Positions 1 to 64,000 of a stretch of DNA of 64,000 nt are shown here, piece after piece. The notes under the pieces are model-generated. The model was not told the DNA's origin. It saw nothing but the letters and a program-made list of their open reading frames with translations, and did no database searches. Made by a program: the position numbers and the translations under genes. Origin of the DNA: Nakamurella antarctica. GTDB lineage: Bacteria; Actinomycetota; Actinomycetes; Mycobacteriales; Nakamurellaceae. The stretch is taken from NCBI RefSeq assembly GCF_003860405.1, contig NZ_CP034170.1, positions 62,001-126,000 of the forward strand, in the 5' to 3' direction. The stretch's first letter is position 1. Each line of letters opens with the position of its first letter.

Positions 1-32
1 CGGGCTAGCAATACGCGAGCCACCTTCTGCGC

Positions 33-995
33 TCAGGCGCGTGCGGCTGCTCGGATCAGATCCAGGGCCTGCGCATTGCCAAGTGCAGTCTGCGACGCCA
101 GCCACTGCGCGTCATGACCGCGGCTGACCTGCTGCACGTGCTCGATCATGTGTTGGAAGGCTGATTTCGGATCGGCAGTCCACGTATTTTTCAGTGAACC
201 ATCACGCCAGAGCTCCACTGTATCAACAGGTTTCGGGTGAAACGGGTTGCTAACGCTGAGTTCGGCCGATGATCCCATAATGCGAGTGAAAGTCGAGACG
301 GGGCGACGCATGCCGGCAGATAAAATCAACCGCTGACCGGAAGCAAAGTTGGCGATTGCAGCTGTTTCAATGTCCACCCCGGAGCCCGCAGCAGCACTAC
401 TGGCCACGGCGGTCTCCACTTCCGAACCGAAGAGCATGCGAGCGAGTCGAATGGGGTAGCAGCCCACGTCGTAGAGGGCGCCACCGCCGAGTTGCGGAAC
501 GAGCCGGATGTTCTCCGTCGTTGCTAAATTGAAGTGGAATTCGGAAATTATCTCTCGCAGTTCTCCCAGCTCGCCATCGTCGATGAGCTGACGCAGCAGC
601 CCGGTCTGCGGGTGGAACGGAAACGCGAAAGCCTCCCAAAGCGGTGCATCGACAGAAACTGTCGACAGCAAATCAGCGACCTGAGCAGCGTCCAGCCCCA
701 AGGGCTTCTCGCAGATCACCGGCTTACCAGCAGCACTCGCCGCTTTCGCCCACTGAATGTGCTGATCATTAGGGAGGGCGATGTAGATCGCATCGACGTC
801 CGGATGGGCGATTGCGGCGGCGTAATCCGCAGTGGACTCGACGTGATTCTGCGCAGCCCATTCCCGGGCCTGCTCGGGTCGACGGCTCCCCACCACGACC
901 GCCCTCCCGCCCGCTGCGCGCATAGCTGGAAGAAAAACCTTGGCAGCAATGTTGGCCGAGCCGAGAACGGCCCATCGGACAGGTGATGAAGACAT
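33..995 (-). CDS. Gfo/Idh/MocA family oxidoreductase
   Basis: NAD(P)-dependent sugar or cyclitol dehydrogenase-like protein of about 320 residues. The N-terminus WAVLGSANIA is the Rossmann dinucleotide-binding turn, and CEKPLGL matches the family's EKP motif with its catalytic Lys. The middle (GGGALYDVGCYPI) matches the G-x-x-x-D-x-G-x-H/Y block of the C-terminal alpha/beta domain. The start is taken at the ATG whose upstream GGGA lies about 6 bases away; an ATG two codons further upstream (1001) is also possible. Longer upstream extensions lack family similarity and run through a 63-bp repeat. The gene is last on the minus strand after a PhyH-like and an NHL-like gene, suggesting a small transcription unit with them. 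The substrate is not predictable; a sugar or sugar acid fits the context. Confidence 0.88.
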   Translation of the reverse strand: MSSSPVRWAVLGSANIAAKVFLPAMRAAGGRAVVVGSRRPEQAREWAAQNHVESTADYAAAIAHPDVDAIYIALPNDQHIQWAKAASAAGKPVICEKPLGLDAAQVADLLSTVSVDAPLWEAFAFPFHPQTGLLRQLIDDGELGELREIISEFHFNLATTENIRLVPQLGGGALYDVGCYPIRLARMLFGSEVETAVASSAAAGSGVDIETAAIANFASGQRLILSAGMRRPVSTFTRIMGSSAELSVSNPFHPKPVDTVELWRDGSLKNTWTADPKSAFQHMIEHVQQVSRGHDAQWLASQTALGNAQALDLIRAAARA

Positions 996-1087
996 GGTCA
1001 TTCCCGACTTGTAGCTCAAACTCTGACGTTGACAAGTAGAACCTAAGGCGGTGCCGGCCGAGCGGTGGGCCTGGAGTCCGCGAACCT

Positions 1088-1150
1088 CGCCGAGCGGTGC
1101 GCTAAAGCGCGCGACGAGCCCGATTTCGCCTCGTAGGGCACCGCTCGGCG
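1088..1150. repeat. 63-bp palindromic intergenic element, copy 1
   Basis: Perfect 13-bp inverted ends (CGCCGAGCGGTGC and GCACCGCTCGGCG) enclose 37 bp that contain an inner ACGAG/CTCGT hairpin. The same ends at exactly the same spacing occur at 20899, 22004 and 29968. A degenerate extra left arm lies near 1055-1066. The element sits between two minus-strand genes and could act as an RNA hairpin, terminator or REP-like element. Confidence 0.85.
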
Positions 1151-1168
1151 AAAAAAAGAGGGTGCGGG

Positions 1169-2245
1169 TCAGGCGGGGGTGAGCGTGATCAGTCGCCCGC
1201 CGATGAGCCACTCCGTGACGTGAACGGCTCCGGCAGCATCAACCGCAATCCCATGCGGGCTCCGGAACGTCCCCGGAACCAACGTGGGTCGCACCAAAAC
1301 CCCGTCAACCCGCTCGTTCGGCCAGTCCGCGGATCGCGGTAGCGTCGGGTCGCCGTATCTCGCAGTGCACACGTCGTTCTCGTCGAAGGTGACGAGTCCG
1401 CCGCCCAGTTCGGTCACCCACAGGGTGTTGCCCTCAAAAGCGAAACCCGATGGGCTGGTGAGGATGTCGCCGCCAAACGAACCCAGTTCGTCGCCACCGG
1501 AAGAGAGGCGAAGGATGCGCCGGTTGCCCCTGTCGGCCACCAAAATCTGCACGTCCTCGCTCCGAGGATCCACCGCGATGGCGTGCGGTTGGTGCAACCT
1601 GATGCCGTCCGTGGTTGTCGTCTTGGACCAGAGAAGCTCGCCCGCTCGGGTGAAGCAGTGCACGGCGCTCTGGCCGTAGCCATCTGCAACCCAGATGCGG
1701 TCGTCCGTCACCGCAATACTGGTGGGCCGCCATGCTTGGAGTTCTGGCGCAACCGCAGCGGCGGAGATCTCCTGCAGCACAACGCCATCCATGCCCAAAC
1801 GGACGACGCGTCCGGGGGTGTCGACGATGGGCTCGTTTTCCTCGCCGGTGGGCATCGGCTTAAAGCCGTTGTCCGCGACCCAGAGCGAAGGCGCGCCCTC
1901 GCTCGGAACGTTGTCGAGCCACATATCGTGGCATTCGGTGATTTCCAGTTCGGCCGACAGCATCGGAGCGGGGGAGGCACCGACGAGCACCAGGTGGTTT
2001 CCGCTCGCGGAGGCGGTAACAACGCCGCCGCCAGCGAGCGCGGCCACCCCTTGATGCGCCAGCCCAGGCGATAGTCCAAAGCGTGCGTCGGTCTCGGTCC
2101 AGTGATAGTCGCGCTCGCCAATCCGAACGACCAGTCCAGAGCTAATCGGTTCAGTGCCCACCGGTTCAGTGCCCACCACTTCAGTGCCCACCACTTCAGT
2201 GCCCACCGGTTCAGAGTCCACCGGTTCAGAGTCCATCTTGGTCAT
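1169..2245 (-). CDS. NHL-repeat / SMP-30-like beta-propeller protein
   Basis: About 358 residues with repeated propeller blades. Recognisable blade signatures are IWVADGYGQSAVHCF, ILVADRGNRRILRLS, LWVTELGGGLVTF and the last PHGIAVDAAGAVHVTEW. Such six-bladed NHL propellers bind ligands or hydrolyse lactones; no catalytic set is evident here. The start is the ATG at 2245, which overlaps the end of the upstream PhyH-like gene by 20 bp and implies translational coupling. The first roughly 30 residues are a low-complexity pentapeptide repeat (VDSEP, VGTEV, VGTEP) encoded by a 15-bp tandem repeat. No signal peptide is seen, so a cytoplasmic location is likely. The PhyH and Gfo/Idh neighbours suggest a role in an oxidative catabolic step. 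Confidence 0.8.
   Translation of the reverse strand: MTKMDSEPVDSEPVGTEVVGTEVVGTEPVGTEPISSGLVVRIGERDYHWTETDARFGLSPGLAHQGVAALAGGGVVTASASGNHLVLVGASPAPMLSAELEITECHDMWLDNVPSEGAPSLWVADNGFKPMPTGEENEPIVDTPGRVVRLGMDGVVLQEISAAAVAPELQAWRPTSIAVTDDRIWVADGYGQSAVHCFTRAGELLWSKTTTTDGIRLHQPHAIAVDPRSEDVQILVADRGNRRILRLSSGGDELGSFGGDILTSPSGFAFEGNTLWVTELGGGLVTFDENDVCTARYGDPTLPRSADWPNERVDGVLVRPTLVPGTFRSPHGIAVDAAGAVHVTEWLIGGRLITLTPA
2150..2239. repeat. 15-bp tandem repeat, five full copies plus a degenerate sixth
   Basis: The unit TTCAGTGCCCACCGG repeats with small changes. On the minus strand it encodes the V-G-T-E-P/V pentapeptide repeats at the N-terminus of the NHL-like protein. The copies differ at two or three bases, so the expansion is not brand-new. 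It is one of five 15-bp minisatellites at gene ends in this window. Confidence 0.9.
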
Positions 2246-3074
2246 GCCAATGCTCCTGCCAGCGCCAGTCGATCGGTTCCGAGGCACGCTGATAGCGGAT
2301 GTCGGTCGAGAGCCGCAACCGATCCTGGCTATCAACGTTGTCCGTGCCCGCGTGGATGATGTGCGAGGAGTGAACCACGACGTCGCCCGCTTCGTAATCG
2401 GCGACAAGCCACCGCGAGTCGTACTTTTCCGCCAGCTTGGGTAGGTCGGCGGTGATCCATTCGGCGGCGCGCAGGACGCCGTTGCGTTCGTCGGCCATGA
2501 CGGGGTGGTGGCTGCCCTCGAGGTAGGTCAGGCCGCCCATGTCCACAGGGCAATCGCCCAACGGAATCCACATGGCGAGCACCTTGTCGGTCCCGCCGCG
2601 CAGGTACACCAAGTCGTAGTGGGCCTGGGTGGCGGTGCCGATCCCGGCCTCACCGGGGCGGGTGTGCCGGATGATCTTGCGCTTGTGCAAATGCACGTCG
2701 TCGCCGAGAAACCACTCGAACCAGCCCTTGATGGACGGGTGGGATGTCAACGACTCGTATTCCGAGCCGGGGACGATATCCCCAAACAAGATGCTGCGCA
2801 GCAACGCTCGATCGATGGCAACCTGCGTTCCGACCGCCTCGCGCATGTCGGAACCGCGCTCCACGAGGCCGGTCTCGGCCATCTTCGTGAAGTAGTACTC
2901 GCGAAAGGCACGCACCAGCTCGGGGTCGATCTGGTTCTTCAAATACAGGTAGCCGTCGCGTCGCATTCGCGACCACAGTGCGTCTTTGTCTCCGCGCTCG
3001 GAGTCGGGGACCGGCTGCAGGGCACCCAAACGCGCCGGGGCTTCGTCCAGCGTGTAGCCGTTGGAGGTGATCAT
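2226..3074 (-). CDS. Phytanoyl-CoA dioxygenase (PhyH) family protein
   Basis: Fe(II)/2-oxoglutarate-dependent hydroxylase-like protein of 282 residues. The double-stranded beta-helix metal site is visible: AHYDLVYLRGG supplies H-x-D at about residue 151, VVHSSHIIHAGTDN supplies the distal His, and RLRLSTDIRYQ supplies the 2-oxoglutarate-binding Arg. The length is typical for bacterial PhyH proteins. The start is the ATG at 3074; further upstream in-frame sequence is intergenic and shares space with the divergent AraC promoter. The gene is followed with overlap by the NHL-like gene. It probably hydroxylates a small molecule linked to the neighbouring sugar locus. The substrate is unknown. Confidence 0.88.
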   Translation of the reverse strand: MITSNGYTLDEAPARLGALQPVPDSERGDKDALWSRMRRDGYLYLKNQIDPELVRAFREYYFTKMAETGLVERGSDMREAVGTQVAIDRALLRSILFGDIVPGSEYESLTSHPSIKGWFEWFLGDDVHLHKRKIIRHTRPGEAGIGTATQAHYDLVYLRGGTDKVLAMWIPLGDCPVDMGGLTYLEGSHHPVMADERNGVLRAAEWITADLPKLAEKYDSRWLVADYEAGDVVVHSSHIIHAGTDNVDSQDRLRLSTDIRYQRASEPIDWRWQEHWHDQDGL

Positions 3075-3158
3075 GCATCGAGTATTGGACAAATGCAGAT
3101 CTACTTTCCATGGATTACCGCAGGCAATACTTGGACTTGTGCTGGCAGAATCACACAC

Positions 3159-4055
3159 ATGGACTTTTCGCCGCAGAATTGGGCGCATTTCACGACGCCG
3201 CTGGAAGGTCTGGCGACACACTCAATTGCCTGTGTCGGCGCCGGCGAGCAACGGGGGTCGTGGCGCGGCTTCCGTGGTCGCCGGTTGGCGAGCTCCGCGC
3301 TCGTCGTCATCTCGAGTGGGTCGGGCTGGTACGTCGACTCGTCGTCGCCAGCGGAAATATCTATAGATGGTCCCACCGCGATGTGGCTGGCCCCGGGCGT
3401 CAAGCACGGGTATGGGCCGAGCGAGGCCGGCTGGGTGGAACACTGGATCGTATTCACGGGTAACGCTGTTGCCGCTTACGCCGAACTTGGCGTCAGGCCC
3501 GCTACCTCCGCCGTAATGCCGCTGGTACACGGGGGTGGCGGAATCAGCACGGCGGCCGACGGCGGTGGAACCGGTTCTGGCAACGTCGAAACCGTCGTAT
3601 CGCACTTCGGGCCGCTCCGACAGTGGATTCAAGACGCCAGCATCTTGGGCCAGATGGAGGCCTCTCTTCTCGTCCAGCGCATTCTCGTGGACGTGATTCG
3701 TTGCCGGGCGGAGCAGGATGAATTAGGGGCGTCGGGAAATCTGTTGCAGCGCTTCGTCAGCCACGCTTTTGAGTCAATTTCGATGGCCGAACGCGCCCGA
3801 CGCTTGGGTCTGAGTGTGGATCGCCTCCGAGACGGCGTCGCGCAGTTAACCGGGTCTACCCCGCTGGAATACCTTCTCGATCACCGGGTGGCCCGAGCGT
3901 GCGAGCTTTTGACGTCAACGGAAGAGTCCATTTCGCGGGTGGCGCGACAGGTAGGATACGCCGATCCCGCCTACTTCTCGCGTCTATTCACACTGCGCGT
4001 GGGGGTCTCGCCGCGCAGTTTTCGAGACCAGCAGTCGCGGAACCCGCTGTCCTGA
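3159..4055 (+). CDS. AraC-family transcriptional regulator
   Basis: About 298 residues. The N-terminal half resembles the cupin-like arabinose-binding domain (GSWRGFRGRRLASS, then WLAPGVKHGYGPS). The C-terminus is a two-HTH AraC domain: MAERARRLGLSVDRLRDGVA and the signature ISRVARQVGYADPAYFSRLF. The start is the ATG at 3159, which leaves an 84-bp divergent intergenic region to the PhyH gene; a longer upstream reading is antisense to PhyH and unlikely. Regulators of this arrangement usually control the divergent operon in response to a sugar or sugar acid. Confidence 0.9.
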   Translation: MDFSPQNWAHFTTPLEGLATHSIACVGAGEQRGSWRGFRGRRLASSALVVISSGSGWYVDSSSPAEISIDGPTAMWLAPGVKHGYGPSEAGWVEHWIVFTGNAVAAYAELGVRPATSAVMPLVHGGGGISTAADGGGTGSGNVETVVSHFGPLRQWIQDASILGQMEASLLVQRILVDVIRCRAEQDELGASGNLLQRFVSHAFESISMAERARRLGLSVDRLRDGVAQLTGSTPLEYLLDHRVARACELLTSTEESISRVARQVGYADPAYFSRLFTLRVGVSPRSFRDQQSRNPLS

Positions 4056-4117
4056 AGGCCTTTCGGGCTGGATCTCGGGACAACCCCTTCGTGCCAGGCA
4101 TGTGAAGATAGAAAGAA

Positions 4118-4131
4118 ATCATATAGTATCT
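4118..4131 (+). promoter_or_regulatory. Candidate operator upstream of the 4175 gene
   Basis: ATCATATAGTATCT lies 44 bp before the start of the 638-residue gene. A near-identical 14-mer, ATCATGTAGCATCT, lies upstream of the sugar-binding-protein gene at 7895. A related sequence lies upstream of the GntR gene at 6991. The distribution suggests the GntR/FCD regulator as binder; this is inference. Confidence 0.4.
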
Positions 4132-4174
4132 AGGATCACTACAATCCGTCTGCAGAATCGGTGGCGATACAGCG

Positions 4175-6091
4175 ATGAGCGAGAACCTTCCCCGCGTCCA
4201 ATGCGGAACTGCCGTTACGCCACCTCAATGGGCGGTGATGCAGCGCCAGATCATGACAACGATCGCCGAAGCGGCGCCCGAGTTCGTGGCGCGTTACACC
4301 CGCGACGATGGCACCCTGATCTGGCGCGAAGAGTGGCCCGGCATGGACGGATCTGACGATCCTTACGAGGCTTTCCAGTATCTGGCGCTTTTCTACAGCA
4401 TCAGCGGCGACGAGTCGGTGTACCAACTTGCCCGGAAAATGTGGGACGCGATTACCTGGCAGTGGACGCAGTACGGGCAGATTGAGCGCGAGTTCGACTG
4501 CTACTACGACTGGATGCACCACGGCGAGGCGAACCTCTTCCACTACTTCTTCGGGCTGACCAAACCCGAATCCCTCATCGACCGACAGCGCGCCATCAGT
4601 TTCGCCAAGATGTACACCGGACACGACCCGCTCGCGCCGAACTACGACCCGGAGCTGGGGATCATCCGCGCTCCGCAATCCGGCAGCAAGGGCCCCCGAT
4701 TTGTCGTCACCGCGGAGGACTTGGGAACACATCGCGGGGTGCTGAACGACTACCTGCCGCCGTTCGAAGACATCGAGGGCGTTCCGTTCCCCGGGGCCAC
4801 CACGCCCTGGGATGACGACCGGGTCTTCGCAGAGATCATCGAAAAGATGAATCAGCGCACCACCCGCGGCGACGTCCCCCTCAACATGAACGCCACTGGC
4901 CAGATGACGCACGCCTTCATGTACTCCGGCGACGAGGACCTGCGCACGTGGGTCACCGACTACATCGCGCGCTGGAAGGCCCGCGCGGACGCAAATGACG
5001 GGATCCTGCCCGATAACGTTGGGCTCTCCGGGCGCGTCGGCGAATACCTCGACGGCAAATGGTGGGGCGGCCACTACGGCTGGCGCTGGCCGCACGGCTT
5101 CCTGACCATCATCGAGCCGACGCTCAATGCTGGTCTGAATGCGTTGTTGCTGACCGGGGACGAGTCGCACCTCGCGCTCACCCGGCAGCAACTCGACGCC
5201 AATTTCGACCTTGGCCGTGATGCCGATGGTGCGTGGGTCGTGCCCAATAAGCACTTTGACAGCGGCTGGACCGACTACCGTGTGCCGAATTCGCTGCACC
5301 CGATTCAGGTCTGGGCCAGGACGTTGGCGGACGAGGACCGCGCGCGCGTCGAACGGGTCCGCGGCGATGCCGACTGGACCACAGCGCGGTACCCGGTGGC
5401 CCCGCTCTCCGCGAAGCACTTCAACGTCAACACCGCGGCATGGTTCACCTACATCTCCGGCGAGAATCCCGACTACCCGGAACAGGCGCTGACAGCGAAT
5501 ATTGCACTTATCGAGCAGCAGTTGCGAAGGATGCGATCCGCCGACGGCGACCCGGCTGGCTTTGGCGGCATTCACCACATCGATGGGCACACGGACGCGA
5601 TCGACTTACAGATCGATGGGTACGCAATCCATATTTGGCAGGAGTTCAACCCGGTCTATTTTGAATCGCTGGTTCAGCTGATGTGGGGCGCCCCGATGCA
5701 CATGTCGCACGGTGGGTTGCAGCACGCCACCGTACGGTATTACGACGCTGTCGGGCGGCGTGCCGGGTTGCCGGACGGCGTTGCGGCCCTGGTGAGTGCG
5801 ATTGGCCCTGACTTCGTGGAACTCGAACTGGTGAATCTCGACACTGAGAACGCGCGCACCGTGGTGGTGCAAGCCGGCTCGTTCGGCGAGCACCGATTCG
5901 GGGATGTTTCAGTGCTTGGTGGTCCCGCCACCGGCGTGGATGGACGATGGTTCGAAGTGGCGCTCGCCGCAGGCTCGAGGGCGCACCTGCGGGCCACGAT
6001 GTCGCGGTATGTCAACTCGCCGAGTTATGAAACGCCATGGTCACGCAGGAGCGACTGGGCGCCCCTTATTCGGGGTCGGGCGACGAACTAG
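4175..6091 (+). CDS. Large uncharacterised protein, probable (alpha/alpha)-toroid carbohydrate-active enzyme
   Basis: A 638-residue protein without a signal peptide. It is rich in Trp, Tyr, His and Asp, with recurrent helix-pair segments such as AFQYLALFYSISGDESVYQLARK and WVTDYIARWKARAD. Conserved-looking polar clusters include DCYYDWMHHGEANLFHYF, WWGGHYGWRWPHG and GGIHHIDGHTDAIDLQ. This composition and helix spacing resemble (alpha/alpha)6 glycoside hydrolases and polysaccharide lyases. The final roughly 100 residues look like a beta-sandwich cap. I cannot assign a CAZy family. It stands alone between araC and the convergent gntR, and it shares a putative operator with the ABC importer, so a cytoplasmic role in processing the imported glycoside is plausible. 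A long minus-strand reading across this gene is a shadow. Confidence 0.85.
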   Translation: MSENLPRVQCGTAVTPPQWAVMQRQIMTTIAEAAPEFVARYTRDDGTLIWREEWPGMDGSDDPYEAFQYLALFYSISGDESVYQLARKMWDAITWQWTQYGQIEREFDCYYDWMHHGEANLFHYFFGLTKPESLIDRQRAISFAKMYTGHDPLAPNYDPELGIIRAPQSGSKGPRFVVTAEDLGTHRGVLNDYLPPFEDIEGVPFPGATTPWDDDRVFAEIIEKMNQRTTRGDVPLNMNATGQMTHAFMYSGDEDLRTWVTDYIARWKARADANDGILPDNVGLSGRVGEYLDGKWWGGHYGWRWPHGFLTIIEPTLNAGLNALLLTGDESHLALTRQQLDANFDLGRDADGAWVVPNKHFDSGWTDYRVPNSLHPIQVWARTLADEDRARVERVRGDADWTTARYPVAPLSAKHFNVNTAAWFTYISGENPDYPEQALTANIALIEQQLRRMRSADGDPAGFGGIHHIDGHTDAIDLQIDGYAIHIWQEFNPVYFESLVQLMWGAPMHMSHGGLQHATVRYYDAVGRRAGLPDGVAALVSAIGPDFVELELVNLDTENARTVVVQAGSFGEHRFGDVSVLGGPATGVDGRWFEVALAAGSRAHLRATMSRYVNSPSYETPWSRRSDWAPLIRGRATN

Positions 6092-6164
6092 GTAGAGGAC
6101 TGGGCTCCGGGGAAGAGAGCATCGGTTCTTTGCCGGGGCCGAATCGCGGAGCGACAGGTGACGC

Positions 6165-6935
6165 TCAGTCGTCGGCGTTGAGGGCCTCGACCGCAGCGGT
6201 GAATCGTTGCCGCGAGGACTCTATATGCGCCAGCATCAGCGCGCTCGCTGCTGAGCTGTCGCTCGCTGAAATGGCCTGCACGATCGCTTCGTGTTCGGCG
6301 AAAGCAAGAGGCCGCTGGCCGGACTGGTAGTACTGGGCGAACATATCGCTGACGAACCCGGAACCAGGGCCGTCGTCACCTTCGCGACCGATGGAGGCCT
6401 TGTAGACCCGGAATAGGTGCAGATGGCAGCGAGTGCGAATAAACGCACCCTCCACGAATGCATTACCCGAAGCCTGCGCCACCAGCGTGTGAAGACGCGT
6501 GTCGTGCTCGACAGATTCAGCGAAGAAGGTCGTGGCGGCGGATTGCGGGATGTGATCGGCCCGATCAAGTTCCGCCTCGAGGGCCGCAATGTCGCGGCGC
6601 GTGCGGTGCCGAGCCGCTTCCGCTGCCGCCCACGGTTCAATCAGCCCGCGGAACTGGAAGAGCTCGTCAAACTGCTGCACGGACAGTAGATCCGTCGCGC
6701 GGTATCCGCGGAGCGGAATTTTCGTCACAAGGCCGTCGGCCTCCAGTCGTGCCAGCGCCTCGCGAATCGGGGTTTGGGACACGGATAGATCTCGGGACAA
6801 CTCGTCGATGCCCACGTGCTCGCCTGGCGAGATCTCGTGGTCAAGGATCATGGCTTTAATCGCGTCGTAGGTTTCGTCCGCCAGCACGAGCCGTTTCGGG
6901 CTCGCGCCGGTGCGACGAGCCGAGTCTCGTGCCAT
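6165..6935 (-). CDS. GntR-family transcriptional regulator (FadR/FCD subfamily)
   Basis: 256 residues. The N-terminal winged helix reads YDAIKAMILDHEISPGEHVG, then LSRDLSVSQTPIREALARLEADGLV, the canonical GntR signature. The C-terminal all-helical FCD ligand domain has the metal-binding pattern: an Asp/His set in VEHDTRLHTLVAQASGN, and His in AEHEAIVQAI and LAHIESSR. FCD regulators usually repress sugar-acid catabolic genes and are released by the substrate or an intermediate. It lies between the 638-residue gene and the SDR/ABC genes, consistent with local control. A palindromic ATCGTATATGCGATC upstream of its start hints at autoregulation. Confidence 0.93.
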   Translation of the reverse strand: MARDSARRTGASPKRLVLADETYDAIKAMILDHEISPGEHVGIDELSRDLSVSQTPIREALARLEADGLVTKIPLRGYRATDLLSVQQFDELFQFRGLIEPWAAAEAARHRTRRDIAALEAELDRADHIPQSAATTFFAESVEHDTRLHTLVAQASGNAFVEGAFIRTRCHLHLFRVYKASIGREGDDGPGSGFVSDMFAQYYQSGQRPLAFAEHEAIVQAISASDSSAASALMLAHIESSRQRFTAAVEALNADD

Positions 6936-6990
6936 AACCAGGAGCCCTCCGTTGATCTGTTCGGCCAGGATTGGGACCAGGCCGCCGCCA

Positions 6991-7005
6991 ATCGTATATG
7001 CGATC
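6991..7005. promoter_or_regulatory. Candidate autoregulatory operator upstream of gntR
   Basis: ATCGTATATGCGATC is an imperfect palindrome 56-70 bp upstream of the GntR start. It is similar in layout (ATC, TATA, G, ATC) to the 14-mers at 4118 and 7895. It also lies between the SDR gene end and the gntR start on the same strand. Confidence 0.3.
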
Positions 7006-7029
7006 AGGAATGATGCCGTCGCACCGCGG

Positions 7030-7779
7030 CTACAGCGACGGAACCCGCAAACCGTTCATTCCGCCGTCGACGCCAAGGATGGTCCCGGTAATGGATCGCT
7101 GCTGTGGGTGTGCCAGGAAGCTGATCGCGCTGGCCACCTCGGCGGCTGCGACAAGGCGCCCGCTCGGCTGGCGCTGCTCCAACGCACTTCGCTCCGCCGC
7201 GGGGTCCGCTGCCAGGTCGAGCAGTCGGGCTACCCAGGGGGTGTCCGCCGTACCCGGGTTGACGCAATTGACTCTGATTTTTTCGTGCACGAGGTCGGCC
7301 GCCATCGCCAAGGTCAACGCCTGCACTGCCCCTTTGCTCGCGGAGTAGATAGCGCGCTGGGGCAAACCGACTGTCGCTGCCACGGAACACGTATTGACAA
7401 TCGAAGCGGCATTGCTGGCTCGCAGCAAGGGGAGCGCCGCGCGGGTGACCCGGGCGATGCCGACCACGTTGACGTTGAGCACCTTGGCCCATTCGTCATC
7501 GGTGGCATCTTCGACGCTGCCTACTGCGCCGATACCGGCGTTGTTGACCAAGATGTCCAAGACCGACACTGCGGCAGAGATAGTGGCGAAGGCTTCGGCA
7601 ACGGAATCCGAGGATCCGATATCGCAGTGGATCCACTCGGCGACGCCGTCCAAGGCGCCGACTGAAAGGTCAAGTCCAAAAACTCGCGCCCCCGCCGCCG
7701 CGAAGTTCTGGGCGGTGGATAAACCGATGCCGGACCCGGCACCGGTGACTACGGCTGTGAGGCCAGTCAGATCGGACAT
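7030..7779 (-). CDS. SDR-family NAD(P)-dependent oxidoreductase
   Basis: Classical short-chain dehydrogenase of 249 residues. Visible motifs: TGAGSGIG near residue 12, the acidic end of beta-2 in FGLDLS (suggesting NAD preference), NNAG near 80, the Ser in NTCSVAATVG, YSASKGA (catalytic Y-x-x-x-K), and VNCVNPGTADTPW. In the oxidative L-fucose and L-rhamnose pathways a member of this family oxidises 2-keto-3-deoxy-sugar acids to 2,4-diketo acids. Given the neighbouring lactonase, dehydratases and aldo/keto reductase, that role is a reasonable inference. It is transcribed divergently from the ABC importer. Confidence 0.9.
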   Translation of the reverse strand: MSDLTGLTAVVTGAGSGIGLSTAQNFAAAGARVFGLDLSVGALDGVAEWIHCDIGSSDSVAEAFATISAAVSVLDILVNNAGIGAVGSVEDATDDEWAKVLNVNVVGIARVTRAALPLLRASNAASIVNTCSVAATVGLPQRAIYSASKGAVQALTLAMAADLVHEKIRVNCVNPGTADTPWVARLLDLAADPAAERSALEQRQPSGRLVAAAEVASAISFLAHPQQRSITGTILGVDGGMNGLRVPSL

Positions 7780-7894
7780 GTGTGCTCCGCGCTCTCTCCG
7801 TTGAGTGGTGATGGCGACCTATTCCAGCTTGCGGAATCAGCCGTTATAACAGTTCAGTAAATCGTCTGGGAAATAGTGTATAGGATTCTGGGAA

Positions 7895-7908
7895 ATCATG
7901 TAGCATCT
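7895..7908 (+). promoter_or_regulatory. Candidate operator upstream of the sugar ABC importer
   Basis: ATCATGTAGCATCT lies 61 bp before the ABC binding-protein start and is nearly identical to the 14-mer at 4118. A further half-like TATAGGATT lies at 7880-7888, comparable with the TAGGATC next to the first site. Confidence 0.4.
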
Positions 7909-7968
7909 GTTTCACACCGGAGCGAAGATGCTTTCTTTCGTTCCCTCACGGCATGAAAGGAAGTTCGA

Positions 7969-9281
7969 ATGAAACGACTATCAGTGGCCATCGTCACTGT
8001 TGCGGCGCTGGCAGCCAGCCTCGCCGGGTGCTCGTCCTCAAAGTCGGATTCGGCGAGTGGCTCGAACGCTCCCGCAGCCGGCGGAACCCCGTCACTCCTG
8101 TTCTGGGTGGACACCCCCGCGTGCCGCAAGCAGAGGCCTACCAGAAGCTCATGGCAGGCAAGGTCGACATCAAGATCGAGGTCATCGCTCAGGCGGATGC
8201 CCAGACCAAGATCACCCTGGTCAACCGGGCCAAGAAAGGCTGGCCGGACATCATCTTCGGCACCGCCGCCGACACCGCGCAGTTCCTGGATCCGAGCAAT
8301 GGCTTCGCCGCCGACCTCACCACCACCGTGTCGAAGGACATCTTCACCGGTTTTGGTGAAGGCAACAGCGACTGCCTGTTCGACGGCAAGTACTACTGCC
8401 TGAAGAACGATCTGGCCAACACCGTGCTCTGGTACAACACCAAGATCTTCAAGGAGTTGAAGCTGACGGTTCCGACCACCATGGAGGAGTTCGCGGCTAC
8501 CGCCATGAAGCTCAAGGGGACCGGCTATTCCGCTGGCGCCATTGGTGATCAGAACTATTACGCCTCCTTCCTCCAGTCGAGCGAATGCCCACTAGCGCAG
8601 ATCACGGCTCCCAATACGGTCCGGATCGCACCGGAGGACCCGAAGTGCACGCGCGTTTCCAAGCTTGTCCAACCGCTTCTTGATGCTGGTGTAGTCGACA
8701 AGCGCTCGAGCTTCGACGCCGGTTTCATCGCCGATGTGGCGAAGAAGAACAAGGTCGCCATGACCCTCGGGCCCTCATGGTTCGGTGACTTTGTCATCAA
8801 GCCAGCCGACTCCTGGGGTGTCCCCGCGGGCGAAATTGCTGCGGCAAACATGCCCGCATGGGGCCCGGCACCCGATGATCGCTCGGGCGCATACGGCGGC
8901 GGCGTGTTCACCGTCTCCTCCCACTCGGCCTTCCCGCAAGCAGCAGCAGACGCCGCAGTGTGGATGACCACCTCTGACGTCATGGCAAAGCTGGAAACCA
9001 CGCCTACCTTCCCGGCCTACGGTCCAGCCAACAAGCTGTGGGAAGCGCGCATCTCGGTTGACCCGTACTACGCCTCGAACCCGTACCCGGCCATGGCCGC
9101 GGGCGCGAACAAGATTTCCCAGGTAGATCGGCCAGTCCGATTCCCCTTCGTCGCGCAAATCGGCACGGTTCTCCAGGCTGGAATCAACGGCGGCGGCACG
9201 CTAGAAGCCGCTCAGACCGACTTCGCGAAGTCGTTGCAGAACCTTGCTCCGTCTTCCGGATACACGGTAGAAACCAAGTAA
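7969..9281 (+). pseudogene. Sugar ABC transporter substrate-binding lipoprotein, frameshifted near residue 50
   Basis: Family-1 extracellular solute-binding protein. The start at 7969 has AAGGAAG about 6 bases upstream and gives a clear lipoprotein signal peptide, MKRLSVAIVTVAALAASLAG, with Cys at the LAGC lipobox and a Ser-rich linker. The reading frame then leaves the protein near a five-C run at 8114-8118. The mature domain continues in the -1 frame (RVPQAEAYQKL onward) to the stop at 9281. Restoring one base gives about 437 residues, normal for the family. Downstream permeases are intact. Either the gene is a recent pseudogene or one C was lost in sequencing or assembly. Without it the importer would have no receptor, so I favour a sequence error or very recent mutation. 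Confidence 0.85.
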
Positions 9282-9288
9282 AAGGTCT

Positions 9289-9324
9289 CCTTCGGCGTCG
9301 GGGCCATTGCCCCGGCGCCGAAGG
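9289..9324 (+). terminator. Intercistronic stem-loop after the binding-protein gene
   Basis: Two 16-base arms (CCTTCGGCGTCGGGGC and GCCCCGGCGCCGAAGG) pair with one G-T mismatch around a CATT loop, 8 bases after the stop. No long T-run follows. Such hairpins between SBP and permease genes usually stabilise the upstream message or partly terminate, giving excess binding protein. Confidence 0.75.
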
Positions 9325-9348
9325 TCCGTCTTAATCGAAGGGGTCGCA

Positions 9349-10245
9349 GTGGCGCGGTCACACACCAAGTTGAACAGCCTGTTCGTGGGCTCAATAATGT
9401 TTGCGCCGTACTTTGCGCTGCTCATCGCCTTCGGCATCGTGCCGATCGTCGTGGCCGCCCGGACCTCTTTAGAGGCATCGGTTCTCAACCCGGACGGCGG
9501 ACCTCTGAACTATCTGCAAGTGCTCCAAGACTTTCGGTTTCTGCCGGCACTGCTAAATGTCGGGATCTTCCTGATCCTGTATGTGCCCGCCATGCTGATC
9601 GTGGTTGCCGGGATGTCCCTGCTGCTCGACACCGTGCAGGGCAAATGGAACATCTCGCTGCGCCTGGCCTACCTCGTGCCCGCTTCCCTGACCGGGGCTA
9701 CGTCGGTGCTCGTCTGGTACTTCCTTCTCGAACCCACACTCAGCCCGTATCAAGACATCCTCAAGGCCTTGGGGCTTACCCAGGGCGGCGACATCTGGCG
9801 GGCGCCAAACCTGGCGTACATCTTTGTCGTCATGGCATTCTTCACGGGAGCCGGCAACTGGATCGTCGTGCAATACGGCTCGTTGCAGTCGATCCCCGAC
9901 GACATTCTGGAAGCCGCCCGCATCGACGGGGCCTCAGGCCCCCAGATCGCGCTGAAGATTAAGCTCCCGCTGATCAAGAAGTACCTGGTGTACATGGGAA
10001 TTCTCGTTTTCGCCGCCGGGCTCCAAGTATTTGTCGAGCCCCAGCTGATCTCGGCATCCGTGTACCCGGGATTGGCCTCCAACTGGTCGCTGAATCAACT
10101 CAGCTACAGCTTCGCCTTCCAAGGAAACAATCTCGGGGCTGCAGCGGCGCTGTCCCTCATGCTGCTCCTCGTATGCATTGTTTCCGCGGTCGTTTTGATC
10201 TTCCGGACGGACTTCTTTGAAGGCTCAGGAGTAAAGCGCAAATGA
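9349..10245 (+). CDS. Carbohydrate ABC transporter permease (MalF/UgpA-like)
   Basis: 298 residues with six predicted membrane segments, beginning IMFAPYFALLIAFGIVPIVV. The cytoplasmic EAA loop is visible as LEAARIDGASGPQIALKIKLP, which docks the ATPase. The start is the GTG at 9349, preceded by GAAGGGG at a good distance; the upstream in-frame ATG lies within the intercistronic hairpin. The stop overlaps the next permease start by 4 bases. No ATP-binding gene follows, so it probably shares an MsmK-like ATPase such as the one at 40250. Confidence 0.9.
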   Translation: MARSHTKLNSLFVGSIMFAPYFALLIAFGIVPIVVAARTSLEASVLNPDGGPLNYLQVLQDFRFLPALLNVGIFLILYVPAMLIVVAGMSLLLDTVQGKWNISLRLAYLVPASLTGATSVLVWYFLLEPTLSPYQDILKALGLTQGGDIWRAPNLAYIFVVMAFFTGAGNWIVVQYGSLQSIPDDILEAARIDGASGPQIALKIKLPLIKKYLVYMGILVFAAGLQVFVEPQLISASVYPGLASNWSLNQLSYSFAFQGNNLGAAAALSLMLLLVCIVSAVVLIFRTDFFEGSGVKRK

Positions 10246-11186
10246 CATTCATCGACGTAGACGAAGCACCCACCGACACGCCCCATTCCGGTCGGCACAC
10301 CAAGAAAGCGCACCGCGAAAAGGTCACGTTTGGCCGCATCACGCTCTGGATTTTGCTCATTGTCTTCGCGCTGGTGAGCGTCATTCCGATGATTTGGCTC
10401 CTCATTGCGCCATCCAAGACTTCAGCGCAACTCAACGACGACGCGCCGTTCTCCTTTGGCAAGTTCTCCAATTACAAACTTGCCTGGGAGAATTTGCAGA
10501 CTTTCCAAGACGGCGTCATTGTTGAGTGGGTAGTCAACTCGTTGGTGTACACCCTCGTCATCGTTGCCGTCTCGTGTGTGACAGCTATTCTTGCTGGCTA
10601 TGCACTTGCGGTCACGGCGCTTCCGTTCAAGCGCACACTGCTCATCACCACTTTGGTTGCGACGATCATCCCGCCGGTCGCCCTCGTGATCCCGCTGTTT
10701 GTCGAAATCTCCGACCTGGGGCTCTACGACACGCCAGCGTCCGTCATTTTGACCAGCTCGTTCTATCCGTTCGGCGTCTTCCTTGCCTACATTTATTTCT
10801 CGACGTCGATCCCACCGGAACTTTTTGAAGCCGCCCGCGTCGACGGCGCCGGCGAGTTCAAGACGTTCTTCCTGATCGTTTTGCCGTTGTCCAAGGGTCT
10901 CTTCGGGATGCTTGCCTTTTTCAGCTTCAGCGCTGCGTGGGTGAACTACTTCCTGCCGTACGTGATGCTTGGGTCGGCCGAGAACTACACGCTGCCAGTC
11001 GGTCTCGGTATCTTATTCAGCTCCACCCCGGCGCTGAATCCGTCCAACGGGGCCCAACAGAGCGTGATTGGCCGACCGGAGATCGCCCTCGCGGGCCTGA
11101 TCGTCGCCGTCCCCATCCTCATCGTCTTTCTGATTTCCTCGCGGTTGCTCGTCCGCGGTGTGCTTGCCGGCGCGGTAAAGAGTTGA
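10242..11186 (+). CDS. Carbohydrate ABC transporter permease (MalG/UgpE-like)
   Basis: 314 residues. An approximately 35-residue cytoplasmic N-terminus with His/Lys-rich sequence precedes six membrane segments, the first being ITLWILLIVFALVSVIPMIW. The EAA loop reads FEAARVDGAGEFKTFFLIVLP. Translation is coupled to the first permease by an ATGA overlap. With the preceding permease it forms the membrane channel of a CUT1 sugar importer. The neighbouring catabolic genes suggest that the substrate is a deoxysugar, its acid or an oligosaccharide. Confidence 0.92.
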   Translation: MTFIDVDEAPTDTPHSGRHTKKAHREKVTFGRITLWILLIVFALVSVIPMIWLLIAPSKTSAQLNDDAPFSFGKFSNYKLAWENLQTFQDGVIVEWVVNSLVYTLVIVAVSCVTAILAGYALAVTALPFKRTLLITTLVATIIPPVALVIPLFVEISDLGLYDTPASVILTSSFYPFGVFLAYIYFSTSIPPELFEAARVDGAGEFKTFFLIVLPLSKGLFGMLAFFSFSAAWVNYFLPYVMLGSAENYTLPVGLGILFSSTPALNPSNGAQQSVIGRPEIALAGLIVAVPILIVFLISSRLLVRGVLAGAVKS

Positions 11187-11261
11187 GCGCCATGGCTGCA
11201 CCTGGAGGTTCCCGGGTGGCTGCGCTGAGGCAGCGATGACCGCGCACGCGCCGGGTAACCG

Positions 11262-12257
11262 ATGACGATGCGCGACCTGGGACGGGGCGGCCTGCGCGTT
11301 GACGCGAACTCCTTTGGTGCCGCGCCAATAGCCAACCTGGGACGCGAAGTCTCTGACGAATCTGCGCACGAGGCCCTCGAGGCGGCGTGGGCGGCGGGTA
11401 TTCGGTACTTCGACGTTGCCCCGCATTACGGACTCGGGCTCGGCGAGCGTCGGCTCGGCGAGTTTTTGCGCTCGAAGCCTCGAAGCGACTACATCGTCTC
11501 GACCAAGGTGGGTCGCCTCCTGGTAGAAAATCCTCGGGGCGCCCAGCCCGATGACCAGGGCTTTGCGGTGGTTTCCGAGTTAACGCGCCGGCTTGACTAC
11601 AGCGCGGATGGTGTGCGGCGGTCCCTCGATCAGAGCCTGGAAAGAATGGGGGTCGGTCATATCGATGTGGTCTTCGTTCACGACCCCGATGAGCACTTTC
11701 AGGAGTCGATGGACGGCGCCTTCCCCGCGCTTGAGAAGTTGCGCAGCGAAGGCGTCATCACGTCCTACGGTGCGGGGATGAACCAGACCGCGATGCTTAC
11801 TGATTTTGTCCGCGGCACCGATCTCGATGTCGTCATGTGCGCAGGCCGGTACACCCTGCTTGAGCAAGGCGCGCTACTCGACCTGCTGCCCGCTGCATCG
11901 GAGCGCGGCGTTTCTATCGTTGCTGCAGCGCCGTTCAACTCGGGCTTACTTGCCCGTGATCGACCGCCTGCAGGCGTCACCTACAACTACGCACCGGCGC
12001 CCGCTGCACTCATTGAGCGGGTGAACGCCATCGCCGATGTGTGTGAGTCCCATGGTGTTTCGCTGCCCGCGGCCGCGTTGCAGTTTGCGATGGGTCACCC
12101 CGCCGTGGCAACCGTGTGCACGGGCGCGCGCACGGGCGAGCAGGTGCAGCGCAACGCCGACCTAGCGGCATTCCCGATCCCCGACCAGCTGTGGAATGAC
12201 CTCGTTTCCGGCGCCCTCATTGACGCGAGCGCGCCAACGCCTGTCGCAGAAAGCTGA
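11262..12257 (+). CDS. Aldo/keto reductase, L-fucose / D-threo-aldose 1-dehydrogenase-like
   Basis: 331 residues with an AKR TIM barrel. The tetrad is visible: Asp and Tyr in RYFDVAPHYGLG, Lys in VSTKVGR and His in VFVHDPDE. The GLGERRLGEFL and HDPDEH segments are typical of L-fucose dehydrogenase-type AKRs, which oxidise the anomeric carbon of L-fucose and related sugars to the lactone with NAD(P). A COG3618 lactonase lies downstream, giving the next step. The gene follows the permeases after 75 bp and is separated from the first enolase-family gene by 2 bp, so it is likely in one operon. Confidence 0.85.
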   Translation: MTMRDLGRGGLRVDANSFGAAPIANLGREVSDESAHEALEAAWAAGIRYFDVAPHYGLGLGERRLGEFLRSKPRSDYIVSTKVGRLLVENPRGAQPDDQGFAVVSELTRRLDYSADGVRRSLDQSLERMGVGHIDVVFVHDPDEHFQESMDGAFPALEKLRSEGVITSYGAGMNQTAMLTDFVRGTDLDVVMCAGRYTLLEQGALLDLLPAASERGVSIVAAAPFNSGLLARDRPPAGVTYNYAPAPAALIERVNAIADVCESHGVSLPAAALQFAMGHPAVATVCTGARTGEQVQRNADLAAFPIPDQLWNDLVSGALIDASAPTPVAES

Positions 12258-12259
12258 CC

Positions 12260-13345
12260 ATGATCATCACCGGCGTCGACGTCGTCCGAGTACCCGTTCC
12301 CGCTTACGAGCCGCCGTTTGTCTGGCGTGCGGGTCTGCCGGGATCGGAGCCCGCCGCGGACGGTGCGTGGCTGGTGATCCGCACCGACGCAGGGGTCTCC
12401 GGGCTGGCATTCACGTTGCGCGGCGCCATGTTGCAAGACGTGATCGACCGTCGCATCCGCGCCGAGCTGGTGGGCCGTGATCCGATCGCCCGCGAGTTTT
12501 TGTGGGAAAGAATCTGGGAACTCGACCGCATCGACCGCTTCCCCGTCTTCGTCCAAGGCGTCATCGACGTAGCGCTGTGGGACATCGGCGGAAAAGCTGC
12601 GCAGATGCCCGTTTATCAACTGCTCGGCTCCTATCGCGAGTCGATCCCGGCCTACGCATCGACCGTCACCTTCTCCTGTATCGAGGAATACCTCGACGTG
12701 GCTGATCAATGCCTGGAACTCGGGTACACGGCCATCAAGTTGCACGCGTGGGGTGATGCACGCCGGGATGCCCGGCTCTCGGAAGCACTCCGCGAGCACG
12801 TCGGCCCCGACGTCCCGTTGATGTATGACGGGTCCGCGGGGTTCGACCTGCTCGATGCGACATACCTCGGCAAGGCTCTGAGTGCGGCCGACTACCTCTG
12901 GTATGAGGAACCGATGCGCGAGTTCAGCGTCACCGCATACTCCTGGCTGGCCGAGCGCGTCGAAGTACCGCTGATCGTCGCGGAAGTGGCTGAGGGATCG
13001 CACATGAAGACGGCAGATTTCATTGTCGCCGGATGCGCCGCGGCAGTGCGGACGAGCACCGGACTGCGCGGCGGATTTACCGGCGCGATGCGTACCGCGC
13101 ACCTGGCTGATGCGTTCTTGCTCCGAGCAGAAGTCCACGGACCCGGCGTCGCCAACCGTCATCTGTGCATGTCGATTAGCAACACGACCTATTACGAATC
13201 GCTTATCGACTCCAACCCGGTGCGGCGGCCGGCCGACGTCGATGCCGCAGGCAACGCCCATGCGCCCACCTTGCCGGGGGTCGGGTATGAGGAGAGCTGG
13301 GTGGACGGGCCGCCCGCGCTGCTCGCCGCCGTACTTGCTGAATAA
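12260..13345 (+). CDS. Enolase-superfamily (mandelate racemase/muconate lactonizing) enzyme 1
   Basis: 361 residues. The capping domain begins MIITGVDVVRVPVPAYEPP. In the barrel, strand 2 carries the general base set as AIKLHAWG (K-x-H). Metal ligands are Asp in LMYDGSAGF, Glu in WYEEPM and Glu in LIVAEVAEG; RAEVHGPG gives a His on strand 7. The family includes sugar-acid dehydratases such as L-fuconate and L-rhamnonate dehydratase. In this operon it may dehydrate the acid released by the lactonase to a 2-keto-3-deoxy acid; racemase or epimerase activity is an alternative. It differs clearly from the paralogue at 13406. Confidence 0.88.
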   Translation: MIITGVDVVRVPVPAYEPPFVWRAGLPGSEPAADGAWLVIRTDAGVSGLAFTLRGAMLQDVIDRRIRAELVGRDPIAREFLWERIWELDRIDRFPVFVQGVIDVALWDIGGKAAQMPVYQLLGSYRESIPAYASTVTFSCIEEYLDVADQCLELGYTAIKLHAWGDARRDARLSEALREHVGPDVPLMYDGSAGFDLLDATYLGKALSAADYLWYEEPMREFSVTAYSWLAERVEVPLIVAEVAEGSHMKTADFIVAGCAAAVRTSTGLRGGFTGAMRTAHLADAFLLRAEVHGPGVANRHLCMSISNTTYYESLIDSNPVRRPADVDAAGNAHAPTLPGVGYEESWVDGPPALLAAVLAE

Positions 13346-13405
13346 CGCTCTGCCCCAAAACGTGACTGCTGAGTTTGCTGACAAAAGAGTGGAGATCGAA
13401 CCCGC

Positions 13406-14530
13406 ATGAAGATCACCGATGTTGAAATCCGAGCCTGCCGACCGGGGATGGTGCAGGGCGAGGCTATTGACAAGGTCGATGAGGTCGACAGGGCCAAACT
13501 ACGCGGGGGTCTCGCCCCCGACGTCGTAGTGGTGTCGATTAAAACCGACGAAGGGATCACCGGGGTTGCCTTTGGCTCCGGAGGGCTCGACGCGACGATC
13601 ACCGCCCGCGCGTTCGCCCAGATCAAACCGTTCTTTATCGGGCGAAACCCGATGGCTCGGGAGAAGAACGCACAAGAATTCCGTTCCTTCGATCGGCGCT
13701 GGAACCATTCACCGATCTACGCCTACGGGCCCTTCGACGTGGCGTGTTGGGATATCGCGGGCATCCGCGCAGGCCTGCCCATCCACGAGCTGATCGGCAC
13801 CGCCGCGGACCGCAGAGCTGTCTATGTCAGTTCGATGTTCTTAGCCTCGCCCGAGGAATACGCGGCGCAGGCTCTCGAGGTGAAGGCCCGCGGTATCCGC
13901 GGTTACAAGGTGCACCCACCCGCACCCGCGGCACTCGACCTCGAGGTCTACGCCGCCGTCCGAGACGCAGTGGGCCCGGACTATCCGCTGATGGCCGATC
14001 CCGTTGCCACGCACTCCTATGAAGAGGCGCTCCGGGTGGGGCGCGAGCTGGAGTCGCTCGGCTACCTCTGGTTCGAGGAACCGTTCTACGACTACGACAT
14101 GGCCTCCTACATCAAGCTGCGGCAAAAGCTCGACATCCCCATCGCGGGCACGGAGACGATCGCGGGTGGAAGCCATCTCACGGCGCAATTTATCGCCAGC
14201 GGCGCCGTCGACATCGTACGTACCGATGCATCGTGGCGCGGGGGCATTACAGGAGCCCTCAAGGTCGCCCGATTGTCGGAAGCATTCGGGATGACCTGCG
14301 AGCTGCACACCACCATTTACCACCCACTCGAATTCGCGAACCTGCACACTGCATTGTCGATGAGCAACACCGGATGGTTCGAGCTGTTGTATCCGCTCGA
14401 AGATTTCACGTTTGGTCTGGCGGAGCCGCTCGATATTCGGGATGGATACGCCTACGCGCCTCAGGCTCCGGGGCTCGGCGCCGTCTACGACTGGGATGCC
14501 ATCGACAACGCGACCATCGAAATACTGTGA
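13406..14530 (+). CDS. Enolase-superfamily enzyme 2, sugar-acid dehydratase-like
   Basis: 374 residues. N-terminal cap MKITDVEIRACRPGMVQGEA; barrel strand 2 YKVHPPAP (K-x-H); metal ligands Asp in LMADPVATH, Glu in WFEEPFYDY and Glu in AGTETIAGG; His in CELHTTIYHP. The lid differs from the neighbouring paralogue, suggesting a different substrate or stereochemistry. GGAG about 11 bases upstream supports the ATG. Two such enzymes in one operon suggest two acids, two epimers, or successive dehydration and isomerisation. Function beyond the superfamily is inference. Confidence 0.88.
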   Translation: MKITDVEIRACRPGMVQGEAIDKVDEVDRAKLRGGLAPDVVVVSIKTDEGITGVAFGSGGLDATITARAFAQIKPFFIGRNPMAREKNAQEFRSFDRRWNHSPIYAYGPFDVACWDIAGIRAGLPIHELIGTAADRRAVYVSSMFLASPEEYAAQALEVKARGIRGYKVHPPAPAALDLEVYAAVRDAVGPDYPLMADPVATHSYEEALRVGRELESLGYLWFEEPFYDYDMASYIKLRQKLDIPIAGTETIAGGSHLTAQFIASGAVDIVRTDASWRGGITGALKVARLSEAFGMTCELHTTIYHPLEFANLHTALSMSNTGWFELLYPLEDFTFGLAEPLDIRDGYAYAPQAPGLGAVYDWDAIDNATIEIL

Positions 14531-14549
14531 CCGGAGAGCGGGAATTGAC

Positions 14550-14873
14550 ATGAAACGAATGGCATCGGTGATCGGCCTACCGGCGGAAAATTCCGAGCGC
14601 TACGAGGCTCTCCACGCGGCTGTGTGGCCCGCGGTGCTCGAGCGGATCAAGGCCAGCAACATCGCGAACTACTCGATCTACCGGCACGGCGAACTGCTGT
14701 TTTCCTATATGGAATACGTCGGCCACGACTTCGAGGGTGATATGAACGCGATGGCGGCCGATCCGGTAACTCAGGAGTGGTGGGACGTATGCATGCCGCT
14801 CCAGCGCCCCCTCGATGATCGCGCGGAGGGGGAGTGGTGGAAAGAGATCCCCGAAGTTTTTCACGTCGACTAA
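14550..14873 (+). CDS. L-rhamnose mutarotase (RhaM/DUF718) family protein
   Basis: 107 residues, the usual RhaM length of about 104. The fold signature is visible: ERYEALHAAVWPAVLERIKASNIANYSIYRHGELLFSY contains the conserved H-x-x-x-W-P and NYSIY strands, and TQEWWDVCMPLQ is the conserved C-terminal WW block. RhaM interconverts alpha and beta anomers of L-rhamnose, and some relatives act on L-fucose. Its presence is the best single hint that the locus handles a 6-deoxy-hexose. The start is the first ATG with a GGGA-type signal, 19 bases after the preceding stop. Confidence 0.88.
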   Translation: MKRMASVIGLPAENSERYEALHAAVWPAVLERIKASNIANYSIYRHGELLFSYMEYVGHDFEGDMNAMAADPVTQEWWDVCMPLQRPLDDRAEGEWWKEIPEVFHVD

Positions 14874-14922
14874 CAGCAAAATCCACCTTTTTAGCCACTG
14901 AATTAATGGAGTGCACGCAGTG

Positions 14923-15579
14923 ATGAAGGCAAGTGAACAGGAGCCGGGCGATGAACGGCTCACGACTGCGATGCTCAGCGACGCGCTGGATGAGTGTGGA
15001 CTGCGTGCGCAGGTTCTCGAGAACCGGCTCATCCCCGTTGTCCCCGGTACGCGGGCCTTCGGGCGCGCCGCGACGGCGCAGTTTGAAGCCGGCCAGGAAG
15101 ACATTCCGGACGACCCCTACGGCGCTGCCATCGATTACATCAGTGGGTTGAATCGCGGTGAACTGGCCGTGATCGCCACCGGCGAAAGTAACGCCTCCGC
15201 CTTTTGGGGGGAGTTGTTTAGCGCCGCTGCGATCGGCGCCGGAGCCGTGGGGGTCGTGACGGACGGAAATCTGCGAGACACCCCGCAGATCGCCCGTCTT
15301 GGCTTTCCCGCTTTCGCGCGCTCGCATCGACCCATCGACTTTCGCCGTCGGATGCAGCTTGTCGCATCCCGCGGTGTAGTGCGGATTCTTGGTGTCGAGA
15401 TTTCCGATGGCGACCTAGTGATGGCCGACGATGACGGGGTCGTTGTGGTTCCTCAGGCTGTCGAGGCCCAGGTGCTGGCGGCGGCGCGGGGGCGTGCGGC
15501 GGCGGAATCAACAGTGTTGAAGGAGTTGCTGGGCGGCGAATCTTTGCGCTCGGTATGGGATCGTCATCGCATTTTGTGA
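14923..15579 (+). CDS. RraA-like / HMG-aldolase-family protein
   Basis: About 218 residues with the RraA fold. The active-site loop AIGAGAVGVVTDGNLRDTPQI contains the G-x-x-x-D-G-x-x-R-D arrangement that binds divalent metal and the 2-oxo acid in class II pyruvate aldolases of this family. The gene could cleave a 2-keto-3-deoxy acid into pyruvate and an aldehyde, completing a non-phosphorylative pathway. RraA proper regulates RNase E, but metabolic context favours an aldolase here. In-frame GTG codons at 14911 and 14920 are alternative starts. Confidence 0.82.
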   Translation: MKASEQEPGDERLTTAMLSDALDECGLRAQVLENRLIPVVPGTRAFGRAATAQFEAGQEDIPDDPYGAAIDYISGLNRGELAVIATGESNASAFWGELFSAAAIGAGAVGVVTDGNLRDTPQIARLGFPAFARSHRPIDFRRRMQLVASRGVVRILGVEISDGDLVMADDDGVVVVPQAVEAQVLAAARGRAAAESTVLKELLGGESLRSVWDRHRIL

Positions 15580-15630
15580 TGCGAAATCACCGGGGTTCGC
15601 CGGTAACAGAATCTACCAAACGGAGGCATC

Positions 15631-16803
15631 GTGTCGCAGGCGTCAGCAGAAGCAACCGTCGTGCTGAAGGGCATGACCTGGGATCATCCACGAGGTGTTG
15701 ATGGTCTCCTTGCCGCTGCCCCACTCGTACTCGAACGCCACGGCGTGACCCTCGAGTGGGAAGCTCGATCCCTGCTTGCCTTCGGCGACCAACACATTGC
15801 CGATTTTGCTCGCGACTTCGACGTCATGGTGATTGATCACCCCCACATCGCCGATGCGGTCGAGGCTGGCGCCCTCCTCTGCCTGGACGCGACACCCGGG
15901 ATCGATGACCTCGCCCGCGAGAGCGTCGGGTTTTCCCACGAGAGTTACCGCTACCGCGGTGCTCAGTGGGGGCTGGCCCTTGATGCTGCGGCGCAGGTGA
16001 GCGCTTTCAGGCCAGACCGCGCCGACGGCGCGCCGCTTCTGTGGAGCGACACCCTCACACTTGCCCGCACCGGAACCGTCGTCTGGCCCTACAAGCCGGT
16101 CGATGCCTTCAGTAGTTTTGCGACCCTTCTTGCCCAGCGCGGCGCGCCACTAGCCGCATCGCTTGTCGGACCAGGGCTGTTCCTCGACAGAGGCATCGCC
16201 GGCGAAGTACTCGAGTTCATGATCGAGCTGAGCGGTGCCGTCCCCGATTGGTGCGCCACGGCCAACCCGATTGACGCGGCGGAAGCGCTCGTCGCAGAAA
16301 ACAACGACTACAGCGTGGGTGTCGCCCTCTTCGGGTACACGAACTATTCGCGGCCGGGCTTTCGCCAGCACGTACTTGCCTACGACGACATCCCTTCTTT
16401 TGACGGGCAGAGTTCGGGCTCCACGCTGGGCGGCGCAGGAATCGCGGTCTCCGCGAGCACACAGCATGCCGACCTAGCTCTCGCTGTCGCGGCGACTCTT
16501 GCGGGCGCCGAAGTGCAGAGCGGCCCGTATACGGCGGGCGGTGGTCAGCCGGGCAATCTGCGCGCCTGGCGGAGCGCCGCGACAAACCAAGCGACTCAAC
16601 AGTTCTTTCGGAACACTCTCCGCACGCTGGAACGCGCTTGGGTGCGGCCCCGAGTGCCGGGATGGCCCGACCTGCAGCTCGCGCTGTCGCACCTGGTGCG
16701 CGACGCGATTATCGCGTGCCGCGTTGATGACACGCTGCTCGACGCTATCGAGCGTCTCCCGGAGCTTCACCTGACCACTGGCAAAGGAGACACCAACGCA
16801 TGA
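15631..16803 (+). CDS. Solute-binding-protein-fold protein without signal peptide
   Basis: 390 residues. The middle and C-terminal parts resemble family-1 sugar-binding proteins: FDVMVIDHPHIADAVEAGALLCLD, YRYRGAQWGLALDAAAQV, VVWPYKPVDAFSSFATLL and GSTLGGAGIAVSAST match the inter-domain strands of SBPs. The GTG start is fixed by GGAGG a few bases upstream, and the N-terminus (MSQASAEATVVLKGMTWDH) goes straight into the first beta-strand. There is no hydrophobic leader, Tat motif or lipobox. The protein should therefore be cytoplasmic. Its stop overlaps the MaoC gene by 4 bp, placing it inside a CoA/MaoC/amidohydrolase operon. It may be a substrate carrier, sensor or a recruited enzyme. Confidence 0.82.
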   Translation: MSQASAEATVVLKGMTWDHPRGVDGLLAAAPLVLERHGVTLEWEARSLLAFGDQHIADFARDFDVMVIDHPHIADAVEAGALLCLDATPGIDDLARESVGFSHESYRYRGAQWGLALDAAAQVSAFRPDRADGAPLLWSDTLTLARTGTVVWPYKPVDAFSSFATLLAQRGAPLAASLVGPGLFLDRGIAGEVLEFMIELSGAVPDWCATANPIDAAEALVAENNDYSVGVALFGYTNYSRPGFRQHVLAYDDIPSFDGQSSGSTLGGAGIAVSASTQHADLALAVAATLAGAEVQSGPYTAGGGQPGNLRAWRSAATNQATQQFFRNTLRTLERAWVRPRVPGWPDLQLALSHLVRDAIIACRVDDTLLDAIERLPELHLTTGKGDTNA

Positions 16804-17249
16804 CGTATTTCGAAGAATATGAGCAGGGCTCGACGCGGAAGAGCCACGGGCGCACCATCACCGAGGCCGACATCGTGCTGCACGCCGGCCAGACCGGCGA
16901 CTTCTACCCCCATCACATGGACGCCGAATTCGCGAAGTCACTGCCGGGCGGTGAACGGATTGCCCATGGCACCCTGATTTTCTCCGTGGCTGTCGGCCAA
17001 CTTGCCGGTGAAGTCAACGACCAAGCGATGAGCTACGGGTACGACCGGGTGCGCTTTATCCGACCCGTCCATATCGGGGACACCATCACATCGCGCAGCG
17101 AGATTGTGGCTTTGAAGGAGCACACCAAGCGCCCAGAACTTTTCGGCATCGCCGAAGAGCAGGTGGAAGTTGTTAATCAACGCGACGAAGTAGTCATCGC
17201 CTTTGTTCATCTCTATCTCGTCAACCGCAGGCCCGGGAGTGAATCATGA
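16800..17249 (+). CDS. MaoC-like hot-dog dehydratase/hydratase 1
   Basis: 149 residues. The hot-dog fold motif is visible: TEADIVLHAGQTGDFYPHHMDAEFA holds the catalytic Asp/His pair, ERIAHGTLIFSVAVGQL is the central helix, and YGYDRVRFIRPVHIGDTI is the conserved C-terminal block. Family members hydrate enoyl-CoA or dehydrate hydroxyacyl-CoA. Both ends overlap neighbours by ATGA, so expression is tightly coupled to the SBP-like protein and the amidohydrolase. A second paralogue follows at 19278, separated by the lactonase-like and CoA-transferase genes. Confidence 0.9.
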   Translation: MTYFEEYEQGSTRKSHGRTITEADIVLHAGQTGDFYPHHMDAEFAKSLPGGERIAHGTLIFSVAVGQLAGEVNDQAMSYGYDRVRFIRPVHIGDTITSRSEIVALKEHTKRPELFGIAEEQVEVVNQRDEVVIAFVHLYLVNRRPGSES

Positions 17250-18106
17250 GCGAGAGCCATCAGAGCGCCCAGATGATCGACACGCACCAGCATCTGTGGA
17301 TGCCGTCCGAGCGACGCTACGAGTGGCTGGATGCTGTGGCGCCGCTCAATGCCGATTTTGGTCCCGAAAAGGTGGCAGCCGAGGTAGCCGCGGCGGGCGT
17401 CACCGGCACGGTTTTGGTGCAAGCGGCCGACACCTACGAAGACACTTTCTACATGCTTTCTGTCGCCGCCAGTGTGTCGGTGGTGCGGGGGGTCGTGGCG
17501 TGGGCACCGCTCGATCGCCCGGCTGAAGCAGCTGCCGCGATCGAGCTCTATGCCGCGTCGCCGCTGGTGCGTGGGGTACGCGTGCTCAACCACGGCTACG
17601 CCGATCCCCGGTGGCTGCTGCAGGACTCAGTGGATGCGTCACTGCGCTTGCTCGCAGAGCATGGTCTGGCCTTCGACGTCGTGAGCGTCATCGGCGAGCA
17701 TCTGAGTATGCTCGCCGAGCTGGCCGATCGGCACCCGCAGCTGACGATTGTGCTGGATCACCTCGCGAAGCCCGACATTGCAAACAAGGGCTGGGAGCCG
17801 TGGGCTTCGCTGATCGCCGAGGTGGCAACGCGCCCGAACGTGAGCGTGAAGCTCTCGGGCCTCAACACGGCCTCCGGTCCCGACTGGACTTGGCAGGATT
17901 GGCTGCCCTACGTCGACCATGCGGTGGAGCACTTCGGCTCAACTCGCATGATGCTCGGGAGTGACTGGCCTGTCTCGATTCTTGCTGGCGACTTTGTGGG
18001 TGTGTGGCACGCTCAGCGCGACGTGATCGCTCATCTCACCGCCGACCAACAGGACGACATCTTCTTCCGCACGGCAATCCGCACCTACTCCTTGGACGTG
18101 TCATGA
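17246..18106 (+). CDS. Amidohydrolase family 2 protein, L-fucono-/L-rhamnono-lactonase-like (COG3618)
   Basis: 286 residues, TIM barrel. MIDTHQHLW provides the H-x-H metal site, VLDHLAKP the barrel His, and MLGSDWPVS the C-terminal Asp. The domain length matches COG3618 lactonases that open L-fuconolactone, L-rhamnonolactone or pyrone lactones. Together with the dehydrogenase at 11262 it gives aldose to lactone to acid. Hydrolysis of another lactone or decarboxylation cannot be excluded. Start overlaps the previous stop (ATGA) and the stop overlaps the CoA-transferase start. Confidence 0.88.
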   Translation: MSESHQSAQMIDTHQHLWMPSERRYEWLDAVAPLNADFGPEKVAAEVAAAGVTGTVLVQAADTYEDTFYMLSVAASVSVVRGVVAWAPLDRPAEAAAAIELYAASPLVRGVRVLNHGYADPRWLLQDSVDASLRLLAEHGLAFDVVSVIGEHLSMLAELADRHPQLTIVLDHLAKPDIANKGWEPWASLIAEVATRPNVSVKLSGLNTASGPDWTWQDWLPYVDHAVEHFGSTRMMLGSDWPVSILAGDFVGVWHAQRDVIAHLTADQQDDIFFRTAIRTYSLDVS

Positions 18107-19281
18107 CCGATTCATTGCCCCTCGACGGCATGCTTGTACTTGATTTCAGCCAGTTTCTGGCGGGCCCGATGGCGGCCACGAGGCTCGGTGATCTGGGTGC
18201 GCGCGTGATCAAGATCGAGCGGCCGCAGGGCGGCGACATTGGCCGTCGACTCGCGTTCGCCGGAATTGTGGAGGACGGCGATACCCTTTCCTTCCACATC
18301 ACCAACCGTAATAAGGAGAGCTACGCGGCCGACCTTAAAAATGAGGGCGACCTGGTGGGAGTGCGGGCGCTCGTGGCAAAAGCGGACGTGATCATCCAGA
18401 ACTTTCGCCCCGGCATTATGGAGCGACTCGGGTTCGGCTACGACGCGGTAGCCGAGATCAATCCGGGCGTCATCTACGCGAGCGTCAGCGGCTACGGCGC
18501 CGAAGGCCCATGGAAAGACCGACCGGGGCAAGACCTTCTGGCCCAGTCGCTATCGGGGCTTCCGTGGCTCAATGGCAGTTCCGAAGACCCGCCCGTTCCG
18601 GTGGGGGTGGCGATCGCCGATATCATCGCCTCGATCCATCTCGCCAGCGGCATCACCGCAGCACTGTTACGTCGCGAACGCACCGGCCTGGGTGGACGCG
18701 TCGACACCAGTCTGCTCGAGGGCATGCTCGACCTGCAGTTTGAGCTGCTGAGCGCGCACCTCGACGACTCGTCGATCGTCGTCAAACGGGGGGCGCGCAA
18801 TACCGCGCACGCCTTCCTGCAGGCGCCCTACGGCATCTATCCCACCTCCGACGGCTATCTCGCCATCGCGATGACTTCGGTGACCGAACTCGGCACCCTC
18901 ATCGGGCTTGCGGAGCTCGAGCAGTACACCGACCCCGATACCTGGTGGACGGAGCAGACCGCGATTACCCGCGCGCTAGCTGATCACCTCGCGACCGAGG
19001 AAACGCAGCATTGGTTGACGATTCTGGATGCGGCCGATGTGTGGTGCGCGCCCGTTCTGACCTTGCCCGAACTCGTTGGACACGACGGCTTCCTGGCCCT
19101 GGATATGACCCAGCAAGTGACAAGGCTCAGCGCCGCAGGCGGCGCCCCGGTGCATCTTCAAACGCTGCGCGCACCGGTGCGATTCGACGGCCGCACGCTG
19201 AAAAACAACCGGGGCGCACCGCACCTGGGCGCCCACACCAAAGCGATTCGGGCCGAGTTTAGGGAAGAGGCAGCACAGTGA
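18103..19281 (+). CDS. CaiB/BaiF family III CoA transferase
   Basis: 392 residues. N-terminal [33 protein letters not shown] is the family hallmark; the catalytic Asp is expected in [29 protein letters not shown] is the conserved mid-block and the C-terminal APHLGAHT is typical. It moves CoA from a donor acyl-CoA to a carboxylic acid. In this context it may activate a sugar-derived acid so that the flanking MaoC proteins can hydrate or dehydrate it. ATGA overlaps on both sides show strict co-translation. Confidence 0.92.
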
Positions 19282-19790
19282 AAAACCCCAACTCTGATCC
19301 GGTCGCGCGCAACAAGGTTCCGGTCTGGAATCAAGACGTAAAGATGTACGAGGACTACGAGGTGGGGGAGGTCGACCGCTCGATCCGCCGCACCATTTCC
19401 GAGGGCGAGGTGATGATCTTCAGCAGCATGCTCGTCGACCTGCACCCCTACGTCGCCGACGATATCTTTGCCCGCGATGAGGGACTTTTCGGGCGCCGGA
19501 TCGTGCCGGGCGCGCTCGTTTTCGGGTACGGCATGGGGCTGATGGCGCACAACAACATCCACACGTTCAGTTACGGATATGACCGCCTCCGCTTCATCAA
19601 GCCCGTCTTTATCGGCGACACCATCTACACGATGCGCACTTTGTTGCGGAAGGAACCCAAGTACGACGAGATGGGGTTGTTCACCGTTTCCTACGAGGTG
19701 TTTCGCGCCGATGATGAGCAGATCGTGCTCTATTGCGAACATCTGCAGACGGTGAAGTACCGGGACCCGGCAACAGCAAAGGGGCTGTAA
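19278..19790 (+). CDS. MaoC-like hot-dog dehydratase/hydratase 2
   Basis: 170 residues, GTG start overlapping the CoA-transferase stop. The hot-dog elements are [53 protein letters not shown] and [18 protein letters not shown]. The last block is almost the same as in MaoC 1 (YGYDRVRFIRPVHIGDTI), showing close paralogy. The usual D-x-x-x-x-H pair is altered around VDLHPY. The two may form a heteromeric hydratase or act on successive CoA intermediates. Confidence 0.88.
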
Positions 19791-20866
19791 TGATTGATCT
19801 TTTCCGCGAGATTTCCGACTACTGCAGGCTTTTTGTCCCGGAGGAGCACAAACGCCCGATCGCCATCGTCGGGGCGGGTGGCATCGTGGATGGCCAGCAC
19901 CTGGTGGCCTACAAACTGGCCGGCCTCGAGGTGGTGGGCATCACCGATGTGGACCTCGATCGGGCCCGCGACGTTGCTACGCGCCACGGCATCGGCCGCG
20001 TGTACGGCTCGCTCGCCGAACTGCTGGCCGACGACCGAGTGGAGGTAGTCGACATCGCCGTTCCCGTAGAGCAGCAGGCGGCGATCTTCCGGGCAGCTGT
20101 CGCCGCCGGGAAACACATCTTGGCGCAGAAACCATTCACGGTAGATCCAGAAACAGCGCGAGAACTGGCTTCCCTGGCCGCTTCCGCGGGGGTTGTCGCT
20201 GCCGTGAACCAACAGCTGCGCTTCGACGAGGGAATTGCTGCAGCGCATCGGATGGTCGAGCTGGGTTGGCTCGGAACGCTGACCTCTTTCACGCTTTCCG
20301 TCAACGTCTTCACCGACTGGAAGCAGTGGGAGTGGGCCAAGGAGATGCAGCGGCTCGAGGTAATGGTGCACTCGATTCATTACCATGACGTCGTCCGGTG
20401 GTTCCTCGGCGAACCGTCATCGGTGCACGCGGACGGGGGACGGGTTCCGGGTCAATTTCCGATCGGCGAAACTCGCACCACGAGCAGCTACCGTTTTGCA
20501 GGTGGCGCGTCCGCCCTGGTGTTTGCCAACCATATGAACCCGGGCGGGGACGACACCGCGGAGTTCAGAATCGAAGGCACCGGCGGGGCTATCCGCGGCA
20601 CCCTGGGGTTGATGTACGACTACCCGACCGGCCGCCCCGACACCCTGGAAGTGACCAGCTCCGTTGTTGGCACCGACGGGTGGATGCCATACCCCGTTAC
20701 CCAGCGCTGGTTCCCGCACGCTTTTATCGGGACGATGGGCTCGGTGCTGGAAGCGATCGCGACGGGCTCGCCGCCGCGGACCGCGGTCAGTGACAACGTC
20801 AAGACGGTTGAACTGGTGGCGGCGCTGTACCGCTCGATGGAATCCGAGGAAGTGGTGCGGCTCTAG
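19790..20866 (+). CDS. Gfo/Idh/MocA family oxidoreductase 2
   Basis: 358 residues. Rossmann motif IAIVGAGGIVDGQHL near residue 25 (preceded by about 22 extra residues), AQKPFTVD for the E/Q-K-P catalytic Lys motif (Glu replaced by Gln), and MVHSIHYHDVVRWFLGEP for the G/H-x-x-D/H-x-x-H metal or sugar block. The TAATG overlap with MaoC 2 makes it the last gene of the operon. It probably oxidises or reduces a hydroxyl of the sugar substrate or a derivative. It is unrelated in detail to the minus-strand member at 33. Confidence 0.88.
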   Translation: MIDLFREISDYCRLFVPEEHKRPIAIVGAGGIVDGQHLVAYKLAGLEVVGITDVDLDRARDVATRHGIGRVYGSLAELLADDRVEVVDIAVPVEQQAAIFRAAVAAGKHILAQKPFTVDPETARELASLAASAGVVAAVNQQLRFDEGIAAAHRMVELGWLGTLTSFTLSVNVFTDWKQWEWAKEMQRLEVMVHSIHYHDVVRWFLGEPSSVHADGGRVPGQFPIGETRTTSSYRFAGGASALVFANHMNPGGDDTAEFRIEGTGGAIRGTLGLMYDYPTGRPDTLEVTSSVVGTDGWMPYPVTQRWFPHAFIGTMGSVLEAIATGSPPRTAVSDNVKTVELVAALYRSMESEEVVRL

Positions 20867-20898
20867 GGCCCGCCTTTCGCCGAGCGGTGCCCGTTTTC

Positions 20899-20961
20899 CG
20901 CCGAGCGGTGCGTTGTGGCTCGGATTTGGGCGGAATGTCCGTCATAGCGCACCGCTCGGCG
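20899..20961. repeat. 63-bp palindromic intergenic element, copy 2
   Basis: Same 13-bp perfect inverted ends and the same total length as the other three copies. The inner flanks (GTTGTGGC and GTCATAGC) still pair when G-U wobbles are allowed. An extra lone left arm is present at 20878-20890, suggesting a partial second copy. It lies upstream of the nuclease-like gene at 21086, with copy 3 just downstream of it. Confidence 0.88.
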
Positions 20962-21085
20962 TAGGTTCTGACTTCAGCCCCGCCGCAGGCAAACGTCTCC
21001 ACCGAACTTATCCACAAGACCAATTCCATTCACAGATTGCTGGAAGCTGCCCCGCTGCACAGTGGGCGGGGGCGAGGATCCAGCG

Positions 21086-22021
21086 ATGCACCTAGCGATC
21101 TCCGATCCCCAACTCGCACCTCACCGTCCTGCTTCCCGGTTACCTGATGCGCTCATCGCACTGGCTTCGATACAGGGCGGCGCCATCTCGGGGAGTCAAT
21201 TGCGCCAGTTTCTGAGCCCCGGAGACCTCGATCGCTACGCGAGGGCGGGAGCGATCAGCAAGCAATGCCGCAACAGCTACGTCCTAGGTCGCCCGGACCT
21301 GCATGCCGCCTTGGCGGCGGTCGATCAGCGCTGGGGTCGACCCGCAGTAGCTTGCCTTCACACCGCAGCATCCCTGTACGGGTTCGACATCGCCGGTGAC
21401 GGCAGGCTACACATCCTCGGCGACTCCGACCACGCCAGTCAGGTACCTGGGCTGCGAGTACACCGCTTTTCCACGTATCAAGACTTCAGCTGGGTCCGCG
21501 GCCGAGCAGCAACCGGGGCGGCTGAAACTGCAATCCGAATCGCGGCTCAGATGCCAGACAATATGCGCGCTTTGGGAGTTCTCGATGCGGCGCTTCGGTC
21601 CGGAAGCACCTCTGCGGCGGAGCTTCTCCGATTCTGCGGCCCGGCGGGTCTGCGGGGCATCCGCAAAGTTCGTGACGTTGCGCACTTGGCAGATCCGCGT
21701 GCGGAATCACCACCCGAGTCGTGGCTGCGCTACGCATGTTTCGCCGCCGGCCTGCCCGCTCCGACCCCTCAGTTAGTGGTAATCGGGCCCGATGGTCGCC
21801 GATACCGCCTCGACCTGGGTTGGGAGGAATACAAGATCGGATTCGAGTATGACGGGGTTGAGTTCCACACGGGAGCGGCCCTGGCCGTGGATAGACGCCG
21901 TAATAACGTCTTCACGTCATTGGGCTGGACGATGTTCTCTATGACAGGAGTGTCGTTTTGGACCGAACGCGACGCAGTGATGGAGATGATTCGCCGCCAG
22001 ATGCGCCGAGCGGTGCGTTAA
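21086..22021 (+). CDS. AbiEi-like / DUF559 (Vsr-like nuclease fold) protein
   Basis: 311 residues. The N-terminal half (IALASIQGGAISGSQLRQFL, then a Tyr/Asp helix and a CLHTAASLYGF segment) resembles the winged-helix AbiEi-type antitoxin domain. The C-terminal half has the DUF559/Vsr-like core: ESWLRYACFAAGLPAPTPQ, YRLDLGWEEYKIGFEYDGVEFH and a following Asp/Arg-rich helix, comparable with PD-(D/E)xK-type residues. ATG 21086 has GAGGA about 7 bases upstream. No toxin partner gene is adjacent. The last codons (RRAVR and stop) are supplied by the left arm of palindromic element copy 3. Function is unproven; the flanking repeats suggest a selfish or repeat-mobilising unit. Confidence 0.8.
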   Translation: MHLAISDPQLAPHRPASRLPDALIALASIQGGAISGSQLRQFLSPGDLDRYARAGAISKQCRNSYVLGRPDLHAALAAVDQRWGRPAVACLHTAASLYGFDIAGDGRLHILGDSDHASQVPGLRVHRFSTYQDFSWVRGRAATGAAETAIRIAAQMPDNMRALGVLDAALRSGSTSAAELLRFCGPAGLRGIRKVRDVAHLADPRAESPPESWLRYACFAAGLPAPTPQLVVIGPDGRRYRLDLGWEEYKIGFEYDGVEFHTGAALAVDRRRNNVFTSLGWTMFSMTGVSFWTERDAVMEMIRRQMRRAVR

Positions 22022-22066
22022 TGCTGAGAAAACAGCACGTACGGCGTTATATCGCACCGCTCGGCG
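22004..22066. repeat. 63-bp palindromic element, copy 3, overlapping a stop codon
   Basis: Same ends and length as copies 1, 2 and 4. The left arm overlaps the last six codons of the nuclease-like gene. The inner part holds a TGCTG/CAGCA hairpin. It sits between the gene and the convergent LLM oxidoreductase gene and may also serve as a transcription stop. Confidence 0.88.
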
Positions 22067-22109
22067 GGTTTCGATCTGGTGGGTTTCGAGCGGGTGTGCC
22101 CGGGTGTTG

Positions 22110-23144
22110 TCAGTGACCGAGCTCGCGGTTCACCATCGGCATCACTTCGGTGGCGAGCAGCTCGATCGACTTCATCACCAGGTGGTGGGGCACCCCGGAT
22201 AAGTCCATCTGCAGCGCGAGGCGATCCATTTTCAGGTGTCCGTGCTGATAGACGATGCGCTCGGCAATCTCCTCCGGAGAGCCCACAAAAAGTGCGCCGC
22301 GGTGGCCGGTTTGGTCCACATAGCTGGCTTCACTCGGCGGGCTGAAGCGCCGTTCCCTCGCGATCCGGCCCATGGAGTCCATCCAGTACGGGAAGTACGT
22401 GTCTGTAGCCGCCGCAGATTCTTCCGCGACGAAGCCGAACGCGGAAACGGTGACCTTGTCGGCGCCCAAGACGCCCGGACCTTGGGCGTAGGCCTCGTGG
22501 TAGAGATTGACCAGTGGGGCGAAGCGTTCGGGTTGGCCGCCGATGATGGCGTAGTTGATGGGCAAACCGATCAGCCCCGCGCGGGCCGAGGACTCGGGAT
22601 TGCCGCCTGTGGCGATGCTGATCGAGAGATGGCCGCCCACGGGTCGGGGGAGCACCACCTGATTGACGAGCGCTGGTCGGTGGTGACCCGACCACGTGAT
22701 TTCTGGGCGTTCGTCGATCTTGAGCAGCAGTGCGAGCTTCTCTTCGTAGAGCTCGTCGTAGTCCGCCAGTTCGTACCCGAAGAGCGGAAAGCTTTCGATG
22801 AAGGATCCGCGGCCGGCGAGCAGCTCGGCACGTCCGTTGCTGAGCAGATCGATTGTGGCGAACTGCTGGTAGACACGCACCGGGTCTTCGGTACTCAGAA
22901 CGGTGACGGCGCTGCCAAGCTTGATCTTTTTGGTGACGGTTGCCGCTGCTGCCAGCACGGTCGCGGGCGCGGAGATCGAGTACTCGGGGCGGTGGTGCTC
23001 GCCGATTCCGAAGTAGTGCAGCCCAAGCTCGTCGGCAAAGGTGATCCGATCGATGATTTCTTTCAGCCGTTGACCGGGGTCAGTCTTGGCTCCCGTGAGC
23101 GGGTCAGGGTGAATGTCGCCAAAGGTATATACGCCGAATTCCAT
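22110..23144 (-). CDS. LLM-class flavin-dependent oxidoreductase
   Basis: 344 residues, luciferase-like TIM barrel. EFGVYTFGDIHPDP at the N-terminus, YFGIGEHHRPEY (the conserved E-H-H), LGSAVTVLSTEDPVRVYQQFATIDLLSNGRAEL and the C-terminal GSPEEIAERI are diagnostic. It uses FMNH2 or F420; the substrate cannot be named. It is convergent with the nuclease-like gene and is separated from the MFS gene by a region containing a parS-like site. Confidence 0.92.
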   Translation of the reverse strand: MEFGVYTFGDIHPDPLTGAKTDPGQRLKEIIDRITFADELGLHYFGIGEHHRPEYSISAPATVLAAAATVTKKIKLGSAVTVLSTEDPVRVYQQFATIDLLSNGRAELLAGRGSFIESFPLFGYELADYDELYEEKLALLLKIDERPEITWSGHHRPALVNQVVLPRPVGGHLSISIATGGNPESSARAGLIGLPINYAIIGGQPERFAPLVNLYHEAYAQGPGVLGADKVTVSAFGFVAEESAAATDTYFPYWMDSMGRIARERRFSPPSEASYVDQTGHRGALFVGSPEEIAERIVYQHGHLKMDRLALQMDLSGVPHHLVMKSIELLATEVMPMVNRELGH

Positions 23145-23235
23145 GTACGTTCATACAACTAGCTGAAGGGTTTTATTCCCGACGCCGTTGACCTGCGCAG
23201 ATAGGGCAGCAGACCAACTTCAGCGGGCCGTTGGC

Positions 23236-23249
23236 GTTTCACGTGAAAC
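23236..23249. promoter_or_regulatory. Candidate parS site (ParB-binding)
   Basis: GTTTCACGTGAAAC is a perfect 14-bp palindrome identical to the parS sequence known from Streptomyces and very close to that of Bacillus. It lies in the 335-bp spacer between the LLM gene and the MFS gene; no parAB genes are in the window. Chromosomal parS sites usually cluster near the replication origin, so this may place the region in the origin-proximal part. The rest of the spacer holds the MFS promoter region and no gene. Confidence 0.75.
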
Positions 23250-23479
23250 AACGGCGAACGGTCGAAAGGGGACGCGCTCATGTAGGGGGTAAAAATTCTT
23301 CGATGACGGCAATCCCCGAGAGGGGAGGTCTACGAATACCTGCGGAAAATCCTGATGCCGTTGTCGGGGCCTTCCACTAGATTGAACCAGGGCCGCGACG
23401 TATCCGCATCCAGCCCTGAAATCGGCAGCTCGCAACTGCGCGCCGATGGTCACCACGAGTTTTGAGGAGTTAGTTCTCT

Positions 23480-25003
23480 ATGCCGAAATCAACCTCCACG
23501 GTCGAGCCGAAAGGTTCGTTCGTCGCTGGTGGCGCCGCACCCGACCCCAAGCGATGGATAGCGCTCATCGTCATTGGGGTGGCGCAATTGATGGTGGTGC
23601 TGGACGCGACCATCACAAACATCGCGATGCCGCGAGCAGCCGCCGAATTGGGTATTGCGCAGGCGGACCTGCAGTGGATCATCACCGCCTACGCGCTGCC
23701 TTTTGGCTCGCTGCTGCTGCTGGGTGGTCGGATCGCTGATTATGTAGGTCGCAAGAAGGTAATGATCATCGCCCTTAGCGGCTTTGCGTTGGCATCGGCT
23801 CTGGGCGGCGCTGCCAGCCAGGCCTGGATGCTTCTCGCTGCCCGCGGGCTGCAGGGTGTCTTCGCAGCCGCCCTCGCGCCCGCCGCACTGTCCATGCTGA
23901 CGGTGACGTTCACGGATGCAAAGGAACGGGCGAAGGCGTTCGCGGTCTTTGGCGCCATTGCCGGTGGCGGAGCTGCCGTCGGCCTCCTGCTCGGCGGCGT
24001 GCTGACCGAGTACGCCAATTGGCGCTGGTGCCTACTCGTCAACATTCCTATTGCTATTGGTGCGATGTTCGCTGCCATCGCCATCCTTCGCGAGTCGAAA
24101 ACTGAAAGCACAGGGCATTACGACGTCCCGGGCGCAGTCTTGGCGACCCTGGGTCTCGCCGGACTGGTGTGGGGATTCACCCGACCCGAGAAGGTGGGCT
24201 GGGCTTCGCTCGACACTTGGTCGTGGATCGGCGGCGCGGTCATCGTCCTTGCGCTCTTCGTCGTGTGGGAAAGCCGCAGCACCAACCCGCTCCTGCCGAT
24301 TCGAATACTCGCGAATCGAAACCGCGCAGCGGCATACCTGGTTGGCATGCTGGTGGGAGCTGGCATGTTCTCGCTGTTCCTGTTCCTGACGATCTATTTG
24401 CAAATCGTCCTCCAGTACACCCCGGTCAAGGCTGGCTTTGCCTTCCTGCCGTTCAGTGCCGGAATTGTGTTGGGCGCCGGCGTCGGCTCCCAACTCGTTT
24501 TGAAGGTCGGCCCCCGCATCGTCGTCACAACCGGCAGCACTTTGGGAGCCATCGCGCTTTTCTGGATGTCCTCGATCGCCCCCGATACGACCTACGTCGG
24601 AACGATTTTGCCAGCGATGGTGGTGATGGCCTTCGGTGTGGGATTCATCTTTATGGCTACCACCAATATTGCGCTGGTGGGCATCAGCAATAACGACGCG
24701 GGAGTGGCCAGCGCGGTAGTCAACACCACCCAGCAGGTGGGTGGCTCACTCGGTATTGCCCTGCTGAGCACCATCTCCTCCACCACGTTCCTGCGGTATC
24801 TCACAGATCGCGGAGTGGCCCCGATCGCCGATCCGTATTCAGCCGCGATTGATCCGGTCCAGGTCGCCGCCACCCTCCACGGTTACGGCGTTGCCTTCAA
24901 GGTTGCTGCGGGTCTTTTCGCGTTGGCGGCGGTGATTGCCGTGACGCTGATTTCGGCGAAAAAGTCCGACCTACCCACTGGCGCCGCGGTAGCAATGCAC
25001 TAA
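23480..25003 (+). CDS. DHA2-family MFS drug/H+ antiporter (14-TM, EmrB/QacA-like)
   Basis: 507 residues with about 14 hydrophobic segments. Motif A is visible after TM2 (GGRIADYVGRKKVM), motif D1 in TM1 (VVLDATITNIAMPRAAAELG) and motif C-like sequence in TM5 (GGAAVGLLLGGVLTEYANWRW). ATG 23480 is preceded by GAGGAG at 10 bases. This family exports drugs or other cationic or lipophilic compounds. A strong convergent hairpin terminator follows the gene. Confidence 0.93.
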   Translation: MPKSTSTVEPKGSFVAGGAAPDPKRWIALIVIGVAQLMVVLDATITNIAMPRAAAELGIAQADLQWIITAYALPFGSLLLLGGRIADYVGRKKVMIIALSGFALASALGGAASQAWMLLAARGLQGVFAAALAPAALSMLTVTFTDAKERAKAFAVFGAIAGGGAAVGLLLGGVLTEYANWRWCLLVNIPIAIGAMFAAIAILRESKTESTGHYDVPGAVLATLGLAGLVWGFTRPEKVGWASLDTWSWIGGAVIVLALFVVWESRSTNPLLPIRILANRNRAAAYLVGMLVGAGMFSLFLFLTIYLQIVLQYTPVKAGFAFLPFSAGIVLGAGVGSQLVLKVGPRIVVTTGSTLGAIALFWMSSIAPDTTYVGTILPAMVVMAFGVGFIFMATTNIALVGISNNDAGVASAVVNTTQQVGGSLGIALLSTISSTTFLRYLTDRGVAPIADPYSAAIDPVQVAATLHGYGVAFKVAAGLFALAAVIAVTLISAKKSDLPTGAAVAMH

Positions 25004-25032
25004 GCGCACGATCGCTCAGCGGAGTTGGACTG

Positions 25033-25071
25033 AAGGCGTCGCGGACATCCCACGGATGTTAGCGGCGCCTT
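25033..25071. terminator. Bidirectional hairpin terminator between MFS and zur
   Basis: An 18-base arm starting AAGGCGTCGCGG pairs with an arm ending GCGGCGCCTT around a CAC loop, with one or two internal mismatches and a short T/C tail. It lies between convergent genes. Confidence 0.7.
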
Positions 25072-25074
25072 TCG

Positions 25075-25476
25075 TCATGTGGTGCCTGAACACGCTGCGC
25101 AGAGGCCGAATAGCTCCATGTGATGGTCAACGTCAGTGAAGCCGAAATCTTGAGCCACCGTCCGCGCCCACTTTTCTACGTGCGGTGCATCTATCTCCTG
25201 CGTGTTTCCGCAGGAGCGGCAGACCAGATGATGGTGGTGGAGTGGCTGCGCGCAGCGACGGTAGAGGATCTCGCCAGATTCGTTGCGCACGGAATCCACG
25301 TCGCCCGCAGCCGCCATTTCCTGCAGCGCCCGATAGACCGTTGCCAGGCCGACAGTGGAGCCACCCGAGCGCAGCTGCGAGTGCAAATCCTGTGCGGAGG
25401 CAAATTCCCCGGTCTCGCTGAGGAGGTCGCTAATAGCCGCGCGCTGACTAGTGTTGCGGCGCTGCACTGCAACCAT
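25075..25476 (-). CDS. zur: Fur-family metal regulator, Zur-like
   Basis: 133 residues. Winged helix: TSQRAAISDLLSETGEFASAQ and TVGLATVYRALQEMAAAGDVD. The metal region has the H-H-H-H-L-V-C-R-S-C block (structural Cys pair), DVDHHMELFGLCAAC with a second C-x-x-C pair, and acidic and His sensor ligands between them. The length and the LVCRSCG...CAAC spacing match Zur/FurB of actinobacteria. Divergent from an NRAMP transporter; a Fur-like dyad lies at 25497. It could control that transporter, in which case a Mn- or Fe-responsive role must also be considered. Confidence 0.87.
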   Translation of the reverse strand: MVAVQRRNTSQRAAISDLLSETGEFASAQDLHSQLRSGGSTVGLATVYRALQEMAAAGDVDSVRNESGEILYRRCAQPLHHHHLVCRSCGNTQEIDAPHVEKWARTVAQDFGFTDVDHHMELFGLCAACSGTT

Positions 25477-25496
25477 GCTGATCTCCCCACATCTGG

Positions 25497-25517
25497 GAGC
25501 GATAGTGATTCTCGCTC
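25497..25517. promoter_or_regulatory. Fur/Zur-type candidate operator
   Basis: A 21-bp dyad with GAGCGA and TCGCTC arms encloses GATAGTGATTCTC, which resembles half of a Fur-type box. It sits 21-41 bp upstream of the zur start, in the divergent spacer to the NRAMP gene, consistent with autoregulation. Confidence 0.4.
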
Positions 25518-25670
25518 TCGTTGAGGATAGCGGCTGGAGAGGTTGAGATCCGGGTCTGCATCCGCGCGCAGCTCAGGCTTGTGATGGGTAGGGCAATCGG
25601 ACCTGGTGTGGCAAAGCCGACTAGAGTAAGTTTCGGAGATCCGAACTTAATTGTTGGAATGGGCGAAGTC

Positions 25671-25700
25671 GAGATTGGCGCAGTGGAGATTGGCGCAGTG
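25671..25700. repeat. 15-bp direct tandem repeat, two perfect copies
   Basis: GAGATTGGCGCAGTG occurs twice back to back, ending one base before the ATG at 25702 of the NRAMP gene. If translation starts further upstream it would add a pentapeptide repeat to the N-terminus; otherwise it is leader sequence. Confidence 0.85.
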
Positions 25701-25701
25701 G

Positions 25702-27023
25702 ATGGGTAGGCGAGTGAGACCAGAGGGGGCAGTGGAGACGGAAGCGCCGCAGCCACCTCGCAGCAAGCTGCGCCGCACGCTTCCGCTCCTCGGCCCGGCG
25801 TTCGTCGCTGCGGTCGCCTACGTGGACCCCGGCAACTTCGCGACGAACTTTTCGGGCGGCGCCAACTACGGCTACCTGCTGTTGTGGGTGATCGTGGCAG
25901 CCAACCTCATGGCCATGCTGATTCAGATGCTCACTGCCAAACTAGGGGTGGCAACTGGCCGCGACCTGGCAACATTATGCAGAGAACGCTTTCGGCGGCG
26001 CGTGGTCTGGGGGCTGTGGCTGCAGGCCGAAGGTGTCGCCATCGCCACCGATATCGCCGAAATTGTTGGTGGGGCCGTGGCGCTCAATCTCCTCTTCGGG
26101 GTGCCGCTCCCCGTCGGTGGTGTGATCACCGCAGGCGTCGCCTTCGTCCTGCTCGCCGCGCAAACCCGAGGCTTTCGACCTTTTGAGGTGGTGATCACCG
26201 GCCTGCTGCTCATCATCGCGCTGGGCTTCGGATACATGTTGGTGCAATCAGGCTTTGACCCCGGTAAGGCGGTGACGGGGCTTGTTCCGTCATTTGCCGA
26301 CACGGACAGCGTGCTCCTTGCGACAGGCATCCTCGGCGCGACCGTGATGCCGCACGTCATCTATGTTCACTCGGCGCTGACACCACAACGCTATGACCTT
26401 CCAGATGATGGACGGCTGGCCGAAGGCAGCGGCGAAAAAGTGGCTCCGGGGCAGCAACTACCCCCTCAATGCGTAAAAAGCTCCTCACAGCACAGCGGAT
26501 CGACGTACTCATGGCGATGGGCGCCGCCGGCATCGTGAACGCCGCAATGCTGGCGATTGCCGCGCAGCTGTTCTTCAAAACAGACACGAAATCGGAATCA
26601 CTCGAAGAAGTGCATGCCGGTCTCGGGCTGGTACTAGGCAGCGGCGCGGCAGTCGCTTTTGCCGTCGCACTGTTGGCCTCGGGTCTGGCTGCTTCGGCGG
26701 TCGGCACGTATGCCGGTCAGGTGATCATGGCGGGCTTTCTGCGCAAACGGATCCCGTTAACGCTGCGTCGCTTGCTGACCGCGATCCCTGCGGTGCTTCT
26801 CCTTGCTAGCGGCGCGGACCCGACGGCGGCTTTGGTGTGGTCCCAGGTCGTCCTATGTTTCGGTATTCCATTTGCGCTAATTCCGTTAGTGGTTTTCACT
26901 TCGCAGCCGAGCCTGATGGGCCCGTACGTGAACCGCCGCATGACGACTATCCTCGCCTCCGCAGTGGCCGTACTTATCGTCGTGCTGAACGCATATCTTC
27001 TATTCAGCTTGTTGTGGGGATAA
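25702..27023 (+). pseudogene. mntH: NRAMP-family divalent metal transporter (MntH-like), frameshifted
   Basis: The first part encodes NRAMP TM1 to TM6: VDPGNFATNFSGGANYGY carries the DPGN metal motif, and GATVMPHVIYVHSAL carries the TM6 M-P-H motif. After about residue 235 the frame is lost. The C-terminal part (RIDVLMAMGAAGIVNAAMLAIA onward, TM7 to TM11) continues in the -1 frame to 27023. Adding one base between about 26405 and 26465, where A5 (26435-26439) and C5 (26460-26464) runs occur, gives about 440 residues, the normal NRAMP length. The TM7-11 part shows no further decay. It is divergent from zur. Start choice (ATG 25702, or GTG at 25714) is uncertain. Confidence 0.85.
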
Positions 27024-27130
27024 CCAGGTGCGGGTCTGGGCGATAGGCCTTGAGGTGTCGGAGCGCCCCCAACCTCTAGCGCTGCGGCGGAAAACAGATC
27101 TCCTCGGCCACCGTCGCCTACGCTCAACAG

Positions 27131-28618
27131 GTGAGTACCGCTTCTGACAATCCAGCAATGGGGCCCGACGCCCCCGCGAGCGAACAGCCGCTAGCGGCCC
27201 CGCAGACGCAAGATGCCGTGGCTGACCCTGCTGTGGCTGACCCTGCTGTGGCTGAACCTGCTGTGGCCGAACCTGCTGTGGCCGAACCTGCTGTGGCTGA
27301 TCCTGCTGTGGCTGATCCTGCTGTGGCCGAACCTGTGTCAGTGAAGCGCCGCAGAACCCGCGATCGCAGTCTGGCAGCGTTATTAGCCGCCGCGGTCCTC
27401 GTCATCTCCGGTGCGATCTGGCAGCAGAGCGATGCCAGAGCCACCAGCGCCGAAGTCGGTGCGGAGTTCCCTGCGCCTCCCGGGATGGCGCAAGCCCCGA
27501 CCACACTGAAGCCCCTATGGCAGATGTCTGCTGGTGCGTCGGTGCTGGTGTCGCCATACGGGACCGTGGTGGAAGCAGATAAGCACACCGTCACGGGGTA
27601 CGACGCGTTGACTGGCGACAAGCGCTGGACCTACAGCAGGTCGAACCTACCGATCTGCGCGATTGGCAGCGGCGACCTGAAGTCGGTTGACTGGGCGGCG
27701 GGCGGCGCAGTCCGCGGCATCTTGGTGACGTACGAGAAGAATGGCCAGTGCAGCGAAGTTACTTTGCTGAACGCCGCAACCGGCGATCGTCGCTACCAGC
27801 GCACCTCCGACGTGCCAGCCGATACAAAACTCATTTTTGGTGGTTCCTACGCTGGTCTTTTTTCCCCGGATCTGGTGGACCTCTGGCGCTACGACCTGGT
27901 TCGTACGGCCAACTACGGCAACTTGCCGACCCCGCGCAGCCCCAACACCCGTCATCTCGGATGCACCTTCACCGACGGCTCCATTGGTGGCAATCAGTTC
28001 GCGACTATTGAACACTGTGAGGCGACGCCGGAAACCGCGAATGTGGTGCTGAACTACGCGGACCCGGGGTCGACCGACGAGGGTAAGAAGCAAAAGTGGG
28101 AGTACGACAGGTTTACCGCTCGCGCCACCATCGCGCTGGGTGCAAAGAATGCGAAACTGTTGTCCGTTACCAATGACGAAGTGGCAGTTTTGGTCAGTAC
28201 GCCCGCGCCTGCGGTGGTGGTGTACAACACCGCGGGCAAGGAATTAAGCCGGACGATGGTGCTGCTATCAGCGGCAGATATCGCAGCTGCCGCTGCGGCT
28301 GGGCCGGGCACCAACGTTGCGGTGTCGGACGGTGCGCGATACGCCTTGATCGGCAGCACGCTCTTGGCTGTGAGCGGCGACAAGCTTGACAGCGTATGGA
28401 CTATGCCCAACGTGGTGGGTCTACCGGTGGCGGTGGGTCCGGATCTCCTGGTGCCGACGGCTGATGGCATTGTCGTGGCCGGAAAGTTCAATGGCCAGAT
28501 CGAGCGCACGCTCGCAGTAGACCGAGGTGGCTACGTGGGCCCGGTGCAGCTTGGCGTGAGTGGATCGGTGCTGGTGGAACATCGGGGCGATATGGTTGTG
28601 GCACTGAAAAGTGAGTGA
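27131..28618 (+). CDS. Membrane-anchored PQQ-like beta-propeller protein
   Basis: 495 residues, GTG start. Residues 1-75 are a cytoplasmic tail containing eight A-V-A-D/E-P pentapeptides; RRRTRDRS then precedes a single membrane helix (LAALLAAAVLVISGAIW). The extracellular remainder has propeller-like blades: VVEADKHTVTGYDALTGDKRWTYSR, CSEVTLLNAATGDRRYQR, PAVVVYNTAGKELSR and GIVVAGKFNGQIERTLAV. Similar actinobacterial proteins are annotated only as Rv3212-like or PQQ-binding-like; no enzyme activity is assigned. It overlaps the next gene by 8 bp, suggesting coupling. Confidence 0.82.
   Translation: MSTASDNPAMGPDAPASEQPLAAPQTQDAVADPAVADPAVAEPAVAEPAVAEPAVADPAVADPAVAEPVSVKRRRTRDRSLAALLAAAVLVISGAIWQQSDARATSAEVGAEFPAPPGMAQAPTTLKPLWQMSAGASVLVSPYGTVVEADKHTVTGYDALTGDKRWTYSRSNLPICAIGSGDLKSVDWAAGGAVRGILVTYEKNGQCSEVTLLNAATGDRRYQRTSDVPADTKLIFGGSYAGLFSPDLVDLWRYDLVRTANYGNLPTPRSPNTRHLGCTFTDGSIGGNQFATIEHCEATPETANVVLNYADPGSTDEGKKQKWEYDRFTARATIALGAKNAKLLSVTNDEVAVLVSTPAPAVVVYNTAGKELSRTMVLLSAADIAAAAAAGPGTNVAVSDGARYALIGSTLLAVSGDKLDSVWTMPNVVGLPVAVGPDLLVPTADGIVVAGKFNGQIERTLAVDRGGYVGPVQLGVSGSVLVEHRGDMVVALKSE
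27215..27334 (+). repeat. 15-bp tandem repeat, eight copies
   Basis: Unit GCTGTGGCTGACCCT with silent and D/E changes; encodes (A-V-A-D/E-P)x8 in the cytoplasmic tail of the propeller protein. The proline-rich acidic repeat probably forms an extended spacer. It is the longest of the window's 15-bp minisatellites. Confidence 0.95.
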
Positions 28619-29915
28619 CATCAACGCCTCTGCCCTTTCTTTCGATCATGCTGCGGCGTTGGCAGAATTGCTGGAGGAGCCGATAAGCGTTGGCTTCAAG
28701 AGCTTTCCGACCGTGGGCACGATCGGTGAGGTGGGTGCCCAGGGGTGGCGCGCACTTGATGGCGACCTGATGTTGCCGGTGGCAGTGCTCAGCGAGTCCG
28801 CTGTGGAGCACAACCTGCAGCGGATGGCGCAGTACTGCCGCGAGAACGGTGTTGACCTGGCGCCGCATGGCAAAACCACTATGTCGCCGCAGTTGATGGT
28901 GCGCCAGTTTTCGGCAGGTGCGTGGGCGGTCACCGTCGCGACCACGGCGCAGGCCCGGGTATTTCATGCTTTCGGTGCACGCCGAATCGTCATCGCTAGC
29001 CAGGTCGTGGCGCGCGGCGACCTGCAGTGGCTTGCCCAGAGTCTTGACGGGGATGCGGGTCTGGAAATCCTGGTATTGGTCGATTCGGTCGCTGGAGTTG
29101 CGGCTACCTGTAAAGGCTTGTGGGAGGCAGGTTTTGCCGGCCGGTTACCGGTGCTCCTCGAGCTTGGCTATGACGGCGGTCGCGCTGGCTGCCGCGACAA
29201 GGTAACGGCTCTCGAAGTCGCCTCCGCAGTAATGGCCGCAAAGTGCCTGGTGCTGAGAGGTTTTGAGGGTTTTGAGGGTTTGATGCCGGGCGCCGACTAC
29301 GCAGCCCAGCAAGCCGGGGTCGACGGATATTTGAACTTTGTGAAAGATGTGGTCGACGAAACTCTCGAACGAGCATTGGTGGAAGCGGGCAGCGAGATTC
29401 TTCTGACCTTTGGTGGAAGCGCTTACTTCGACAGGGTTGTCGCTGCATTCCCTGGCCGAGAACGCGGTGGGTTTTCGGTTCGCGTAGTGCTGCGCAGCGG
29501 GTGCTACCTCACCCACGATGATGGAATGTACGCCCGCACTTCTCCCCTGGCAGCCGGGGCTGACCCTGACCCGCTGTATTCAGCGTTGCATGTGTGGTCG
29601 GCTGTACTGGCAAAACCTGAGCCTGGCCTGGCAATCGCCGGGTTCGGGAAACGCGACGCCTCCTTCGATGCGGGCTGGCCCATTCCGCTGTTGCGGCGGC
29701 GCGAGGGTCAGATGCAGAACCTGAACGACGTTGCTGTGACCGGAATGAACGACCAGCACGCCTATCTCGCCCTTGGCGCACACTCTGACGTAGAGGTAGG
29801 GGATCTGATCGGCTGCGGCATCTCGCACCCCTGCACCACGTTCGACAAGTGGCCGCTGATCGCGATGGTGGATGAGGACTATCGCGTCACCGGCGCAGTG
29901 CGGACCTTCTTCTGA
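28611..29915 (+). CDS. D-threonine aldolase / D-serine dehydratase-like PLP enzyme
   Basis: 434 residues, fold type III PLP enzyme. The alanine-racemase-like N-terminal barrel holds the PLP Lys in DLAPHGKTTMSPQL. GRLPVLLELGYDGGRAGCR follows the same core. The C-terminal domain ends with GCGISHPCTTFDKWPLIAMVDEDY, whose H and C are the divalent-metal ligands of the DSD/DTA family. It likely cleaves or dehydrates a D-hydroxy amino acid. The GTG start overlaps the propeller gene by 8 bp. An inserted GFEGFEG duplication (9-bp direct repeat) is a minor oddity. Confidence 0.88.
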   Translation: MSDINASALSFDHAAALAELLEEPISVGFKSFPTVGTIGEVGAQGWRALDGDLMLPVAVLSESAVEHNLQRMAQYCRENGVDLAPHGKTTMSPQLMVRQFSAGAWAVTVATTAQARVFHAFGARRIVIASQVVARGDLQWLAQSLDGDAGLEILVLVDSVAGVAATCKGLWEAGFAGRLPVLLELGYDGGRAGCRDKVTALEVASAVMAAKCLVLRGFEGFEGLMPGADYAAQQAGVDGYLNFVKDVVDETLERALVEAGSEILLTFGGSAYFDRVVAAFPGRERGGFSVRVVLRSGCYLTHDDGMYARTSPLAAGADPDPLYSALHVWSAVLAKPEPGLAIAGFGKRDASFDAGWPIPLLRRREGQMQNLNDVAVTGMNDQHAYLALGAHSDVEVGDLIGCGISHPCTTFDKWPLIAMVDEDYRVTGAVRTFF

Positions 29916-29967
29916 GTGGCCGGGACGGCTGGCTTTCGCGACCGGTGGTGCTGGTCATGGGTTTGTT

Positions 29968-30030
29968 CGCCGAGCGGTGCGCTACGCCCGCGAATTGTCC
30001 AAATTCCAGGGCATAGCGCACCGCTCGGCG
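29968..30030. repeat. 63-bp palindromic intergenic element, copy 4
   Basis: 13-bp perfect ends as in copies 1-3; here the stem extends inward (GCTACGCCC against GGGCATAGC) to 22 bp with one wobble. Located between the convergent aldolase-like and AKR genes. Confidence 0.88.
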
Positions 30031-30086
30031 AAATAGGCGTGGCAACGGGGCAAATTTCGGCTCGTGGTGAGTGAGCCGCTTAGTGG

Positions 30087-30920
30087 CTACGGCACGTAGT
30101 TAAACGTGTCCGGGTCCGGGCCCGTTCGTTGACCGCGGTCCAGGCTAGAGATCATCGACATCTCAGAATCGTCGAGTTCAAAATCGAAAATGGCCGTGTT
30201 TTCTTGGATCCGAGCGGGGGTCGCAGACTTCGGGAACACGATGTTGCCCAACTGGATCTGCCAGCGCAGCACAACCTGAGCGGCAGACTTGTTGTGCGCC
30301 AGGGCAACTGTCACGATCGTCGGGTCGTCGAGAACGAGGCCCTTGGCGATCGGCGACCACGCTTGCGTGGCGATACCGTGCTCGTCGTTGTAGGCATGGA
30401 GTTCGGATTGCACGAGGTACGGGTGTAGTTCGATCTGGTTCACCGCAGGCGGGATGGTCGTCTCGGCCAGCAGTCGTCCGATGTGGTGCGCCTGGAAGTT
30501 GGAGACGCCGATGGACCGGGCCCGCCCACTCTGATAAATCTCCTCCATGGCTCGCCAGGTGTCGACGAAGTTGCCCACCGCGGGCAGTGGCCAGTGGATC
30601 AGGAACAGGTCAACCCGCTCGAGGCCCAGGTCCTTTAAGGACGTATCGAAAGATGCGAGTGCATCGTCGCGTGAGTGCTTGTTGTTGTTCAGCTTGGTGG
30701 TGACGAACACGTCTGTGGGATCCAGAGCGGACTGCGCAATGGCTTGCCCAACCTCCTTCTCGTTCCCGTACATCTGCGCGGTGTCGATATGTCGGTAGCC
30801 CGCGTCAAACGCGCGCTGCACGGCCTCGACCGTATCCGCGGGCTTGATCTGGAAGGTGCCGAATCCCAGTTGCGGGATATGGACACCGTTGTTGAGGTTG
30901 ATGTTCGGGATTTCCGTCAT
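30087..30920 (-). CDS. Aldo/keto reductase, 2,5-diketo-D-gluconate reductase-like
   Basis: 277 residues. NLNNGVHIPQLGFGTFQI is the DkgA-type N-terminus. The catalytic tetrad is in RHIDTAQMYGNE (D, Y), FVTTKLNN (K) and FLIHWPLP (H); cofactor segments are SIGVSNF and FPKSATPARIQEN. ATG 30920 has GAGAGG upstream. The neighbouring gluconate permease and kinase support a role in ketogluconate reduction. Other carbonyl substrates are possible. Confidence 0.9.
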   Translation of the reverse strand: MTEIPNINLNNGVHIPQLGFGTFQIKPADTVEAVQRAFDAGYRHIDTAQMYGNEKEVGQAIAQSALDPTDVFVTTKLNNNKHSRDDALASFDTSLKDLGLERVDLFLIHWPLPAVGNFVDTWRAMEEIYQSGRARSIGVSNFQAHHIGRLLAETTIPPAVNQIELHPYLVQSELHAYNDEHGIATQAWSPIAKGLVLDDPTIVTVALAHNKSAAQVVLRWQIQLGNIVFPKSATPARIQENTAIFDFELDDSEMSMISSLDRGQRTGPDPDTFNYVP

Positions 30921-31146
30921 TCGGAGTGCCTCTCGTGTCGTCGTGTCTTTTACTTGGTACCCGATGCTCCTCGTTCTCAACGCACTCGAGCAAACCGGAT
31001 GCCGGTGAAGGGACCCGTATCCAGATTGCCAGTTTGGGTCTGGGGAGGGACGGGTAACACCGGAACAGCTGGCCTGCAGGCCCGGGGAGTCGGCCGGCGA
31101 GCCGTCGGCGGTTGAAAAAACAGCCGACGTCGGCGCTCAGTGAGAC

Positions 31147-31179
31147 GCCCAGCCCCGATCGCAATGGTCGGGGCTGGGC
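31147..31179. terminator. Stem-loop in the leader of gntP
   Basis: Perfect 12-bp stem (GCCCAGCCCCGA and TCGGGGCTGGGC) with a 9-nt loop, ending 60 bp before the gntP start. It may terminate antisense or read-through transcription, or act as leader attenuator. Confidence 0.6.
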
Positions 31180-31238
31180 CACTTTATCGGGGAATGCACC
31201 TGCAGCACGAGGTATTCACTACTGACATCGGAGTCGGC

Positions 31239-32657
31239 ATGTATCTATCCACCATGATGGCGGCGCCGGAGGTGGTTCCCAGTGGCAGCGATGCGCAGCT
31301 GATCATCTCCGCACTTGTCGGATTTGCCGTCATCATCGTCTTAATCACCTGGCTCAAACTCAACCCATTCCTGGCGCTCACGATTGGCGCGATCGGCGTG
31401 GGTATGGGCGCGAGCCTGGGCGCGGGAAAGTCGGTCACCAGCTTCGCGAGTGGCTTCGGATCCACGATGGGCAGCGTCGGAATTCTGATCGGCTTTGGCG
31501 CCATGTTCGGCAAGTTGCTGGCCGATTCCGGCGGCGCCGACCGCATCGTCGATACCCTTGTCTCGCGAGCGAGCCCGGCGGCGCTGCCGTGGATGATGTC
31601 CCTGGTCGGCGCAGTGGTCGGGCTTCCGATGTTCTTTGAAATCGGCCTCGTCCTTCTGATGCCGGTCATCATCCTGACGGCCCGCCGCTCGGGTTTGCCG
31701 CTGATGCGGATCGCAATTCCGACCTTGGCCGGACTCTCTGCCATGCATGGTTTGGTACCACCCCATCCGGGTCCGTTGACGGCGGTGACTGCTCTAGGTG
31801 CCGACCTAGGCCTCACGCTGGCGCTCGGGGTCGTGGTAGCAATTCCGACCATTATCGTTGCGGGACCTCTCTTCTCGCGGTTTGCCGCACAGTGGGCCGA
31901 TGTTCCTGTGCCCGCACTTTTCGGCGCCGATGGGGAAGAGGCCGAGGGTAAAGAGAAGGAGGACCCCAACCGTCCGCGACCGACCTTTATCGCAGCGTTG
32001 GCTAGCATCCTGTTGCCTGTCGTGCTGATGCTCGCCAAGTCCATCGTGGACGTCATTGAGCCAGCGAAACAGGGAGTCGCAGCCTCGCCGTCGAAGTCGA
32101 TTTTGGATTTTCTCGGCAACCCCCCGGTGGCGCTGGGCATTGCTGTGGTGTTCGGCATCTTTGTGCTCGGAAGCGGCGGGAAGATGAACCGCGATGCCAT
32201 TTCGAAGACGCTAGATAAATCCCTGCCACCCATCGCAGGCATTCTGTTGATAGTGGGCGCCGGTGGCGGGTTCAAGCAGGTGCTGATCGATACCGGTATC
32301 GGGGATGTGATCGCGAGAGCTGTTCAAGGCAGCGGTCTTTCAGTGCTATTTCTGGCATGGATGGTCGCGGTTCTCATCCGCGTGGCCACCGGTTCAGCTA
32401 CCGTGGCAACGGTAACGGCGGCTGGGATCCTCGCCCCCGTAGCTGCCACCTTGCCGACCGCGACGGTCGCACTGATGGTGCTGGCAATAGGCTCGGGATC
32501 CCTGTTTCTCTCACACGTCAATGACGCGGGGTTCTGGTTGGTCAAGCAGTACATGGGGACGTCCGTCGGCCAGACCCTCAAGACCTGGACTGTCATGGAA
32601 TGCATTGTCTCCGTAGTGGGCCTTGTGGGCGTCCTACTCCTGAACCTGGTGATCTGA
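31239..32657 (+). CDS. gntP: GntP-family gluconate:H+ symporter
   Basis: 472 residues with about 12 hydrophobic segments. Family hallmarks are GFGSTMGSVGILIGFGAMFGKLL, LVPPHPGPLTAV and VATVTAAGILAP with the conserved C-terminal SHVNDAGFWLVKQY. Start ATG 31239 has GGAGT at 5 bases; the longer upstream reading crosses a leader hairpin. A charged loop (EEAEGKEKEDPNRP) separates the halves. With gntK 1 base downstream it imports gluconate for phosphorylation. Confidence 0.93.
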   Translation: MYLSTMMAAPEVVPSGSDAQLIISALVGFAVIIVLITWLKLNPFLALTIGAIGVGMGASLGAGKSVTSFASGFGSTMGSVGILIGFGAMFGKLLADSGGADRIVDTLVSRASPAALPWMMSLVGAVVGLPMFFEIGLVLLMPVIILTARRSGLPLMRIAIPTLAGLSAMHGLVPPHPGPLTAVTALGADLGLTLALGVVVAIPTIIVAGPLFSRFAAQWADVPVPALFGADGEEAEGKEKEDPNRPRPTFIAALASILLPVVLMLAKSIVDVIEPAKQGVAASPSKSILDFLGNPPVALGIAVVFGIFVLGSGGKMNRDAISKTLDKSLPPIAGILLIVGAGGGFKQVLIDTGIGDVIARAVQGSGLSVLFLAWMVAVLIRVATGSATVATVTAAGILAPVAATLPTATVALMVLAIGSGSLFLSHVNDAGFWLVKQYMGTSVGQTLKTWTVMECIVSVVGLVGVLLLNLVI

Positions 32658-32658
32658 T

Positions 32659-33258
32659 ATGACGAATTCTGTTTCGCCACAACCAGTATTGGTCATCATG
32701 GGGGTGTCTGGGTCTGGAAAGTCCACGGTGGCAGGTATTCTCGCCGGACAGCTTGGCTGGGAACTGGAGGAGGGCGATGACCTCCATCCAGAAGCGAATG
32801 TCGAAAAGATGCATGCCGGACAGCCGCTGACTGACGAAGATCGTTGGCCGTGGCTCGATAAGGTTGCGGGCTGGATTAGCGAGCACACGCAGGCGGGGGT
32901 TCCGGGCATTATTACTTGCTCGGCCCTGAAGCGATCGTATCGAGATGTATTGCGCGGCAGGAACGTCGTCTTCGTTCACCTCGCTGGCGGCAAGGACACG
33001 ATCAGCAAGCGGTTGACGACCCGGATGGATCACTTCATGCCACCGGCACTGCTCGACTCGCAAATTGCCACGCTGGAAGCGCCGGGTGAAGACGAGAACA
33101 CGCTGGTAGTCGATATTGGGCGGCGGCCGGCCGAGGAAGCTGCGGAAATCATCAGCAGGCTCGGGCTGCGGCCGGAGCCGTCCTCCCCCGCGGCCGGGGC
33201 GCAGTTCCGGGGCGCTGTTCCCGGGCCAGCCGCCTGTCCCCCAGCGGATAGTCCTTGA
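32659..33258 (+). CDS. gntK: Gluconokinase
   Basis: 199 residues. P-loop MGVSGSGKSTVAGILA; EEGDDLHPEANVEKM and PLTDEDRWPWLDKVAGW are the gluconate-kinase signatures; CSALKRSYRDVLR contains the conserved S-A-L-K motif. It forms 6-phosphogluconate from gluconate and ATP. The C-terminal 25 residues are Pro/Ala-rich beyond the usual fold. It starts directly after gntP, forming a two-gene operon. Confidence 0.95.
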   Translation: MTNSVSPQPVLVIMGVSGSGKSTVAGILAGQLGWELEEGDDLHPEANVEKMHAGQPLTDEDRWPWLDKVAGWISEHTQAGVPGIITCSALKRSYRDVLRGRNVVFVHLAGGKDTISKRLTTRMDHFMPPALLDSQIATLEAPGEDENTLVVDIGRRPAEEAAEIISRLGLRPEPSSPAAGAQFRGAVPGPAACPPADSP

Positions 33259-33268
33259 TGGAAGATGC

Positions 33269-33318
33269 CACGGGTGCAGGTCGACGGCAATTGCACGGGT
33301 GCAGGTCTACGGCAATTG
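33269..33318 (+). repeat. 25-bp direct tandem repeat upstream of ABC exporter
   Basis: A 25-bp unit beginning CACGGGTGCAGGT occurs twice with one base difference, ending in CAATTG each time. It sits between gntK and the ABC ATPase gene and abuts a CAATTG dyad, suggesting regulator-binding sites. Confidence 0.8.
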
Positions 33319-33329
33319 ATAGTCAATTG
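33313..33329. promoter_or_regulatory. Palindromic operator-like site of the ABC exporter
   Basis: CAATTGATAGTCAATTG has 7-bp arms and a 3-bp spacer. It is 26-43 bp before the ABC ATPase ATG, where a -35 region would be; TATATT at 33344-33349 fits a -10 box only 7 bases before the ATG, suggesting a leaderless transcript. No regulator gene is adjacent. Confidence 0.5.
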
Positions 33330-33355
33330 TCGGCGCAGCCTTCTATATTCCTTTC

Positions 33356-34444
33356 ATGACTGAACTGATCGAAGTTTCGGGCTTGGTGAAACGGTTCAAG
33401 GGCAACACAGCCTTGGCGGGTATTGACTTCTCGGTTCCCGAGGGCACGGTGCTGGGGCTGCTCGGCCCCAACGGTGCGGGCAAGACTACTGCGGTCCGGA
33501 TCCTGGCGACGCTGCTCCCGTCGGACGAGGGCACTGCAACGGTTGCCGGTTATGACGTTGCTACCCAGGCTCGGCAGGTTCGCTCGATCATCGGCTTGAC
33601 GGGGCAATACGCGGCCGTGGATGAGTACCTCACGGGCTTCGAGAACTTGGAAATGGTGGGACGTCTTTACCACCTGGGAAAGAAGGAATCCCGGACGCGG
33701 GCGGCGGAGCTGCTCGAAAGGTTCGATTTGGTGGAAGCGGGAGGTCGGCCGGCGAAGACATATTCCGGCGGTATGCGCCGCAGGCTCGATATTGCCGCCT
33801 CCCTCATCGCCCGGCCGAGGGTTCTCTTCCTTGACGAACCCACTACCGGCCTCGATCCGCGCAGTCGGCTCGGGATGTGGGAGTTCATCGAAGGCCTCGT
33901 GCAGGAAGGGACAACGATCCTCCTGACCACGCAGTACCTCGAGGAGGCCGACCGTCTTGCGAACTCCATGGTGGTAATCAACCATGGCTTGGTCATCGCC
34001 CGTGGCACGTCTGACGAGTTGAAAGCGCAGGTGGGTGGTCAGCGTCTGGAGTTCACCGTCGCCCGTGATGGCCAACTTGCGATCCTCGCCGAGCGGCTCG
34101 CCGGAATCGCCGCTGAGCCGGCGCGGCTGGACGAGTCGAATCGCCGCGCGGTGATCCCCATCAATGGTGGGTCCGAGGTATTGGCTCAGGCGCTGAGCCT
34201 GTTGGAGGGGTCGGGTGTCGAATTGGTCGACGTCGGCCTGCGCCGGCCGGACCTTGACGATGTGTTCCTCACCTTGACGGGACATTCCGCTGAAGACGCG
34301 GAAGCGCCAGCGGCAACGGAAGGCGCAGCAACGGAAGGCGCAGCAACGGAAGGCGCAGCAACGGAAGGCGCAGCAACCGAAGGCGCAGCAACGAAAGGCA
34401 CAGCAACGAAAGGCGCAGCACACCGAGGGGGAACCGGCAAATGA
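33356..34444 (+). CDS. ABC exporter ATP-binding protein (DrrA-like) with repeat tail
   Basis: 362 residues. Walker A GPNGAGKTT, Q-loop LTGQYAAVDEYLTG, signature YSGGMRRRLDIAASLIARP, Walker B VLFLDEPTTGLDPRS and the H-loop replaced by Gln (LLTTQYLEEA), as in DrrA relatives. The C-terminal DrrA-type domain ends near DDVFLTLTGHSAED; beyond it a tail of seven A-A-T-E/K-G pentapeptides has been added. No Shine-Dalgarno is seen. It pairs with the permease at 34441 by a 4-bp overlap. Probable drug or lipid export. Confidence 0.93.
   Translation: MTELIEVSGLVKRFKGNTALAGIDFSVPEGTVLGLLGPNGAGKTTAVRILATLLPSDEGTATVAGYDVATQARQVRSIIGLTGQYAAVDEYLTGFENLEMVGRLYHLGKKESRTRAAELLERFDLVEAGGRPAKTYSGGMRRRLDIAASLIARPRVLFLDEPTTGLDPRSRLGMWEFIEGLVQEGTTILLTTQYLEEADRLANSMVVINHGLVIARGTSDELKAQVGGQRLEFTVARDGQLAILAERLAGIAAEPARLDESNRRAVIPINGGSEVLAQALSLLEGSGVELVDVGLRRPDLDDVFLTLTGHSAEDAEAPAATEGAATEGAATEGAATEGAATEGAATKGTATKGAAHRGGTGK
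34310..34414 (+). repeat. 15-bp tandem repeat, seven copies
   Basis: Unit GCAGCAACGGAAGGC encodes A-A-T-E-G, then A-A-T-K-G and T-A-T-K-G in the C-terminal tail of the ABC ATPase. Three internal copies are identical, so the array may still vary in number. Confidence 0.95.
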
Positions 34445-35244
34445 GCACACTTTCGCAGGGCATTTCTGACAGCCTCACGATCACCAAGCGCAACCTCATC
34501 AAGGTTCGCAGAGTTCCAGATCTGATCGTTTTTGCCACGTTATCGCCGATCATGTTCGTGCTGCTGTTCGTGTACGTGTTTGGTAGCGCGATTCCGATCA
34601 ATGGCATCAGCTACGCCGAGTTCCTACTGCCGGGAATCTTTGCGCAGACTGTCATTTTCGGCGCCACCGTCACCGGCGCCAGCCTCGCCGAAGACCTTCA
34701 GAAGGGATTGATCGACCGGTTCCGGTCGCTGCCGATGGCTCGATCGGCGGTGTTGGTCGGTCGTACTGTCGCCGATATCGGGCTCAACGTAATCTCCGTG
34801 GTCGTGATGTCGTTGACCGGGCTGTTGGTTGGCTGGCGGATCCGCTCGTCATTTCTGGATGCGCTGCTCGGGTTTGCGATGCTGTTGCTCTTCTCCTACG
34901 CAATCTCGTGGGTGATGGCCATCATCGGTTTGCTCGTTCGCACGCCGGAGGTCTTCAACAACGCGACCTTCATCGTCATCTTTCCGGCGACCTTTATCGC
35001 CAACACGTTTGTGCCCACCAACAACTTCCCGGCAGTTCTCCGAGTGATCGCTGACTGGAACCCGGTTTCGGCCATCGTGCAGGTGGCTCGCCAACAATTC
35101 GGGAACACCGCGCCGATGCTGCAGTCCAGTACGGCCTGGTCGCTGCAACACCCGGTTACCTACAGCATGATGTGGGTGGTCTTGATCCTGGTCATCTTCG
35201 TGCCGCTATCCGTCCGCGGATACCTGCGAAGCGGCCTGCGGTAA
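34441..35244 (+). CDS. ABC-2 type exporter permease (DrrB-like)
   Basis: 267 residues, six membrane segments. The amphipathic start (SDSLTITKRNLIKVRRVPDLIVFATLSPIMF), EDLQKGLIDRFRSLPMARSAVLVGR and the final ADWNPVSAIVQVARQQFGN are ABC-2 (DrrB/NodJ) signatures. Co-translated with the DrrA-like ATPase. Confidence 0.92.
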   Translation: MSTLSQGISDSLTITKRNLIKVRRVPDLIVFATLSPIMFVLLFVYVFGSAIPINGISYAEFLLPGIFAQTVIFGATVTGASLAEDLQKGLIDRFRSLPMARSAVLVGRTVADIGLNVISVVVMSLTGLLVGWRIRSSFLDALLGFAMLLLFSYAISWVMAIIGLLVRTPEVFNNATFIVIFPATFIANTFVPTNNFPAVLRVIADWNPVSAIVQVARQQFGNTAPMLQSSTAWSLQHPVTYSMMWVVLILVIFVPLSVRGYLRSGLR

Positions 35245-35249
35245 CAGCC

Positions 35250-35609
35250 GTGGTGAGATACCTGATGCTCGTCTGCCAAGACACCGCCGACTCGACCACA
35301 CCGCCGACCCAAGCCGACCGTGCCGGCGCGCCGGATGTTGGCCAGTGGTGGCATGCCGCACACGAGGCCGGAACCCACGTCATGGGAGATCGGCTCCGCC
35401 CTGCCGCAGAGGCGATGACTGTGCGCATTCGTAGTGGCGAGCTAGTGGTGAAGCGAGGACCGCTCACCGAGGCGGGTGGGTTGCTTACCGGATTCGATGT
35501 GCTCGAATGCGAGTCGGCCGAACAGGCAATCGAGATTGCGTCGGGTCACGCAATGGCTCATGTCGGCGTAATTGAACTTCGAGAAATGTGGCCGTTAACC
35601 GGTGAATAG
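35250..35609 (+). CDS. YCII-related domain protein
   Basis: About 119 residues, ferredoxin-like DGPF/YCII fold. RYLMLVCQD, then GQWWHAAHEAGTHVMGDRLRPAAEAMTVR and FDVLECESAEQAIEIASGH follow the family order. The GTG start at 35250 is 6 bp after the ABC permease. Members often accompany ECF sigma factors; none is here. Function unknown. Confidence 0.82.
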   Translation: MVRYLMLVCQDTADSTTPPTQADRAGAPDVGQWWHAAHEAGTHVMGDRLRPAAEAMTVRIRSGELVVKRGPLTEAGGLLTGFDVLECESAEQAIEIASGHAMAHVGVIELREMWPLTGE

Positions 35610-36183
35610 GGACAAGTAGGGCTTGTGCAATCAGGTCCGCGCCAGAATTAACCGCGGGGTCGCTCAAGCGGCCAGCGTGTACGCATGGCCAGGATGGCGG
35701 TGCATCGAAGATGAGGCCACGAGAAAAGTCGGCGAATCGCTAAATGAACTTATCCAATAATGTGAAGTAAATCGAGCCTCGGATCGGAGCACTCCAACCA
35801 AGGGCCCAGTAACAGATCAGGTGCCGAAAAGTAAGAGGTCGGGTGCCGAAAACATAGGCGAACGTGCGGACATACATCAGTTAAAGGAGCAGGTCAACAC
35901 CTGTTTTCATGTTGTTACCTGCTGGCCCTGACGGGTTTAGTAATCACGAACGAAAACCAGTCACAATCACGTAACAGTGGGGTGACGATTCTTCCAACCC
36001 ACTTCAAGGCCTCCGGCCGAAGCTATGCTTCGGTCACACGCAGTGGTTAACCGAGTCGGTGACCGTTTCGCGACTCAACACTGTTTGCTGGGTAGGCATT
36101 GTTTACCCCGGGTTTCGGAAATCGCACTTCGGGCATACCCTCATTGGCTCCATCCCTACGGCAGCGTTAAGGAGTATTTACAG
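35610..36183 (+). promoter_or_regulatory. 574-bp leader of the maltose operon, no gene
   Basis: Contains two GGTGCCGAAAA direct repeats 22 bp apart (35820-35830 and 35842-35852), a stem-loop at 35888-35923 with AGCAGGT/ACCTGCT outer and CAACA/TGTTG inner pairs, and a CCGAAGC-tat-GCTTCGG dyad at 36017-36033. AAGGAG at 36169 is the ribosome-binding site of malE. The direct repeats, about two helical turns apart, could be regulator sites. No convincing reading frame is present. Confidence 0.5.
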
Positions 36184-37548
36184 ATGAAATTACGCATGAT
36201 GAAAGCAGCGGCGGGGGTGTCGGTCCTCGCCATGGTGTTGGCCGCATGCGGCAGCAGCGATAAAGCGGCAACCACCGCAACGCCGGCAGCGAGTGCGGCC
36301 ACGCCCGCTGCGTCCTCCTCCATGAGCGAGGCCGCCAGCTCCGATGCGCCCATGTCGGATTCTGCTTCGGCAGAGGCACCCGCCGCAGCCGACCCGTCGG
36401 CCCCTCCCGTCATCGACGGCGCAGCCGACTTGGTTATCTGGACCGCGCAATTGGAATCTGCGGCGATCCAGGCGGCAGCCGACAAGTTCGCGGCTGATAA
36501 CGGCATCAAGGTTAGCGTGCAGATCGTTGCCGAAGGTCGGACGGCGTTCTTGAACGCCTCTCAAGCAGGACAGGCGCCGGACCTCATCAACGGCGCTCAT
36601 GACTGGATCGGGCAGCTAGTTCAAAACGGTGCGATTGACCCAGTCCAGCTGGATGCGGCGACCCAGGCGAAATTCAACCCACTTGCTATCAAGGGCGTCA
36701 CATTCAACGGTCAGATCTACGGCGTACCATACGATCTCGGCAATATCTTCCTGGTCCGCAACACCGATATGGCTCCTGAGGCCCCGAAGTCGGTAGAAGA
36801 CATGGTGGCGTCGGGTAAGAAGCTCGTTGCCGACGGCAAGGCTTCTGAGATCATGGCGCTCCCCGTTGGTGCCAACGGCGATCCGTACCATATGTACCCC
36901 TTCTTCACCTCAGCCGGCGGTTACCTGTTCGGTAAGAGTGCAGACGGTAACTACAACCCCAAGGACCTCGGCTTGACCAAGCCGGAGGCAACCGCGGCAA
37001 TGGCAAAGATCGGCGAATTGGGCAAGGAGGGAGCGCTCAAGACTTCTATCGATGGTGGAAACCTTGTTCCCTTCTTCACCGAAAAGAAGACCGCCTACAT
37101 GATCACCGGGCCATGGAACCTGCCCGACATCAAGAAGTCTGGCGTTCCGTTCGCCATCAGCCCAGTTCCAGCTTTCGAAGGCGGCGCTGCGGCCAAGCCT
37201 TTCGTGACCGTTGATGCCCTCTACGTGGCAAGCAAGGGCAAGCACAAGACGGTAGCTCAGGAGTTCGCACTGAACTACTTTGCGAGCGACGAGGTTTCGT
37301 CCGCGCTGTACAAGCTCAGCCCTCGCCAGCCCGCCCTGATCTCGGTGTACGACCAAGAGGTCGCCGCTGATCCGGTGTTGGCTGACGTGGCAAATGCCGG
37401 CAAGGACGGCGACATCCTCCCGGCCATTCCCGAAATGGCGTCGGTGTGGGATCCGTTCGGAAAGGCGCAGTCTGCTGTGATCGGTGGCGCCGACCCGGCG
37501 ACGACAATAGCCGCAGCGGCATCAGCCATCCAAGCAGCTATCGGATAA
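36184..37548 (+). CDS. malE: Maltose/maltodextrin ABC transporter substrate-binding lipoprotein
   Basis: 454 residues. Signal MKAAAGVSVLAMVLAACGSS with the L-A-A-C lipobox, then an approximately 60-residue Ala/Ser/Pro-rich linker. The mature part has family-1 SBP blocks: LVIWTAQLESAAIQAAADKFAADNGIKV, NAsQAGQAPDLINGAHDWIGQLVQNGAI, YGVPYDLGNIFLVRNTDM, FFTEKKTAYMITGPWNLPDIKKSGV and VTVDALYVASKGKHK. The context (MalF-type permease with large extracellular loop, MalG, MsmK-like ATPase and GH13 enzyme) supports maltodextrin. Confidence 0.9.
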   Translation: MKLRMMKAAAGVSVLAMVLAACGSSDKAATTATPAASAATPAASSSMSEAASSDAPMSDSASAEAPAAADPSAPPVIDGAADLVIWTAQLESAAIQAAADKFAADNGIKVSVQIVAEGRTAFLNASQAGQAPDLINGAHDWIGQLVQNGAIDPVQLDAATQAKFNPLAIKGVTFNGQIYGVPYDLGNIFLVRNTDMAPEAPKSVEDMVASGKKLVADGKASEIMALPVGANGDPYHMYPFFTSAGGYLFGKSADGNYNPKDLGLTKPEATAAMAKIGELGKEGALKTSIDGGNLVPFFTEKKTAYMITGPWNLPDIKKSGVPFAISPVPAFEGGAAAKPFVTVDALYVASKGKHKTVAQEFALNYFASDEVSSALYKLSPRQPALISVYDQEVAADPVLADVANAGKDGDILPAIPEMASVWDPFGKAQSAVIGGADPATTIAAAASAIQAAIG

Positions 37549-37562
37549 ATAGCGCTTTTGTT

Positions 37563-37594
37563 GGGCCGGTAGGGCAAGGTCGCCCTACCGGCCC
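37563..37594 (+). terminator. Intercistronic stem-loop between malE and malF
   Basis: Perfect 13-bp stem GGGCCGGTAGGGC / GCCCTACCGGCCC with a 6-nt loop, no T-run. Like the hairpin at 9289, it sits directly after an SBP gene and probably causes excess SBP message. Confidence 0.8.
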
Positions 37595-37641
37595 GACGCA
37601 GTGACTCTGACCGTCCTACATCGTTCACAGGAGAGCGCCCC

Positions 37642-39258
37642 GTGGCTCAGCAGTCCGCATCGACGACGTCGACACCCACTCAAGGTGGCCGGCCACCCAA
37701 GAAACAACGGTTAAGCGTCGCCTCAAAACGGGGCTCCACGCTTGGAACTATCGTCAAAATAATGCTGTTGGGCGTCGTCGCCGCCATCGCGGTGTTCTCG
37801 ATGCTGCCGCTGATTGATCGCCGAAATTGGCTCGGTGTGATCCTGGTGGTGCTCACCACCGCGGCCTTGTTCTATATCTACTTGACGCCGAAGCTCATCC
37901 CGGCCAAATACTTGGTAGTGGGAACGCTCTTCCTGGCAATTTTCCAGGTTCTGCCCATCGTCTACACGATCACCACCGCATTCACGAACTTCGGTGATGG
38001 GCACCGCGGTACCAAGGAAGATGCCATTGTCTCGATTCGATCGACCTCGGTAAAAGAGGTCGAAGGCGGCGCAACGTACACCCTTTCCATCGGCGTCAGC
38101 GGCGATGAGAATACGGGCGACATCGCCTTCCTTCTGGCGGATAAAGACGGGAACCCGTTCGTCGGCACCGCCAAGGGCGTTGCCCCGCTGGACAAGAGTG
38201 CGGTCACCCAGTCGCCGTCGGGCAAAATCCTGGCTGCTAGCGACTACACGGTGCTTAACCTCGGCAAGGCAGCCAGCCGTCAAGCAGACATCACCGCGTT
38301 GGTGGTGCCCACCGACAATGGCGCCATTATCGCCAAGGGCGTCAGCAGTGCGTTCGAGGGCGGCGCAACCCGCAAATACGATGCCGCGACGGACACCATC
38401 ACGGACTCCATCTCCGGTCAGACGTGGGCCGCAGACGACACCGACGGCTACTTCAAAGACGCAAAAGGCGCTTTTCTCCCGCAGGGATGGCAGGTTAACG
38501 TCGGCTTGAAGAACTTCGTCGACGTGTTCACCAATCCATCGATTGCCAAGTACTTCCTGCAGGTCATCCTCTGGAACTTTGCGTTTGCGCTCTTGGTGAT
38601 GGCCTCCACCTTCGCGCTCGGTTTGGGCGTGGCGATGGTGATGAATAGTGACAAGCTCAGGGGTAGGAAGATCTACCGGTCGATCCTGATCTTGCCGTAT
38701 GCCATGCCCGGATTCGCCATGTTGCTGCTGTGGCGCGACATGTTCAACACCGACTACGGCCTGATTAATAAACTTTTCGGGACTGACATTGACTGGTTCG
38801 GTAATCCGTGGGCGGCGCGCGCGGCGGTTCTCATCGTGCAGCTCTGGATGGGTTATCCGTACATGTTCCTGGTGTGCACCGGGGCTTTGCAGTCCATTCC
38901 ATCCGACCTCGTCGAAGCAGCGGGAGTGGATGGCGCCAAGCCGTTCTACGCCTTCCGTACGATCACCTTCCCGCTGCTCTTGGTCGCGGTGGCGCCCTTG
39001 CTTATTGCCACCTTCGCGTTCAACTTCAACAACTTCGGCGCGATATACCTGGTCAGCGGCGGTGGTCCATTCCCTGCCGACAACCCCACGGTGGGGGCGA
39101 CCGACCTGCTCATCAGCTACACCTATCGGCTCGCATTCGGCGGCCAAGGCGCCCAGTACGGCCTCGCAGCGGCGATCTCGATTCTGATCTTCATCATCGT
39201 CGCCGCCGTATCGTTCATCGGATTCAAACGGACCAAGGCACTTGAGGAGATCAACTGA
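37642..39258 (+). CDS. malF: Maltose ABC transporter permease MalF
   Basis: 538 residues with a GTG start supported by AGGAG at 7 bases. Two N-terminal membrane helices, a large extracellular domain (about residues 115-290, MalF P2-like, with Ig-type strands), then a six-helix core. The EAA loop reads LVEAAGVDGAKPFYAFRTITFPLL. The size and the extra loop distinguish MalF from short CUT1 permeases. Stop overlaps malG (TGATG). Confidence 0.93.
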   Translation: MAQQSASTTSTPTQGGRPPKKQRLSVASKRGSTLGTIVKIMLLGVVAAIAVFSMLPLIDRRNWLGVILVVLTTAALFYIYLTPKLIPAKYLVVGTLFLAIFQVLPIVYTITTAFTNFGDGHRGTKEDAIVSIRSTSVKEVEGGATYTLSIGVSGDENTGDIAFLLADKDGNPFVGTAKGVAPLDKSAVTQSPSGKILAASDYTVLNLGKAASRQADITALVVPTDNGAIIAKGVSSAFEGGATRKYDAATDTITDSISGQTWAADDTDGYFKDAKGAFLPQGWQVNVGLKNFVDVFTNPSIAKYFLQVILWNFAFALLVMASTFALGLGVAMVMNSDKLRGRKIYRSILILPYAMPGFAMLLLWRDMFNTDYGLINKLFGTDIDWFGNPWAARAAVLIVQLWMGYPYMFLVCTGALQSIPSDLVEAAGVDGAKPFYAFRTITFPLLLVAVAPLLIATFAFNFNNFGAIYLVSGGGPFPADNPTVGATDLLISYTYRLAFGGQGAQYGLAAAISILIFIIVAAVSFIGFKRTKALEEIN

Positions 39259-40184
39259 TGACCCAGATCACCGGCGCCAGCCCCCTCGCGAAGAACGCGG
39301 CACCGCGGGAGGATGCGCCCGTCTATCTCGGCAGGGCCGGAGGCAATTGGTTCCAGCGAACCGGATGGCGCCACCTCGTCGCTATCGTCGGTGTCTTCTT
39401 CGCCGTGTTCCCGATTCTGTTTTTGGTCTCGGCAGCGTTAAATCCGCTCGGCACGCTGTCTGCGTCAACGCTTATCCCCACGGGGGCCAGCTTCAACAAC
39501 TTCAGCAGGCTTTTTAACGAAACCGATTACTGGCTGTGGTTGCGGAATTCCCTGATCATTGGGGTGGTTTCCACGGTGGCCTCGATTTTCGTGTCCACCT
39601 GCGCCGCCTACGCATTCTCCCGTTTCCGATTTAAAGGTCGGCGCGCAGGGCTTCTTGCGGTGCTGCTGATTCAAATGTTCCCAGTGTTCCTTGCGCTGGT
39701 GTCGCTGTACCTCATTTTTGCCACCATTACGGACCTGTATCCCGTGATTGGCTTTAACACCCCGTGGGCGCTGGTGCTGCTCGGATTGGGTGGTGCGCTC
39801 GGCGGAACCACCTGGCTGATCAAGGGCTTCCTTGACACCGTGCCAAAGGATTTGGACGAATCCGCCACCGTCGACGGCGCGACCCATGTTCAGATCTTCT
39901 TCGGAATCATTTTTCCGTTGATCACCCCCATCATTGCGATCACCGGTCTACTAGCGTTTATCGGCTCGATCAGCGAGTTCCTGATCGCCAGCGTCTTCCT
40001 CACAGAGCCCACGCAGAAGACGGTAGCGGTCGGTCTGTACGGGATGGTCGCCAACGAACGCAACGCCAACTTCGGCATGTTCGCGGCCGGGGCGGTCATC
40101 ACAGCAATCCCCATCGTGTTGCTGTTCCAGTACCTGCAGAAGTACATCGTCAGTGGTTTGACCGCCGGCGCGGTCAAGGGATGA
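39258..40184 (+). CDS. malG: Maltose ABC transporter permease MalG
   Basis: 308 residues, six membrane segments. Cytoplasmic N-terminus of about 35 residues, LVAIVGVFFAVFPILFLVSAALNP as TM1, EAA loop reads LDESATVDGATHVQIFFGIIFPLI, and the C-terminus YLQKYIVSGLTAGAVKG is typical of MalG. Partner of MalF. Confidence 0.94.
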   Translation: MTQITGASPLAKNAAPREDAPVYLGRAGGNWFQRTGWRHLVAIVGVFFAVFPILFLVSAALNPLGTLSASTLIPTGASFNNFSRLFNETDYWLWLRNSLIIGVVSTVASIFVSTCAAYAFSRFRFKGRRAGLLAVLLIQMFPVFLALVSLYLIFATITDLYPVIGFNTPWALVLLGLGGALGGTTWLIKGFLDTVPKDLDESATVDGATHVQIFFGIIFPLITPIIAITGLLAFIGSISEFLIASVFLTEPTQKTVAVGLYGMVANERNANFGMFAAGAVITAIPIVLLFQYLQKYIVSGLTAGAVKG

Positions 40185-40249
40185 TCGCATTTGCGATGTC
40201 CACGACAGCAGCTTTGCTCAGCACACCCAGCACAGAAAAGGACGCTTAG

Positions 40250-41440
40250 ATGGCTCCCGTGACTTTGGACCGCATCAACAAGGTGTACGAGAACGGTTTT
40301 CACGCTGTTCAAGATCTCAGCATCGATATTGCCGACGGCGAGTTTATTGTTCTGGTCGGACCGTCCGGTTGCGGTAAGTCCACGGCACTGCGGATGGTCG
40401 CAGGTCTAGAGGACATCAGCAGCGGCACCTTAAGCATCGGCGACAAGGTGGTGAACTCGTTGACGCCGAAAGACCGAGACATCGCGATGGTGTTCCAGTC
40501 GTATGCGCTGTACCCGCATATGACGGTGGGCGACAACATTGGGTATGGGCTGAAGATCCGAAAAATGGAGAAGGCCGAGATCCAACGGCGGGTCAAAAAA
40601 GCCGCCGACATGCTCGAACTGACTCCGCTGCTGGATCGCAAGCCCAAACAACTGTCTGGCGGCCAGCGCCAACGTGTTGCGATGGGTCGCGCCATCGTTC
40701 GCGAACCCCAGGTGTTCCTGATGGACGAGCCGCTCTCGAACCTTGACGCCAAACTCCGCGTTCAGATGCGCGCCGAGATCGGCCGTATTCAGCAAGATCT
40801 GAACGTCACCACCCTGTACGTCACCCACGATCAGATCGAGGCGATGACGATGGGGGACCGAGTGGTTGTCCTTAAATCCGGCCTGCTGATGCAGGTTGGG
40901 GCCCCCCAGCACTTGTACGACAACCCCGCCAACGTCTTTGTTGCCGGGTTCATCGGCTCCCCGCCAATGAACATGGGGATGGGCCGGATCGGCCGCAACG
41001 GCGATAACTACACGCTGCAGATGGGTTCGGCGACTTTGACCTTGGCGCCGGAACTTATCGCTGCGAAGCCGGCACTCAAGAACCACGTGGGCAACGAGGT
41101 CATCGTGGGCCTTCGGAGCGAGGACATGGAAGATGCATCAGTGCGCGGGGATGCCACCGAGACGCTGGACGCCAAGGTCGTGCTCACCGAGGCACTGGGC
41201 TCTGAGATCGTCGTTCACTTCGAGACCGATATCGAGAAGGTTGTCACCGAGGACACCAAGCTGCTCGCCGAGAACTTGGGTGGGGCGGATGTGGGGGTAA
41301 TCGGCAGTGACCGGACGCAGTGGGTGGCCTCTTTCGCGCCGCGCTCACGCGTCCGCTCTCGCGACGACATCAAGGTCGTCGTTGACACCGAGAGGCTGCA
41401 CTTCTTCGATGCGACCACGAGCAACTCGATCAACACTTGA
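40250..41440 (+). CDS. malK: Sugar ABC transporter ATP-binding protein (MalK/MsmK/UgpC)
   Basis: 396 residues. Walker [15 protein letters not shown]-loop [12 protein letters not shown], signature [17 protein letters not shown], Walker [18 protein letters not shown]-loop [11 protein letters not shown]. The C-terminal OB regulatory domain ([13 protein letters not shown] ... [15 protein letters not shown]) marks the CUT1 ATPase. It likely serves this operon and may also energise the ATPase-less importer at 9349-11186. A 65-bp gap with GGACGCTTAG precedes it. Confidence 0.93.
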
Positions 41441-43260
41441 TCCCCCCGATCGCAGCTCGGCTCGGCCCTCATCACGATGGCTCGTCGCTCTACGTCGGTG
41501 ACTCCACGCCGCGGCTCGGAGATCGCGTCCCCGTCAGAGTGCGGGTACCGTCCGGGTCCGGGGTGGACGCCGTTCGGATCCGAGCGATCCGGGACGCCGA
41601 GCCGACATTGGTGCAGGCCAAGAGGGACGGCGGTGACGATCACGAGGACTGGTTCACCGCAGACGTCGAAGTTCACAACCCGGACACCCGCTACCGGATT
41701 CAGCTCGACCGCGGCTTGCAGGGGTACTCCTGGTTGAACGGAACAGGGGAGCACTACCGGGACATCCCCGACGCGCACGATTTCCGGCTCACCACCCATG
41801 ATCCCGGCCCCGACTGGGCACGTGACGCCGTGGTCTACCAAGTTTTCCCGGACCGTTTCGCGCGCAGCGGTGCGTCCCGAGAGTTGCCTGGTTGGGCTGT
41901 ACCGGCCGAGTGGGATGATGCCGTCATCCACCAGGGTTCGCAGACCCCGTTGCAGTTCTTCGGCGGCGACCTTGACGGCATCCGTAACAAACTCAGCCAC
42001 CTCAAGAGTGTGGGTGTCACGGCGCTCTATCTCACGCCGATCTTCCCGGGTGGGTCCAACCACCGCTACAACGCGTCCAGCTTCGCGGAAGTAGACCCGC
42101 TGCTAGGGGGCGACGCCGCCCTCGCCCGGCTTGCCCGCGCGTGCCATGAAAGCGGCCTACACATCGTTGGCGACCTCACCACGAACCACTCCGGCGACGA
42201 TCACCCGTGGTTCGAGTTGGCCAAGCAGGGACCCGACGCACTGGAGCGCAGCTTCTACTACATGGACAAAAACGGGGACTACATCAGCTGGCTCGGTGTG
42301 CCCAGCCTGCCAAAATTCGACCTCGCCTCACAGGAGTTGCGGGACAGGATGTTCGGCACCGGTGACTCGGTGGTGTCACGGTGGTTGCGGCCGCCATTCG
42401 ACCTCGACGGCTGGCGGATAGACGTCGCCAACATGACGGGCCGCCAGGGTGAATACGACCACGGCAGAGAGGTCGCCAGGCTAATTCGCCGCACCCTCGA
42501 CGAAGTTCGCCCCGATTCGGTACTGATCGCCGAATACACCAGCGACTTCACGGCGGACCTTGACGGCGCCGGGTGGCAGGGCTCTATGAACTATGCAGGC
42601 TTCGCGGGCCCGGTGTGGTCGTGGCTGCAATCGGCGGCACACGAGAAATCTGTGCAGGGCAATCCGAATCGCACCGCTCGGCGCAGCGGCCAGAGCACCG
42701 TCGCCACCATGCGCGAGTTCGCTGCGGCCGTTCCGTGGAAAGTCGCTGCCCGGCACTGGAATCTGGCTAGCTCCCACGACACCGCACGGATCCGTACCAT
42801 CGCCGGCACGCCCGAAATGGTGCGTGTTGCCGCCGGCCTACTTTTCACCTACCTCGGCACCCCGATGGTGTTCGCGGGCGATGAAATTGGGCTTGAAGGA
42901 ACCAACGGGGAAGACTCCCGCCGCACGATGCCCTGGGATCGCCCGGAGGACTGGGATCAGGAAACGCTCGCCGTGTACCGCGATTTGATCGCGGTTCGGC
43001 ACGCACATCCGGCCCTGCGCAGGGGCGGCCTGCGGTGGGTGGTGCAGACCGATGACGCAATTGGCTACCTGCGAGAGACCGCTGACGAGCGAATTTTGGT
43101 GGTGGTGGCCCGCTCTCGCTGGCAAGGCGCACTGCTGCCCGGTGGTCTTGTATACCAGTCGGCCGAGACGCTCTACGGCGAGGTGAGCCTCGTTGTTGAC
43201 GGCTCAGGGGTTCTCATCCCGGGAGAGGGCCCAGGGGTTGGAATCTGGCGGCTGACCTGA
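41437..43260 (+). CDS. GH13 alpha-amylase family enzyme, neopullulanase/maltogenic-type
   Basis: 607 residues; TTG start overlapping the malK TGA. An N-terminal beta-sandwich (about 1-115) precedes the barrel: [46 protein letters not shown] (nucleophile Asp), [12 protein letters not shown] (acid/base Glu) and [11 protein letters not shown] (third Asp). The domain order resembles GH13 cyclomaltodextrinase/neopullulanase-like enzymes. No signal peptide, so it acts on imported maltodextrins. The TTG start is inferred from the overlap. Confidence 0.9.
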
Positions 43261-43332
43261 CCCGCACGCGCGCCCCAGTCTCGCGTCTGCTTGCTGCGCT
43301 GGCCCCAGAAGGCGTAAATGCGGTTGTGATCG

Positions 43333-43365
43333 AGGTCCCACCCTACGCGCCAGCATCTGGGACCT
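43333..43365. promoter_or_regulatory. Inverted repeat upstream of cydA
   Basis: AGGTCCCA and TGGGACCT are separated by 17 bp; a CCCTACGCGCC direct repeat (43341-43351 and 43371-43381) overlaps it. It lies 86-118 bp before the cydA start and may be an oxygen- or redox-regulator site, but I do not recognise it as a known operator. Confidence 0.35.
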
Positions 43366-43450
43366 AAGGCCCTACGCGCCTCGCGCGAGGGCGACGACAG
43401 TGGATCGTGGAAGTACTCGCGCCTTGTCTATCGCAGCAGGAGAACCCATA

Positions 43451-44893
43451 GTGGACCCGCTCAGCATTGCCCGCTGGCAATTCGGCATCACCACCGTCTA
43501 TCACTACATCTTTGTGCCATTGACTATCGGACTCGCGCTCCTGACCGCGATCCTGGAGACGGCGTGGGTCCGGACCCGCAACCCGGATTACCTTCGGGCT
43601 ACTAAGTTCTGGGGCAAATTGCTCTTGATCAACTTCGCCATCGGCGTCGTCACCGGCATCGTGCAGGAATTCCAATTCGGCCTTAACTGGTCCAGCTACT
43701 CGCGTTTCGTTGGCGATGTGTTCGGGGCGCCGTTGGCGATGGAAGCGTTGATCGCCTTCTTCCTCGAGTCGACCTTCCTCGGCCTCTGGATCTTTGGCTG
43801 GGACAAACTCTCACCCAAGTTGCACGCCATGTGTATGTGGCTCGTTGCCATCGGCACCACGGCGAGCGCGTTCTTCATCCTGGCCGCCAACTCCTTTATG
43901 CAGCACCCGGTGGGCGTGCAAATTGACGCAGTGTCCGGCCGGCCTAAGTTGAACGACATCGGCGCAGTGCTCTTCCAACAGCTGCAGCTCGTCACGTTTA
44001 GCCACGTCATCGTCGCCTGCGTCGCCACCGGCGCGATCTTTATGGTGGGGGTATCCGCCTACTTCCTGGCGCGTAAGCGCGATCTTGCAGTGTTCAAGCC
44101 CTCTATGCGGCTAGGGCTGTGGTTCTTATTGGTCAGCTCCATCGGGATTGTGATCACGGGCGATATGCAGGCCAAGATCATGACCGAGGTGCAGCCGATG
44201 AAGATGGCTGCCGCCGAGGCGCAGTACACGACTCAGGCGAACGCGTCCTTCTCTGTATTCAGCATCGGAACGCTGGATGGTAAGGAAGAAACCTTCTCCA
44301 TTCGGGTTCCCGGTCTGCTGTCCTTCATGGGTACGGGTGATTTCAACGGCACCATTGAAGGCATCAATGATGTCCAAGCTCAGTACGAAAAGCTCTACGG
44401 CCCAGGCGATTACAGCCCCAACATACCGTTGACATATTGGAACTTTCGGTTGATGGTGGGCGCCGGCTTCGCGATGGTGGCGTTGTCGATCGTGGGTTTG
44501 TGGATGACCAGGCGCGGCCGCCTCCCCGAGAAGCGTTGGGTGTGGCGGCTAGCCATGCTGTCGATGGCGGCGCCGGTGATCGGCAACTCGACCGGGTGGA
44601 TCTTCACCGAGATGGGCCGCCAACCGTGGACGGTCGTCGGACTGTTCAAAACGGCGGATTCGGTGTCGCCAACTCTAACGACGGGCGCCGCGCTGACATC
44701 GCTCATGTTGTTGACGGCGGTGTACGGGGTGCTCGCGCTGATCGAGGTGCGCCTCATGGTCAAGTACGTCCAGGTCGGCCCACTCGGTGCGCAGGAGGCG
44801 CTCGCCAGTATCGAGAAGTTGCCCCCACCGGATCCTGATGACCCAAATGCCCACACATCCGATGAGAACAGGGTTTTGACCTTCGCCTACTAG
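43451..44893 (+). CDS. cydA: Cytochrome bd ubiquinol/menaquinol oxidase subunit I
   Basis: 480 residues, GTG start with AGGAGAA upstream. Heme-ligand and quinol features: ARWQFGITTVYHYIFVPLTIGL (N-terminal His), LLINFAIGVVTGIVQEFQFGLNW, EALIAFFLESTFLGLW (conserved Glu), NSFMQHPVG and the C-terminal GWIFTEMGRQPW block. The Q-loop is short, as in Gram-positive bd oxidases. Confidence 0.95.
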   Translation: MDPLSIARWQFGITTVYHYIFVPLTIGLALLTAILETAWVRTRNPDYLRATKFWGKLLLINFAIGVVTGIVQEFQFGLNWSSYSRFVGDVFGAPLAMEALIAFFLESTFLGLWIFGWDKLSPKLHAMCMWLVAIGTTASAFFILAANSFMQHPVGVQIDAVSGRPKLNDIGAVLFQQLQLVTFSHVIVACVATGAIFMVGVSAYFLARKRDLAVFKPSMRLGLWFLLVSSIGIVITGDMQAKIMTEVQPMKMAAAEAQYTTQANASFSVFSIGTLDGKEETFSIRVPGLLSFMGTGDFNGTIEGINDVQAQYEKLYGPGDYSPNIPLTYWNFRLMVGAGFAMVALSIVGLWMTRRGRLPEKRWVWRLAMLSMAAPVIGNSTGWIFTEMGRQPWTVVGLFKTADSVSPTLTTGAALTSLMLLTAVYGVLALIEVRLMVKYVQVGPLGAQEALASIEKLPPPDPDDPNAHTSDENRVLTFAY

Positions 44894-44915
44894 GCGGGTC
44901 GAGGAGAAGATCGTC

Positions 44916-45938
44916 ATGGAACTGTCACTGGTGTGGTTCATCTTGATCGCTGTCCTGTGGATCGGGTATTTCATTCTGGAAGGCTTCGACTTCGGCGTGG
45001 GAGCGCTGCTGCGGATCGTCGGCCGCGACGAGCGCGGCCGACGGGTGTTGATCAACACCATCGGCCCGCTCTGGGATGGCAACGAGGTGTGGGTGATCAC
45101 CGCTATCGGTGCCACCTTTGCCGCGTTTCCCGACTGGTATGCCACCATGTTGTCGGGCATGTTCGGGCCGATGCTGGCGATCCTGCTGTGCTTGATTGTG
45201 CGAGGCGTCGCCTTCGAATACCGGGCCAAGGGCGACACAGACAAGTGGCGTGCCAACTGGGATCTCGCTATCCAGGTCTGTTCCTGGGGCCCAGCATTTT
45301 TGTGGGGCGTGCTCTTCGGCAACATGATCTACGGAATGCCGCTTGACGAGGCGGGTGAGTACACCGGAGGGTTCTTCGGACTCTTCGGCCCGTTCCCCCT
45401 ACTGCTGGGTCTGTTGACGCTGGGCCTATTTCTCACCCACGGGGCGATCTTCTTGGCGCTCAAAACTCGACACGAAGTTCGCGACCGCGCGAAAGCCTTT
45501 GCAGAACGCGCTGGGGTTGGTACCGCAGTAATTCTGGTGGCCGCAGCTGGTTGGCTGCAGCTCGAGCGCGGCAACATCGTGACCGCACTGGTGTCCGTGC
45601 TCGCGTTGGGCGCGCTGGTCGCAGGAGTGGTTGCCACTAAAGCACATCGGGACGGCTGGGCGTTCGTAGCGACGGCCGGAGCGATCCTGTCGGTCGTGGT
45701 GAGTTGGTTCGCGGCGATGTACCCGAACCTGATCGCATCCACCACCAACGCGGCGTGGAGCCTGACGGTGCAGAACGCATCGTCGAGCCCGTACACGCTG
45801 AAGCTCATGACGTGGGTTGCGGTAGTCATGCTTCCGTTCATCCTCGCCTACCAGGCCTGGAGCTACTGGGTATTCCGCAAACGTATTTCCGCTCAGCAGA
45901 TTCCGCTGCCACAGTTGGCCGCAAAAGTACAGGGCTGA
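44916..45938 (+). CDS. cydB: Cytochrome bd oxidase subunit II
   Basis: 340 residues, eight to nine membrane segments. VWFILIAVLWIGYFILEGFDFGVGAL and IGPLWDGNEVWVITA are the CydB signatures; EYRAKGDTDKWRANWD is the conserved loop. It follows cydA by 22 bp and overlaps cydD by one base. Confidence 0.95.
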   Translation: MELSLVWFILIAVLWIGYFILEGFDFGVGALLRIVGRDERGRRVLINTIGPLWDGNEVWVITAIGATFAAFPDWYATMLSGMFGPMLAILLCLIVRGVAFEYRAKGDTDKWRANWDLAIQVCSWGPAFLWGVLFGNMIYGMPLDEAGEYTGGFFGLFGPFPLLLGLLTLGLFLTHGAIFLALKTRHEVRDRAKAFAERAGVGTAVILVAAAGWLQLERGNIVTALVSVLALGALVAGVVATKAHRDGWAFVATAGAILSVVVSWFAAMYPNLIASTTNAAWSLTVQNASSSPYTLKLMTWVAVVMLPFILAYQAWSYWVFRKRISAQQIPLPQLAAKVQG

Positions 45939-47686
45939 TGAAACCGCTGGACCCACGGTTGTTGCAGTACGCCCGGGGAACCCGGACGTTGCTCGCGGTG
46001 TCAGTGGGTTTTGGCGTGTTATCGGCCATCGCCATTATCGCGCAGGCCGTGTTGCTGGCTTCGATCCTGACAGCGCTGATCATCGACGGTGCAACGCTTT
46101 CCATGGTTCGCGGCTTGCTGGTGGCGTTGGGAGTGGTGGTCCTGGTGCGAGCCTTGGTGGCCGCTGCGACCGAGGAGGTGGCGGGCCGGATGGCGCAGGG
46201 CGTGACGGCGCAGATCCGCCGCGATCTGGTACTCCATTCGTCGAGATTGGGCCCACGGTGGCGTAGCGAGCAGCAGTCGGGTGGGCTGGCTACCGTTGCC
46301 GGTTCCGGCCTGGATGCCATGCAGGAGTATCTATCTCGCTATCTGCCACAGCTGGTGCTGGCGGCGCTAGTACCCGCCGCCATGGTCGTCTACCTCGCCA
46401 CCCAAGATCTGATCAGCGCGGGCATCGTCGCTGTGACACTGCCGCTGATTCCGGTTTTCATGGCCTTTGTCGGTTGGTACACCGACCGGCAGGTAACGGC
46501 GAAATGGGCTGTGCTGCAACGGTTGTCCAACCACTTTATGGACGTGGTCGCGGGTTTGCCAACCCTTAAAGTGTACGGTCGAGCGCAACTTCAAGCCACT
46601 GCGGTCGGCGCCGTGACCGGCGAATACCGCCGAGCGTCGATGGTGACGCTCCGGGTGGCGTTCCTATCGTCATTGGTGCTGGAACTCCTCGCGACGCTAT
46701 CGGTCGCACTCATTGCTGTGACGATGGGCATTCGGCTGGTCGGTGGATCCGTTGGCCTGCAGGTGGGCCTGACAGTTTTGATCCTGGCCCCGGAGGCGTA
46801 CTTCCCGCTCCGCGCGTTGGGCGCGAAATTTCATGCCGCCGCCGATGGGGTTGCCGCAGTGGAGAGTGCGCTGCGGGTCCTCGAGATGCCGCTCCCAGTG
46901 CGCGGCAGCATCACTGATCTCCCGGAGAATTTTGAGATTAGAGTAGCGGGGGCCGGTATCGACTTCGGCGAACGCGGCGGGGTGGCCCGCGTGGATCTCA
47001 CGCTCCGGCCGGGACACATCACAGCGTTGACGGGACCGAGCGGGTCGGGCAAGTCCACGCTCCTCATGATGATCGCTGGCCAGTTACTTCCTGATCACGG
47101 GAAAGTGTTGCTGTGCAATGGTGCTGAGTCGATCAATCTTGTCGACGTTGATCCGGATGCGTGGGTTCAGCAATTGGCCGTCGCCACCCAAGGGTGCTTT
47201 CTGATCGCCGGCACGATCGCCGACAATGTGCGGCTGGGAAACAACTGCAGCGACGAGGTTCTCGGCACGGCGCTAGACGCGGCGGCCGTGGACTTTCTAG
47301 GCGAACTGCCGCGCGGCGCCCAGACCCTCCTGACGGAGGATGGGGGTGGACTCTCTGCTGGGCAGCGGCAGCGGGTGGTGCTTGCCCGGACGGTGGCGAG
47401 GACGTTGTCGAGTGGGGCGTGCGTGGTACTACTGGACGAGCCGACAGCATCGCTGGACGGCGCGACCGAGCAGCGTGTTCTCGCAGGGCTGCAACGGGTT
47501 TTGGCTGGCCGCACGGTGTTGCTCGTCACCCACCAACTCGCGGCGATGCAGGTGGCGAACAGTGTTGTCGAAATCGGTAGCGACTACACGGAGCCAGCCA
47601 TCGCGCTGAATGAGGCGGCGTTGAATCAGGCGGCGCTGAACGAGGCGGCGCTACAGGACCCGCCACTGCAGGTGGCCTCATGGTGA
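45938..47686 (+). CDS. cydD: Cytochrome bd assembly ABC exporter subunit CydD
   Basis: 582 residues. Six-helix membrane domain (residues 1-320) then ABC domain: Walker A TGPSGSGKSTLLM, signature GLSAGQRQRVVLART, Walker B ACVVLLDEPTASLDG, H-loop LLVTHQLAAM. CydDC exports thiols (glutathione or cysteine in E. coli) needed for bd oxidase assembly. The last approximately 20 residues are a repeat (L-N-E/Q-A-A) encoded by a 15-bp repeat. Overlaps cydC by 7 bp. Confidence 0.93.
   Translation: MKPLDPRLLQYARGTRTLLAVSVGFGVLSAIAIIAQAVLLASILTALIIDGATLSMVRGLLVALGVVVLVRALVAAATEEVAGRMAQGVTAQIRRDLVLHSSRLGPRWRSEQQSGGLATVAGSGLDAMQEYLSRYLPQLVLAALVPAAMVVYLATQDLISAGIVAVTLPLIPVFMAFVGWYTDRQVTAKWAVLQRLSNHFMDVVAGLPTLKVYGRAQLQATAVGAVTGEYRRASMVTLRVAFLSSLVLELLATLSVALIAVTMGIRLVGGSVGLQVGLTVLILAPEAYFPLRALGAKFHAAADGVAAVESALRVLEMPLPVRGSITDLPENFEIRVAGAGIDFGERGGVARVDLTLRPGHITALTGPSGSGKSTLLMMIAGQLLPDHGKVLLCNGAESINLVDVDPDAWVQQLAVATQGCFLIAGTIADNVRLGNNCSDEVLGTALDAAAVDFLGELPRGAQTLLTEDGGGLSAGQRQRVVLARTVARTLSSGACVVLLDEPTASLDGATEQRVLAGLQRVLAGRTVLLVTHQLAAMQVANSVVEIGSDYTEPAIALNEAALNQAALNEAALQDPPLQVASW
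47606..47665 (+). repeat. 15-bp tandem repeat, three copies plus a degenerate fourth
   Basis: CTGAATGAGGCGGCG unit encodes L-N-E-A-A, L-N-Q-A-A, L-N-E-A-A and then degenerates, at the CydD C-terminus, just before the cydC overlap. Confidence 0.85.
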
Positions 47687-49413
47687 TAACACCTGACACT
47701 GAACGGCGCGCCGAACAGCAACTGGCGCCACCGACCGGGAACCCGCTGCTGCGGATCCTCGCGCTGACCCGCCCTCAGTGGGCTCGCCTGCTCTCGGCGG
47801 GGATGCTGGGAGCGTTGGCGTCGGCCTCCGCCGTTGCTTTGATGGCGCTATCGGCGTGGCTCATCTCCAGAGCGGCGCAGCATCCGGCGATTCTGACGCT
47901 GATGGTCGCGATCGTTGGCGTACGTACCTTCGGTATTGCGCGCGGTGTGCTGCGTTATTTGGAGCGACTTTCCTCCCACGAGGCGGCGCTGCGGGTGCTG
48001 GAAGGCCTGCGCGTCGCGATCGTGACGCGGCTGGCGCTGGTGGCGCCAGCGGGGCTACCTCTGTGGCGTCGATCAGACCTGTTGGGCCGCACCATTACCG
48101 ACGTCGACGATATTCAGGATCTGCTACTGCGCGGGCTACTGCCGCTGTTCGGGGCAGCAGTGGTGTGCGGTGGCGCGACCGGGCTGTTCTTCCTGATCCT
48201 GCCTAGTGCGGGTTTAGTATTGTTGGCCTGCTTGGTGGCGGCCGTCGTGCTAATTCCGATCTGGTTGGTGCGCCGCGGCAAGGACACAGAAGCGGTGGCG
48301 GCCAGCAACCGCGCCGAGCGGGACGCACTGGTCGCCGACACCATTGCTGCTAGTACTGAGCTGAACCTGTTGGGCGCCATGGGAGTTCGGCTGGATGCGT
48401 TGCGGCAGCACGAGAAGCGGGCGGCATCCTGTGGCCAGCGGCGAGCGAGGGAAGCGGGGATCGCAGCTGGCAGCGCCGTCGGCCTCATGGGGCTGGCCAG
48501 TATCGGCGCTATCGTTGCAGCCGCGCCGCAGGTGTCGGCAGGCCAGCTGCCAGCGGTGCTGCTTGCGGTGGTGGCCTTGACACCGCTCGCGCTCGTGGAA
48601 GTGGTCACCGCGGTCGGCACCGCGTCATCGGCGTTGTCCAAAGCCACTGCCGCTGCCGTGCGGGTACTCGCAGTGTTAGACACCCCAGACCCGATGCCCG
48701 CGTCTGCTCTGTCTGTAAAACCGTTGCCTGCCAACAGTAAAGGACGGCTCATCGAAATGCGCGGCGTCAGCGCGCGATGGCCTGGGACCGACCGCGACGC
48801 CATCAGTGACGTGTCGTTGGTGCTGCGCCCTGGAACCAGCACCTGCTTGCTCGGCCCTTCGGGTTCTGGCAAGTCGACGGTGCTTGCAGTACTTCTCGGA
48901 TTCCTCCGTCCCACTGCCGGCACGATCATTATCGACGGGCAGGATGCGTCCCAGTACGAGCCGCAAGAGGTGCGCAACCTGATGGGTTGGACGGGGACAG
49001 ACGCGCATGTTTTTGCGACATCGGTGGCAGAAAACCTACGCTTCGCGCGGCCTGACGCCGATGACGTCGAGGTGGCGTCTGCGATGCGCGAAGCAGGGTT
49101 GGGGGAGTGGCTCGGAACTCTTCCACGTGGGCTTGACACGCAGATGGGTGAGCAAGGTATCAGTATTTCTGGTGGGGAACGGCAGCGGTTGCTGTTGGCC
49201 AGAGCGCTGCTTTCTCACCGGCCGGTGCTTTTGGCGGACGAGCCAACTGCGCATGTGGATGAGCCGACAGCCGCGGCGTTGAGCCGGATGTTGTTGGGGC
49301 GCAGGGAAAATGGTCAGGCCGTGTTGCTAGTGACGCACCGGGAAGCCGACGCGGCAGCGGCGGATGTCGTGGTGCGAATGAGTGGGGGTGTGGTTTCAGG
49401 GCACTCGAGGTGA
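47680..49413 (+). CDS. cydC: Cytochrome bd assembly ABC exporter subunit CydC
   Basis: 577 residues. Membrane domain (about 1-330) then ABC: Walker A LGPSGSGKSTVLAVLL, Q-loop LMGWTGTDAHVFATSVAENLRFA, signature ISISGGERQRLLLARALL, Walker B VLLADEPTAHVD, H-loop VTHREADA. Forms the heterodimer with CydD. ATG lies within the last codons of cydD. Confidence 0.93.
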   Translation: MVITPDTERRAEQQLAPPTGNPLLRILALTRPQWARLLSAGMLGALASASAVALMALSAWLISRAAQHPAILTLMVAIVGVRTFGIARGVLRYLERLSSHEAALRVLEGLRVAIVTRLALVAPAGLPLWRRSDLLGRTITDVDDIQDLLLRGLLPLFGAAVVCGGATGLFFLILPSAGLVLLACLVAAVVLIPIWLVRRGKDTEAVAASNRAERDALVADTIAASTELNLLGAMGVRLDALRQHEKRAASCGQRRAREAGIAAGSAVGLMGLASIGAIVAAAPQVSAGQLPAVLLAVVALTPLALVEVVTAVGTASSALSKATAAAVRVLAVLDTPDPMPASALSVKPLPANSKGRLIEMRGVSARWPGTDRDAISDVSLVLRPGTSTCLLGPSGSGKSTVLAVLLGFLRPTAGTIIIDGQDASQYEPQEVRNLMGWTGTDAHVFATSVAENLRFARPDADDVEVASAMREAGLGEWLGTLPRGLDTQMGEQGISISGGERQRLLLARALLSHRPVLLADEPTAHVDEPTAAALSRMLLGRRENGQAVLLVTHREADAAAADVVVRMSGGVVSGHSR

Positions 49414-49831
49414 TCAGTTCGGTCGTGTGCTCCCGCTTGAACGCTCGTCTTGGCGGCGAGCCGCACAGCTGCTAGACCGATACGACGAAATCGGCCCAGC
49501 CAAATAATTGCGCCCCAACGTTTTTCGGGGCGCGCGCAGCGCGGTCCACACTTTTTGGGCCGCTCTTCGTTCGTAGTGGCGGGGTCTCCCGCTGTCGAGG
49601 CCCTAGCATTAGCCCGGCTTGGGCCAGTTTCCGGCTTGAGGGCTGCTGCGAGGCCCTCCCCCCGTGGTTGAGCTCGGGCCTCCATGTTTTGCCGCGCAGA
49701 GCGCTACGCCGCGTCGGGTTCTATGCGTGCTTGGACACTGATGCCACGGCATCACTGTGACGTACGCCGGTGGATGAGCGAAGGCAGTGGTGCTAACTGG
49801 AATTCACCCCCGTTCGAGAACGTAAAAACGA
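49414..49831. other. Non-coding spacer after cydC
   Basis: A stem-loop GCGCCCC/GGGGCGC at 49510-49533 with a 10-nt loop is the only structure. Possible reading frames here lack gene-like features. Confidence 0.45.
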
Positions 49832-50692
49832 TTAGCCACGAAGGCAAGATCCAGTTCCGCGCGGGGTCCTCGCCCGTTTTTTCAGCGCAGACATGTAAGC
49901 GAGAGTGTTGTCGAAAACTGCCTTGTCGATGTGCGGGTCTCGGGTGCCCACAGTGTCTATGTGCACGACCACGTCAGCGGCCCTCAGCCATTCCGCAGGG
50001 ATATCCTGACGAAATTGTTTCCTCGTATGGGTGGTCGGCCTCGTGACCATCACGGTCGACCCATTTCGGACGGCCCACACGCGCAGCTGCTCCGGCAATA
50101 TATTGTCTGGTCGAGATGGTGTTTCGTCTGAGCCTGTGCCGTAATTGCTTTGGTCTTCGTAGAAGTCGATATCGTCGATGACTAAGACACGCCGGTCAAT
50201 CGGTGCTGTCAACAGCCCCACAATTGAATCGCTGAATGGCTCGTCACTCGAATCCTCTCTATAGATCGGAAGTTCACTTAAATGCGTGACCGCGGAGCAA
50301 AGCCGCGAGTTGCCTTTGTCGGCTCGGTCCGGTTGGCCGAAGTGCCGTGACCGCAACTGGGTGTGCTGCCGAAGCATTCTGATGCCGACTTCTTCAGCAG
50401 GCATCATCGCTGAGACGAACCAGGTGGAGGCGCCTTGCTCGGCGGCGTGGATAGACAACTGCAGGGCCAACGTGGATCGACCAACTCCACTGGGTCCAGT
50501 CAGGACCCATACCGAACCCGGAATGAACCCGCCGGTGAGGTCATCGAGGTGATCGAGACCGGTCCCGATGGCGTGCTCGCTGTGGTGTTTATCGCGCGCA
50601 ATGGCGGCGACCGAGGCTGTCACCTCTGCCGCAAACGCCGTCCTAGAACTGCCTGGTAACGAGGCTCTCGTCGAATGGGAAACGCACCTCAT
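49832..50692 (-). CDS. RecA-fold ATPase, DnaB/RadA-like, with altered Walker A
   Basis: 286 residues. GTGLDHLDDLTGGFIPGSVWVLTGPSGVGRSTLALQLSIHAA corresponds to the DnaB/RadA entry: T/G-x-x-x-L-D-x-x-T-G-G then the P-loop. However, the invariant P-loop Lys is Arg (GPSGVGRST). ASTWFVSAMMPAEEVGIRML matches the DnaB strand-helix after the P-loop; RRVLVIDDIDFY is Walker B. The DnaB N-terminal domain is absent. It may be a DNA-binding or recombination accessory protein, or an inactive ATPase. It stands alone, divergent from the phosphatase. Confidence 0.75.
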   Translation of the reverse strand: MRCVSHSTRASLPGSSRTAFAAEVTASVAAIARDKHHSEHAIGTGLDHLDDLTGGFIPGSVWVLTGPSGVGRSTLALQLSIHAAEQGASTWFVSAMMPAEEVGIRMLRQHTQLRSRHFGQPDRADKGNSRLCSAVTHLSELPIYREDSSDEPFSDSIVGLLTAPIDRRVLVIDDIDFYEDQSNYGTGSDETPSRPDNILPEQLRVWAVRNGSTVMVTRPTTHTRKQFRQDIPAEWLRAADVVVHIDTVGTRDPHIDKAVFDNTLAYMSALKKRARTPRGTGSCLRG

Positions 50693-50862
50693 CGCAGGCA
50701 GACATGATTTTAATTTCGGCTCTCAAAAGTTCCTCTTCGGCGAGAAAGGGATTGGTTCTGTGCCGCCAGACGCAACAGCGTGAGTGAGCGCACCCCTCCT
50801 GCGACCATCTGGCCGTGCTTCCGGGGTTATCCCGTAAGCCGATGGCCAGGACTAGTTTCTGC

Positions 50863-51294
50863 ATGGTGAGAACGTGGACCGCGGGCGCACCGGGGATCTT
50901 GTCCCTGCCGTCTGGCCCGCTTGTGCGTGGCCGTGGACTGCGTCGATCGCTCCCCGCCGGGATGTTGCCCGATTTCGGGGTCTACCTGCGTCGCAGCCGC
51001 CCGGAGCAGGTGGAGTGGGAATCAAGATGGATCCGCTGGCCAGACTTCCGGCTGCCCCACGACCGCGGTGTCGCCGAGGAGATCATGCGGCTGGCATGGC
51101 GCCGCGCCGCCAACGAGCGGGTGGAGATTGCCTGCGGCGGGGGACTTGGCAGGACTGGCACAGCGTTAGCCTATTTGGCAATACTGGACGGCGTGGCCCC
51201 TGGCGAGGCGGTCGCTTACGTTCGGGAGGGCTACCACCGGCAGGCGGTCGAGACGCCATGGCAGTACCGCTACGTCACCCGGTTAGAACCATAG
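50863..51294 (+). CDS. Dual-specificity/tyrosine phosphatase-like protein
   Basis: About 143 residues. The PTP loop is IACGGGLGRTGTALAYLAI (C-x5-R-T), with an upstream FRLPHDRGVAEEIMR providing the general-acid Asp region. The N-terminus (MVRTWTAGAPGILSLPSGPLVRGRGLR) is typical for this actinobacterial family. ATG 50863 or the adjacent GTG is the likely start. Confidence 0.82.
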   Translation: MVRTWTAGAPGILSLPSGPLVRGRGLRRSLPAGMLPDFGVYLRRSRPEQVEWESRWIRWPDFRLPHDRGVAEEIMRLAWRRAANERVEIACGGGLGRTGTALAYLAILDGVAPGEAVAYVREGYHRQAVETPWQYRYVTRLEP

Positions 51295-51375
51295 ACGGCG
51301 TTCCGGTCAGGGATGGGCGACTGTGACGGCGGACCGTACGGAACGTTGAAGACCCGCTTCTGCGATGCTGAGCTG

Positions 51376-51993
51376 ATGGACACCCCCGCGGCTCAAGCCT
51401 TCGGAAGTGCCGCTCACCGGTTCCTGGAAGTTAGTGCCTGCGCAACAGGTCACTACGATTCCCCAGGCCTGGGTGAATGGTCCGTGCGTGACCTGCTGGG
51501 GCACACCAGTCGATCGCTGTCGACGGTCGAGACCTACCTCGGTACCGCCAGCTCCGACCCCGATGCGGTGGACCTGGCCGATGCTGTCGCCTATTACTTG
51601 GCCACCGCCGGTGCCCTGGCTGACACCGCAGCAGTGGCCCAGCGTGGACGTGACGCCGGCGCTGCCCTCGGCGCGGATCCTCTCGCCACGCTGAGCGCGT
51701 TGGTGCTCCGGGTACCAGAGCTGGTTTGGGCCGCTCCAGCTACCGCCCTGGTGCGCACTCCGTTCGGGACAATGACCCTGGAGGGCTACCTCCCGACCCG
51801 CACTCTCGAGCTGACGGTGCATACCTGCGACCTGGCCGCCGCCCTCGGCGTCACCGCAGACGTCCCCCAGGCGGCCGCCGCTGAAGCGTTCGCGGTCATC
51901 GGTGGTCTGGCGGCAGCGCAGGGAACAGCGTCCGCGGCACTGCTCGCCTTGACCGGCCGTAGTTCTTTGCCAGCCGGCTACTCGGTTCTTTGA
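51376..51993 (+). CDS. Mycothiol-dependent maleylpyruvate isomerase (DinB-like) family protein
   Basis: 205 residues. N-terminal four-helix DinB-like domain: GEWSVRDLLGHTSRSLSTVETYL (metal His), then TPFGTMTLEGYLPTRTLELTVHTCDLAAALG with the second His pair region. Family members bind a metal and often use mycothiol; the exact role is unknown. This family supports an actinomycete host. Confidence 0.85.
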   Translation: MDTPAAQAFGSAAHRFLEVSACATGHYDSPGLGEWSVRDLLGHTSRSLSTVETYLGTASSDPDAVDLADAVAYYLATAGALADTAAVAQRGRDAGAALGADPLATLSALVLRVPELVWAAPATALVRTPFGTMTLEGYLPTRTLELTVHTCDLAAALGVTADVPQAAAAEAFAVIGGLAAAQGTASAALLALTGRSSLPAGYSVL

Positions 51994-52143
51994 CGTATCG
52001 GTGTCCGGTCACCGATCGCTAGCCGGGCGCACTTCCATTTCTTCCCCCCGCGTACCGGGCGCTTCTTTGATGTCCAGGTCATCGGAGGTGAGAGGACGCC
52101 AGAGTGCGCCGCGAAGAAGTTACTACCTAGATCGAGAGTGAAG

Positions 52144-52635
52144 TTACCGACCCCACTGCCAAGGCCACAGGGACTTTCTCCCTCGATCGTCCAACTCGTT
52201 GTAGGGCAACGCTGCGACTTTTTCGTACGCCCCGCGTAGCACTCCTTCGTAGTCGCTTCGGTTGAACGTCATCGCAGAGGAAGGACCTGTAACGGTAGAT
52301 GGTTCGGAGTAGCCGTCTTCCCACAAAAAATTAGTCCACGTGACTGTATCGTCATCTATTCGAATCGATGCGGTCACGGCACCGCAGCCGAGGTCCCCGC
52401 ATTCGCCGCACACCAATAGGGCTACCCGACCCGCAGCGAGACCCGGCGTCGCGCGACGTACGGTGAGCTCGTCGACAGTGTCCGAAACCGACAAAAGCCA
52501 AGGTCGGTTCAATCCGGTGACCAGGTTGCCCTGCGTAAAGCGCTGCAACTGGGATTGGTCATCGACGACGAAGTCGAAAAAATGCGATTCAGGGTAGCGG
52601 GACACGTTGCCGTCTACGACGGTTCCCTGCCGCAT
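52144..52635 (-). CDS. Uncharacterised protein with CGECGDLGCG motif
   Basis: About 163 residues. The centre has ALLVCGECGDLGCGAVTASI, a Cys-rich motif that could bind metal, followed by VTWTNFLWEDGYSEP and a C-terminal FNRSDYEGVLRGAYEKV. I have seen this motif only in uncharacterised actinobacterial proteins. A longer start at 52701 lies inside the resolvase remnant, so the ATG at 52635 is preferred. Confidence 0.65.
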   Translation of the reverse strand: MRQGTVVDGNVSRYPESHFFDFVVDDQSQLQRFTQGNLVTGLNRPWLLSVSDTVDELTVRRATPGLAAGRVALLVCGECGDLGCGAVTASIRIDDDTVTWTNFLWEDGYSEPSTVTGPSSAMTFNRSDYEGVLRGAYEKVAALPYNELDDRGRKSLWPWQWGR

Positions 52636-52669
52636 CGAATGTGTAGCGCGAAAGTCGAGGTGTCGGCGG

Positions 52670-53102
52670 TCACACCCCAAGTATGTCGATCCCGGCCACA
52701 TGTCGAGACCGAGCCGCGGCTAGGCCGTCCCGGGTTCCCTCTGACATCAGGGCATGTTCGAACTCGGCTATCGAGCCCAGTATTTGGAAGAACATTCGGC
52801 CGACGGAGGTGGAGGTGTCGATGCCTTGGTCCAGAACGACCAGGTCGATTCCGCGATTCTGGAGTTGTTTGGACAGTTCGAGCAAATGGTCTAGGGATCG
52901 GCCGAGCCGGTCGGGTTTGGTGATGACGATCTAGTCGCCGGCGCGATTGGCCGGCAGCAATGCTCTGTCCAAGTGCGGTCGGCGGGCGAGTTTACCGCTG
53001 GCTTTGTCGAGGTAGATCTCATTACAGCCGGCCGCGGAGAGGGCGTCATGTGGGGCTTCTGGGTGTTGGTCGCGGGTGGGAGACCCGTCCGTAGCCGATT
53101 CG
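52670..53102 (-). pseudogene. Serine resolvase (Tn3-type) remnant
   Basis: Reading the minus strand gives RIGYGRVS, then after a one-base shift TRDQHPEAPHDALSAAGC, YLDKASGKLARRPHLDRALL, an in-frame TAG, then TKPDRLGRSLDHLLELSKQL and MFFQILGSIAEFEHALMSEG. This is the serine-recombinase catalytic domain with lesions: a frameshift near the catalytic Ser region (about 53078), a nonsense codon at about 52933-52935, and loss of the C-terminal HTH. It marks an old transposon or integrated element. Confidence 0.85.
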
Positions 53103-53377
53103 CGGCTGTTTGATGTATCGCAGACGGGGGAGTGCGTGGCATAGGCGCGGACACGGGTTGGGTTACAACATCGACCTGCGGCGATGGCATGGCTTGAATG
53201 TTGTAACGGTAACGATCCAGTGCTTGCCAGTGTCCGCATGCCGTGTACGAATGGTCAAAAGTGGGGTCATGCGGACACGGGTTGTGAGACAACAATGGGC
53301 TGTCTGTTACGGCGTTGGGCAGGCCAGTAGTCCGAGCGGGGCTTGACCCCGGAAACCGAAGTGGCATGCTCTTGGGC
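53103..53377. repeat. IS-terminus-like fragment
   Basis: Contains ACGGTAACGATCCAGTGCTTG (53206-53226), shared in near-identical form with the reverse complement at 61425-61450, and a GTCATGCGGACACGGG block shared with 62513-62530. No gene is seen. Confidence 0.5.
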
Positions 53378-53740
53378 ATGATCAGACTTAGCTGGCCGCC
53401 ACCAACGCTTGCCCCAGGCGAGACAGTCATGCTGCGCGTGCCAGCGAATTTTGTCCACCGCGGGATTGCGCGAGGGGGCAATCTGTTTCTGACCAACGGT
53501 CGCGTCGTGTTCCAGCCGAATAGTGTCGAGTCTTGGTTTGGCTTGAAAGCCCACTCATGGAGCTGCGACTCGGTCATGTCGGTGGGAGTTGCCAGACGGG
53601 GCGCAAACCTCTTTGGGGGCGCCGTCAGGTGTAGATTGCGGCTTGTCATGGCAGACGGCACCGTACTGCGCTTCGTAGTCCCGAAGGTCGATAAGGTCGC
53701 GGGCCAGGTAGCTTCCATGCTGCGTTTAGCAGGCGGGTAA
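53378..53740 (+). CDS. GRAM/PH-like domain protein
   Basis: 120 residues. LAPGETVMLRVPANFVHRGIARGGNLFLTNGRVVFQPN, WFGLKAHSWSCDSVMSVGVARRGANLFGGAVRCRLRLVMADGTVLRFVVPK reproduces the beta-sheet order of bacterial GRAM/PH domains. No signal peptide. Start ATG 53378. Function unknown. Confidence 0.7.
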   Translation: MIRLSWPPPTLAPGETVMLRVPANFVHRGIARGGNLFLTNGRVVFQPNSVESWFGLKAHSWSCDSVMSVGVARRGANLFGGAVRCRLRLVMADGTVLRFVVPKVDKVAGQVASMLRLAGG

Positions 53741-54229
53741 CTATGTGCTGCAGTCTCGCACGATCAGCCCGCTAGTTTCGACCATCGACGTGTGCAGGTC
53801 GCGTTCCTGAGCTGAATGGCTGCGGTGCGCAGGGTTGATGATCACGCCCCGAACAGTGGATGAGACATTGTTGGCTGACCGGGTGATCTGCGAGTTGAGA
53901 ACTTCTCTGTAACGCCAGCGCTCCGAATATGCTGGATGTTCGTCTTAAGTTGTGATTTGTTCGGCGAGTGCTTCGGCTCCGACTCAGTGCTGCACTTTCG
54001 GGCCTGTTCCCTGGGCATCTCGCCTGGTCAAACTATCTCAGGTACTTCGGCCCGTTTTTATAGAAGGCAATCCAAAAACTAGCAAGTAGCGACGGAGAAC
54101 TGAAGAGCTGTGGCGGAGATTTGTTCGGCCGTAGGTGGTTAATCAACGACCTCTTAGCAAGTGCTGCACAGAGGGGTTCGGTCATCCAATGCAAGGGGTC
54201 GGGTCGCGGGCTGACAGGGGGATAGCCAC
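53741..54229. other. Spacer without recognisable gene
   Basis: 489 bp with several stops in all frames, no strong hairpin and no match to other repeats in the window. Confidence 0.4.
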
Positions 54230-54472
54230 TTGCGGCGGTGGCTTCGTAACGTTGTACCTGCGCACCCGCGGGCTCGGGTGGTGTACCTGGTTGGCCTCGT
54301 TGCGTTTGTGCTGGGCCTGGTCAGTTCGATCATGGGTAACTGGCTTGTGTTCAGCTTTTTGGTAGCTGTCTCGATGCTTCTGGTTCTGACTGCGCGAAAT
54401 ATTGATCAGCACCAGAGGCTGAAGCAGAGGATGGGATCTAATCCTGTCTTGGGCACTGGAGCAGACGAGTAA
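54230..54472 (+). CDS. Small two-TM membrane protein
   Basis: 80 residues, TTG start preceded by AGGGGGA at 7 bases. Two hydrophobic helices (VVYLVGLVAFVLGLVSSIMG and LVFSFLVAVSMLLVLT). Its C-terminal sequence (RLKQRMGSNPVL) recurs in decayed form in the duplicated blocks at about 59810 and 63630, so it is a member of a local small-gene family. Confidence 0.6.
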   Translation: MRRWLRNVVPAHPRARVVYLVGLVAFVLGLVSSIMGNWLVFSFLVAVSMLLVLTARNIDQHQRLKQRMGSNPVLGTGADE

Positions 54473-54474
54473 GC

Positions 54475-54570
54475 GTGAAGAAGCCGGCCGCGTTGATAGT
54501 TGGTTTGGCCGCTGCGGCGGGTGTTGCGGTGGCTGCGGGTCCGCGAGAGCATGTCAAGTTGTTTGTGTAA
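54475..54570 (+). pseudogene. Very short ORF disrupted at its 3' end by the IS256 element
   Basis: GTG start followed by KKPAALIVGLAAAAG, a single hydrophobic helix. In the pre-insertion sequence, rebuilt by joining the two target copies, the frame ends with a TGA right after ggt-ccg-cga (24 codons). The element inserted at that point and extends the frame to 31 codons. Whether it is a real peptide gene is unclear. Confidence 0.35.
54539..54546 (+). repeat. Target-site duplication, left copy
   Basis: GTCCGCGA, identical to 56008-56015 on the other side of the IS256 element. Confidence 0.85.
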
Positions 54571-56007
54571 GTGGTGGTGGGTTAGGTGGTTATAGGTAGG
54601 GGTTGATGCGGTCGGGGTAGGCGATGGCGAGTTGGGCCAGTGCCTGTTTCCAGTTGGTGGTTAGTTGTCCTTCGACGATGCGTCCTTCAGCTTTGCGTTT
54701 CTCTCCTCTCTTTCGTCCCTTCTCCTTTTGGCGGTCGCGGGCCCGTTTGTCTTCGATGTCGCAGATCGCTAGCCAGAGCAGTTTCACGGCGGCGTCATCG
54801 GAGGGGAAATGGCCACGGTTCTTAGTCACTTTCCGCAGTTGATAGTTCAATGACTCGATGGCGTTGGTGGTGTAAACGACGCGACGCAGCATCGGCGGGA
54901 ACGCAAGGAATGGAATGAACTTTTCCCACGCATCGCTGAACACCCGAACCGTGTGCGGATTTGCCCGGCCCAGTTCAGAGGACCCGAATTCCTGTAACGC
55001 CAGCTTGGCGGCGTCGGCGTCGGCGGCTTGGTAGATCGGTTTCAAAGCGGCAGCGACGCTTTTGCGGTCTTTGTAGTTAACGAACCGCATTGCGGCCCTA
55101 ATCAGGTGCACCACGCAGGTTTGGACCAGCGAATCCGGCCAGGTCGCCTCGATGGCCTCGGGGAAACCGGTGAGGCCATCGCAGCACACAATGAGGACAT
55201 CACGAACACCGCGATTAGCCAGTTGTGCGCATACCCCGGCCCAGAACTTCGCGCCCTCGGTGGCTTGGACCCAAATCCCGAGGACGTGTTTCACCCCGTC
55301 CATGTCGACGCCGACCGCGATATGGGCCGCTTTGTTCCGGACGTGGGCGCCGTCGCGGATCTTCACTTGCAGGGCGTCGAGGTAGATCACTGGGTAGAAC
55401 GAATCCAACGGCCGTTGCTGCCAGGCCAACACCTCGTCCAGGACCTCGTCGGTGATTTTGCTGATCGTTTCCCGGCTGATCTCAGTGCCAATCGTGGACA
55501 CCAGGTGATGTTCAATGTCCCGCACCGTCATCCCGCCGGCATACAGGCTCACGATCATGTCATCGAGGCCCCCCACCCGGCGGGACCCTTTCGGGACCAA
55601 CATCGGGGTGAATGTGCCGTCCCGGTCCCTCGGAATTGACAGCTCCACATCGCCGACGCTGGTAGCGACCGTTTTAGGGAAAGAGCCGTTACGTGAATTG
55701 GGGAACAAGCTGGCATCGGGATCACCCTTGTCATAGCCGACATGGCCACTGAGCTCCGCCTCCAACCCGCGTTCCAACCCAGCCTTAATCAGCTGCTGAA
55801 TCAAACCATCGCGGCCATCAAATTGGACATCACCAGCATCGATGCGCGCATACAAGTCATCCAACGCGCCAGTGGCCTCCAAAGCAGCCACACCCTCACG
55901 CTGAGAACGCCGCCGGGACTCGCGTACTTCCTTGTCAATCATGGTCATCAGTGTCACCGCTTTCGATCAGGAACCCCACCCCCTTACACAAACCATCTGA
56001 CACCCTC
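54547..56007 (-). mobile_element. IS256-family insertion sequence, intact
   Basis: 1461 bp. Imperfect terminal inverted repeats: left begins GAGCATGTCAAGTTG, right (reverse complement) GAGGGTGTCAGATGG, both followed by TTTGTGTAAG. Flanked by the 8-bp duplication GTCCGCGA. Carries one full-length transposase on the minus strand. Intact ends and the perfect duplication suggest recent transposition. Confidence 0.93.
54590..55957 (-). CDS. IS256-family (mutator-type) transposase
   Basis: 455 residues, full length. DDE core: PVIYLDALQVKIRD (first Asp), VLIVCCDGLTGFPEAIEATWP (second Asp) and VVYTTNAIESLNYQLRK (Glu), plus the conserved LVQTCVVHLIRAAMRFV. The N-terminal region has LIKAGLERGLEAELSGHVGYDKGD. 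No stop or shift, so probably active. Confidence 0.97.
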   Translation of the reverse strand: MTLMTMIDKEVRESRRRSQREGVAALEATGALDDLYARIDAGDVQFDGRDGLIQQLIKAGLERGLEAELSGHVGYDKGDPDASLFPNSRNGSFPKTVATSVGDVELSIPRDRDGTFTPMLVPKGSRRVGGLDDMIVSLYAGGMTVRDIEHHLVSTIGTEISRETISKITDEVLDEVLAWQQRPLDSFYPVIYLDALQVKIRDGAHVRNKAAHIAVGVDMDGVKHVLGIWVQATEGAKFWAGVCAQLANRGVRDVLIVCCDGLTGFPEAIEATWPDSLVQTCVVHLIRAAMRFVNYKDRKSVAAALKPIYQAADADAAKLALQEFGSSELGRANPHTVRVFSDAWEKFIPFLAFPPMLRRVVYTTNAIESLNYQLRKVTKNRGHFPSDDAAVKLLWLAICDIEDKRARDRQKEKGRKRGEKRKAEGRIVEGQLTTNWKQALAQLAIAYPDRINPYL

Positions 56008-56015
56008 GTCCGCGA
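56008..56015 (+). repeat. Target-site duplication, right copy
   Basis: GTCCGCGA, identical to 54539-54546. Confidence 0.85.
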
Positions 56016-56051
56016 TGATGAACCAGGTTTATCAACATGAAGAACGAACCG

Positions 56052-56288
56052 TCAATCGAATCGACTGCCCTCTTCTTTCTCATTTCTATCTTCCATCGAA
56101 CTTCGGTTCTTCCACTTCCAAACAAATAAGACGCCGATACCGACGGACCACATAATTGCAAAGCTGATTACAGCTCCAGTTGTTTTATGTTGCAAAAAAA
56201 ATGCAAAGGCCGCCGAAACAATAAGTCCTGCCGCCCATGCGGCTACTGCTCGGGCCCAGAACCTGGCGTTCGATTCATACATTTTCAC
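56052..56288 (-). CDS. Small two-TM membrane protein
   Basis: 78 residues. Two membrane helices (AVAAWAAGLIVSAAFAFFL and GAVISFAIMWSVGIGVLFVW) and a charged C-terminus. AAGG precedes the GTG/ATG start. It lies 33 bp downstream of a small, probably broken gene on the same strand (56322); a bacteriocin-immunity-like arrangement is possible but unproven. Confidence 0.55.
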   Translation of the reverse strand: MKMYESNARFWARAVAAWAAGLIVSAAFAFFLQHKTTGAVISFAIMWSVGIGVLFVWKWKNRSSMEDRNEKEEGSRFD

Positions 56289-56321
56289 CTTATTCTTGGA
56301 GGTAGTTATGGGCGCCTTCTG

Positions 56322-56640
56322 CTACCCGGCAAGAATACCCCCGGTAAATTCAGCGGCGCCACCCAGCAGGCAGCCGACCTCTACGGACGCAGGGCATCCG
56401 GTAACCGCTCCTCGTTTTGACCAGTCAATGGCTGAATCTATTACTTGGCCACTCGAGTCCAGAGAAGCATCCCGCGCATCGCTGGCTAGGTCGAAACACC
56501 CGTTAAATCCATAGACCCAATGAGACCCGAGCGCTCTGCAGTACGTTTCGCTTCTGCGAGGTGTGGTGGAATCGCAGTCTGGTCAGTCACAGGATGTAGC
56601 GAACCATATGAGTAGCCTTTTCGCTTGGTTCGGTTGAAAA
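56322..56640 (-). pseudogene. Possible broken small gene, unknown family
   Basis: In one frame the minus strand reads YGSLHPVTDQTAIPPHLAEA; in the next frame it continues HWVYGFNGCFDLASDARD and ends with VGCLLGGAAEFTGGILAG before TAG at 56322. The second frame has no start codon, so a shift between the frames near 56515 would be needed. The Gly-rich hydrophobic C-terminus followed by a two-TM gene is bacteriocin-like. Low certainty. Confidence 0.25.
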
Positions 56641-56689
56641 TCGGCTTCTGATGTTCTGTCCGAGTGCTATACGTGGCGGACCGCACCGA

Positions 56690-56840
56690 GCTCGCTCTAC
56701 GAGACCTACTGGTTCCTGGCCAGACACGCCGAACGCCGTGACACGGTGTAAAGGAACTCGTGTCACGCGGACACTGTAACGAAACCTCCGGTGTCATGCG
56801 GACATGAGTTGTGTTACATCACAACGTGAATGGAACGTTT
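56690..56840 (+). repeat. IS-terminus-like repeat, copy A
   Basis: Contains CACGGTGTAAAGGAACTCG, CACGCGGACACTGTAACG, CATGCGGACATGAG and TGAATGGAACGTTTACGATC. The same ordered blocks recur at 63850 (same strand) and at 61425 and, in part, 60033 (opposite strand). The interior TGTAAAGGAA/GTGTC motifs repeat, as in IS ends with multiple transposase-binding sites. No transposase gene belongs to it here. Confidence 0.6.
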
Positions 56841-57110
56841 ACGATCTTTTACGGACGATTTCACGGGGGTCAGGTGACTGTGCCAAATGTGGCCGAGCGG
56901 GGCCGGGTATCGGCGAGATTGACGAATCCCTGGCTCGCCAGGCCCTGCCCTTGACCGCCATCTGCCACATGGGGTGGGTGGGCGGGTTCTTTGATAATTA
57001 GTACGAGGCCCGTCCCATTCTCCGTGTTCAAGCTGGGACCCTTTCTGCCCGGGAGTTGCGGGTCAATGTTGGTCGTGAACGTGGTTAGGGGTTGAGGGCA
57101 ATACATAGGT

Positions 57111-57710
57111 ATGGGAGTTCGGGTGGAAAAGGGATTAGTGAATGGCGGTTCGCTGGTGGATGTGAGGGGCGGCGACCCGGTGGTGGTTTTTGCTGGCTTG
57201 TTCGATGCGTACGCGGAGGGGGTGCATCGATACTTATTTAGGCGGGTGGGTGCTGTTGCTGATGATTTGCTGTCTGAAACTTTTGCCGCTGCGATCGCTG
57301 GTCGTGCTGGTTATGACCCTGATTTGGCTGATCCACGGGCCTGGCTGTTCGGAATCGCATCGAACTTGTTGCGTAGGCATTGGCGCCAGGAGCAGCGCGA
57401 GTTGTCAGCGTTCGCCAGGGTCGCCTTCTTTGAGCGCGAGTTAGGTCCAGACCTGGGAGATGAGGCCGTTTCGCGGGTGGAGGCGGATCGACGTTGTCGT
57501 GAGCTGGCGGGGTCGTTGCTTGACCTTTCAGAAGGTGACCGGGATGTGTTGTTGCTGACCGCTTGGGCCGGTTTGGACAGCAACCAGGTAGCTGCAGCGC
57601 TGGATATTCCAGTGGGCACTGTTCGATCCAGGATGCATCGGGTACGGCGGCAACTCCGATCCGGGCATCACTTTGAAAAGTCACAAACATCAGTAGGGGA
57701 GAAGTCATGA
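57111..57710 (+). CDS. ECF-type RNA polymerase sigma factor
   Basis: 199 residues. Region 2: FAGLFDAYAEGVHRYLFRRVG and ADDLLSETFAAAIA, with DPRAWLFGIASNLLRRHWR. Region 4: LSEGDRDVLLLTAWAGLDSNQVAAALDIPVGTVRSRMHRVRRQL. Overlaps the next gene (ATGA), the usual layout of this sigma type with a CU044_5270-like partner. Signal unknown. Confidence 0.93.
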   Translation: MGVRVEKGLVNGGSLVDVRGGDPVVVFAGLFDAYAEGVHRYLFRRVGAVADDLLSETFAAAIAGRAGYDPDLADPRAWLFGIASNLLRRHWRQEQRELSAFARVAFFERELGPDLGDEAVSRVEADRRCRELAGSLLDLSEGDRDVLLLTAWAGLDSNQVAAALDIPVGTVRSRMHRVRRQLRSGHHFEKSQTSVGEKS

Positions 57711-58813
57711 GTCAGGATAATTCGGTCACCATGATTTGGAGTGAGTCGGAGTTGGATGAAGCTCTTCAGGATCTGAGCGCAGACAGAGTCCCGGATCGGC
57801 AAGTATTGGTTGCCGTCCGCGCCGCGGTGCTTCAAACCGCCCGGGATGCTTCGGTGGGATATTCGGCAGGAGGTCGGCTTACTGCAACTGAGCTCACGGA
57901 AACGGTGAGTCGCCGCCGGGCGAGCCGCGGTTGGCTTGTAGCGGCGGCAGCGGTGATTCTTGCGGTGGGGGGCGTGTTGGCTCCTGCTGTCAATTGGGGT
58001 GGCAGTTCGTTCGCAGCAAGCGCAGAAGCGCAGCAGGCTTTGAGTCAGACCAGTGATGCTGTGCTTCGTTCGGCCACCGAACCTGCTGCTGGACAGTTCA
58101 AACTTGTGCAGCAACGTGTGTGGTGGTCAGCGTTCAATGGTGCCTTTATCTTCCTCAATGAGAACCTTGAGCAGACGTGGATTCCGGCCGACACAAACGT
58201 GGAGTGGTTGCAAATCCGTCAGCAGACCAATAATCGAACGTGGCTGGTCGGCACCGAGGATGAGGCCAAAGCCGCGGGTGTGCCAGTGGACGGCACCTGG
58301 CCGACATCCACTATGCGGGCCCGTTGCGGTGATTTCGCCGCTGAAGGCGAAGGCCGCGCCGAGTGTACTGCGCCAGGGAGCTGGGCTAACCCGACCCAGG
58401 AGTTCATTGACTCACTGCCCTCCGATGCGGCAGCGATGTTTGCCCGGTTAAAAGCTGACATCCCGGACAACGGCAAGTCGTCGGGAACGATGTTGGCGTA
58501 TGCAGCCGATGCTCTCGGGTCCGGGGCACTGCCTTCGAAAGTACAATCAGTGCTGTTTGAGGCCATGGCGATGATCCCGGGACTAGCAATAACAGAGCGC
58601 ACGGCCAACTTGGACGGCCAGATCGGGACCGCACTCGGATATGACGACGGCGACGTTCGCCAAGACGTCATCGTCGACGTGGCATCTGGAACCTACATCG
58701 GCCAACGGCAAGTTCTAACCCAGGACCGAGACGGAGTGCCGGCCGGTTCCACCATCACTTACTCATCGGTCACAGCGCAGGTCGTCGGTAGCTCCGGGCA
58801 GGTACCGAATTGA
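57707..58813 (+). CDS. CU044_5270-like membrane-anchored partner of the ECF sigma factor
   Basis: 368 residues. A cytoplasmic N-terminus of about 85 residues, one membrane helix (WLVAAAAVILAVGGVLAPAV) and a large outside domain (QALSQTSDAVLRSAT, FKLVQQRVWWSAFNG, ENLEQTWIPADTNVEWLQIRQQT). Proteins of this layout follow ECF factors in actinobacteria and may act as anti-sigma factor or sensor. GGGGAG precedes the ATG; it overlaps both neighbours. Confidence 0.8.
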   Translation: MSQDNSVTMIWSESELDEALQDLSADRVPDRQVLVAVRAAVLQTARDASVGYSAGGRLTATELTETVSRRRASRGWLVAAAAVILAVGGVLAPAVNWGGSSFAASAEAQQALSQTSDAVLRSATEPAAGQFKLVQQRVWWSAFNGAFIFLNENLEQTWIPADTNVEWLQIRQQTNNRTWLVGTEDEAKAAGVPVDGTWPTSTMRARCGDFAAEGEGRAECTAPGSWANPTQEFIDSLPSDAAAMFARLKADIPDNGKSSGTMLAYAADALGSGALPSKVQSVLFEAMAMIPGLAITERTANLDGQIGTALGYDDGDVRQDVIVDVASGTYIGQRQVLTQDRDGVPAGSTITYSSVTAQVVGSSGQVPN

Positions 58814-59487
58814 TCGAATATGCGAGGCCAACACGAATTGAGCCATACGCACCTAGCCCAGCGATCGTCCCTGCAACAGTTTCCAGGGCATGGCGCCCTA
58901 CCCGCGGCGATGTCTTTGCCATGGCGATTGCAATTCTGGTTGGAGTGTTCGGGGCTATCAGCTATTACTCAACGGTGTTGCGGCCGCTTGCCCACACTCT
59001 CCAGCTGTGGACCTTGATGGTGGCACTGGTTTCGGCACGCCAATCTTTCAGGGCCGGTGCGATACGAGGCGCAGTGGCACTAACGCTGAGCGTTGTAGCG
59101 TTCTACGTGAGCAAAGTCGTAGTTTATCACCTGCTCTATCCCGGCACCAATGACGATTTCAGCCTGCTGGAAGTGTTGATGTGGTGCAGTGTCGGCGTAG
59201 TCGGAGGATTCTTCCTCGGCGCCGCCGGATCGCGTTTGGGCAGCGGTGGATGGCTGGCGGCGACGGCGGGGACACTCTTCATCTGCCTGCAAATAGTGGA
59301 TGGTGTGCATCGACTCGACGAGTACTCCGATCAACTACCAATCATATTCGCCGCCGCCGCCGCGGTCCTTCTCGTTGCTCTCAACTGCCGAACCTGGAAG
59401 CAGTTGTCACAGACTCTGATCACCGCCGCCCCAATGGCACTCCTAGCGATTCTCATACTTGGCGTGTCAGACCAACTAACCAAATAA
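58810..59487 (+). CDS. Multi-pass membrane protein of the ECF operon
   Basis: 225 residues, six hydrophobic segments (e.g. VFAMAIAILVGVFGAISYYS, VALTLSVVAFYVSKVVVYHLL, LPIIFAAAAAVLLVAL). TTG start overlapping the previous TGA by the TTGA junction. No domain recognised. Probably regulated with the sigma factor. Confidence 0.7.
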   Translation: MIEYARPTRIEPYAPSPAIVPATVSRAWRPTRGDVFAMAIAILVGVFGAISYYSTVLRPLAHTLQLWTLMVALVSARQSFRAGAIRGAVALTLSVVAFYVSKVVVYHLLYPGTNDDFSLLEVLMWCSVGVVGGFFLGAAGSRLGSGGWLAATAGTLFICLQIVDGVHRLDEYSDQLPIIFAAAAAVLLVALNCRTWKQLSQTLITAAPMALLAILILGVSDQLTK

Positions 59488-59512
59488 TCACCTAACCGCA
59501 ACGACAAGGGAA

Positions 59513-59764
59513 ATGCGCATGGGCTTCATTTGTGCGCCGCCCGTTGGGGTTGTAGCGGGCGGCGACGTTCCAGGTGTTGGTGATCGTTTCGTATGCCTTT
59601 GCCTCAAACGTGCCCGTGGCGTCGGGGTGGTCTCGGTTCGCGTGGCGGCGGGACCGGAGAGTCAGCCAGACTTCTATGTCCCTTTCCCACCGGGTGTCCG
59701 CGTGCCGAGTCCCCGAGCTTTTCAACGTCACACCCGCCGCATGACCAAACGCCGCATCACGTGA
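59513..59764 (+). pseudogene. Fragment of a small gene family with conserved PDFYVPFPPG tail
   Basis: Only the C-terminal SQPDFYVPFPPGVRVPSPRA, FQRHTRR part matches the gene at 63290; the upstream portion does not. It is therefore a truncated or recombined copy. Confidence 0.4.
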
Positions 59765-60065
59765 CCGATAGGTAAACCCCTTCCCGGAGAAACCTCGGCA
59801 CCAACGGCTGAAGCAGAAGATGGCATCTAATCCTGCCTAGCGTGCAGGAGCGAACGAGTGGGTGTAAGCAAGCAGCGGTCCGGCCGCTGTGGTGCATGTT
59901 GCGATGGCGGCCAGTTGGTCCTCGGTCTGGTCTTCAACATCTAGTTTGCCCACAGGGCCGGGTTTCAGATCCAGCGACCAGCTAATTTTCGGAGACCCTT
60001 GGGACCGGGGAAGTTGACCCGCCGGCCGCTACGACACGACTTCCTTTACACCGTGTCGCCGGGCT
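59640..60065 (+). repeat. About 400-bp direct duplication, copy 1
   Basis: Covers the PDFYVPFPPG tail, a CGGCTGAAGCAGAAGATGG block, and GCCAGTTGGTCCTCGGTC. It matches 63476-63885 in the same order with many point differences. It ends at an IS-terminus-like repeat, as does the other copy. Confidence 0.8.
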
Positions 60066-60130
60066 TGGCGTGTCGGGCCGCGATCACTGGACCTAGTAGG
60101 TCTGGCCGAACGAGCGGAGCGCGGCCCCTC
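60033..60130 (-). repeat. IS-terminus-like repeat, partial copy
   Basis: Reverse complement contains ACACGGTGTAAAGGAAGTCG and CCAGACCTACTAGGTCCAG, related to copy A. Truncated against the duplicated block. Confidence 0.5.
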
Positions 60131-60346
60131 AGATATAGCAGCCGACGGAGTATCAGGAGCGGATTATCAGGCGAACCAAGTGAAAATCCTAAATATGTAG
60201 ATCGCTCAGTGTTGTGCCTAACCAGCCGGCGGTTCCACCAGTTCTCACCAAATAGACACGGACCGCCACTGCGTCAGCGGCCCTCCCTGCAGCTCAATCA
60301 GACCGACCTTCCGCCCGCCTCGTCGGGATGAATGCCAAACAACCCC
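60131..60346. other. Spacer, no gene seen
   Basis: No reading frame with gene character. Confidence 0.35.
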
Positions 60347-60580
60347 TCAGCGATCCCCTCGAACAATGCGGTCGTTGCGGGCACCGATGCCAGCCAGTTG
60401 CACACCGGCCATCGTCAAGGCAGCCAGACCACCAACACCAGCGGCAAGAACGAGCCGGCCAAGAACGATCAGCCCGGTCATGCCAACAACGGCCACTAGC
60501 AGGGCACCGCCGAAAATTGTCCACTGAACCGCCGTCAGCGGTAGCCCGCGTCCGACGGAATACCTGCGCTTCTCGCTCAT
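60347..60580 (-). CDS. Small two-TM membrane protein
   Basis: 77 residues; GGAGGA lies upstream of ATG 60580. Helices WTIFGGALLVAVVGMTGLIVL and LVLAAGVGGLAALTMAGV. Divergent from the small gene at 60691. Function unknown. Confidence 0.6.
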   Translation of the reverse strand: MSEKRRYSVGRGLPLTAVQWTIFGGALLVAVVGMTGLIVLGRLVLAAGVGGLAALTMAGVQLAGIGARNDRIVRGDR

Positions 60581-60690
60581 CTGTCCAGCATCCTCCATCG
60601 GCCGCCTGAGCCGCTGTCCGGGTAGAGCCACTGTTTGGCAGGCTTGCTGGCAGACCGGCGTATTGCTTTCGAGCGTGGGAAGCTGTGCAA

Positions 60691-60903
60691 ATGAAAACGT
60701 ATCCCTCGCCACGGCGGTCTCCGCTACAAAGATGGATAGTTCGCTGGAACGGCCCAATCTGCGTAGCGCTCGGACTGATCTGGCTTGCTGTCACCCCGCT
60801 GACTGACGGCGCGAAACCCATACGCTGGGTTATCGGGGTCTTGTGGGTCGTTACTGGAGCAGCGATGTGGATCATGGCTTGGCGAAGCAAATCAGAAAAT
60901 TGA
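60691..60903 (+). CDS. Small two-TM membrane protein
   Basis: 70 residues from ATG 60691 (GTG 60685 possible). Helices GPICVALGLIWLAVTPL and WVIGVLWVVTGAAMWIMAW. Lies 54 bp before another membrane gene. Confidence 0.55.
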   Translation: MKTYPSPRRSPLQRWIVRWNGPICVALGLIWLAVTPLTDGAKPIRWVIGVLWVVTGAAMWIMAWRSKSEN

Positions 60904-60957
60904 ACGTTGACGCGGTGGCGTCAAAGCTGAAATTTCGACGTGAAGGGAAATGCTGAC

Positions 60958-61488
60958 GTGAACACCGAAGCCGGTGCGATTGGCCGGCGATCGTGGTGGC
61001 CGTGGTGGCTGGGATTGGGGATAGCAACTGCGAGCGGTCTGTGTGCATTGACAACCCAGACCACGCCAGATGCGTTACTGCTATCCCTCTGTGGAGCCCT
61101 CGGCGCAGGGATTTGGGCTATCGCAGCGTGGCCGCGAGAGGCCCGTCAATCGATGGAAGCCAGGTTCGCGCAGCCAAGGTCCTTTCGCTACCGCTTGCTC
61201 GTTATGGTGCCCGGCTTTTTGGCGTTAGCCCTGTCTGCCGTGCTGTTCTCGGATCAGGGGTTCCAACCGAGGTTCGGTGCGTTCTTCAGCATGTATGTAG
61301 CGTTCGGAGCTCTCGGGTTAATGATCGCCAGGGCGGTTGCAAAGAAGCAACGGCACGCCACCTTGCCGGCTGACCAATCGTGTTCAAGGGCTCTGGCTAA
61401 CGTCACTCATCGGCACCAAAAGATGACAAGTACTGGATCGTTACCGTTCCATTCACGTTGTGATGTACAGGAACTCGTGTCCGCATGA
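60958..61488 (+). CDS. Membrane protein with IS-derived C-terminus
   Basis: About 176 residues, GTG start with AAGGGA at 9 bases. Four helices (LGLGIATASGLCALT, LLLSLCGALGAGIWAIAAW, LLVMVPGFLALALSAVLF, FFSMYVAFGALGLMIARAVA). The last approximately 20 residues (from about 61425) are encoded by an IS-terminus-like repeat, so the native C-terminus has probably been replaced. Confidence 0.55.
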   Translation: MNTEAGAIGRRSWWPWWLGLGIATASGLCALTTQTTPDALLLSLCGALGAGIWAIAAWPREARQSMEARFAQPRSFRYRLLVMVPGFLALALSAVLFSDQGFQPRFGAFFSMYVAFGALGLMIARAVAKKQRHATLPADQSCSRALANVTHRHQKMTSTGSLPFHSRCDVQELVSA

Positions 61489-61560
61489 CTCCAGAGGTTC
61501 CTTTACAGTGTCCGCGAGACACGACTTCCTTTACAGGGTGTCGAACCCATCCCGCGTGTC
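61425..61560 (-). repeat. IS-terminus-like repeat, copy C (inverted)
   Basis: Reverse complement gives CCCTGTAAAGGAAGTCGTG, CGCGGACACTGTAAAGGAAC, CATGCGGACACGAG, TGAATGGAACGGTAACGATC, the same order as copies A and B. Confidence 0.65.
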
Positions 61561-61720
61561 GGCCCCTAGCGATAGCCGCAGCAATTTATCGGCTAGTCCC
61601 AGGGGCGAAGCTACGCACATGAGGGCTTTCGCGGCCAATCGTTTCCAGGAGCCTAGTTCCTGCGGTTGCGCTAGTCGCTTGAGTAGCTGACATCAATATC
61701 AGGGTGCAGACTGTCGCGGA

Positions 61721-61918
61721 TCAGACCAACCTTTCGACCGTTATGAACACTTGCGCTTCAAGACCCCTCTTCGGGATCGTCCACGAGCGCGACCGGACGC
61801 TATACCTCTCACCTCGCAATTCAACTGTCTCACCCACTTCCGGGGCAGCGGGTATGCCAAATATTTGAATGGGCTTGCTCCCGGAAGAGGCATCGACGAA
61901 GTGCACTGCCAGACTCAT
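61721..61918 (-). CDS. Small hypothetical protein
   Basis: 65 residues from ATG 61918: VHFVDASSGSKPIQIFGIP, then ELRGERYSVRSRSW, a beta-rich pattern, possibly an OB or SH3-like small domain. Function unknown; a coding region is likely but not certain. Confidence 0.45.
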   Translation of the reverse strand: MSLAVHFVDASSGSKPIQIFGIPAAPEVGETVELRGERYSVRSRSWTIPKRGLEAQVFITVERLV

Positions 61919-61969
61919 GGTGTCAGTCTTCCATGGCACGCACCTGGGCTTCGAGCTCAACATCACCTG

Positions 61970-62621
61970 CGCCGAGCATTCGCAACGGGTTACCCCAAGG
62001 CGATTACACCACCGTGGTCATCACGCTCCACCACAACAACGACGACTGGTGCGGACGCGACAGCTTCAGACAACAGTGGAAGGGGCGACCCGGGGTACTA
62101 CAACGATTACTACCGTTTCCAGCTCTGGCCACAACCCCATGCAATCAATGCTCGACGAATCAACCAGCGGGACCACCCACCAACCTTCTGACACATCCCG
62201 CCGCACAGCCTGATTGGTAGTGCCGACGGCACCTTGGGTAGGACTCCAGGGGACTAACCGCGGTTTCCTTGACCGGCTGACCAGGCAGCGTATGCGGTCC
62301 CAACGATTTCCTCTACTCCGATCGAAGTAACGTTTCCAGGCGGCGTCGGCAGCGCTTGGGGTGGCAGGCCCAATCAGGAGTCCTAAATGTTGTATGAAAA
62401 CCCGTGTCCGCATGACCGTCTGTTTGAGCATCCGTACACGGCACGCGGACATAGACACGCATTGGATCCTTTGCTCGTCAATGCCCGTATGCCGTCTATG
62501 CATGAGCGTAGGGGGGCTCATGCGGGCAAAGGTCATGAGACAACAATCAGGGCCGGCATCTCAAAGTGCTGTTCACTTGCTATCTCAAGGACGTAGGAGA
62601 GATTTATCACGACAGTCTCCG
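61970..62621. other. Degraded region with IS-terminus-like fragments, no gene
   Basis: 62385-62550 contains GTGTCCGCATGACCG and GCTCATGCGGGCAAAGGTC blocks related to those at 53230-53300. No convincing gene. Confidence 0.4.
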
Positions 62622-62885
62622 CTAAATGCGGTCCTGAAACAGCCAGGTTCTCCAGGCGTTAACGAGTCCGGCAGCACCGGCTATCAGCATCAGGATGGGT
62701 GCGAATAGTGCAGTTGTGCCCCTACTCAGCCCGACGACGCCACCAAAAAGGAAGACAAGACCCGAGATCAGGAAGCATGCCGAGGCGAACTTGATTGTGT
62801 TGCAGGTGCGAATCGTGGTCTTTGAACCGCCTAGAACACCCCCGGCGATCAGGAATAGCGGTCCAAATATGTAAGCCACCAGCAT
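62622..62885 (-). CDS. Small membrane protein
   Basis: 87 residues from ATG 62885, preceded by GGAGG at 7 bases. Three helices (LVAYIFGPLFLIAGGVLGG, IKFASACFLISGLVFLFGGV, ALFAPILMLIAGAAGLVNAW). Function unknown. Confidence 0.6.
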   Translation of the reverse strand: MLVAYIFGPLFLIAGGVLGGSKTTIRTCNTIKFASACFLISGLVFLFGGVVGLSRGTTALFAPILMLIAGAAGLVNAWRTWLFQDRI

Positions 62886-63289
62886 TCTGTTGCCTCCGAC
62901 AGTTTCCCAATGAAAACCCAAGATATAAACCAATTCTAAGGGCCAGCGCTGCGAGTCACGTCGTTCGACTGGCCATTCAATCGTTCTGCGCAAGGGTTTG
63001 AAGCTGCGGCGTCAATTCCTAGATGGCTACTGGCGTGGGGTCCAACCGATGATCCAGAAATGAGAATTTGAATCCGATTCGCCCACCTCCGGCTTTCAAT
63101 GCGGAATCGCCGTGACAGGTGCTCGCCTCCTGGGGGGCAGTGTCGTCGCCTTGGGCGAGAAGCCCATTCCCTGGGACTAGCCGCGTAACCTGCGACGACA
63201 TCTGCTGTCGAAGCACTATCGGACGCAGTGGTGATGGGGGTGGCGCTGAATTTCTTGAGCCGTTGGGAGCATCCCCGGCCGTTGCTAGT

Positions 63290-63589
63290 GTGAACAAGGT
63301 GAAGAGCCTCAGCCCGCACCTTTGTTCGCTTAAGTGGTGGATGCGCCTGCGGTTCAGCCGGCCGGGCCGACCTCTAGTAGCAGGCGATTCCGTGGGCTTG
63401 CCTGATGGCAGTCGGGTTGTCCTGGCAAAGGACTGGGATCAGATGACCATCCAGGACCTGCGTGAGTTAGGTGCGGGACCGGGGAGCCAGCCAGACTTCT
63501 ATGTCCCATTCCCACCGGGTATCCGCGCGCCGAGTCGTCGAGCTTTTCAACGTCGCACCCGCCGCACGGCCAAACGCCGTACTACGTAA
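63290..63589 (+). CDS. Small protein with PDFYVPFPPG tail
   Basis: About 99 residues from GTG 63290 (ATG 63341 possible). SRPGRPLVAGDSVGLPDGSRVVLAKDWDQMTIQDLRELGAG precedes the tail SQPDFYVPFPPGIRAPSRRA and a basic FQRRTRRTAKRR end. The tail recurs at 59660-59764. The basic end could bind nucleic acid. Family unknown. Confidence 0.45.
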   Translation: MNKVKSLSPHLCSLKWWMRLRFSRPGRPLVAGDSVGLPDGSRVVLAKDWDQMTIQDLRELGAGPGSQPDFYVPFPPGIRAPSRRAFQRRTRRTAKRRTT

Positions 63590-63885
63590 CCGATAGGTAA
63601 AACCCGTTCCGGCGTAACCTCGGCACCAACGGCTGAAGCAGAAGATGGAAACTAATCCCGCCTAGCGTTCAGGAGCGAACGAGTGAGTGCGAGGCAGGGG
63701 AGGTCCGTCCGCTGTGGTGGGTGTTGTGATGGTGGCCAGTTGGTCCTCGGTCCGGTCTTCAACGTCTGATTTGCCCACAGGCCCGGGTTGCAGGTCCAGC
63801 GACCAGATAATTTTTGGAGACCCTTAGGTCCGGGGAAATCGACACGTAGAACGCGGCGGCACGGTGTAAAGGAAGTCGTGTCACG
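63476..63885 (+). repeat. About 400-bp direct duplication, copy 2
   Basis: Matches 59640-60065 over its length, with the same block order. Includes the 3' end of the small gene at 63290. Confidence 0.8.
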
Positions 63886-63985
63886 CGGACACTGTAAAGA
63901 AACCTCCAACATCATCCGGACACGAGTTCCCTTACAACACAAAGCGAATGGAACGGTAACGATTGTTCGAGGTCGTTATGCCCGG
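63850..63985 (+). repeat. IS-terminus-like repeat, copy B
   Basis: CACGGTGTAAAGGAAGTCG, CACGCGGACACTGTAAAG, CCGGACACGAG, CGAATGGAACGGTAACGATT in the order of copy A. The window ends 15 bp later, so associated genes may lie beyond. Confidence 0.65.
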
Positions 63986-64000
63986 ACACGGAGCAACTGG

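Follow-up and report, generated by a model that had tools for sequence, protein, structure and literature searches.

An AbiEi-Vsr-type nuclease gene bracketed by its own palindrome in Nakamurella antarctica looks like part of a REP/RAYT counterpart with a different enzyme

A nuclease-like gene in Nakamurella antarctica lies between two copies of a palindrome that also stands alone elsewhere in the genome, an arrangement that raises the question whether the enzyme recognises the hairpin and drives its spread or maintenance, as the original prediction had proposed by analogy with REP elements and their RAYT transposase. To our knowledge, the RAYT transposase is the only enzyme known for REPs, and it has yet to be explained how short palindromes that lack their own transposase come to spread. 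Here we analysed a stretch of 64,000 nt (the window, positions 62,001 to 126,000 of contig NZ_CP034170.1) together with its genome (G000, a single contig of 3.38 Mb) and homologous loci in other actinobacteria.

The gene and palindromes of the window

The gene encodes a 311-aa protein and spans an ORF at 21086..22021 on the plus strand (alternative start GTG at 21062). It is bracketed by a palindrome at 20899..20961 upstream and another at 22004..22066 downstream, the latter holding the gene's final codons (RRAVR*) and stop TAA (22019-22021), so that the placement of the gene between copies 2 and 3, with copy 3 supplying the stop region, was correctly described. Two further palindromes stand alone, one at 1088..1150 near the 3' ends of adjoining ORFs and one at 29968..30030 between convergent ORFs (28611-29915, plus strand; 30087-30980, minus strand). 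All four, listed without strand, are exactly 63 bp long and have the same 13-bp ends (CGCCGAGCGGTGC...GCACCGCTCGGCG), in agreement with the identical ends and constant length seen originally. Folded as DNA, these copies score 4.8 to 10 SD better than their own shuffles (z -5.4 for the upstream and -5.6 for the downstream bracket copy, -4.8 and -10 for the solos at 1088 and 29968, respectively). An extra half copy consisting of one arm (20879..20890, plus strand) lies just 5' of the upstream bracket palindrome, which explains why the feature was first set to start at 20878, and a single arm GCACCGCTCGGC without a partner arm (42671..42682, minus strand) is either a degenerate copy or chance. 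No Rfam family matched within window positions 20000-31000.

At the genome level, we found 30 occurrences of the 12-mer end in the 3.38 Mb and two of the reversed-sequence control, so the window palindromes are not a product of chance. We counted 16 elements in total, two bracketing and 14 solo, 13 of the 16 being exactly 63 bp long. Both solo sites named at the outset are present, but the element is not rare, with 14 solos rather than two genome-wide. Another copy, at G000:C1:61925-61987, stops 13 bp short of the window. Of the 14 solos, three are no more than 25 kb away from the gene (P 0.001), a clustering that is not significant at 200 kb, and we treat local hopping around the gene as a lead only. 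Repeats of other kinds are also found in the window: positions 53200-63963 contain dispersed repeats of 80-300 bp, both direct and inverted, that fall into several families with common motifs (e.g., GTGTCCGCATGAC), which surround a Mutator-family transposase gene (54590-55957, minus strand) and among which no short-range palindromes were seen, and three 15-bp tandem repeats (2130-2250, 27199-27348 and 34295-34435) probably encode 5-residue repeats.

The initial assignment of the enzyme as an AbiEi/DUF559, Vsr-like nuclease is borne out by profiles and fold matches. The AlphaFold model of the window protein (pLDDT 88.8) has two parts, and the domain layout comprises an AbiEi-fold DNA-binding module at about residues 18-202 and a C-terminal Vsr/EDxHD-type nuclease at about residues 206-311. 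Residues 18-202 adopt the fold of S. agalactiae AbiEi, a wHTH plus a C-terminal domain (6y8q_A; Foldseek E 1e-5, Z 9.8), and align with M. tuberculosis Rv2827c (1zel; Z 7.0), and relatives of the protein match AbiEi_4 and the PADLOC AbiEi models (PADLOC AbiEi E 6e-6 for the homologue L036). For residues 206-311, fold matches were obtained to I-Bth0305I (3r3p; Z 11.4), a Neisseria endonuclease-like protein (Z 11.7) and Vsr (1cw0; Z 10), while Pfam MTES_1575 matches the C-terminal third with E 1e-7, under Pfam's curated cut-off, and DUF559 matches weakly. Searches of Pfam, NCBIfam, PADLOC and folds returned AbiEi and Vsr-type nuclease only, with no HUH/Y1 transposase domain; a RAYT or other HUH transposase was rejected as the enzyme, there being no match in any library. 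Among 111 homologues, the acids E211, D243 and E254 are retained in 110, 111 and 109 proteins, respectively, and this near-invariance suggests that the nuclease is probably active, although the EDxHD motif does not keep its histidine throughout (at H261, 87 homologues have His and 21 Tyr; at D269, 89 have Asp and 21 Glu).

The nearest named relatives of the window gene are from Nakamurella. From sequence reading, the flanking ORFs at 19733-20866 (oxidoreductase) and 22110-23144 (LLM-class oxidoreductase) look metabolic, and no AbiEii (DUF1814) toxin partner is found among the neighbouring ORFs. The locus of the gene is kept between related species (close pairs), and homologue searches gave no match in phages and only three in plasmids, so the gene does not look mobile.

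Pairing of the gene family with private palindromes

The gene family is multi-copy, with a match in 53 of the 61 genomes of the order and up to 12 per genome, and several of the first 30 homologues were already bracketed by matching palindrome pairs of other sequence. A further 80 actinobacterial homologue loci yielded 23 with a matching-palindrome bracket, whereas none of 282 control ORFs from that DNA had one (Fisher P about 5e-17); a few of the 80 belong to close relatives or had already been in the first set, and not all are independent. With a second palindrome finder, 24 of the 80 loci and 2 of 1060 random placements were scored as bracketed (Fisher P about 2e-27). The palindromes are thus enriched beside the gene family, and flanking is found at homologues elsewhere, the lack of which the original prediction had named as speaking against it. 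The two-sided bracket test is passed by only about 30% of homologue loci. Single unpaired hairpins on at least one side are less telling, being present at 51 of the 80 target loci and at 53 of 193 controls, so the matching pair is the real signature; its two copies are often in direct and in some cases in inverted orientation. Overall, the pairing of gene family and palindrome across actinobacteria is well supported. A bracketed homologue also lies on a 6-kb contig of Stenotrophomonas maltophilia P13 (L120), labelled as a gammaproteobacterium, which may reflect contamination or transfer.

Three palindrome families were tested genome-wide, and they are amplified only in genomes whose own gene they bracket. 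Counted as arms, so that elements number about half, GCCGAGCGGTGCG totals 17 in G000, 60 in G003 and 37 in G010, the three genomes in which it brackets the gene, against 0-12 in the remaining 58 of the order; the Actinomyces palindrome reaches 35 and 21 in its two genomes and a third palindrome, TCTGGATGCAGACTGC, 157 and 10 in its two, each with 0 in 20 others. Palindromes equally common without the gene, the other outcome named in advance as adverse, were accordingly not observed for any of the three families. Per genome, palindrome copies range from about 4 to about 80.

Moreover, the palindromes differ between lineages and between paralogues of one genome. A second, distant paralogue in G000 (25% identity) is bracketed by CTTCGTGCGATCGGTTT, of which more copies exist elsewhere in the genome, with three exact solo copies within 105 kb of its gene. 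The paralogues L031 and L032, both in G000, have different palindromes, and palindromes also differ between the paralogues of G047 and G022, about a dozen in each genome. Protein similarity and palindrome similarity are correlated (Mantel rho 0.16, P 0.006), the mean matched arm being 15 nt among the closest proteins and dropping to a background of about 4 nt, and at three Cellulomonas loci the flanks are about 86% identical, the gene only 72-73%, and the palindromes different. The palindrome therefore changes along with the protein. Many, not all, families have the outer end CGCCGAG followed by a variable stretch, with CCGAG within the first 12 nt in 9 of 27 pairs. Scans for CGCCGAG-N-CTCGGCG in 61 genomes and for CGCCGAGGTCGNCC in 22 were uninformative, as high-GC coding sequence often contains such strings.

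Shape, position and turnover of the solo elements

A set of 54 elements shares a 64-66-bp consensus (CCGCCGAGCGGTGCGAAATTGCGG...CGCACCGCTCGGCGG) with an asymmetric conserved centre, and the arms are offset by 42 nt in nearly all copies of G003 and G010. Neither a GTAG nor a CGTC tag is present in the consensus of the 54 elements, and a target-site duplication of at least 3 bp was found at none of them. The solos mostly lie just 3' of stop codons (median about 16 nt); by rough ORF calling, 21 are between convergent genes, 16 between tandem genes and two between divergent genes, and 12 were scored inside an ORF.

More than half of the 31 elements of G003 are also present at the orthologous place in G010, and five (L197, L230, L231, L202 and L188) are absent there, which indicates that copies have been gained or lost. 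Several candidate G003 sites were inspected in G010 without finding a clean empty site or a precise insertion point; as the intergenic bases also differ at the absent sites, insertion, deletion and gene conversion are indistinguishable. The pair L077/L078 was rejected as a recent transposition, the two contigs carrying almost the same region.

Tandem arrays of half-palindrome units of about 32 bp were observed beside elements or genes at G000:C1:2727846-2728034 (L021-L025), L077 and L349. Those of L077 (4121-4461 and 5579-5789), one on either side of the gene, point in opposite directions, and that of L349 (635-855) consists of alternating palindromes. The unit length fits a half-site of about 32 bp. 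Additionally, comparison of L099 (4434-5529) with L102 (4443-5558) shows an inversion of the bracketed gene between conserved flanks, with its breakpoints at the palindromes.

A proposed copying model, its alternatives and known systems

The gene-palindrome pairing, the exclusive amplification, the co-divergence, the conserved catalytic acids and the gain or loss of copies argue for a gene-plus-repeat system that would work like REP/RAYT, with a hydrolytic AbiEi-Vsr nuclease copying the palindrome by break repair, a reading to which we give a probability of roughly 55%. In such a system, the AbiEi-like module would recognise the arms of the cognate palindrome, the protein probably acting as a dimer whose subunits each take a half of about 32 bp, and the Vsr/EDxHD nuclease domain would nick or cut at or near the palindrome. 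Break repair or replication would then copy the palindrome to new intergenic sites, mostly just 3' of stop codons, and the gene itself would stay at its locus and be inherited with the host. A dimer of the fusion protein on a palindrome of about 63 bp would fit both the binding of AbiEi proteins to inverted repeats (PMC7319586) and the dimerisation of I-Bth0305I on a target of nearly 60 bp (PMC3943268). We infer binding, cutting and spread of the palindrome by the protein from association, co-divergence and domain content; neither a target duplication nor a transesterase domain was found, which counts against the copying step. Whether actinobacteria hold a whole class of this kind, in which an AbiEi-guided Vsr/EDxHD nuclease copies a private palindrome by break-and-repair, specificity co-evolves and several independent pairs coexist per genome, is a broader proposition that we rate at slightly below even odds.

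The palindromes might instead be operators or terminators, with the AbiEi-like module autoregulating its own gene, the solos serving as regulon sites or bidirectional terminators, and the nuclease activity being incidental. AbiEi proteins do autoregulate through inverted-repeat binding (PMC7319586), and the solos are strong hairpins, many of them directly following stops in convergent intergenic regions (21 convergent against 16 tandem and 2 divergent). However, we consider this rather unlikely, given that the copies flank the gene on both sides and rarely stand at promoters of other genes, that full length and asymmetric centre are kept across dozens of copies, that the catalytic acids are near-invariant, and that paralogues have different palindromes at high copy number. 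It is likewise unlikely that a homing-type gene invaded a pre-existing solo palindrome, repair leaving a copy on each side, and that the palindromes spread by other means. The match of the nuclease domain to the homing endonuclease I-Bth0305I would suit this history, as would the often direct orientation of the bracketing copies and the resemblance of one gene with many solos to one occupied and many empty targets; yet the restriction of amplification to genomes that carry the cognate gene would call for a further, unseen driver, genomes with an amplified palindrome and no gene were repeatedly not found, and the gene keeps its locus in related species, with none in phages and only three in plasmids.

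A defence or toxin-like nuclease that is titrated, guided or restrained by the genomic palindromes would be in line with the AbiEi fold and with weak matches to large Vsr-domain defence proteins, but it appears improbable: no toxin partner lies beside the gene, the chromosomes contain multiple scattered copies of the gene with private palindromes, and the number of palindromes in a genome may be anything from about 4 to about 80. Finally, palindromes could simply be common near any gene in high-GC genomes, as the single strong hairpins on at least one side of 53 of 193 control genes would suggest; such coincidence is refuted for practical purposes by the matching pairs at 0 of 282 control ORFs and 2 of 1060 random placements and by the exclusive, family-specific amplification. 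The copying of the palindrome by the AbiEi-Vsr nuclease thus stays our preferred reading. An unrelated enzyme class here shows the same genomic signature as REP/RAYT, in a gene family with several to a dozen members in each of many actinobacterial genomes, and the broader class, if true, would be the first such repeat system known to do without a transposase. In addition, the poorly understood AbiEi/DUF559 proteins would gain a testable role, the matched protein-target pairs would offer a built-in set for studies of DNA recognition, and many intergenic palindromes of high-GC genomes could be explained.

Among known systems, classical DDE-transposon MITEs differ from these elements, which have a target-site duplication in 0 of 54 cases. 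The C-terminal domain matches the MTES_1575 REase domain (Pfam PF18741) and DUF559 in sequence, whereas the founding MTES_1575 protein is very large and multi-domain (HEPN/helicase/Vsr; PMC3710099) and members of the family described here have about 300 aa, an AbiEi module and private palindromes. With the AbiEi antitoxins (S. agalactiae AbiEi, Rv2827c) the protein shares the fold of its N-terminal two thirds, and known relatives bind inverted repeats, but here the module is fused to a nuclease, no AbiEii toxin gene adjoins, and the palindromes are found genome-wide. I-Bth0305I (EDxHD, Vsr-like) has the same catalytic fold, and its dimer target of nearly 60 bp resembles the palindrome length; unlike that enzyme, ours is associated with no intron, intein or phage host gene, contains an AbiEi-like DNA-binding part and has a seemingly fixed gene with many palindromic sites per genome. 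No report on AbiEi with DUF559, or on MTES_1575/DUF559 with palindromic repeats, was found among the openly accessible journal papers searched, within which this enzyme class is not known in a gene-plus-amplified-palindrome role. As in REP/REPIN-RAYT systems (TnpA_REP; REPtrons), an enzyme gene is bracketed by a palindrome that is amplified as intergenic solos, often at gene 3' ends, the repeat families are species-specific and the gene seems fixed in place. REPs are defined as GTAG- or CGTC-tagged palindromes (PMC3733652), and REPtrons use an HUH/Y1 transposase of the IS200/IS605 type, whereas here single palindromes of 49-88 bp without a constant GTAG or CGTC tag occur with an AbiEi + Vsr/EDxHD nuclease in Actinobacteria, several gene-palindrome pairs per genome. 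Lacking the HUH/Y1 enzyme and the GTAG tag, this is not a RAYT system; the REP/RAYT-like arrangement with another enzyme and the gene-palindrome link are nevertheless strongly supported, and the system looks like a previously undescribed counterpart of REP/RAYT built on a different kind of enzyme.
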